IMG/VR virus record: IMGVR_UViG_3300046167_000120
Coordinates: 1 to 25,732 of that record
DNA: 25,732 bases
DNA from: a virus
Direction: 5' to 3' (one strand)
Shown here: one piece after another, positions 1 through 25,732 of the stretch
Position numbering within the stretch: position 1 is the first letter of the stretch
How the letters are laid out: each line of letters begins with the position of its first letter
Notes under the pieces: model-generated
The model's input: only the letters and a program-made list of their open reading frames with translations
Databases searched by the model: none
Told to the model about the DNA's origin: nothing
Program-made: the position numbers and the translations under genes

Positions 1-1
1 G

Positions 2-1339
2 CAAGGCGTTGATATCTTAAATCAATTTGCTGGCGGTGGCGGTAGCTACAATATTCCTAATGGTGGATTTGCTAGACCTGTTGCAACAACAGACCCAACT
101 TACAGAAGTGGTTATGACTATGCGCGTTCTATAGCTGGTGGTATGCCAATGTCACAAGTTATTGCACCAGGCGTAAGTTATTCACCAGAACAACCAGGTG
201 GTTATACACAAGCAGATCTAAATATAGCTGCTGGCATAACTCCACCTCCACCTGTATATACAGAACCTGATGATCCTAGCTTTTTTGGAACTGGTATCGG
301 TGGCGTAACAATACCTGGCGGCAGAGTAGATAAGATGCCTCCATTAAGAAACATTTTTAGCGCTGGTGTTGGCGGTGGGGGTAGAGATAAAGACTCAGTA
401 GTACCAATACCTCCAGTACAAGTACCACCACAAGAGTTTGATATAGAGCAGATTCGTCAAGATATAGCTGATTCAGGAATAGACTTTACTAACTTGTTTG
501 GGTTGCCACAAGCACCAGACTTATCGCAGTTTGTAACTAAAGATGATTTGCCTAATGGTAGAGATTTTTCTATAGAAAATTTAGATCTTCCAGATTTCAA
601 TGAGTTTGCATTAAGAAAAGATTTACCTGTTTACCAAGAGCCTGATTTATCACAGTTTGTTACTAAACAAGACTTACCATCATTAATACCTGACGTTCCT
701 ACTGGTAGAGATTTTTCTATAGAAAATTTAAATCTTCCTGACTTTAGCGAGTTTGCTCTGAGGAAAGACTTACCAGTATATCAAGAGCCAGACTTATCTG
801 GGTTCGCAAGAATAGAAGATTTGCCTACAGTACCTACATTTGATAGAGAGTCTTTAATTAGAGATATTAGAAGTGGGATTGATATACCAAAACCACCATC
901 AATAGACAGACAATCGTTGATAGAAGATATAAGAAGCGGTATCGAATTACCATCTTACCAAGCTCCTGACCTGTCTGGTTTTGCGAGAATAGAAGATCTG
1001 CCTACATTCAATCCAGACGAGCTTAGGCAGGATATATTAATGTCTTTACCTGAACAGAAGATGCAAGACTTATCTGGTTTTATGACACAAGATGATATTA
1101 ACAAAGCTATAGCTGGTATAGATATACCAACTTATCAAGCTCCAGACTTATCTGGTTTTGTGACTCAAGCAGATATTAATAAAGCTATCTCTGGAATTAA
1201 TATGCCAACTTATGAACAGCCAGACCTATCTGCGTATGACACAAGAATTGCTGAATTAGAACAAAGTTTAGCAGCATTACAACAACCAACAGGCGGTAGG
1301 TTTTCAGTAAATCAACCACAAGTAAGGGGATTATTCTAA
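2..1339 (+). CDS. Repeat-rich virion-region protein, 5' truncated
   Basis: The frame is open from base 2, so the gene starts before the window; 445 residues are visible. I do not recognise the family. The N-terminal visible part is rich in Gly, Pro and Asn. The middle and C-terminal parts are built of degenerate repeats around a PDLSxF core followed by a charged segment and LP, for example PDLSQFVTKDDLP, PDLSGFARIEDLP and PDLSGFVTQADIN. One 49-residue unit containing GRDFSIENL is duplicated. The last 30 residues look helical. It abuts the next gene (stop TAA, then ATG). Its place just before the scaffold suggests a structural or portal-associated protein, and the repeats suggest an extended rod or fibre. 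That role is inference. Confidence 0.75.
   Translation, partial: QGVDILNQFAGGGGSYNIPNGGFARPVATTDPTYRSGYDYARSIAGGMPMSQVIAPGVSYSPEQPGGYTQADLNIAAGITPPPPVYTEPDDPSFFGTGIGGVTIPGGRVDKMPPLRNIFSAGVGGGGRDKDSVVPIPPVQVPPQEFDIEQIRQDIADSGIDFTNLFGLPQAPDLSQFVTKDDLPNGRDFSIENLDLPDFNEFALRKDLPVYQEPDLSQFVTKQDLPSLIPDVPTGRDFSIENLNLPDFSEFALRKDLPVYQEPDLSGFARIEDLPTVPTFDRESLIRDIRSGIDIPKPPSIDRQSLIEDIRSGIELPSYQAPDLSGFARIEDLPTFNPDELRQDILMSLPEQKMQDLSGFMTQDDINKAIAGIDIPTYQAPDLSGFVTQADINKAISGINMPTYEQPDLSAYDTRIAELEQSLAALQQPTGGRFSVNQPQVRGLF
557..730 (+). repeat. Direct repeat inside the first gene (147-base unit)
   Basis: A 27-base sequence beginning GGTAGAGATTTTTC is identical at 557-583 and 704-730. The bases after each copy also match closely, giving a 49-codon repeat. 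The identity includes third codon positions, which suggests a recent duplication rather than selection on protein alone. Confidence 0.8.
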
Positions 1340-1606
1340 ATGTCAGTAACACACGAAGAAGTAGTTAAGGCTGCACAAGCCGAGCAAATATTAACATCTG
1401 ATGTTTTTAAAGAAGCAGTAGAGAATTTAAAACAAGAATATATAACACATTGGTTAAACTCAAGAGAGATAGCTGATGTTAATGCCAGAGAAGATATCCA
1501 CAGGTCTTTATTACTATTACCAGAGGTTGAAAGACATCTGCGTATCATTGCTGAGAAAGGTAAACTCACACAAGCTAATATTAACAAAATTAGAAATATT
1601 GGTTAA
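1340..1606 (+). CDS. Small conserved phage protein upstream of scaffold
   Basis: This is an 88-residue protein, mostly charged and probably helical, starting MSVTHEEVVKAAQAEQIL. It begins directly after the stop of the preceding gene, so translation is probably coupled. Proteins of this size and character often sit between portal and scaffold genes in marine podovirus-like genomes, but I cannot name the family. It has no signal peptide, membrane segment or catalytic motif that I can see. A head-assembly role is inferred only from position. Confidence 0.7.
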   Translation: MSVTHEEVVKAAQAEQILTSDVFKEAVENLKQEYITHWLNSREIADVNAREDIHRSLLLLPEVERHLRIIAEKGKLTQANINKIRNIG

Positions 1607-1631
1607 ACCTTCCCTTTTTACACATTATTAA

Positions 1632-1658
1632 GCTAAAATACTCTTAAATACATAAGGA
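1632..1658 (+). promoter_or_regulatory. Possible promoter -10 and strong RBS of scaffold gene
   Basis: The 61-base gap before the scaffold gene holds GCTAAAAT (1632-1639), which recurs at 3686-3693 before another gene. A T-rich CTTCCCTTTTT-like stretch lies upstream in both places. TAAAAT at 1634-1639 fits a -10 box, but I see no well-spaced -35 box. AAGGAG at 1653-1658 is a strong ribosome-binding site for the ATG at 1668. Confidence 0.4.
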
Positions 1659-1667
1659 GTATTTATT

Positions 1668-2678
1668 ATGGCAATAACGGATAAACCGACTGCTTTACAA
1701 ACTGATAAGGAAATTACTGCCTCGATGTTTGAAAGTTTTTTAACCCCTGAAGAGGATAAGGTTGAAGAAGCGGTCACAGAAACAGAAGAAGTAGTAGAAG
1801 AAGTCATCGAAGATGATTCTGAAATTGTTGATGAAGAAATTGATCAGGAAATTGCAGATGAGTTGGAAGATGACGATGAAGAAGAACTGGATGAAGAACA
1901 AACAGATGTTGAAGAGGAAGCTCCGCAACTTCAAACATTTACTGTAAAGGTAGATGGCCAAGAGGTAGAAGTCACGCAAGAGGAACTCGTCAACGGATAT
2001 TCTCGTCAGCAAGATTATACGCGTAAAACACAAGAACTCTCTCAACAGCGTAAAACTATTGAGCAGCAGCAAGCAGAGTTAGCGCAAAGAGATGCGATTT
2101 ATTCGCAGTTGTTACCGAAGATGGAGGCCCAGTTAAAGGGCGAATTGGCTAACGAACCAGATTGGAACACTTTATATGAAGATGATCCTGTTGGTTATGT
2201 TCGCGAAAAGCAACTTTGGGATGAAAAGAAAGAAAAGCTAACCGCAGTTAGTGCTGAACAACAAAGGCTTCAACAAGAAGCACAAGTTAAACAGCAAGCA
2301 CAAATTCAACAAATAGTTGAATATGGTCAGCAGAAGCTTTTGGAAATTATCCCTGAATGGCAAAATCAAGAGATTGCGTCACAAGAAAAAGCAGCTATTA
2401 GCGAATATGCCGTGAATACTTTAGGTTATACACCTCAAGAAATTCAACAGGTTTATGATTATCGTGCATTGCTTGGTTTAAGAAACGCTTGGTTAAACTC
2501 TAAAACAGTTGAAGCCACGAAGAAGAAACCAACACAAAAAGCACCAGCAAGAGTGGCTAGACCTGGAACGACTAACCGACCTAAATCGGCAGCACCTGTG
2601 AAGAAAGCAAAACAAACATTAGCAAAAACTGGAAGAGTCCAGGATGCTGCTAAAGTTTTTGAACAATTTTTAAAATAA
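1668..2678 (+). CDS. Capsid scaffolding protein
   Basis: This 336-residue protein would guide assembly of the prohead and leave or be degraded before DNA packaging. The layout is typical of scaffolds. A strongly acidic stretch of Glu and Asp covers about residues 25-85. A conserved phage segment follows (FTVKVDGQEVEVTQEELVNG, about 91-110), then a Gln/Glu/Lys-rich coiled coil to about residue 235. The C-terminal tail, from about residue 283, is basic with many Lys, Arg, Pro and Ala, as expected for the part that grips the capsid protein. It lies directly before the major capsid gene, which supports the call. The start is fixed by AAGGAG ten bases upstream. Confidence 0.85.
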   Translation: MAITDKPTALQTDKEITASMFESFLTPEEDKVEEAVTETEEVVEEVIEDDSEIVDEEIDQEIADELEDDDEEELDEEQTDVEEEAPQLQTFTVKVDGQEVEVTQEELVNGYSRQQDYTRKTQELSQQRKTIEQQQAELAQRDAIYSQLLPKMEAQLKGELANEPDWNTLYEDDPVGYVREKQLWDEKKEKLTAVSAEQQRLQQEAQVKQQAQIQQIVEYGQQKLLEIIPEWQNQEIASQEKAAISEYAVNTLGYTPQEIQQVYDYRALLGLRNAWLNSKTVEATKKKPTQKAPARVARPGTTNRPKSAAPVKKAKQTLAKTGRVQDAAKVFEQFLK

Positions 2679-2702
2679 TTTTATTTATACAGGAGTATAA
2701 GA

Positions 2703-3638
2703 ATGGCTAAAGTAACTAACGCCTTTGACACATATTCGGCAACAGCTGACAGAGAAGATTTAAGTAATATCATTTACAACATCTCTCCAATGCAGACACC
2801 ATTTATGTCATCAATTGGTAAACGAAATATTAATAACGTAGTGTTTGATTGGCAAACAGAATCATTACCTACACCTAGTGCTGCTGGTCAGTTAGAAGGT
2901 TTTGAACTATCAAGATCTGCTGCTACAGCTACAACTAGAGTAAGTAATGTTGCAATGATCTCAAAAAGAGATGCAACTGTAACTGGCTCACAAGACGCTT
3001 CAGACCCAGCTGGTAAGAGATCAGAAATGGCTCACCAATTAGCTATTATGTCTAAAGCTTTGAAAAGAGACATGGAAGAAGCTTTATGTCAAAAAGGTGC
3101 TAAGACAACTGGTGACGCTACAACAGCTAGGGTAACTGGTGGTTTTGAATCATGGATTACATCTAACGACTCAAGAGGTACTTCAGGTGCTTCAACAGGT
3201 GGTGGTGCAGCTCCAACAGACGGAACTCAAAGAGCTTTAACTGAAACTCTATTGAAAGACACTCTACAACTTTGCTTTGAGAATGGCGGAGAGCCTTCAA
3301 TGGCAATTTGTGGACCACATAACAAACAAGTTATTTCTGGTTTCACAGGTAGAACACAAGCTAGACAAATGATTGATGCAAATACTGTAGAAGCTTCAGT
3401 ATCTGTTTACTCATCTGATTTTGGTGAACTAAAAATCGTTCCATCAAACAGATCAAGAGAAAGATCATTACTATTAGTAGATCCAGAGTTTGCTAAAGTA
3501 TCTTACCTAAGAGACTTTAAAACTGTTGATATTGCTACAATAGGCGATGCTGAAACAAAAATGATTGTTGTTGAGTACGGATTAGAAGTATCTAACGAAG
3601 CTGCTCACGGAGTCGTTGCTGATTTATCAACTTCATAA
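2703..3638 (+). CDS. Major capsid protein (DUF5309/SU10-like)
   Basis: This 311-residue protein forms the capsid shell, presumably with the HK97 fold. The N-terminal pattern (FDTYSATADREDLSNIIYNISPMQTPFMSSIGK) and the segment KRDMEEALCQKG near residue 120 match the DUF5309 family that includes the SU10-like capsid protein. A Gly/Ser/Thr-rich loop (about 150-180) could be surface-exposed. It has no separate prohead protease or signal peptide. AGGAG lies just upstream of its ATG. A strong terminator follows, so scaffold and capsid genes probably form one high-output transcript. Confidence 0.88.
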   Translation: MAKVTNAFDTYSATADREDLSNIIYNISPMQTPFMSSIGKRNINNVVFDWQTESLPTPSAAGQLEGFELSRSAATATTRVSNVAMISKRDATVTGSQDASDPAGKRSEMAHQLAIMSKALKRDMEEALCQKGAKTTGDATTARVTGGFESWITSNDSRGTSGASTGGGAAPTDGTQRALTETLLKDTLQLCFENGGEPSMAICGPHNKQVISGFTGRTQARQMIDANTVEASVSVYSSDFGELKIVPSNRSRERSLLLVDPEFAKVSYLRDFKTVDIATIGDAETKMIVVEYGLEVSNEAAHGVVADLSTS

Positions 3639-3654
3639 GTTTATTAATTAGCTT

Positions 3655-3683
3655 AAAGGGAAGTTTCGGCTTCCCTTTTTTTT
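3655..3683 (+). terminator. Intrinsic terminator after the capsid gene
   Basis: AAAGGGAAG (3655-3663) pairs perfectly with CTTCCCTTT (3670-3678) around the loop TTTCGG. The stem runs into an eight-T tract (3676-3683). This is a textbook rho-independent terminator in the + direction. Confidence 0.93.
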
Positions 3684-3684
3684 G

Positions 3685-3693
3685 TGCTAAAAT
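3685..3693 (+). promoter_or_regulatory. Extended -10 promoter; transcript may be leaderless
   Basis: TGCTAAAAT follows the terminator directly and fits an extended -10 box (TG-n-TAAAAT). Its last base is six bases before the ATG at 3700, so transcription would begin at or next to the start codon. No ribosome-binding site is present in that short gap. The promoter call is inference. Confidence 0.5.
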
Positions 3694-3699
3694 CTGTCT

Positions 3700-3990
3700 A
3701 TGGCAAAGACTACATTAATAGATCACAAGAAAGGCTTTAAGTCTGTATTCGCAACAGAAGATGATAAAGTTGTGTATCACACAAAGCAGGATATACAGCC
3801 AACTTTAGACTATGTAAAAACACTTTCTGAATATACGCCTGGTAAAGATTTACGCCATGTTGCAGAAATACCTATGGTAGTATATCAAAGAGCAGTCCGA
3901 GAAGGATGGGCGCAAGATTCTGCACAATGGAAAAAATGGCTAAACCATTCAGATAACAAACCATTTAGAACATGGAAAGGTAAAGTATGA
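3700..3990 (+). CDS. Conserved protein downstream of capsid gene
   Basis: This 96-residue protein has a conserved look that I associate with marine phage genomes at this position (VVYHTKQDIQPTLDYVK, then LRHVAEIPMVVYQRAVREGW, then a C-terminal NKPFRTWKGKV). The function is unknown. It lacks a ribosome-binding site and may be translated from a leaderless message. The stop overlaps the next start by four bases (ATGA), so the two are probably translationally coupled. A head-completion or decoration role is possible from the position only. Confidence 0.75.
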   Translation: MAKTTLIDHKKGFKSVFATEDDKVVYHTKQDIQPTLDYVKTLSEYTPGKDLRHVAEIPMVVYQRAVREGWAQDSAQWKKWLNHSDNKPFRTWKGKV

Positions 3991-4637
3991 CATACGATGA
4001 ATTAAAAACTAATATCGCAAACTTCTTAAACAGGTCTGATTTAACAGATCAGTTAGACTTCTTTATTGATGCAACTGAATCAGAGTTTAATAGAAGATTA
4101 AGAAACAAAGACATGGTAAAACGTGCTACTGCCACAGCAGATGGACAGTATATGAGCTTACCTACTGATTGGTTAGAAGCAATTAATATAGAGATAACAT
4201 CAAACGACTTTAGACCATTATTCCAACAATCAATAGAATCATTAGATGTCTATAGAAAAGCTAATAATAATGTTACTGGTCAACCTATTTACTATGCGAT
4301 TGTAGATAACTCATTAGAGTTAGCACCTACCCCTGACTCAAGTTATACGCTACAATTAACATACTATGGCACTATAGATGCACTAAGCAGTTCTAATACA
4401 ACGAACTTTATATCCACAGGATATCCAGATGCTTACTTGTATGGTGCTTTAAAACACGCTTCTATCTATCTAATGGAAGATGAAAGAGTGCCGTTATTTA
4501 CAGCACAATTTGAGAAAGCATTAGAAGAGATGAGAATGGAACAAGAGAAAGCAGAGTTTGGCAAAGGATCTCTAATGCAAAGAAGAAGAACTTATGGCAA
4601 GTCTGGTAAAAACATTTATTATTGGAATAATAATTAG
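3987..4637 (+). CDS. Head-tail adaptor protein (SU10-adaptor-like)
   Basis: This 216-residue protein should form the ring that joins the portal to the tail. The N-terminal helical part (MTYDELKTNIANFLNRSDLTDQ and FIDATESEFNRRLR) is followed by the segment YMSLPTDWLEAINIEI, and the C-terminal third is helical with YPDAYLYGALKHASIYLMED. This matches the adaptor family described for SU10-like phages and is reminiscent of tail tubular protein A. Its place after the capsid gene and before tail genes agrees. It overlaps the preceding gene by four bases. Confidence 0.75.
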   Translation: MTYDELKTNIANFLNRSDLTDQLDFFIDATESEFNRRLRNKDMVKRATATADGQYMSLPTDWLEAINIEITSNDFRPLFQQSIESLDVYRKANNNVTGQPIYYAIVDNSLELAPTPDSSYTLQLTYYGTIDALSSSNTTNFISTGYPDAYLYGALKHASIYLMEDERVPLFTAQFEKALEEMRMEQEKAEFGKGSLMQRRRTYGKSGKNIYYWNNN

Positions 4638-4645
4638 GAGACAAT

Positions 4646-5038
4646 ATGGCTGGATTTAGTGATTACTTAGAAGATAAAGTATTAGACCATGTATTTGGTG
4701 GTAATGCTTATACTGCACCAGGAACATTATATGTTGCTTTATATACTGTAGCACCAACAGACACAGGCGGTGGTACTGAAGTAACTGGCGGTGCATATGC
4801 AAGACAATCAGGAGCATTTACTGTTTCTGGTACAAACCCAACAACAGCTACTAATTCAGCTGCAATAGAATATCCAACAGCTACAGCTGACTATGGAACT
4901 GTGGTTGCAGTTGGTATTTTAGACGCTTCATCAAGCGGCAATCTATTAGCTTATGCAAACTTAACAACATCTAAAACTGTAAGTTCAGGCGATGTATTTA
5001 GATTTGATGCTGGCGACTTAGATATAACATTAGCTTAA
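4646..5038 (+). CDS. Gp80-like phage tail protein
   Basis: This 130-residue protein begins with a short amphipathic segment (GFSDYLEDKVLDHVFGGNAY), followed by LYVALYTVAPTDTGGGTEV and a Gly/Thr/Ser-rich beta-strand region ending in FRFDAGDLDITLA. The pattern matches a family of small tail or minor virion proteins named after mycobacteriophage Gp80. A good ribosome-binding site (TAGGAGACAAT) precedes the ATG. The exact place in the virion is unknown; tail tip or fibre attachment are both possible. Confidence 0.65.
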   Translation: MAGFSDYLEDKVLDHVFGGNAYTAPGTLYVALYTVAPTDTGGGTEVTGGAYARQSGAFTVSGTNPTTATNSAAIEYPTATADYGTVVAVGILDASSSGNLLAYANLTTSKTVSSGDVFRFDAGDLDITLA

Positions 5039-5042
5039 CAAC

Positions 5043-5708
5043 ATGGCCTCAATAGGCTACGGATTATATGGTTACGGTAATGCCGATTATGGTACTCCTG
5101 TATATCATTTTGGCGCAGCCACAATAGCACAAACCTCATCTGCAACAGCGGATGGTAGATTTGTTATTGTTGGTGAATCTACTATAGCAGCAGTTTCAGA
5201 CACTACCGCAACAGGTAGATTCGTAATTACAGGCGCTTCTGTAATAGCATCAACTTCAGGATTTACCGCAGAAAGCTCACTTATACATGATGGTGTAGCT
5301 ACTATAGCTACTACATCTGGAGCATCCGCAGTAGGCACACAAATAGACTTAGGGTCTGCAACGATAGCAGCAACATCCAATGTAATAGCTACAGGTACAC
5401 AAATAGATCGTGGTGTAGTCTTTGGACCAGCAGTATCAGACATGACTGCTACTGGTAGGTTTACTGTAGTTGGAGAAGCTTTATTTGCACAAACAAGTGG
5501 GTTTGATGCAATAGGTGGTATTGTTTATAGAGGTGCTACCACAATTACACAAACAAGTGGATTAAATGCTATTGGTGGTCTAAAATGGGAAGATATAATT
5601 GTTCCTGATGATACTTGGACCGATCAAATAGTAGCAGGCGAAACCTGGACAGAACAATCTAATCCAGATACATCATGGACAACATTAGGCGAACAAGACG
5701 CAGCTTAA
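5043..5708 (+). CDS. Repetitive beta-rich virion protein with Trp-rich tail
   Basis: The 221 residues fall into three parts: a Tyr/Gly-rich head (residues 1-23), eight back-to-back repeats of exactly 20 residues (24-183), and a tail with the spaced tryptophan motif TWTDQ, TWTEQ, SWTTL. The repeat core is GxATIAxTSxxxAxGxxIxx. The even spacing suggests a beta-solenoid or stacked strands. I do not recognise a named family. It lies between a Gp80-like protein and the long tail fibre, so it is probably part of a tail appendage. It has no clear ribosome-binding site and starts five bases after the previous stop. Confidence 0.7.
   Translation: MASIGYGLYGYGNADYGTPVYHFGAATIAQTSSATADGRFVIVGESTIAAVSDTTATGRFVITGASVIASTSGFTAESSLIHDGVATIATTSGASAVGTQIDLGSATIAATSNVIATGTQIDRGVVFGPAVSDMTATGRFTVVGEALFAQTSGFDAIGGIVYRGATTITQTSGLNAIGGLKWEDIIVPDDTWTDQIVAGETWTEQSNPDTSWTTLGEQDAA
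5112..5591 (+). repeat. Eight tandem 60-base (20-codon) repeats
   Basis: Residues 24-183 of the protein divide into eight units of 20 with no insertion or deletion. Each opens with Gly and carries a hydrophobic strand, a TS or VS pair, and Gly near position 15. Sequence identity between units is partial. Confidence 0.8.
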
Positions 5709-5721
5709 AGGATAAAATTTT

Positions 5722-8625
5722 ATGGCAGATACATTTACAACGAATTTAAACTTAACTAAACCAGAAGTAGGAGCATCCACAGATACTTGGGGAACAAAGC
5801 TAAACGCTGACCTTGATACTGTTGACGGATTATTTAGCTCTACTGGTACTTCGGTAGCTATGAACTTAGACGGAGCAGTTATAGACAGCTCTGTCATTGG
5901 TGGTACTACAGCAGCCGCAGGATCATTCACAACTCTATCAGCAAGTACATCTATAACAGGCACACTTGCTACAGCAGCACAACCTAATATTACAAGTGTT
6001 GGTACTCTTACAGGTTTAACAACTACAGGCGATATTAACTTTGGCGATGATGACAAAGCTATCTTTGGAGCTGGTTCAGATTTACAGATTTATCATAATG
6101 GTACGCATAGCTATGTAAGCGACCAAGGCACTGGTAGTTTATTTTTACAGTCAAGTGGTACTGTTTTTATTCAAAATTCTGGAGGAACGGCAAACTACTT
6201 CAAAGGCACTGATGGCGGAGCAGCGGAATTGTTCCACAATGGTTCTTCTAAACTAGCCACAACCTCAACAGGCATAGACGTAACAGGTACAGCAGTAACA
6301 GATGGTCTTACAGTAGCAGGTAACGTGTCAGTAGATGGTGGAACAATTAAACTTGATGGTAATTATCCAACTGGTACACACAACACAGCTTTAGGTGATA
6401 ATGCTTTAGATAGTTTAACAACTGGTGGTAATTATAATGTTGCTATAGGTCATTCTTCTTTAACAGCAAATACAAGTGGTGAAAGAAACGTAGGTGTGGG
6501 TAGAACCTCATTAAATAATAATACTACAGGTAGTTACAATAGTGCTTTAGGTATGTCATCATTAGTTGCAAACACAACTGGTAGTTATAATACTGCTGTA
6601 GGTCAAGCATCTTTAGATGCAAATACCACTGCATCAAACAACACAGCAGTAGGTTATGCATCTTTAGGAGCAAACACTACAGGTACTCAAAATACAGCAG
6701 TTGGTTCTTTAGCTCTTGATGCTAATACCACGGCTTCTAATAACACTGCTTTCGGTTACGCAGGTTTAGGAGCAAATACAACTGGTGCTGCAAATACAGC
6801 AGTAGGAGGAGGTGCTTTATCTAGTAATACAACTGCGAGTAATAATACTGCTGTAGGAGAAAGTGCTTTATTAGTAAACACTACAGGTCATCAATCTGTA
6901 GCAATAGGTTCAGGTGCTTTATCATCTAATACCACAGCTCATAGTAATACAGCAGTTGGATATCATGCTTTAAATGATAATACTACAGGAACATTAAATA
7001 CAGCAATTGGTACTTTTACATTAGATGTCAACACCACAGGAGATAGCAATACTGGTTTAGGATATGGTGCTTTAAGCGAAAACACTACAGCTTCTAATAA
7101 CACTGCTGTTGGTCATCTTGCTTTACTATCAAACACTACAGGTGCTGAAAATACTGCTATAGGAGTTAATGTTTTAGACTCCAATACAACAGCTTCAAAC
7201 AATGTAGGAGTTGGTCATAACGTATTAGCAGCAAACACCACAGGTACAAGAAACACTTCAATAGGTGCTTACTCATTAGATGCTAATACGACTGCAAGTG
7301 ATAATACTGCTATAGGTTATCAAGCACTTTCAGCACTTACTACAGGTGTTGCTAATACAGTATTAGGTTCACAAGCATTAGATGCTTCAAGTACTGGTAC
7401 TGAAAATGTTGCTATCGGTTATAGAGCATTAAGCTCAGATACAAAAGGACAAAGAAGTGTAGCTATAGGTAACGAGGCTTTATTTAGCCAAAACAGTACA
7501 TCAGCAACTAACCTTTATAATGTTGGTGTTGGTTTCCAAGCAATGTATACAAACACTACAGGAGCTTCAAATACAGCAGTTGGTGGTTTAGCATTGGATG
7601 CTAATACAACAGGTATAGCAAATAATGCAGTTGGTAAAAGTGCTTTGACAGCTAATACTACAGGAAACTTTAATAATGCTTTAGGAGAATCTGCACTATT
7701 ATCTAATACAACAGGTGCTTCAAATATAGCGATAGGTGGTTCAGCTTTAAGAGAAAACACTACAGCATCTAACAATACAGGCGTTGGAGAATCTGCCTTA
7801 AGAGCAAACACTACAGCATCTAACAACACAGCAGTAGGTCATTCTGCTTTACGAGCAACTACTACAGGTCACAGCAACACTGCAGTTGGTTACAATGCAA
7901 TGGGGACTAGTTCCACAGCTACTAGTAACTCAGCATTTGGTCTTAACGCAGGAGCAGGTCTTACTACAGGAACTCTTAATGTTCATGTTGGTAGAGACTC
8001 TGGAGGTGGAGTAACAACTGGTAGTTCTAACGTAACGATAGGGTACTTAGCAGGAAACTATGGGACATCTGTAACCACAGGCGGCGGTAACGTGCTTATC
8101 GGACCATACACTGCTCCCATTGATGGTACAGCATCTCAACAACACGGATTAGGTTATAACATTGACTGTGCTGCAAACTTTACAACTTTAGGTAATAACA
8201 CTGCTGATAGTAGATTGGCACATGGCGGAACATCTTGGGCAGCAGTTTCTGACATAAGAGTTAAAAAAGATATAAAAGATGCTGAAGCAGGATTAAGTTT
8301 TATAAACGACTTAAGACCAGTAACTTTTAATTACAAAACTAAAGGCGAAATACCTGAAGAATTTAATGGTTATGAAGAAGGCTCTACAGAAACATATAAA
8401 AATGAAAAAACTCAACATGGTTTTATAGCACAAGAAGTTAAAAAAGTTATTGATAATCATGATGAAATTACTGATGGGTTTAAAATGTGGCACACATTAG
8501 ACCATACAGGACAACAAGAAATTGCTGAGGGTTATTTAATACCAATTTTAACTAAAGCAGTACAAGAACTGTCTACAACAGTAGATGAATTAAAAGCCGA
8601 AATACAAACTTTAAAAGGAGAATAA
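5722..8625 (+). CDS. Long tail fibre with 17-residue repeats and S74 chaperone
   Basis: This 967-residue protein is the probable receptor-binding fibre. The N-terminus ([21 protein letters not shown]) is a common phage tail-protein start that likely joins the fibre to the tail. A segment with [20 protein letters not shown] lies at about 116-135. From residue 221 to about 781 there are some 32 units of 17 residues with the consensus NTAVGxxALxxNTTGxx. The C-terminal 125 residues form an intramolecular chaperone (peptidase S74): SDIRVKKDI begins at Ser843-Asp844, the expected self-cleavage point, and HGFIAQEV follows. The chaperone trimerises the fibre and is then cut off. AAGGAT provides the ribosome-binding site. 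Confidence 0.9.
6382..8064 (+). repeat. About 32 tandem 51-base repeats in the tail fibre
   Basis: Units begin with Asn (NTAVG, NVAIG and similar) and repeat every 17 codons. The first unit has one extra residue and one unit near residue 578 has four extra (NSTSATNLY region). Two subtypes, one with NTTASN and one with NTTG, alternate in places. DNA copies differ at many silent sites, so this is an old array. Confidence 0.9.
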
Positions 8626-8626
8626 T

Positions 8627-8902
8627 ATGGCACAAACAGTAAGCGAAGTCTTAACAGCAGCAACAGATAGCGTAACACTTATCAACGGTGTAAACGCTGG
8701 AACTTGGGATGTTGAAGGCATGGAGCAATCAGAAATCAACGAACTCGTACAAAGGAACGTAGACCACATAGAACTAGTCTTAGCCTATGCACCTGTTGAT
8801 GAAGATGACGATACTCCAGACGTAGCTGGTAGTTCAGATGATAAAACATCTTATACAACTGCGATCTCGACTGGTAAAAGCTACATATCATCCAATAGCT
8901 AA
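8627..8902 (+). CDS. Small acidic protein after the tail fibre
   Basis: This 91-residue protein has a helical N-terminal half (VLTAATDSVTLINGVNAG, then an EINELVQRNVDHIELVL helix) and an acidic, Ser/Thr-rich C-terminal half (VDEDDDTPDVAGSSDD). No known family is recognised with certainty. AAAGGAG lies just before the ATG, one base after the fibre stop. Its position suggests a fibre-assembly or minor tail protein, which is inference. Confidence 0.65.
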   Translation: MAQTVSEVLTAATDSVTLINGVNAGTWDVEGMEQSEINELVQRNVDHIELVLAYAPVDEDDDTPDVAGSSDDKTSYTTAISTGKSYISSNS

Positions 8903-8904
8903 AA

Positions 8905-10413
8905 ATGGCACTATTGCCTGTAACTCCGCCAGCTGGAATAGTCAACAACGGAACTGACTATGCTAACAAAGGTCGTTGGGTTGACGGCAATCTCGTGCGT
9001 TTTGAAAATGGCTATCTAAAGCCTATCGGTGGTTGGTCTAAACTAAAAACTACAGCACTAGACGGAGAGCCTATAGGTATGTATGCCTATAAGGACAACC
9101 TAGGTGCTTCTATTTTAGCTGTTGGTACAAGACAAAAGGTTTATGTTTTATACGACAACACTTGGACTGATATAACACCATCTGGTTTTGTAAATGATGC
9201 CTCTAATGATCCTCTTGGTTATGGTGCATACCACTATGATGTAGAAGATTATGGAGATGCTAGAAGTCAATCTGGATTACCTCTTGATACAGGTCATTTC
9301 TCCTTTGATAACTGGGGTGAGGATTTAATCTTTTGTTTTTCTGGCGATGGTAAGATATACAAGTGGAGGCCTGTTTCAGGCGGAACAGCTGATACCATAG
9401 GTACAGTTGTAACTAACGCACCTACAGGCTGTCAGGCTGTCCTAGTAACTAATGAAAGGCATTTAGTTGCTATTGGTTCTGGTGGAGATCCTAGGAAGAT
9501 ATCTTGGAGTGATAGAGAAGATAGAAACACTTGGACATCTAAAGCAACCAATACAGCAGGTGATGTACAAATACCTACAGGTGGTAGAGCATTACTAGCA
9601 GTTAAATACCAAAACGATGTAATTATTTTTAGTGATACTGGTATAGATAGAATGAGCTATGTAGGCTCTCCTTTTGTTTATGGTATAACCGCAGCAGGTG
9701 CAAACTGTAAAGCAGTCAGCAGAAGATCAGTAGTTCAAACTGGTAACTTCCTAGCGTGGATGGGAGAAAACTCATTCTTTGTTTACGATGGCGTTGTGCG
9801 TGAAATACCATGTGATGTGCATGATTATGTATACGACCAACTAAACGTACCAGGAAGAAAGGCGTGTTGGGGTGGACATAACTCTAACTTCAACGAAATA
9901 TGGTGGGGTTTCCCAAGTGGCGATGGTGTTTATTTACCAAACAAATATGTAATCTGGAACTACCTAGAAAACACTTGGTCTATAGGAACAATGGATAGAG
10001 GATGCTGGATTGACCAAGGTGCGTTTGATTATCCTATAGCTGGTGATTCAAATGGTTTTGTTTACGAACACGAATCAACAACCTTATCTAACTCACCAAA
10101 CCTTAACTCTGACGCACCATTTTGTACAAGTGGTCCAATAGAACTAGGTAATGGCGATAACTATGTGCAATGTAATCAGATCATTCCAGACGAAGAAGCA
10201 AACACATTACCAGGTGTAACAATAAGTTTTAAAGGTAAGTTTACCCCGTTAGGGCCAACAACAGACTTTGGTAGTTTTACCTTTGAGAACGATGGATATA
10301 CCGATGCTAGGTTTACAGCAAGACAAGTACAGATGACTGTAACAGGCGGCACAACACAAGATTTTCAAGTTGGTAATATAAGACTTAACTTACGACAAAG
10401 AGGTAGAAGATAA
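8905..10413 (+). CDS. Tail nozzle / stabilisation-like protein
   Basis: This is a 502-residue, beta-rich protein. The N-terminus (PPAGIVNNGTDYANKGRWVDGNLVRFENGYLKPIGGW) is a motif seen in phage tail stabilisation or nozzle proteins of the P22 gp10 kind. Repeated strand-turn units with Trp and Gly (NTWTDI, RNTWTS, ENTWSIG) suggest a beta-propeller. It has no signal peptide. The gene overlaps the next by one base (TAATG). It likely closes the tail tube below the adaptor. The fold and role are inferred from pattern and position, not proved. Confidence 0.65.
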   Translation: MALLPVTPPAGIVNNGTDYANKGRWVDGNLVRFENGYLKPIGGWSKLKTTALDGEPIGMYAYKDNLGASILAVGTRQKVYVLYDNTWTDITPSGFVNDASNDPLGYGAYHYDVEDYGDARSQSGLPLDTGHFSFDNWGEDLIFCFSGDGKIYKWRPVSGGTADTIGTVVTNAPTGCQAVLVTNERHLVAIGSGGDPRKISWSDREDRNTWTSKATNTAGDVQIPTGGRALLAVKYQNDVIIFSDTGIDRMSYVGSPFVYGITAAGANCKAVSRRSVVQTGNFLAWMGENSFFVYDGVVREIPCDVHDYVYDQLNVPGRKACWGGHNSNFNEIWWGFPSGDGVYLPNKYVIWNYLENTWSIGTMDRGCWIDQGAFDYPIAGDSNGFVYEHESTTLSNSPNLNSDAPFCTSGPIELGNGDNYVQCNQIIPDEEANTLPGVTISFKGKFTPLGPTTDFGSFTFENDGYTDARFTARQVQMTVTGGTTQDFQVGNIRLNLRQRGRR

Positions 10414-10775
10414 TGGATCTATCCTCACAAAGACAATATATACAAAGAGCTGAAACAGCGCATGAAATACTTACCACTACAGATTTAACAACATTATATA
10501 CATCTCCAAGCGGTGATGATTTTACTTTTGCAATCATTGAATCTATTTTGGTTTGTGACCATGATAATCAACAAACCAATATAACAGTTACTGTAACGCA
10601 TGAGGCTACTACTTATACCTTATTTAAAGAATTTACTATTACTGCTTACAATACTGAAGAATTATTAACTAGAAGTTTAGTATTACACCAAGGCGATATT
10701 GTAAAAGTACAATCAGATCGTGCTGGTAATTTAACTGTTTATGCGAGTATCGTAGAATATGCAAAAGGCGACTAA
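10413..10775 (+). CDS. Small tail-region protein, unknown function
   Basis: This 120-residue protein is predicted to be mostly beta strands (ILVCDHDNQQTNITVTVTH, then LVLHQGDIVKVQSDRAGNLTVYASI). It begins in the stop of the preceding gene (TAATG). AGAGG upstream is a plausible ribosome-binding site. It overlaps the following gene by 17 bases. No family is recognised. A small head-tail or baseplate subunit would fit the neighbourhood. Confidence 0.65.
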   Translation: MDLSSQRQYIQRAETAHEILTTTDLTTLYTSPSGDDFTFAIIESILVCDHDNQQTNITVTVTHEATTYTLFKEFTITAYNTEELLTRSLVLHQGDIVKVQSDRAGNLTVYASIVEYAKGD

Positions 10776-11169
10776 TACAGTAGTTGAATTACATCCAGAG
10801 GTTGTACAAGAACCTTGGGAGATTGAATGGGAAAGGTGTAAGCCTTATATAGCAAAGGCTGTAAAACATCAAGATTCCTATACAATTGATGACATAGAGG
10901 ATAAAATAAGAGGTGGAATATTCCATTTATGGCCAGGCAAAAAGTCTGCATACATAACAGAGTTTGTAATGTTTCCACAGCTAAAAGCAATGAATGTTTT
11001 ATTTTGTGGTGGCGATTATAAAGAACTAGAAGAAATGCTACCTCACATAGAGGAGTTCGCTAAGAAAGCTGGCATACAAAGGCTTTACGGCGGTGGCAGA
11101 AAAGGATGGACTAGGAAACTAAAACATCTAGGATTTGAACAAGATTATATAGTAAAAAAGGATTTATAA
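10759..11169 (+). CDS. GNAT-like protein before the ejection genes
   Basis: This 136-residue protein has the feel of phage GNAT-fold proteins: an opening acidic helix (WEIEWERCKPYIAKAV), a strand pair around FHLWPGKKSAYITEFVMFP, a helix (ELEEMLPHIEEFAKKAGI), and a C-terminal RLYGGGRKGWTRKLKHLGF that resembles the end of the GNAT fold. The acetyl-CoA loop is not well formed, so it may not be an active enzyme. It overlaps its upstream neighbour by 17 bases and abuts the next gene. Phage GNAT-like proteins often sit beside internal virion genes. Confidence 0.6.
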   Translation: MQKATNTVVELHPEVVQEPWEIEWERCKPYIAKAVKHQDSYTIDDIEDKIRGGIFHLWPGKKSAYITEFVMFPQLKAMNVLFCGGDYKELEEMLPHIEEFAKKAGIQRLYGGGRKGWTRKLKHLGFEQDYIVKKDL

Positions 11170-12357
11170 ATGGCATCAGGATTAACAGCATTAGGATCGG
11201 TATACTCCGCAGTAAAAGGCGATGGAGGTGGCGGTTCAACAGAAACAGCTACCATGCCAGCATGGCAACAGCAACAATATCAAGACTATTACAATAGAGC
11301 TAAAAGCGTTTCACAACAACCTTTTATACCCTACACAGGTCCACAGGTGGCTGGATTTAATCCAGATCAGTTACGACAATTCCAAGCTACTAGAGGTATA
11401 TTTGAATCTGGTATGGGTTATGACCCAACCAAAGCTTTACAAGGTATGGCGCAAGAACAGTTCAAGCCTACTATACAACCTGTAACTGGTTTTCAAGCGC
11501 CAACTATAGAAGCTACTCAAGCTCCAGGCGCAGCACAAATAGGTCCAGTATCTACTCCACAATTCAGAGGTTTATTAAGTCAAGACATAGGCGCATATCA
11601 ATCTCCGTATCAGCAACAGGTTATAGACCTTGCAATGGGAGACATACAAAAGCAAGCTGACATAGCGCGTGGCAGTGCGCAGGATAGAGCAATTAGAGCA
11701 GGCGCTTTTGGTGGCTCAAGATCTGCAATATTAGAATCTGAATCGCAAACACCTTACGCAGAAGCCATGGCAAAAACAGCCGCTGGACTAAGACAGTCTG
11801 GTTTTGAGCAGGCGCAACAAGCAGCACAAGCAGACTTAGCAAGACAACAACAGTTAGGAATGTTTGGTTCAGAACAAGAACAACAAAGAGCATTACAACA
11901 GGCACAGCTTGGTCAACAGGCTGGTATTTTTGGTGCAGAGCTTGGACAACAAAGAAGGATGCAACAAGCACAGATGGAACAGCAAAGACAGATTGGTGGT
12001 CTAGATATAGCTGGAAGAGCAGCATTAGCACAACCATCATTAGATATTCAAGCGCGTGCGCAGAGAGCAGGCTTGCTTGGAGATTTACAAAGACAGCAAT
12101 TGCAAGGACTAGGACTTTTAAGCGGTATAGGTGTACAGCAACAAGGACTACAACAACAAGGACTTGGCGTTGCAAGAAGCGAGTTTGACAGAGCGCTTGC
12201 ATATGCTCCGCAACAGCTAGGTATACTTGGAGCTGGAGCAACCGCAACACAACCTTTAGTTTCCAGAACTACAAGCACAAGACCAAGCACAATGGGTGCA
12301 ATTAGTAGTGGTCTTGGTTTATTTTCAGACTTAGAAGAATCAGGAATATTTGGATAA
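11170..12357 (+). CDS. Probable ejection (internal virion) protein, Gln-rich
   Basis: The 395 residues include a glycine-rich start (GGGG near residue 20) and the motif RAGAFGGSRSAILESE (about 176-191), which recurs in phage internal virion and tail-needle-region proteins. A long Gln/Ala-rich helical stretch (about 205-335, many QQ pairs) and a Ser/Thr-rich end follow. It starts directly after the previous stop. With the next two genes it forms a set of three large helical proteins, as is usual for DNA ejection proteins of short-tailed phages. The exact role is inference. Confidence 0.6.
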   Translation: MASGLTALGSVYSAVKGDGGGGSTETATMPAWQQQQYQDYYNRAKSVSQQPFIPYTGPQVAGFNPDQLRQFQATRGIFESGMGYDPTKALQGMAQEQFKPTIQPVTGFQAPTIEATQAPGAAQIGPVSTPQFRGLLSQDIGAYQSPYQQQVIDLAMGDIQKQADIARGSAQDRAIRAGAFGGSRSAILESESQTPYAEAMAKTAAGLRQSGFEQAQQAAQADLARQQQLGMFGSEQEQQRALQQAQLGQQAGIFGAELGQQRRMQQAQMEQQRQIGGLDIAGRAALAQPSLDIQARAQRAGLLGDLQRQQLQGLGLLSGIGVQQQGLQQQGLGVARSEFDRALAYAPQQLGILGAGATATQPLVSRTTSTRPSTMGAISSGLGLFSDLEESGIFG

Positions 12358-12360
12358 CAC

Positions 12361-13836
12361 ATGGCTGTATACGACTTAAGCAATATCAACAAAGTACTAG
12401 GTAATATGTCAACTGCGCAACCAACACCTTTGACAAATTCAACAAGTCAATTGATGCAAGATATAAAATCTTTTAAAGCACCAACAGTTCCGCAACCAAA
12501 AGAAACCTATGGAACAAGAGTAAGCAATAATTTAATTGGTTATGCTGGTTATGATGCGTCAGAGCCAGTATCTGAAGCAGAAAGAAAAAAAAGAAGATTA
12601 CAAGGTTTAAGAAAGTTATCAGATAAAATGTCAATCAGGGCAGCTTATTTAACAGGAGATCCTAGACAAATAGCACTAGCACAAGAAAGAGAAAAGGCTA
12701 TGCAAACTACGCCTAAGACTGGTTCTTCTAAAAGGCTTAGTGTTTTTGATCCAAAAACAAGACAACCAGTTGCTACTATCTTAGAATCAGATTTTGCAGG
12801 TATTGCACAAGCAGAGGCGGAAGGTTATATAGTTGCTCCATTAACAGGTCCTAAAGACACGGATAAAGACGAGACAACTGAATTTGAAAGAAATATTAAA
12901 GAACTTACTAAACTAAAAAACATTCCTGAACAACAAAGAACTGATACAGATGTAAGAAATATAAAAATATATGAAAACAAATTACTTAAAACAAATGCAC
13001 CAAAAATTTATCAGATAGTAGGTCCAGACAGAATGGGTGTTGGTTTGGGAACTTATGACGAATTTGTACAGGGTCAGGCAGCTGGTGTATATCCACCAGG
13101 CAGCACAATAGTTAATATACCAACAGATACAAAAGCTCCGCCATCTAAACAATCAGAGGTGTTTAGTGCAGAAAACAAACCTTTTGCTGATAGGTGGCAG
13201 GCTACAAGTACCTTACTTGATAATTTGCAAAACTATACTAATGAGCTTGATAAAATGGATGACGCCGCGTTGACTGGCGTGGGAGCAAGCGCGAAATTTG
13301 CAACAAGTGTTATACAAAATACAAAAGGATTTTTGAAGTTAGCAAGTTCCGATACAAAATCTTACTATAATGATCAAGTTGCAAATAATACTTATACAAC
13401 TGTAGAAGGTAATGATTTTATGGAACGACTAAATAAAGTTTCTGATCAATATGGTGTAAATGAATCACAGGTTAGAGATTTAGCTTACTTGTTTGCAGCG
13501 GCAAGAGGACAAGAAGGAAGAGGTCTTTCTGACAAAGACTATGAAAATGCTTTATTAATAGTTTCTGGCGGTGTTGGCAAGAGGGGAAAAATTGCAGTAA
13601 TAGAAAGTGTTTATAATAGACTTGGTGGAGAGGTAAGCAAAACTGTAGATAATAGAGTAAAAACTTTAGAATATTTAAGAAATAACTCCGCGGAAAATCA
13701 AAAAGAATATTTTGACAAGCAAATTTTACAATTAGATTCTTTGAGAAAAGCCACGCCGTTTAATACTTATATAAACCCTTACGCACAACAAACAACCAAC
13801 TTATCAGATGAAGAGTTGTTAAAACTATACAAATAA
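12361..13836 (+). CDS. Probable ejection protein, second of three
   Basis: This 491-residue protein has no family that I recognise. The first 200 residues are charged and low in complexity. The C-terminal half contains a helical region, with WQATSTLLDNLQNYTNELDKM near 275 and DLAYLFAAARGQEGRGLSDKDYENAL near 375. That second region resembles the C-terminal helical domains of large phage virion proteins. It lies in the three-gene ejection set, four bases after its neighbour and one base before the next. The ribosome-binding site is weak. Confidence 0.55.
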   Translation: MAVYDLSNINKVLGNMSTAQPTPLTNSTSQLMQDIKSFKAPTVPQPKETYGTRVSNNLIGYAGYDASEPVSEAERKKRRLQGLRKLSDKMSIRAAYLTGDPRQIALAQEREKAMQTTPKTGSSKRLSVFDPKTRQPVATILESDFAGIAQAEAEGYIVAPLTGPKDTDKDETTEFERNIKELTKLKNIPEQQRTDTDVRNIKIYENKLLKTNAPKIYQIVGPDRMGVGLGTYDEFVQGQAAGVYPPGSTIVNIPTDTKAPPSKQSEVFSAENKPFADRWQATSTLLDNLQNYTNELDKMDDAALTGVGASAKFATSVIQNTKGFLKLASSDTKSYYNDQVANNTYTTVEGNDFMERLNKVSDQYGVNESQVRDLAYLFAAARGQEGRGLSDKDYENALLIVSGGVGKRGKIAVIESVYNRLGGEVSKTVDNRVKTLEYLRNNSAENQKEYFDKQILQLDSLRKATPFNTYINPYAQQTTNLSDEELLKLYK

Positions 13837-13837
13837 C

Positions 13838-16072
13838 ATGGCAACAACAGCAGAATTACAAGTAGCATTGAGAAATGCACACAGCGCTGGTGATGTTGAG
13901 GCTGCAAAAAGAATTGCATCCATGTTACAAGAACAACAAAAAGAAGACTCTTTGGAAAAACTAGAAACAAGTTTGCAAGAAGAAAAAAAACAAACAAGAC
14001 TAGAAACAATAAAAGATATTGGTAAGGCTGCAATTTCTGGTCCTTTGCGTGGACTTACTGGTTTTTTAGAGTTTCCAGAAATGGTTACAAAAGCCGCTGC
14101 TAGAAAAGCAGAGCAAGTGGCAACTAAAGTAGCTCCAAGACAAGAAGAAAGAATCACAAAGTATTTCGATGCGTTACAACAATTGCAAAAAATAGCGCCA
14201 GGTGGTGATACGGCAAGGTCTATGGGTTTACTTACACAAGCATTAAGACAACAGCCACAAACAAAAGAATTATTAGAATACCAACCAAAAACTCGTGGTA
14301 CTAGATACTTACAGTCTGTTGGTGAATACACAGTACCAACAATGGGGTTTGGTCCAGCCAGAGGATTAAAAGTTGGCGCACCTACAGGTGTGGTTGGGGA
14401 AAGATTAGAGGAAGCTGAAGCCTCACCTTATGTTTCTATACCATTAACTTTAGCGTCTGGTAGTATAGCAAGCGCTTTAACAGATCCGAACAGAGCTGTT
14501 AAGTTAGCAGCAGAAGCATTAAAAGGTGTGCCACAAGAAAAAATTGATTTGGCAAAAACTGTAGAGGCTTATGCTGAAAGTCAAGGAGTTAAACTTACAG
14601 CACCTGAACTAATACAAAGTGATATTCTTACTAAGCTTGGTGAGGCTGTTTATAATTCTCCAGAGGGCGGTAGAATAATGTATGAATACATTAAAAATAG
14701 ACCACAAGAAGTACAAAAAATAGCAGAAAACTTATTTGATAATTACATTGCAAAAAACCCAGAGTCATTAAGAAAGGTTTATAAAGACGCAAACATATCA
14801 GCGGAAAAAGCATTTGATGAAGCGAAAACAGAAAGAACCCTCAAATCACAACAGGCTGGTTATTCGGTTGCTAATAATGAATTTATAGATGAATCACAAA
14901 TTTTAAATTTAATTAATAATATTGATAATGTCTTAGCAGGTAGTGTTAAAGGAACACCTAAGAACAAGTTAAAACAACTGAAAAACAGATTAATTAAAAA
15001 AACAATTACTCCAAAAGACGAAACTGTAAATATATTAGACCAATATGGAAAACCTCTTGGCATGAAAGCAACTGAAACAAAAATTATTCCAGAATCAGGC
15101 GTAAATAATTTAAGTGAAATTTTAAGAGAAACAAGAGAGATTATTGCTCGATCAAAAGCTGGTAAAGCAAATCCTAAAGAAGCTCTTAATAATAGCGAAA
15201 TTAAAAAAATTGCTCCAGCATTAAATGAATTAGATAAAATTCTTAAAACCAATACAAATTATTTATCTGGTACAGAAAAGTACAAAGAACTTACAAATAC
15301 TATTGTAAACCCTACTATGGAATCCATAGAACCATTTTTAATTGGTAAAGGTGTAACACCTAGTAAAGTAAAAAATCAAATTTTTGGTATTGCCAATGTA
15401 ACACCAAAAGATATTAGAGAAACATATACAAGAATAAACAAAATAGACAAACAAGCTTACCCTAATTTAGCTAGAGCTTACTTCGATCAAATTATAGATC
15501 AAACAATATACAAAACAACTGAATTCGGTAGACCATCATTCGGAGCAGGTTTTGATTTATATAAAGCATTTGCTGGTACAAAAAATTTAGATAAAAATTT
15601 TAACGCAGTTTTATCTGGGGTTGCTGAAGCTAGGGGTTTAAATAAAAATGAAGTTTTACGTGGTTTTAATAAGTTTAATGAAATACTAAAAAGAACAGCA
15701 ACTCTTGCTAATGTAGACAATCCAAAAAAACCACCAGATGCAATAGTTTTCACCAAAGAAGCTGCACAGGTAGGTGCATTTATGTGGACTGTAAAATTTG
15801 CTAATAGATTTAGCAAAAGAGTACAAGAAAAAACATCTAGACAGTTAGCAGAAATATTTGTAAATAAAAATTCTGTAGAAGAATTAGAAAAACTTGCAAA
15901 AATAGATATAAGTAAAGGTGAGGGATTAAAATCTGTAATCAATATTTTAGCCTTTACAAATAACTTAGACTATATGCCAGAAGTACAGCAAGAGATAGAA
16001 GATATGCAAAGACAAGAATACCTACAATCTCTTTCTCAACCACAAGTACCTATAGGGCCAACGCCACAATAA
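13838..16072 (+). CDS. Large probable ejection protein, third of three
   Basis: This 744-residue protein starts with a helical repeat (LQVALRNAHSAGDVEAAKRIASML), a module common at the N-terminus of large phage ejection or central tail proteins. A short hydrophobic helix (about 62-85, AAISGPLRGLTGFLEFPEMV) may contact the membrane. The rest is mainly charged helix, with a basic middle region. No lytic transglycosylase or peptidase signature is visible. The start lacks a clear ribosome-binding site. It may enter the cell with the DNA; that is inference from size, composition and place. Confidence 0.55.
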   Translation: MATTAELQVALRNAHSAGDVEAAKRIASMLQEQQKEDSLEKLETSLQEEKKQTRLETIKDIGKAAISGPLRGLTGFLEFPEMVTKAAARKAEQVATKVAPRQEERITKYFDALQQLQKIAPGGDTARSMGLLTQALRQQPQTKELLEYQPKTRGTRYLQSVGEYTVPTMGFGPARGLKVGAPTGVVGERLEEAEASPYVSIPLTLASGSIASALTDPNRAVKLAAEALKGVPQEKIDLAKTVEAYAESQGVKLTAPELIQSDILTKLGEAVYNSPEGGRIMYEYIKNRPQEVQKIAENLFDNYIAKNPESLRKVYKDANISAEKAFDEAKTERTLKSQQAGYSVANNEFIDESQILNLINNIDNVLAGSVKGTPKNKLKQLKNRLIKKTITPKDETVNILDQYGKPLGMKATETKIIPESGVNNLSEILRETREIIARSKAGKANPKEALNNSEIKKIAPALNELDKILKTNTNYLSGTEKYKELTNTIVNPTMESIEPFLIGKGVTPSKVKNQIFGIANVTPKDIRETYTRINKIDKQAYPNLARAYFDQIIDQTIYKTTEFGRPSFGAGFDLYKAFAGTKNLDKNFNAVLSGVAEARGLNKNEVLRGFNKFNEILKRTATLANVDNPKKPPDAIVFTKEAAQVGAFMWTVKFANRFSKRVQEKTSRQLAEIFVNKNSVEELEKLAKIDISKGEGLKSVINILAFTNNLDYMPEVQQEIEDMQRQEYLQSLSQPQVPIGPTPQ

Positions 16073-16076
16073 CCCC

Positions 16077-16490
16077 ATGCCACGCCAATCTGAAAGAGTT
16101 GGCCGATCTGGAGAATACCTAGTAGCCTCGCTACTTTCTTTATACGCTGATACTGTATTGGTAGTTCCACACAGCGCGGAGGCAGACATCATCTTTGACG
16201 TTGACCATACGCTATACAAGTGCCAGGTTAAAACACAATCTAAAATACAAACACATAGAGTGTCATGGCAGTTTGATTTTAGGCGTGGTGCGTTTACCAA
16301 AGACAGATACTACGAGGACAAAGCATTAGATGTTTATGCTTTGGTTGCTTTAGATCCGCAGAAGGTTTTGTTTACTTTTCCAAACGGCAAGAAGCAGATG
16401 ACTATTACAGACGAGAAGTTACAGGCGATGGACTCGCTGAAAAATACTGAAGATCTATTTAAAGAGCTTCGATGTCAACAGACACCTTAG
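16077..16490 (+). CDS. Small PD-(D/E)XK endonuclease
   Basis: This 137-residue protein shows the order of the PD-(D/E)XK nuclease fold: GRSGEYLVASLL with Glu13, SAEADIIFDV with Asp37, and YKCQVKTQ with Gln50 and Lys52. The Q-x-K form of the active site resembles the group-I-intron-type endonuclease family (PDDEXK_5). It would cut DNA, perhaps at branched or replication intermediates. The 3' end overlaps the reverse-strand gene at 16459 by 32 bases, tail to tail. No ribosome-binding site is seen before the ATG, which lies four bases after the previous stop. Confidence 0.72.
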   Translation: MPRQSERVGRSGEYLVASLLSLYADTVLVVPHSAEADIIFDVDHTLYKCQVKTQSKIQTHRVSWQFDFRRGAFTKDRYYEDKALDVYALVALDPQKVLFTFPNGKKQMTITDEKLQAMDSLKNTEDLFKELRCQQTP

Positions 16491-16674
16491 GATTATCGTA
16501 ATGTTTAACAGAGTTCATACCTAAAGATATTAGATACTCAACCACTTTAGCTGGTTCTTTCTGTTCACTTTTACAAAAGTCCTTAAACTTTTTAGCAAGA
16601 TGCTTGTTTATATATACAGGTTTTCTACCATTTCTTTCTTTTAAGATACGATCATCAAACTCATATAGATTCAT
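16459..16674 (-). CDS. Probable ribbon-helix-helix DNA-binding protein
   Basis: This 71-residue protein fits the Arc/CopG plan: a basic strand (NGRKPVYINKHLAKKF), then two helices (AKKFKDFCKSEQ, then EPAKVVEYLISLGMNS). A short tail follows. GAGG five bases before the ATG is a good ribosome-binding site. It is the second gene of a two-gene leftward unit, seven bases after the DUF3310 gene. A regulator of nearby early genes would fit. The fold call rests on pattern only. Confidence 0.65.
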   Translation of the reverse strand: MNLYEFDDRILKERNGRKPVYINKHLAKKFKDFCKSEQKEPAKVVEYLISLGMNSVKHYDNPKVSVDIEAL

Positions 16675-16681
16675 AGTTACC

Positions 16682-17017
16682 TCATTTATCTAGCGAGAAC
16701 TCTACAGAATATTTACCAATGTCAGCACCTTTGGCATCAACGCCATGTACCATCTGCAACTCTAAATCTATAAAGTGTTTCGCTTTTAACAAGTCGGTTA
16801 CTCTATCAGACTTCTCGCCTTTGCTTCTGGTTATATACTTTAAACAACTACCTAGATTATAAGATAGTTTGTTTGCATATATATAGTCTATAGGTTGTAT
16901 CTTGGATTGCTTGTAATGCGTTCCAGCTACTTGGTTGTTGGTAGCAAGCTTGTCTATAGCCTGATCCCATTCCTCTTCTGTTCCCATATTCGTATGTGCA
17001 TATATTGTTTTATTCAT
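16682..17017 (-). CDS. DUF3310 phage protein
   Basis: This 111-residue protein carries the DUF3310 core: VAGTHYKQSKIQPIDYIYANKLSYNLGSCLKYITR from about residue 31, followed by KAKHFIDLELQ. Such proteins are common in phage early regions and are sometimes called nucleotide-kinase-like or SaV-like. The biochemical role is not settled. GGAGAA lies ten bases before the ATG. It is the first gene of the leftward unit and faces the divergent HTH gene across an 88-base control region. Confidence 0.82.
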   Translation of the reverse strand: MNKTIYAHTNMGTEEEWDQAIDKLATNNQVAGTHYKQSKIQPIDYIYANKLSYNLGSCLKYITRSKGEKSDRVTDLLKAKHFIDLELQMVHGVDAKGADIGKYSVEFSLDK

Positions 17018-17042
17018 AAAAATTCTCCGCTTTTTTTATTAG

Positions 17043-17080
17043 TATTACTTGTAAATTAGTAATATTGGTTTATTATAAAC
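17043..17080. promoter_or_regulatory. Divergent control region with two palindromes
   Basis: TATTACT (17043-17049) and AGTAATA (17058-17064) form an inverted repeat with an 8-base spacer. GTTTATTATAAAC (17068-17080) is a perfect palindrome around one central base. Rightward, TTGTAA (17049-17054) and TATTAT (17071-17076) are 16 bases apart and could be -35 and -10 boxes. Both palindromes would overlap that promoter, as operators do. Binding by the HTH or RHH protein alongside is inference. Confidence 0.6.
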
Positions 17081-17105
17081 AAAAATATAAATAAAAGGGA
17101 AATTT

Positions 17106-17321
17106 ATGGATATATTAGAAAAGAATTTTGACATATCAAACACCATAGAAGTTGATGAACTAGCGAAGCGTTGGGGAGTCAGCAAGAAAACAATTGATAA
17201 TAGAAGATATAGAGGGCAAGGTCCTAGCTATTTTAAGATTGGTGGGAAGATACTTTATGATCTGAAAGATGTGCAAAAAATGGAAAACGATTCTTATATT
17301 TCTGTAGATGGCACACGCTAA
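17106..17321 (+). CDS. HTH_17 / excisionase-type regulator
   Basis: This 71-residue protein is a single winged helix-turn-helix of the excisionase/MerR type. TIEVDELAKRWGVSKKTIDNRRYRGQGPSYFKIGGKILYDLKDV has the helix-turn-helix at about residues 16-35 and the wing in GGKILYDLKDV. AAAGGG is ten bases before the ATG. It is the first gene of the rightward early operon and its end overlaps the next gene by 14 bases. There is no integrase in the window, so a regulator is more likely than a true excisionase. Confidence 0.8.
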   Translation: MDILEKNFDISNTIEVDELAKRWGVSKKTIDNRRYRGQGPSYFKIGGKILYDLKDVQKMENDSYISVDGTR

Positions 17322-18042
17322 ACTAAGTCCTTCAGCAGCGAAGATATGGATGGCTTGTCCAGGTATGCCACAACTCTTAGCTTCTATGCAAGTAGAATAC
17401 AAGGTTGGAATACCAGCAGCGACAGGTACATTGATTCACGAAATGGTAGAGACACTACTAAAAGGAAGGCTAAACAACCTAACACTAGAAGAATACTATC
17501 TTGGTACAACACACCATGTAGAGGACTTTGATATCACAGTTGACCAAGAGATGATTGATTGTGCTAATACCTATGTAGATTACATAGACCAAAGAATGAT
17601 GGACTTGGATGTAGCAAGACCATTGATTGAAGAAAAAGTTAATATGCCAGAAATACATACAGACCTATGGGGAACAGCAGATGCAATTCTCATTGGTAAA
17701 GATATGATAGAAGTAATAGATCTTAAAACTGGTAAGTGGGCAGTTGAAGCTGACAACCCACAAATGCGCATCTATGCACTTGGTGCTTTATCCAGATACG
17801 GAGATGACTGCACAGTGCAGTTCACAATAGTACAACCTAGAGGCTGGCACAAAGACGGCCCTATCAGATCATATTCCATATCAGCCATTAACTTGGTTGA
17901 ATGGGCCTATGAAACTTTGAAGCCAGCTGCTGAAGCTTGCTACGAAGAAATACCCACATACAACTATAGCAAAGACGGATGCCGTTGGTGTAATGCTAAA
18001 GCTGAATGTGATACTTATAAACTAAACCAAAAGGGAGAATAA
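17308..18042 (+). CDS. DUF2800 RecB-like nuclease with Fe-S cysteines
   Basis: This 244-residue protein matches the phage DUF2800 / PD-(D/E)XK_1 nuclease family related to Cas4 and AddB. The N-terminal SPSAAKIWMACPG gives Cys17, and TGTLIHEMVE supplies the conserved His-Glu. Asp125 lies in WGTADAIL, and Asp138 and Lys140 lie in VIDLKTGK. Cys225, Cys228 and Cys234 (CRWCNAKAEC) with Cys17 complete a likely iron-sulphur cluster. It should act as a 5'-to-3' exonuclease in recombination or end processing with the Sak4 and SSB genes downstream. The N-terminus overlaps the HTH gene. Confidence 0.85.
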   Translation: MAHAKLSPSAAKIWMACPGMPQLLASMQVEYKVGIPAATGTLIHEMVETLLKGRLNNLTLEEYYLGTTHHVEDFDITVDQEMIDCANTYVDYIDQRMMDLDVARPLIEEKVNMPEIHTDLWGTADAILIGKDMIEVIDLKTGKWAVEADNPQMRIYALGALSRYGDDCTVQFTIVQPRGWHKDGPIRSYSISAINLVEWAYETLKPAAEACYEEIPTYNYSKDGCRWCNAKAECDTYKLNQKGE

Positions 18043-18043
18043 T

Positions 18044-18292
18044 ATGGCAGATCAAGAGCCAATAACTTTTAGCATCACAGAAGATGATGTTACTAAAGAC
18101 TATAACCTAGATGACTTATCAGAAGAAGGTCAGACTGTTTATAGAAAACTAAACCTGTTACAAGCGCAGAAGAATGAACTTGTAGCTAACGCAAACTTTG
18201 AAGCAGAGAAGAACGACATCTTACAAGCGCATTACTTAAATGAGTTGAAAGGTCATCTGCCAGAAGATAAACCAAAGATTGAGGTGCAATAA
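18044..18292 (+). CDS. DUF6447-like small protein
   Basis: This 82-residue protein is helical and acidic (YNLDDLSEEGQTVYRKLNLLQAQKNELVANANFEAEKNDILQAHYL). The short strand and the pattern LDDLSxEGxxxxRKL, then a coiled coil, resemble the DUF6447 group of small phage proteins. It overlaps the ATPase gene start by one base (TAATG). Function is unknown. Its place between nuclease and ATPase suggests a part in the recombination module. Confidence 0.65.
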   Translation: MADQEPITFSITEDDVTKDYNLDDLSEEGQTVYRKLNLLQAQKNELVANANFEAEKNDILQAHYLNELKGHLPEDKPKIEVQ

Positions 18293-19020
18293 TGTCCTTA
18301 GCTAATATTAGACAGAAGGCAAAACTAAAGCCACCCATCATAGTTCTTTATGGTCCTGGTGGTATTGGTAAAACATCTTTTGGTGCAACTATGAATAAAC
18401 CAATCATAGTACAAGCAGAGGATGGTATAGGTAAGATTGAGTGTCCTCATTTTCCTGTAGCTAAAACTTATGTTGAACTACAAGATAACCTAAAGTCATT
18501 GATTGAAGAAGATAGCGAATACAAAACTGTCATAGTAGATAGTTTGGATTGGTTAGAAACTTTAATGCAAGACTATGTGTGTGAAAAGAATGGATGGCCT
18601 GATATATCTTCACCTGCTTATGGTAAAGGCTATGCCGCTTGCCTAGAGATATGGAAAGAGTATTTAAGTTTATTAAATCAGTTGCGAGATAAAGGCTTTA
18701 CTGTCTTACAGATTGCACATAATGAAGTGAGAAGATACGAAGATCCATCTAGCGAACCACATGACAGACACCAGATTAAGTTGCATAGAAAAGCAGCTGA
18801 CTTGGTTATAGAACATAGTGATGCAGTATTCTTTGCTAACTACAAGATAGGTACTATTCAAGTAAAAGGTAAAGGCGGTGGTATGACTACTAAACTTAAG
18901 CAAGGAGATAGAACTATCTTTACGCAAGAGACACCTGGCTTCCAAGCTAAAAATCGTTTTGGTCTGGATAATGAGATGCCGTTTGAATGGCAGGCTATTA
19001 GAGAGCAGATGTTGAGATGA
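18292..19020 (+). CDS. Sak4-like RecA-fold ATPase (annealing/recombination)
   Basis: This 242-residue protein is an AAA_24/Sak4-type ATPase. GPGGIGKT at residues 21-28 is the Walker A motif. TVIVDSLDW with Asp83 is the Walker B motif. LQIAHNEVRR, about residue 141, is the sensor-like strand. Sak4 proteins promote single-strand annealing and strand exchange in phage recombination, usually with an SSB. Here the SSB and a nuclease lie in the same operon. The C-terminal end (MPFEWQAIREQML) is typical for the family. The stop overlaps the next ATG by four bases. Confidence 0.85.
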   Translation: MSLANIRQKAKLKPPIIVLYGPGGIGKTSFGATMNKPIIVQAEDGIGKIECPHFPVAKTYVELQDNLKSLIEEDSEYKTVIVDSLDWLETLMQDYVCEKNGWPDISSPAYGKGYAACLEIWKEYLSLLNQLRDKGFTVLQIAHNEVRRYEDPSSEPHDRHQIKLHRKAADLVIEHSDAVFFANYKIGTIQVKGKGGGMTTKLKQGDRTIFTQETPGFQAKNRFGLDNEMPFEWQAIREQMLR

Positions 19021-19142
19021 GTGAAGTAGCTGAAGTAAACGAACACTTTTGTGATGATAAGCCACAGTATGAAGAAGGCTTCTGTAATTACTGTGGTGCA
19101 AAAGAAGATGAGTGTTCAGAATATAAATGTTGGATTAAATAA
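19017..19142 (+). CDS. 41-residue cysteine-rich mini-protein
   Basis: This short gene starts in the stop of the Sak4-like gene (ATGA). It encodes 41 residues, with five Cys: Cys12, then CNYC, then CSEYKC. The spacing suggests a zinc ribbon. The coding match is supported by the overlapping start and by the next gene following 14 bases later. I would expect a small regulatory or adaptor protein. The function is unknown, and it is easy to miss because of its size. Confidence 0.7.
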   Translation: MSEVAEVNEHFCDDKPQYEEGFCNYCGAKEDECSEYKCWIK

Positions 19143-19156
19143 AAAAGGAGAAAGAA

Positions 19157-19654
19157 ATGGATTTAACAAATTTTAATGTAGATGCGTCAAGCGAAGGCAA
19201 GACAGCAGTAGAGCCAGGTAGACACGTTCTGCATTGGCAGGGCGAGGAAGAGGCGTTAGTAGAAGGTAGAAATGGCTGGCGTGGGTGCAAGATGTATTTT
19301 GAGATTGATGGTACGAGCATCAGACTTAATCATACTTTTACTGTTGGTCACGACAACCCTAAATATGTAGATAGTGGTATCAAGTCTATGCTACTTATGG
19401 GTCAAGCAATGGGTATACAAGAGCCACCAAAAGATACTTCATCAGCCTTTATGGGTAAGAGTGTATCTGCTGAACTAATCAAAGATGACAATGGTTATCT
19501 TAAGATTAACGAGGACTGGGGTAAGACTTGGCAATCTACTAATCAAAAAGCTAAGCCAGTTGTAGAAGATGACAATATCAAAGCTGGTCCAAGTGAAGCA
19601 GACTTAGATGCAATGGGTACTACTGTGGCTAGCGAGGATGACTTACCATTTTAA
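19157..19654 (+). CDS. Single-stranded DNA-binding protein (DUF669-like)
   Basis: This 165-residue protein is probably the phage SSB. The N-terminal two-thirds look like an OB-fold (VEPGRHVLHWQGEEEALVEGRNGWRGCKMYFEIDG, later RLNHTFTVGH). The C-terminus is acidic and ends in DDLPF, very like the DDDIPF tail of bacterial SSB that recruits partner proteins. DUF669-type phage proteins next to Sak4-like genes are a known pairing. AAAGGAG is well placed before the ATG. The tail may dock the nearby ATPase, nuclease or host repair proteins; that is inference. Confidence 0.78.
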   Translation: MDLTNFNVDASSEGKTAVEPGRHVLHWQGEEEALVEGRNGWRGCKMYFEIDGTSIRLNHTFTVGHDNPKYVDSGIKSMLLMGQAMGIQEPPKDTSSAFMGKSVSAELIKDDNGYLKINEDWGKTWQSTNQKAKPVVEDDNIKAGPSEADLDAMGTTVASEDDLPF

Positions 19655-20036
19655 CCCTAAGAACAGGCCAACGCTGTGTGCTTATTGTAAGCGCCCAGCA
19701 GGTCCGTTTTTAAAAGAGGATGGAGAACACTGGCTTGGAGCGTGCTGTATGGCTCATTTAAAAAAGATTGGAGAGGGAGAAAGACTACCCAACAAAGCAC
19801 AATTAAATGATTTAGGGATAGAGTATTCCATAGCACAAACCAAAGATTTATATACAAAACTAGCAATAGAAGAAGATCAAAAACCATTACATAAATGGGA
19901 AAGGGATAAACGAAAAAAGATCTTTACTAATATAGTTAGGGAATATCTAAACTGGGCAAACGTGCAAGCCGAGTTAGATGACGAGAGAGCTGCAAATGGA
20001 TTTAACAAAGTACCTGAAAAAAGGCGTAGTCTATAA
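19638..20036 (+). CDS. Zinc-finger protein overlapping SSB end
   Basis: Taking the ATG at 19638 gives 132 residues; an upstream ATG at 19608 is also in frame. The later start is preferred because GAGG lies close to it and it overlaps the SSB gene by only 17 bases. The N-terminal part has CAYCKR and, after a gap, WLGACCMAHLKK, which could form a small zinc finger. The rest is charged helix. It has no recognised family. Its end overlaps the primase-helicase start by 41 bases. A DNA-binding accessory factor for replication is plausible. Confidence 0.6.
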   Translation: MTYHFNPKNRPTLCAYCKRPAGPFLKEDGEHWLGACCMAHLKKIGEGERLPNKAQLNDLGIEYSIAQTKDLYTKLAIEEDQKPLHKWERDKRKKIFTNIVREYLNWANVQAELDDERAANGFNKVPEKRRSL

Positions 20037-20496
20037 CGACTTAGGTTTTAGTACAGGAAAGAGTACACACGAATTAATAAACGAGATGCAAGCACAAGGA
20101 TTGCTTGTAGACTTCTTAGAAATTACTGGCGAGATAATCAGAGTGCCAGTCAAAGCAATAGCATCAAAGCCTGACTCTGGGCGACAGAAGTCTGGATATT
20201 ATGTAGTCAACCAGGTTGGCGAACATATGTTTTGTACTTATGGTAATTGGAAAACTGGTTTTGAGGGCAAGTGGTCAAGCATAGATACTAACCAACTTAG
20301 TATTGTAGATAGACAAGCACTACAAAAACAAATGGAAGAGGCTAGTGCTAAGTCGCGAGCAGAAAGGAAACAGAGACAAGATGAAGTTGCAATTGAGGTA
20401 GAAGAACGTCTTAAAATTTGCCACGAAGCAACTGAACATGAATATCTCACGAATAAAAAAGTTAAAAGTTATGGTTTGAAGGCAGTTAAATGGTAA
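19996..20496 (+). CDS. Primase-helicase, N-terminal part (frame 1)
   Basis: These 166 codons, with the start chosen at 19996 behind GAGAG (six-base gap; an ATG at 19978 is also in frame), encode the start of a TOPRIM primase. The protein begins MDLTKYLKKGVVYNDLGF. Later come the HPxLxxKxVxxxGL-like segment EYLTNKKVKSYGLKAV, which is conserved just before the TOPRIM core of phage and plasmid primases. A TAA at 20494 ends the frame. The next residues expected for the family, GNLIVPVY, are encoded at once in the +1 frame. The protein thus looks split by one base and should be read with the following entry. Confidence 0.75.
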   Translation: MDLTKYLKKGVVYNDLGFSTGKSTHELINEMQAQGLLVDFLEITGEIIRVPVKAIASKPDSGRQKSGYYVVNQVGEHMFCTYGNWKTGFEGKWSSIDTNQLSIVDRQALQKQMEEASAKSRAERKQRQDEVAIEVEERLKICHEATEHEYLTNKKVKSYGLKAVKW

Positions 20497-20527
20497 TTTA
20501 ATTGTTCCTGTCTATTCTACTACAGGA
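20478..20527 (+). other. Frame-change site with stop codon and hairpin
   Basis: GAAGG (20478-20482) resembles an internal Shine-Dalgarno element. AAA (20488-20490) can be moved one base to AAT, which leads straight into GGT AAT TTA and the conserved GNL. The frame-1 stop TAA is at 20494-20496. Nine bases later TCCTGT (20506-20511) pairs with ACAGGA (20522-20527). This arrangement could drive a programmed +1 shift. A one-base insertion or sequencing error would look the same. Confidence 0.5.
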
Positions 20528-21826
20528 CAGATTCGTTCTCTACAGACTATCAATAAAAAGGGCGAGAAAAGGTTTAAGTCTGCTTCAGAAATCAAAGGTA
20601 ATGTATTTTTAATTGGTACTACCTTACAAGATCTAAACAATATAGAAAAATTAATTTTAGTTGAAGGCTACTCAACTGCCGCTTCAGTATATGAAGCAAC
20701 CCAAATTCCTGTAGCTTGTGTATTTAGTGCCAACTTCTTGTTGGATGCAGCCTCTAATTTACGCAAGCTAACAGGTGCTAGATTTATTCTCGCACTTGAT
20801 AATGATGAGAGTGGAGTGGGAGAGAAGAAGGCGCAAGAGTGTTGTGCGAGTGTGCCAAATACAGCAGTAAGATTACCGAGCGAGCGCGGAGACTATAACG
20901 ACTTATATTTAAAACATGGGTTAGATAAAGTAAGAGCCGAATTAGTGGATCACAAACTAGGAATCCAAAAGTATGCGATTCGTAATCTAGTTGGTAAGCC
21001 TGAGCCACAAAAGTTTTTAGTAGACGGATTGATACCTATTGGTAAGCCTGGACTGTTAGCGGCTAGTGGTGGGGTTGGTAAGTCCCTAAGTGTCATACAG
21101 TTAGCTTTAAGAATAGCGTGCGGAGGTGGGCGCTGGTGGGGAAAAGATGTAAAAGAGCGCGGAAATGTAATAGTTCTTTGTGCTGAAGATGATTTACCAG
21201 AGATACACAGAAGGCTTGATTTATTAGACCCAAGAGGAGAAAGATTTAATAGTCAGTATGAAGTTTATGTATTTCCAATTCCAGAACAAAAAGAACCAAT
21301 GATATTGTTAAGAGAAGAAGGTATAACACCACAGGCAACTGAACTTTTAGAGGAAATATCTTCTATACCAAATTTAAAATTGGTTTGTTTTGATCCTCTG
21401 CAAGCATTTACAACAGGGAATGTTAGTAGTAGTAATGAAGTTGGCCAGTTATGGGGTTCTTATTGCGCAAACATATCAGCTAGACTCAAATGTACAACGC
21501 TCACAGTACATCATTTAAACAAAGCTGGTCTTACAGTTGATTCAGATGACTCTATGGTGCAGAGAACTAGTGTGAGAGGTGCTTCAAGTTTGGTCGACTC
21601 ACAAAGATTCTGCCTGACAATGGCTCTTGGAGATGTTGAAACTTGTGAGAGGATATGCGAGGAGCAACGAGTACCATACGACAGAATGGCCGTTGTGAAA
21701 GCATCATTAGTTAAATCTAATTCTGGCAATGTTGATTACAGTACCAAAACATTATTTAGAAAGAATGGTGTACTAGAACCATTAGAAGAATTACAAAATC
21801 CTATGGCACTTTATGATAATTTTTAA
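20480..21826 (+). CDS. TOPRIM + RepA-type helicase part (frame 2)
   Basis: The frame is open from 20480. The first usable start, TTG at 20738, lies inside the TOPRIM domain, so this is not a sound gene on its own. From 20492 it reads GNLIVPVYSTTGQIRSLQTI, then LVEGYSTAAS (TOPRIM Glu, 20663), then LALDNDESG (Asp-x-Asp at 20798-20806). The C-terminal domain is a RepA-type hexameric helicase: Walker A in SGGVGKS near 21070, Walker B LVCFDPL near 21390, and TVHHLNK near 21510. Read with the preceding part through a +1 shift the protein would have about 609 residues. It would unwind DNA and prime at a phage origin. Confidence 0.85.
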   Translation, partial: RQLNGNLIVPVYSTTGQIRSLQTINKKGEKRFKSASEIKGNVFLIGTTLQDLNNIEKLILVEGYSTAASVYEATQIPVACVFSANFLLDAASNLRKLTGARFILALDNDESGVGEKKAQECCASVPNTAVRLPSERGDYNDLYLKHGLDKVRAELVDHKLGIQKYAIRNLVGKPEPQKFLVDGLIPIGKPGLLAASGGVGKSLSVIQLALRIACGGGRWWGKDVKERGNVIVLCAEDDLPEIHRRLDLLDPRGERFNSQYEVYVFPIPEQKEPMILLREEGITPQATELLEEISSIPNLKLVCFDPLQAFTTGNVSSSNEVGQLWGSYCANISARLKCTTLTVHHLNKAGLTVDSDDSMVQRTSVRGASSLVDSQRFCLTMALGDVETCERICEEQRVPYDRMAVVKASLVKSNSGNVDYSTKTLFRKNGVLEPLEELQNPMALYDNF

Positions 21827-21836
21827 ACTAATCGTT

Positions 21837-21942
21837 GGGAACTTTAGGGACATACTAGGGAAGCTAAGGGACATACTATACACTCAGATGCCCAACACTA
21901 GGGTAGGAGATGCCCATATATCCATACATATACATATGTATA
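21837..21942 (+). repeat. Phased GGGA repeats and palindrome (possible origin)
   Basis: GGGA begins at 21837, 21847, 21858 and 21868, so successive steps are 10, 11 and 10 bases. Within this, AGGGACATACTA is repeated exactly at 21846-21857 and 21867-21878. AGATGCCCA is repeated at 21886-21894 and 21908-21916. TATACATATGTATA (21929-21942) is a perfect 14-base palindrome. Direct repeats in phase beside a palindrome, just behind a replicative helicase gene, suggest a replication origin or operator array. The role is inference. Confidence 0.6.
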
Positions 21943-21943
21943 G

Positions 21944-21993
21944 GAGAGCAATCCCCTTGAGGGGGATTGACTCTCTGGAAAGCGCGAACGCTT
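21944..21993 (+). other. Two hairpins before the winged-helix gene
   Basis: GAGAG plus CAATCCCC pairs with GGGGATTG plus CTCTC (21944-21975) with a 5-base loop and one bulged A. AAGCG and CGCTT (21980-21993) enclose a CGAA loop. No T tract follows, so this is not a simple terminator. It may be an origin structure, an RNA regulator of the gene at 22007, or a processing site. Confidence 0.6.
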
Positions 21994-22006
21994 GCGCAGG
22001 AGAAAG

Positions 22007-22450
22007 ATGAGAAGATTTGGACAAATAGATAAAGCCTATTGGTGGATTACTGCTCACATCGAAAGCGAGCGAGGGGAGAAAACAGCATTGATACCCATAG
22101 CGCTTGCTAGAAAGGAATCAGACTTCTCGCGCGTGCGCCAGATCGTTTGGCATTGGTATCGCTCGGAGGTTGCAGGCAATGAAGATCTATCTATGACAGC
22201 TAGATTCGTTGGTTGGGCATTGTGCGAGCGCTGGAGGTATGAAACCTGGAGTTCGCATGATGCTATTAGTTATTATGCAAAGATGACAGCAGTAAATCGT
22301 AAAAGCGTTGGGAGAGCGCTAGCGGAGTTGAGCGAGCAAGGATTAATATGGATAGTTTTGGAGGGCGAGCCAAAGCGCTTGCGGAAGTCCCAGAGCGGAG
22401 GGAAGAAACATTTTTTATTAGTTGGTTTAGCGGAGTTGGTTCGTGAGTAG
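22007..22450 (+). CDS. Winged-helix-type protein of the replication region
   Basis: Starting at the ATG at 22007 behind CAGGAGAAAG gives 147 residues. An upstream TTG at 21992 is in frame, but lies in a hairpin. The C-terminal half carries a probable winged helix (TAVNRKSVGRALAELSEQGLIWIV); the N-terminal half has an odd cluster of Trp and Arg (YWWITAHIE, VRQIVWHWYRS). The pattern resembles plasmid or phage replication-initiator DNA-binding domains, but I cannot name a family. Codons are richer in G and C than in neighbouring genes. The end lies about 20 bases before a G-rich stretch. Confidence 0.7.
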   Translation: MRRFGQIDKAYWWITAHIESERGEKTALIPIALARKESDFSRVRQIVWHWYRSEVAGNEDLSMTARFVGWALCERWRYETWSSHDAISYYAKMTAVNRKSVGRALAELSEQGLIWIVLEGEPKRLRKSQSGGKKHFLLVGLAELVRE

Positions 22451-22473
22451 CGCGAGGAGGGGGGCGGTGCGAG

Positions 22474-22533
22474 GAATGGGCGCTAGCGTTTCAGGGGTTT
22501 AACTTTGGAGAGTTAAGATACCAACGCCCATTC
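22474..22533 (+). other. Nested stem-loop element between convergent genes
   Basis: GAATGGGCG (22474-22482) is the exact reverse complement of CGCCCATTC (22525-22533). Inside, TTAACT (22499-22504) pairs with AGTTAA (22511-22516) around TTGGAG. No run of T follows in either direction, so it is not an ordinary terminator. It could be an RNA structure shielding the ends of the two convergent transcripts, or a DNA site. Confidence 0.55.
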
Positions 22534-22548
22534 AAAAAGGTTATTGTA

Positions 22549-22668
22549 TCATTTCTTTTTTTCTTTAGTTTCTTTTTTCTTTTCGCGCTTGCCAAAGATC
22601 TTATCCCAGTTCTCCGCGAATGTTTTTTTATCTGGTATTGGTCTTGGTCTGCTTCCTTTTCCTGTCAT
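22549..22668 (-). CDS. 39-residue conserved phage mini-protein
   Basis: The ATG at 22668 overlaps the stop of the gene before it (ATGA), with a GGGGG-containing ribosome-binding site. The product starts MTGKGSRPRPIPDKKTFAEN and continues WDKIFGK, then ends in a Lys/Glu-rich tail. The opening GKGSRPRP and the (W/Y)DxIFGK segment are a frequent small phage protein type that is usually unannotated. The function is unknown. It is the last gene of the leftward cassette. Confidence 0.75.
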   Translation of the reverse strand: MTGKGSRPRPIPDKKTFAENWDKIFGKREKKKETKEKKK

Positions 22669-22865
22669 ATTAAACCCCCTACATTTTTCTCATATAATAT
22701 TGCTTCGGTTATAAATTCTAATATTTCGTCCCTATCGTCATCCTGGTGCAAGTTATACATAATGGATATATTAGTTATTTCATCTTCAAGTAAACCTTTG
22801 CGGTCTTGCTCTAATACATAGTTTTGTATGTGTTCTATTTCTTGCTCGTTGTAGTGATTGCTCAT
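22665..22865 (-). CDS. Acidic 66-residue protein, unknown
   Basis: The product is strongly acidic: 16 Asp/Glu against 4 Lys/Arg, including HQDDDRDEILEF. It is likely all helical. GAGGG lies just before the ATG. Its ends overlap both neighbours by four bases. No family is recognised. Small acidic early phage proteins are sometimes DNA mimics that block host enzymes, but no sequence motif proves this here. Confidence 0.68.
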   Translation of the reverse strand: MSNHYNEQEIEHIQNYVLEQDRKGLLEDEITNISIMYNLHQDDDRDEILEFITEAILYEKNVGGLI

Positions 22866-22951
22866 ATTTTCCCTCTGAATAAATAGAATAATGCTTTTAG
22901 TTTTTCATCTGTTAGATGTCTTAAATGTTTTGGTATGTCCTCTCGCTTCAT
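22862..22951 (-). CDS. 29-residue mini-protein in the cassette
   Basis: The ATG at 22951 overlaps the previous stop (ATGA) and the stop overlaps the next ATG in the same way. GAGG is six bases before the start. The product contains MKREDIPKHLRHLTDEKL and a short helix ending LFRGKI. The double overlap and ribosome-binding site support translation, though it is very short. Confidence 0.6.
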   Translation of the reverse strand: MKREDIPKHLRHLTDEKLKALFYLFRGKI

Positions 22952-23154
22952 GTCGTCCTCACTGTGCCATTCGGAGAAACTGTGCCTAGCCTTTCCCCTG
23001 TTATTGTTAATAAAAGCCATACGCCGTCTCTGTCTTGCTTAGACGCGTCTTTATTTGGGTATATGATCTCGCCAGTGTGTCCTAGCTCATCTCTAAGATG
23101 CCTGGAGTATGCGAACTCAGCCATAGCGAAAGTTATTGTTTTATATGGTTTCAT
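22948..23154 (-). CDS. 68-residue protein, unknown
   Basis: The product begins MKPYKTITFAMAEFAYSRH and ends in a beta-strand pair (DGVWLLLTITGERLGTVSPNG). No family is recognised. GAGG, nine to twelve bases before the ATG, serves as ribosome-binding site. The gene overlaps its upstream neighbour by 14 bases, the only junction in the cassette longer than four. Confidence 0.66.
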   Translation of the reverse strand: MKPYKTITFAMAEFAYSRHLRDELGHTGEIIYPNKDASKQDRDGVWLLLTITGERLGTVSPNGTVRTT

Positions 23155-23431
23155 TGTTTTTTTCCTCTTTTAGTTCGTTTATTTCATCTTCAAAACAATA
23201 TTGAATACCTTGATATAGGTTTTCCCAACTTACCCCATAATTAGCGTCATGGTTATCTACAACTCTTTGCAGAACGTCCATACAGTCATCATCAGTAAGT
23301 TTTAGGTCAACCTTCTCTGGCATATCCTCGTTTAGTATTTCTAGCTGGTCTTTAACGTCTTCTATTGACCAAATAATAGCAACAGAGTTATTGCTGTTAT
23401 ATCCGTTTCCATATTCTTTTACTTTATTCAT
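23141..23431 (-). CDS. Acidic 96-residue protein, unknown
   Basis: The product has about 23 acidic and 8 basic residues. It starts with a Gly/Asn-rich segment (KEYGNGYNSNNS), then WSIEDVKDQLEILN and LTDDDCMDVLQRVVDNHDANYGVSWENLYQGI, then an acidic Lys/Glu tail. The middle segment is probably a conserved small domain of unknown function seen in phages. AAGGGG before the ATG is a strong ribosome-binding site. Start and upstream stop share one base (TAATG). Confidence 0.7.
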   Translation of the reverse strand: MNKVKEYGNGYNSNNSVAIIWSIEDVKDQLEILNEDMPEKVDLKLTDDDCMDVLQRVVDNHDANYGVSWENLYQGIQYCFEDEINELKEEKNNETI

Positions 23432-23604
23432 TATTTACCCCTTGTTGGTTTGCCATTAGGAAAGGTTAAAGCGGTACTAAACGCTTGCCAGTCCTCTGGT
23501 GTCATTATTTGCTCTACCTTATGGATAGGCGTGTTATCTTTTAGGCCGTACTTCTTGCGAAGCTGTCCTATGATGCTTCTGTGTGATCTGGTTTTAATAG
23601 TCAT
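23431..23604 (-). CDS. 57-residue basic mini-protein
   Basis: The ATG at 23604 and the stop at 23431 both share a base with neighbouring codons (TAATG on each side). The product begins MTIKTRSHRSIIGQLRKKYGL, basic and probably helical, then IMTPEDWQAFSTALTF and a basic end. No family is recognised. The continuous overlap on both sides supports a real gene. Confidence 0.65.
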   Translation of the reverse strand: MTIKTRSHRSIIGQLRKKYGLKDNTPIHKVEQIMTPEDWQAFSTALTFPNGKPTRGK

Positions 23605-23927
23605 TACGCCACCTCTTGCTCTTGCACATAATCAAAAACGATTTCCTCGCCTATAATATATACATACATATTCACTATGGCCTCTGGACTTGAAAAGTCT
23701 GTCATAACTTCGCCAAAGTTAAATAACTCATATTCTTTTATAAAGTCAATAATATTAAAGACTTGATCGCCTAGCCATTGAGTAGCTTTATAAGATCCTA
23801 TGATGTAATAATCAGTATTAAAGATTTCATGGTGTAAATCGTCATGGTTATTGTCAATCCATTCTTTATCGTAGTTGATAATAGAATCGTTGAAATGTTC
23901 TTGTATTTCTTGTTTCTTGTAGTTCAT
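23604..23927 (-). CDS. Acidic 107-residue protein, unknown
   Basis: The product holds about 22 acidic and 5 basic residues, giving a net charge near -17. It is rich in Tyr, Asn, Ile and Phe (NTDYYIIGSYKATQWLGDQ; NMYVYIIGEEIVFDYV). No family is recognised. AGGGG precedes the ATG. The strong acidity and aromatic content recall phage anti-restriction or DNA-mimic proteins; this is inference. Confidence 0.68.
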   Translation of the reverse strand: MNYKKQEIQEHFNDSIINYDKEWIDNNHDDLHHEIFNTDYYIIGSYKATQWLGDQVFNIIDFIKEYELFNFGEVMTDFSSPEAIVNMYVYIIGEEIVFDYVQEQEVA

Positions 23928-24166
23928 TATTTTACCCCTGTAAATTGTTTAGCTAAGTCAGACTCACAACCTTTGTGAAAAGGTATAGCCTGGATTCTTA
24001 CTTTAGTAGCTCTAAGGTTAGATGCTAAATTATTAGCTAATTTTTCGCATGTTATAGGTTCTCCATCAAACATAGATAACAAAATACTTTCTTGTAAATA
24101 TTCTGGTTTGTTCTTGTCATCTGGTTTTACACCCCAAATTACATATTCTATATATTGGTTATTCAT
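23927..24166 (-). CDS. First gene of the leftward cassette, unknown
   Basis: This 79-residue protein begins MNNQYIEYVIWGVKPDDK and has EKLANNLASNLRATKVRIQAI in the middle, a helix-strand pattern. The charge is near neutral, unlike several later genes of the cassette. GGAGAA, eight bases or so before the ATG, is a good ribosome-binding site. The inverted repeat upstream (24181-24211) lies where a promoter would be. No family is recognised. Confidence 0.68.
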   Translation of the reverse strand: MNNQYIEYVIWGVKPDDKNKPEYLQESILLSMFDGEPITCEKLANNLASNLRATKVRIQAIPFHKGCESDLAKQFTGVK

Positions 24167-24180
24167 AACTACTTCTCCAA

Positions 24181-24235
24181 AGTATGTAAGATTTAATTAC
24201 CTTACAATACTCATTTTACACAATACAACACAATA
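24181..24235. promoter_or_regulatory. Operator-like inverted repeat and direct repeats
   Basis: AGTATGTAAG (24181-24190) and CTTACAATACT (24201-24211) form an inverted repeat that is perfect except for one extra base, with a 10-base spacer. ACACAATA occurs at 24218-24225 and 24228-24235, ten bases apart. The place, 15 to 70 bases before the leftward cassette and 84 or more before the small terminase gene, suits an operator/promoter. The remaining gap to 24318 shows AT-rich sequence only. Confidence 0.6.
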
Positions 24236-24302
24236 AGCAACACTTTATATGCATAAATGTGTAATTAATTGCTTAAATCCGATAAATAAAGGGTTTATAG
24301 AG

Positions 24303-24308
24303 TACAAT
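24303..24308 (+). promoter_or_regulatory. Possible -10 box of the small terminase gene
   Basis: TACAAT ends 10 bases before the ATG at 24319, so a transcript could have a leader of only a few bases. No convincing -35 box or ribosome-binding site is seen. The call is tentative. Confidence 0.35.
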
Positions 24309-24318
24309 TAAACGGAAT

Positions 24319-24771
24319 ATGGAAACAAAAACACCTAAAAAGAGAGGGCGTAAACCAATCAATATTGACCCAGATAGGGTTGAACATTTAGCCTCTCAAG
24401 GACTCGGAGTTATGGATATTTGTAGGTCTCTGGGCGTTGGCTGGGACACATTTAACAAATACAGAGAAAAGAAAAACTCGGGAATTTCGGACGCTCTAGA
24501 TCGTGGAAAGAGTAAAGGCCTGGCATTTGTAACAAGCAAACTCATGGAAACAATAGAGGACAAGAATTTTAATGCTATCTCTTTCTATCTAAGAAACCGC
24601 GCGCCAGATCAATGGGCAGACCGCCAGGAAGTCAATCACAATTTAGATCTTAAAGGCGTTCTAACTGACGCACGCGAGCGCATTAGCATAATAGAACACG
24701 CGCCAGCGCACGCGCTAAAGAACAGCACGCGCACTGCGACAGTAAGCGACAGCGAAGGCGCGGATGAATAA
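24319..24771 (+). CDS. Terminase small subunit
   Basis: This 150-residue protein should bind the packaging site and hand DNA to the large subunit. The N-terminus is basic (KKRGRKPINIDPDRVEHL), followed by a helix-turn-helix (ASQGLGVMDICRSLGVGWDTFNKYREK). The segment SDALDRGKSKGLAFVTSKLMETIED and the RNRAPDQWADRQEV block are typical of phage small terminases. The last 30 residues are Ala/Thr/Ser-rich and encoded by unusually GC-rich DNA. It stands 227 bases before the large subunit gene, with a terminator and a hairpin array in the gap. Confidence 0.82.
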   Translation: METKTPKKRGRKPINIDPDRVEHLASQGLGVMDICRSLGVGWDTFNKYREKKNSGISDALDRGKSKGLAFVTSKLMETIEDKNFNAISFYLRNRAPDQWADRQEVNHNLDLKGVLTDARERISIIEHAPAHALKNSTRTATVSDSEGADE

Positions 24772-24786
24772 CAAGGGATTAATTGC

Positions 24787-24810
24787 GAGCAATAGTTTTG
24801 CTCCCTTTTT
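24787..24810 (+). terminator. Terminator after small terminase gene
   Basis: GAGCAA (24787-24792) and TTGCTC (24798-24803) form a perfect stem around TAGTT, followed by CCTTTTT. AAGGG at 24773-24777 can also pair with CCCTT at the base, extending the stem across an internal loop. Confidence 0.75.
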
Positions 24811-24870
24811 AACTAATGCTAGATACTCTCTCACTGTCGCATTTAGTCCCTTTCCTATGCACCATAGACT

Positions 24871-24915
24871 GATAGTGAACACTTACTAACATAATGATAG
24901 TTAGTACTCACTATC
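24871..24915 (+). other. Nested hairpin with GATAGT repeats (candidate pac/cos)
   Basis: GATAGTGA (24871-24878) pairs with TCACTATC (24908-24915), and inside it TACTAAC (24884-24890) pairs with GTTAGTA (24900-24906). GATAGT occurs at 24871, at 24896 and, on the other strand, at 24910-24915. Lying between the two terminase genes, it is a candidate packaging-recognition site. The region to 24998 also has C and A/T runs and GGGCGGTGC (24942-24950). The function is inference. Confidence 0.5.
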
Positions 24916-24998
24916 GTTTAGACCCCCCACCTTGCGCTAGAGGGCGGTGCAGTGTACGTGGAACTACTGAACTAAAATTTTTTAATTTTTTTTAATAT

Positions 24999-25732
24999 AT
25001 GAAATACGGCGTAAAACTAGAAAAGGAATTGATGACCGAACTATGGTCAGGTCCAATTAAAGACAACCCAGTAAACTTTGTTAAGTATGTATTCCCATGG
25101 GGACAGAAAGACACCCCCCTTGAGAACTTTAAAGGACCAAGAAAGTGGCAGGAAAAAATTTTACGAGAAATGGCAATACACATTGAGCGTAACAATGTAT
25201 TAGACCTACCAGAGATGTTTAGACTAGCTGTAGCATCAGGTCGTGGTATTGGTAAGTCCGCACTTGTCGCATGGATCATTCTATGGATGCTATCAACCAG
25301 ACTAGGTGCAACCATAATCGTAACTGCTAACACCGAGCAACAGCTTAGATCAAGAACATGGGCAGAGCTAGGTAAGTGGCTAACGCTATCTATTAATTCT
25401 CATTGGTTTACCAAGACAGCCACAACGATTAAACCAGCACAATGGTTTGAAGATGCGCTAGTAAACGACTTAAAGATAGACACTGGTTACTACTACGCGC
25501 AGGCGCAGTTATGGAGCGAAGAGAATCCTGACGCTTTCGCTGGTATTCACTCCTCCTACGGAGTTTGCTTAATCATGGATGAGGCATCAGGTATTCCCTC
25601 GCCCATCTACTCTGTCTCCGAAGGTTTCTTCTCCGAACCCACGCGCGATAGGTATTGGTTCACTTTCTCCAATCCGCGCCGAAACACTGGGCCATTCTAC
25701 GACAGCTTCAACTCTAAGCAATCCTTCTGGAA
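24999..25732 (+). CDS. Terminase large subunit, 3' truncated
   Basis: The frame runs off the window after 244 complete codons. ATPase motifs are clear: GRGIGKS (Walker A, residues 81-87, Lys86) and VCLIMDEASGI with Asp194-Glu195 (Walker B). The N-terminal DNPVNFVKYVFPWGQ and GPRKWQEKIL segments are typical of phage terminases. The nuclease domain would be beyond the window. The first ATG has no ribosome-binding site; an ATG at 25032 lies behind AAGGA and may be the true start. It drives DNA packaging with the small subunit. Confidence 0.9.
   Translation, partial: MKYGVKLEKELMTELWSGPIKDNPVNFVKYVFPWGQKDTPLENFKGPRKWQEKILREMAIHIERNNVLDLPEMFRLAVASGRGIGKSALVAWIILWMLSTRLGATIIVTANTEQQLRSRTWAELGKWLTLSINSHWFTKTATTIKPAQWFEDALVNDLKIDTGYYYAQAQLWSEENPDAFAGIHSSYGVCLIMDEASGIPSPIYSVSEGFFSEPTRDRYWFTFSNPRRNTGPFYDSFNSKQSFW

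Follow-up and report, generated by a model that had tools for sequence, protein, structure and literature searches.

The window, that is, the whole stretch of DNA analyzed, comprises the 25,732 bases of a virus record in IMG/VR and has podovirus head and tail-spike genes and a recombination gene block. Among well-known phages its terminase is closest to those of the epsilon15 group, and the source is taken to be a podovirus with an epsilon15-like terminase. A gap of 180 bases separates a primase-helicase gene from the gene of a small protein, dn, and contains, in order, an array of repeats, the motif ATATCCAT, the inverted repeats HP1 and HP2, and a ribosome-binding site ahead of the dn start. 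The features of the locus are:

19978-20496, plus strand: N-terminal part of the primase-helicase, in a separate frame
20495-21826, plus strand: primase-helicase, TOPRIM and AAA_25 (RSF1010 RepA-like) part, assigned by profile matches; upstream neighbour of the array
21833-21853, plus strand: iteron unit 1, CGTTGGGAACTTTAGGGACAT, from segmentation of the array; kept in relatives
21854-21874, plus strand: iteron unit 2, ACTAGGGAAGCTAAGGGACAT, from segmentation of the array
21875-21895, plus strand: iteron unit 3, ACTATACACTCAGATGCCCAA, from segmentation of the array
21896-21917, plus strand: iteron unit 4 (22 nt), CACTAGGGTAGGAGATGCCCAT, from segmentation of the array
21918-21925, plus strand: anchor ATATCCAT, closing the array
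21924-21941, no strand assigned: HP1, A+T-rich inverted repeat with arms 21924-21931 and 21934-21941 and loop AC, from allele comparison and stability
21943-21976, no strand assigned: HP2, G+C-rich hairpin with a lower stem of 6 pairs, a one-base bulge (A21970), an upper stem of 8-9 pairs and loop TGA, from covariation and folding
22007-22450, plus strand: dn, 147-aa winged-helix protein, probable iteron-binding initiator, from HTH_36 and PHROG matches and linkage to the array

The helicase part of the primase-helicase matched AAA_25 with an E-value of 1.4e-31, and a related gene of a WO phage is annotated as 'similar to RepA of plasmid RSF1010'. The primase part, joined to the helicase, matched phage DNA primase families. 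The frame of this gene breaks at about 20480-20496, where the window differs by one base from six relatives; two of these have one uninterrupted frame over the gene. The split is either an assembly error or a real frameshift.

The four units of the array (21833-21917) measure 21, 21, 21 and 22 nt and, counted from the right, are stepped by 22, 21 and 21 nt. An earlier note on this DNA had listed phased GGGA motifs, two repeats, a palindrome and a hairpin as separate elements. All of them exist as stated. GGGA occurs at 21837, 21847, 21858 and 21868 (steps of 10, 11 and 10), the 12-base repeat AGGGACATACTA at 21846 and 21867, 21 bases apart, and the 9-base repeat AGATGCCCA at 21886 and 21908, 22 bases apart. 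What did not stand is their separateness, as repeats, palindrome and hairpins make up one structure: the 12-base and the 9-base repeat both belong to a single four-unit array, and the GGGA step of 10 or 11 is half its period. When adjacent units were compared, the array had a repeat score of 40, against a mean of 24.4 (s.d. 3.1) over all window positions; this value, the window maximum, was attained only at 21829-21831, and never in 5000 dinucleotide shuffles of the array stretch. Likewise, shuffling the gap 5000 times gave no phased GGGA run. With a repeat score far above the window mean and absent from all shuffles, the array is not a product of chance. In arrays of some relatives (L081, L126, L050 and L055), units of one array were found to have inverted partners, AAGTTCTA with TAGAACTT and GGGAGTGTT with AACACTCCC, which may give the array as a whole dyad symmetry.

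Relatives were retrieved by searches with the helicase and dn, and all those sharing dn were metagenomic assemblies. The whole architecture was observed in about 90 distinct IMG/VR relatives, mostly uncultured and mainly marine viruses. The searches also found two loci from bacterial MAGs, one with the label Pelagibacter and one with the label Crocinitomicaceae. Conservation of the spacing had been set beforehand as the test able to refute a functional reading, and the spacing proved to be conserved: four units at 21-22 nt, plus both hairpins, recurred in 95 distinct arrays, in which 259 of 285 unit steps were 21 or 22 nt. Mean autocorrelation of 89 distinct arrays was highest at lag 22 (0.51), and smaller maxima stood at lags 44, 21 and 11. 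The array thus has what is general in iteron origins, tandem direct repeats in the range of about 17-23 bp whose spacing is conserved. One relative (L029) had five units when inspected by eye. The sequences of the units fall into unrelated groups, for instance GGGACATACTAGGGAAGCTA, CATAACTATAGTAGAACTTGGA, TGCGACAAAAGTGGTACCTGCT and GCTTGTAGCATAACGCTACAAC, and the order array, ATATCC(A/G)T, HP1, HP2, dn was constant across relatives with unrelated iterons. ATATCC(A/G)T stood at the equivalent place in every relative long enough to reach it, including those with wholly different iterons.

Given this variation, the partner with which the array changes was sought in discordant contig pairs, which share ancestry and are not independent but agree in direction. 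Where helicases were <5% and dn >25% different, the mean array distance was 0.53 (53 contig pairs); where dn was <10% and helicases >15% different, it was 0.10 (40 contig pairs). Overall, the correlation of the array with the type of helicase was about as strong as that with the type of dn. As judged from these comparisons, the array goes with dn, not with the helicase, where the upstream genes changed by recombination or cassette insertion. Such coupling would be expected between a DNA-binding protein and the sites it recognizes; physical linkage alone could also hold array and dn together.

The dn protein itself has features of an initiator. HTH_36 was matched by all 21 aligned dn proteins (best 2e-06; the window dn, at 8e-05, lies just under the curated cut-off), and four PHROG 'replication initiation protein' families were matched weakly (E 0.0001-0.06, best 1.3e-04); one of these families has a match to lambda O as well. 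A winged-helix gene thus adjoins the array, as in iteron origins, with initiator matches in PHROG that are weak. Among relatives of solved structure, SlyA matched at chance level only, and the phage collection searched held no cultured relative of dn. The AlphaFold2 model of dn had a mean pLDDT of 61.5 and was confident only in the helical core.

A winged-helix protein whose gene lies directly downstream of an array that co-segregates with it could also be a regulator, in which case dn, or another repressor, would control dn transcription through the units, with no origin function. We consider this unlikely. An operator needs no two long, strictly paired hairpins between itself and the gene, no convincing sigma-70-like promoter was found within or after the array, and dn is more like initiators than repressors. 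The earlier note had offered a multi-site operator as the alternative to an origin. That idea was weakened because no second array or convincing second site was found in the five genomes scanned: array-strand sites elsewhere scored at best below the shuffled maximum, and single reverse-strand hits (13-15 bits, versus shuffled maxima of 12-14) were isolated and without an array. Operator and origin functions coexist in many iteron plasmids, and autoregulation of dn by the array is compatible with an origin role.

The inverted repeats provide a second line of evidence. The 14-base palindrome of the earlier note, TATACATATGTATA at 21929-21942, is perfect over 14 bp, but its zero-loop form is particular to the window allele; the inverted repeat common to the relatives has arms 21924-21931 and 21934-21941, separated in the window by a 2-nt loop. 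HP1 aligned poorly by columns and was compared allele by allele. The relatives contained 29 arm/loop alleles, nearly all Watson-Crick over the full arm, with loops of 2-6 nt; a perfect hairpin of at least 7 pairs arose in 38 of 5000 shuffled segments. Because loop length varies, the two arms of HP1 are unlikely to be read by a dimer at fixed spacing. At the 25-bp scale, ATATCC/HP1 is within the least stable ~1% of the window's stretches, placing an A+T-rich candidate unwinding element beside the array, as in iteron origins; at 50 bp it is not exceptional.

The hairpin said to follow the palindrome with 13 pairs was found at 21943-21976 (HP2), G+C-rich and with 14-15 pairs. It folded as single-stranded DNA on either strand with a z-score of about -6. 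Double changes were seen in 11 of the 13 pairs tested, with 93 cells scored as double changes. Apart from the loop-closing pair, the 12 pairs of the stem below it held no one-sided G-U change. Covariation was 0.553, versus 0.208 in shuffles, and sliding the partner strand reduced it to at most 0.16. An intrinsic terminator was considered here and rejected, as the hairpin has no T-run and none was detected. RNA helices usually tolerate, and normally show, G-U pairs. The Watson-Crick double changes, essentially without G-U in the stems, thus support a DNA-level role of both hairpins, and the strict pairing of HP1 and HP2 points to a role as DNA.

Strictly Watson-Crick double changes and variable arms, as observed, would also be produced by template switching in quasi-palindromes, which would perfect functionless inverted repeats by mutation and leave the iterons as the only elements that matter. 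Of the origin reading, this explanation challenges the hairpin part alone, and we hold it to be improbable: over about 50% divergence of the dn protein, position and arm length were kept (mostly 7-9 pairs in HP1 and 13-15 in HP2), as were the flanking ATATCC and, in most HP2 alleles, the one-base purine bulge. Alternatively, HP1 and HP2 might act as 5' untranslated RNA structures regulating dn translation, the units being incidental. Their position directly ahead of the ribosome-binding site and the dn start codon, and the one-base, one-sided purine bulge in most HP2 alleles, would suit such a leader. It is nevertheless very unlikely in view of the pairing just described (double changes in HP2 with no one-sided G-U, Watson-Crick arms in nearly all HP1 alleles); moreover, no match was found in Rfam and a leader leaves the iteron array unexplained.

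Many relatives carry 150 to 1,700 extra bases between helicase and array, and none between array and dn. In several of them an exchangeable DNA-modification cassette (N6/N4 methylase, Dam, C5 methylase, Mom family), absent from the window, lies directly upstream of the putative origin:

L026, 1667-3355: modification cassette, helicase to array
L013, 5123-6055: modification cassette, helicase to array
L063, 6096-7376: modification cassette, helicase to array
L037, 6085-6660: modification cassette, helicase to array
L056, 6101-6754: modification cassette, helicase to array

In four others (L035, L004, L011 and L031) the insert, of about 150-170 nt, holds a small zinc-ribbon-like ORF (MNCWxC...). 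Although this exchange of modification genes at the helicase/array junction could suggest a recombination or cassette-insertion site in place of an origin, that is the least probable of the alternatives, since in the relatives read the insertions lie upstream of unit 1, not inside the array or hairpins, and no integrase or invertase was recognized beside the array in the window.

Combined, these observations indicate that 21833-21976 is probably an iteron-type replication origin of the podovirus. The phage origin proposed in the earlier note gains support from the conserved spacing, both hairpins, and the flanking primase-helicase and winged-helix genes, the latter with initiator matches; activity as an origin is deduced from these traits. 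The reading fits a single-copy array beside an initiator-like gene, an unstable A+T-rich neighbour and a candidate for loading, the primase-helicase, encoded next door. In the mechanism that we propose, dn would bind the four units, which, two helical turns apart, would all lie on one face of the DNA, and the resulting complex would strain and open the adjoining A+T-rich ATATCC/HP1. At the opened stretch the TOPRIM-AAA_25 primase-helicase, which the phage encodes in the gene next upstream, could then be loaded, and HP1 and HP2, kept as DNA inverted repeats whatever their sequence, may serve when single-stranded as loading or priming signals. GC skew was dropped as an origin marker, and the candidate site is unmarked by it. 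Cumulative skew climbs all round two complete circular relatives, and the flip at 22.5 kb in the window is the place of leftward genes; skew is uninformative on the origin because nearly all genes point in one direction.

A bolder version, which we regard as doubtful though worth stating, is that HP1 and HP2 are obligatory as DNA hairpins and recognized by their shape, whatever their sequence. As single-strand priming signals for the TOPRIM-RepA-like enzyme they would allow an IncQ-like strand-displacement start in a tailed dsDNA phage, and iterons and initiator would be exchanged together as a specificity cassette, with helicase and hairpins as the constant module. No origin like the iteron-and-hairpin site of the window was found described for marine phages in the literature searched, of which coverage was incomplete. 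To our knowledge, origins of uncultured marine podoviruses have rarely been identified from sequence. If the origin reading is true, the site should be recognisable in many environmental viral genomes by four 22-nt units, ATATCC(A/G)T, an A+T-rich inverted repeat, a bulged hairpin and an HTH_36 gene. The relatives would then represent natural experiments in origin specificity, in which iterons and initiator change together and the hairpins change sequence yet stay paired; the strict Watson-Crick pairing would make a DNA-hairpin role directly testable.

Repeat-rich noncoding DNA was also found in cultured phages directly behind related TOPRIM-RepA-like primase-helicase genes:

Rhizobium phage RHph_Y3_1, L281 3435-3740: GGGAAC 9 times in 306 nt
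Alteromonas phage PB15, L282 4213-4663: GGTTCA 13 times in 451 nt
Salicola phage CGphi29, L283 4234-4475: GGGACA 6 times in 242 nt

The expected counts were 0.1-0.2. By contrast to the four 22-nt direct units of the window, these short repeats occur in both orientations, and the next gene is without an HTH_36 match. Their like placement supports the site behind the primase-helicase as an origin position, and the three gaps are possibly candidate origins too.

In the lambda origin the O protein acts with four iterons of 18 bp and an A+T-rich stretch of 38 bp (PMC3349717, PMC7466680). The window site resembles it in having four iterons about two helical turns apart (steps of 20, 24 and 23 in the annotated lambda record versus 21-22 here), an A+T-rich stretch after them, and a DNA-binding initiator (here predicted) encoded at the same place. 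It differs in that the array lies upstream of dn, whereas the lambda iterons are inside the initiator gene; in that dn, of 147 aa, has no match to Phage_rep_O (PF04492) and no significant one to lambda O (hhalign probability 0.1%); and in that two hairpins follow the array and the phage has its own primase-helicase. In plasmid RSF1010, RepC binds the iterons, RepA unwinds, and RepB primes at ssiA and ssiB (PMC6925257). This IncQ oriV shares with the window site iterons accompanied by inverted repeats, a small separate iteron-binding protein (predicted in the case of dn) and a RepA-type hexameric helicase, assigned here from AAA_25 and the RepA-like annotation of the WO phage relative. Unlike RepB with its ssi sites, the primase of the window is of the TOPRIM type and joined to the helicase. 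By analogy, the window site would work like both the lambda and the RSF1010 origins and belong to neither.

Follow-up and report, generated by a model that had tools for sequence, protein, structure and literature searches.

Why would a phage pack eight small genes so tightly that every stop codon overlaps the next start, and what could such strict coupling be for? The question arises from an IMG/VR virus record of 25,732 bases (the window, by which we mean the whole stretch of DNA that was analysed). It is a tailed-phage fragment whose gene set includes scaffold, major head, tail-spike, exonuclease, Sak4-like annealase, primase/helicase and terminase. The window has no close match among annotated phage records; its TerL is 60% identical to that of an environmental podovirus record and more distant from that of epsilon15. 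A contig of a MAG labelled Pelagibacter holds a TerL match of 86%, which is a weak hint of a Pelagibacter host because MAG binning can be wrong. Our searches of open-licence PMC papers listed no report of this locus. The coordinates of the cassette and of the features discussed with it are collected in Table 1.

Table 1. Features of the cassette locus and associated genes in the window
Feature	Coordinates	Strand	Remarks
g1	23927..24166	-	79 aa; family F23, in 5/88 regions
g2	23604..23927	-	107 aa, acidic; all-helical model; PHROG 10208; family in 22/88 regions; TAATG with g1 at 23927
g3	23431..23604	-	57 aa; family in 35/88 regions; TAATG with g2; tail ...RGK* contains SD
g4	23141..23431	-	96 aa; PHROG 10258; family in 2/88 regions; TAATG with g3
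g5	22948..23154	-	68 aa; family F0, in 70/88 regions; 14-base overlap with g4
g6	22862..22951	-	29 aa; family F1, in 57/88 regions; ATGA with g5
g7	22665..22865	-	66 aa, acidic; family F2, in 37/88 regions; ATGA with g6
g8	22549..22668	-	39 aa, basic; family F5, in 24/88 regions; ATGA with g7
Leader	24167..24318	-	Divergent from terS; presumed promoter and 5' UTR of the cassette
Entry SD motif ACUUUGGAGA of first gene	24174..24183	-	
3' element	22474..22533	-	Covarying outer stem and inner hairpin with CUCC loop (UCUCCAAAGU)
h152	21992..22450	+	Conserved convergent neighbour, bounds the locus
terS	24319..24771	+	Terminase small subunit, other boundary; PHROG 309
Exonuclease	17308..18042	+	PHROG 69, 1.6e-59; could serve recombination
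Sak4-like ssDNA annealing protein	18292..19020	+	PHROG 124, 3e-41; could serve recombination

Other parts of the window drew our attention in passing. The terS-terL gap (24772-24998) holds a long imperfect dyad, seen by eye as GATAGTGA ... TCACTATC with an inner CTAAC ... GTTAG, which is a possible operator or packaging signal. Primase/helicase matches in 19157-21826 are distributed over separate overlapping frames (19978-20496 and the TTG-started 20738-21826) and could be split genes or a sequence frameshift. Between 16491 and 17105, 615 bases are without a plus-strand gene; the minus-strand ORFs 16459-16674 and 16682-17017, near which an excisionase/MerR-like gene lies at 17106, possibly form a second leftward unit.

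The preliminary description had reported seven junctions (three TAATG, a 14-base overlap and three ATGA), no intergenic base, and three genes of fewer than 60 codons. We recovered all of this along the minus strand from g1 to g8: every position from 22549 to 24166 is coding, and the short genes have 57, 29 and 39 aa. The overlap is -1 or -4 at six of the seven junctions and -14 at the other, placing stop and start close enough for coupling. At each of the eight cassette starts the SD energy is -6.0 kcal/mol or better, whereas 11% of the window's 827 ATGs come to -5. A count that uses no gene caller found an ATGA/TAATG-type overlap of an ORF stop with an ATG at six of eight stops in the window's region, against none of seven on the other strand. 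Across 88 such regions (see below) the same count gave 487 of 1133 ORF stops; the reverse strand yielded 13 of 689, and dinucleotide shuffles 19 of 570.

Selection tells the same story for the reading frames. By a simple count over related regions, dN/dS is 0.17-0.48 in all eight families (the value for g4 comes from one sequence pair), and by this sequence measure all eight cassette genes are under purifying selection. Strong SDs and the excess of synonymous over amino-acid change together argue that the small ORFs are real genes, the 29-codon g6 included. An upstream ATG at 23020 would extend g6 to 52 aa; we rejected this form because its SD energy is -2.9 kcal/mol compared with -6.5 for the 29-aa start, and because many relatives align only from residue 24 onward. 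The 29-aa start is the likely one. Our simple gene caller favours SDs and sometimes misplaces the first gene (in L007, L134 and others); since it rewards SDs, statements about the SDs of called genes are partly built in, and the caller-free count is unaffected.

To place the cassette among its relatives, we assembled 88 distinct terS-to-h152 regions of 878-4655 bases, window included, from scans with g2, g4, h152, terS, g1 and g7. With the caller, these regions resolve into 881 genes with 793 junctions, of which 279 are -4 and 170 are -1; on the reverse strand of the same regions, 7 of 329 junctions were tight. Once identical junctions had been removed, ATGA/TAATG overlaps made up 379 of 686 junctions in the cassettes and 63 of 425 among flanking genes of the same contigs, under the same caller. 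Set against flanks, reverse strand and shuffles, these counts make the overlap architecture a property of this locus throughout the family, rather than of one phage or of the whole genome. The loci are related, so that the counts are not independent and p-values are overstated.

How would ribosomes be loaded onto such an array? Both of its ends are distinctive. The leader, from the edge of terS to the first cassette start, measures about 150 nt in 13 of the 14 regions with terS identity of at least 75% (window included); the exception is L007, whose first gene was called early, probably wrongly. The leader is similar among relatives despite different first genes. A sigma-70 promoter scan returned fewer sites than in shuffles. 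At the opposite end lies the 3' element, with an MFE of -24.4 kcal/mol and a z-score of -5.7. Aligned over 14 relatives (window included), it has a 12-pair outer stem in which 6 pairs show changes in both partners, and the CUCC loop is the same in all 14 sequences. Of 168 stem pair cells, 25 hold a G-U pair when read on the cassette strand, which the opposite strand would turn into an A-C mismatch; as such pairs occur on the cassette strand only, the cassette-strand RNA is the conserved form of the element.

A covariance model of the element, R1, matched 49 of the 88 loci at 1e-6 or better, once each and in cassette orientation, 14 of these matches being the model's own sequences and hence expected by construction. 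Weaker matches on the opposite strand mirror the same sites. At 1e-6 the other 39 loci gave no R1 match, and the Pelagibacter MAG locus gave none either, so that any gate formed by the element is not family-wide as modelled. Rfam produced no match at gathering in the window, nor at E up to 1 in 22300-24400. We rejected an ordinary intrinsic terminator since no T-run follows the element on either strand.

The two ends match each other. The loop of the window, UCUCCAAAGU, complements the SD stretch of the first gene, ACUUUGGAGA, over 10 nt; exact matches to CTTTGGAGA occur in the window at the entry SD motif (24174..24183, minus strand) and at 22503-22511 (plus strand), and nowhere else. Loop and leader are predicted to form a duplex of -15.3 kcal/mol; pairing that leader with the anti-SD used in the analysis gives -6.4. 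Other phages have differing leaders with matching loops, for example GGAGAAGATAA, CATTTACGGAGA, ATATACGGAGA, GGAGATAAATA and AGGAGAAAACA. Over 14 leader types, complementarity was 6.42 nt for matched ends and 4.68 across types, a value as high being reached in 0 of 20000 permutations; over the 49 element-bearing loci it averaged 9.54 nt in matched pairs and 7.60 in pairs with different loops. Part of the complementary stretch is paired within the inner stem of the 3' element.

This complementarity depends on the kind of start. In the 49 element-bearing loci (a count that leaves out the 39 of 88 without an R1 match at 1e-6), at least 8 complementary nt were present at 33 of 43 first starts and at 11 of 24 starts after a gap of at least 20 nt. 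Such complementarity was absent from all 79 starts that follow shorter gaps and was seen at 1 of 220 coupled starts and at 2 of 30 that overlap in other ways. Taking all 88 loci, the last 200 nt as target and a threshold of at least 10 nt, the corresponding counts were 18/59 for first starts, 6/57 after gaps of at least 20 nt, 2/124 after gaps of 0-19, 1/305 for coupled starts and 2/87 for other overlaps. Several of the 10 first starts (of 43) without 8-nt complementarity look like miscalled first genes. Inner RBS matches of at least 8 nt numbered 24 of 227; the larger part are further entry starts or miscalled first genes, and the remainder are probably chance. Second entry starts that carry the motif were found in L019, L115, L173, L175, L177 and L244. 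The contrast between entry and coupled starts suggests that the loop singles out starts in need of fresh ribosome recruitment and ignores coupled ones. Separately, we observed in the arrays of L237, L246 and L248 more than one entry motif that complements the 3' loop.

What kind of contact would this be? We infer that it is made in cis, within one RNA. The 3' element could instead act in trans, either as a small RNA derived from the 3' UTR or through a CUCC loop that mimics the 16S anti-SD, and the invariance of CUCC in the 14 aligned elements, together with the several entry SDs per array that match one loop, would be compatible with such action. The covariation extends beyond CUCC, however, which fits a specific partner and not 16S rRNA as far as mimicry is concerned, and we consider action in trans rather unlikely. 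Alternatively, the matching ends could be DNA inverted repeats bound by one protein, a repressor or a recombinase, with no RNA contact at all; the leader motif and the 3' element are indeed inverted repeats that bound the cassette and co-vary. Against this, the match coincides with the SD and is found again at additional entry starts within arrays (L019, L173, L175, L177 and L244) but hardly at coupled ones, the G-U stem pairs favour one strand, and the window holds no further copy; flank copies of the motif were absent from 28 of 30 loci, with one each in L246 and L248. We regard DNA sites as an unlikely explanation and return to an RNA contact between the 3' loop and the entry SDs.

If ribosomes enter mainly at the leader, the genes behind it depend on their joints, and these can be followed through extensive gene turnover. 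The 881 proteins of the 88 regions fall into 244 clusters, 118 of them singletons, and the eight families of the window differ widely in frequency (Table 1), occurring all together in the window only (1 of 88). The g3 family has 15 different right-hand neighbour families, and at least one copy of each is tightly joined. In 87 cases an arrangement A-X-B in one region appears as A-B in another; all three joints of the triple overlap in 46 of them, and all are at -1 or -4 in 29. At least two alternative middle genes were found for 34 neighbour pairs, nine of these between g3 and g5. From these comparisons, single genes have been gained, lost and swapped at start/stop-codon joints. The steadiest part of the array is the distal block g5-g6-g7-g8, where g6 and g7 retain their order in 29 of the 33 regions holding the two, as do g7 and g8 in 13 of 13; g5 and g6 are reversed in 13 of the 51 regions that have both. 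The preliminary description had named the loss of several frames in close relatives as an outcome that would speak against it: this loss is real for the gene set, but the coupling architecture persists.

The joint itself shows which gene carries the start signal. Because the genes overlap, the SD of each coupled gene sits in the last codons of the preceding one. At TAATG joints where the upstream gene is kept and the downstream gene swapped, identity is 0.52-0.64 in the gene, rises to 0.71-0.88 at -16..-1 and is 0.36 by +6; where the downstream gene is kept, identity before the ATG is 0.33-0.71 and high only at the SD core and the stop. Similarity necessarily stops at gene ends, so the break in identity is no proof of recombination; what is telling in these alignments is the raised conservation of the SD tail, which joints with gaps of 0-16 lack. 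Unrelated families also share C-terminal tripeptides (EVA in 14, VTQ and VQQ in 7 each, QDQ and EQD in 6 each), compared with at most 3 families for any tripeptide at a control position.

Beyond the 14-nt joint core, DNA similarity is at background (0.299 vs 0.288). Joints recur more often than under order-0 and order-1 position-specific nulls, and their recurrence is within reach of an order-2 null (56 vs a mean of 29.3 and a maximum of 65; 43 vs a mean of 20.5 and a maximum of 47). Near-identical joints flank a gene on both sides in 19 of 116 cases, against 9 of 321 for non-adjacent joints of the same region, as one would predict if genes come and go by way of short direct repeats at the joints. 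Divergent homology is no bar to Rad52-like phage recombinases (PMC3945230, in the part cited here, whose main text does not mention Sak4), and joint recombination may be carried out by the phage's own Sak4-like annealase and exonuclease.

Ordinary genome compaction would make a simpler account, in which the deletion of spacers yields overlaps that have neither a relay function nor a special exchange mechanism. Overlaps of -1 and -4 are common throughout prokaryotes, according to the cited portions of PMC6728339 and PMC10666635, and other genes of the window are close-packed too. Compaction does not, however, account for the excess of tight joints over the flanks of the same phages, for joints that persist while neighbours change, or for SD tails common to unrelated genes, nor does it predict the difference between entry and coupled starts in loop complementarity; we think it improbable. 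Functional coupling is the reading that we retain: in the cited passages of the same two papers, -1/-4 overlaps couple translation in E. coli and Haloferax, and by analogy translational coupling within the cassette is very likely.

Coupling had been taken in the preliminary description to suggest fixed ratios among the encoded proteins, and although genes of heteromeric complexes are enriched in short overlaps (PMC10666635, in the portion cited) and the distal order is well kept, we find fixed ratios within one complex highly unlikely as the reason for the overlaps because gene partners swap while joints stay: the conserved partners expected of such an operon are absent, as the varied neighbours of g3, the reversals of g5/g6 and the single occurrence of the full set attest, and are partly kept in the g5-g8 block only. 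Nor need the ratios be fixed, since every cassette gene has its own strong SD.

The proteins themselves give few clues. Searches of the cassette proteins against Pfam, PHROGs and PADLOC, one of the homology searches leaving out g6, returned only PHROG families with no assigned function, for g2 and g4. AlphaFold models of g2 (pLDDT 93, all helix) and g5 (pLDDT 89.5) matched no PDB fold at E 0.001 or better. Profile searches against PDB sequences were uninformative, and their best match (0.0015, over a 27-residue stretch) was taken as chance. Some arrays of relatives hold larger genes with a function (L159:3779-4456, the array end of L004, L149:651-1265, L222:3064-3687 and L199:3464-3961), namely an MT-A70-type methyltransferase, DNA methyltransferase-like proteins and a 5' deoxyribonucleotidase. 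These are the sole scanned array members with a clear function, and they fit counter-defence or takeover genes. Probably, the array encodes dispensable functions in host takeover or counter-defence, and their set varies with the host.

More distant loci resemble the array in part. Genes similar to g2 in Lactococcus and Enterococcus phages (L282, L283) belong to runs of small genes with gaps at most junctions, which indicates that g2 itself does not impose overlaps. Phage DSL-LC05, from a lake (L272), has a TerL with 54% identity and, at 690-4078, a leftward small-gene block opposite terS that includes an annotated repressor C; this block could be a remote counterpart of our locus.

Taken together, we consider it moderately probable that the cassette represents one form of an array of interchangeable accessory genes, working as a translation relay with RNA-gated ends. 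Throughout a large family of uncultured phages, such arrays would sit at one fixed place, between terS and h152. Ribosomes would load mainly at the entry SD or SDs and pass from gene to gene by termination-reinitiation. An ORF that starts with ATG and ends with an SD and TAATG or ATGA would keep the chain readable, and any such ORF would fit because the gene upstream of a coupled gene carries that gene's SD in its final codons. Annealing at the short joints that genes have in common would bring in new genes, with assistance from the phage exonuclease and the Sak4-like annealase. The 3' hairpin loop would pair with the entry SDs, and through this pairing one contact could gate the loading of the whole array; by analogy with icaR, the gate is most likely a repressor or off-switch.

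We put forward more tentatively, as a serious possibility, that one co-evolving contact between the 3'-UTR hairpin and the entry site switches an open-ended array, with all joint-inserted genes under its control. Inserted genes would come under the same control at once, since the tail of each gene supplies the next start signal. If this is true, control is separate from gene content, and counter-defence genes could be swapped without rewiring regulation. The model suggests, in concrete and testable terms, how small genes can come and go in phages while expression stays intact: a joint would be stop codon, start codon, SD and recombination seam at once. It also has practical uses. Gene finders can miss genes of 29-60 codons, for which an SD in the upstream tail plus an overlap makes a calling rule, and a covarying, genome-specific SD/anti-SD pair would predict which starts of an operon are real ribosome entries. 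Both rules, tail SD with overlap and loop match, could guide the annotation of uncultured phages.

Several known systems share some of these traits. Integron arrays consist of a fixed leader that feeds a variable string of captured genes, and the likeness to our locus lies in this combination of fixed leader and variable array; the genes here overlap and have no attC-like spacer sites, and no integrase was seen in the cassette. The mobile regulatory cassettes of T4-type phages, reportedly an intergenic promoter plus stem-loop, are said to mediate modular shuffling. They too are short regulatory sequences bordering shuffled small genes, but the array described here is without intergenic DNA and has its joints inside coding sequence.

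Closer in their joints are coupled ATGA/TAATG pairs, in which, as the cited portions of PMC6728339 and PMC10666635 describe them, the SD also lies inside the upstream gene. In the same portions, the genes of known coupled pairs often stay together, complex subunits being one example, whereas the cassette exchanges partners across the whole array. The Start Associated Sequences of Cluster K mycobacteriophages are likewise short repeats with an SD core that precede the starts of unrelated genes, and the upstream stop may fall inside them, as it does in the cassette joints (PMC3203893, in the passages cited). They have one 13-bp consensus per phage group and, within those passages, no known partner. 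The Cluster K 13-bp GGGATAGGAGCCC does not describe the listed joint cores of our locus, which differ; unlike Cluster K, the cassette has several joint classes that encode shared C-terminal tails, and its 3' RNA loop matches entry SDs only.

The nearest parallel for the gate is icaR of Staphylococcus aureus, in which a C-rich 3'-UTR motif is complementary to the SD of its own mRNA (PMC3868564, in the part cited). There the pairing stops initiation and creates a substrate for RNase III. A 3'-UTR motif complementary to the SD region is likewise found here, a shared transcript being assumed. According to that part of the source icaR is a single gene, whereas the present locus is an exchangeable multi-gene array that carries the motif in a covarying hairpin.
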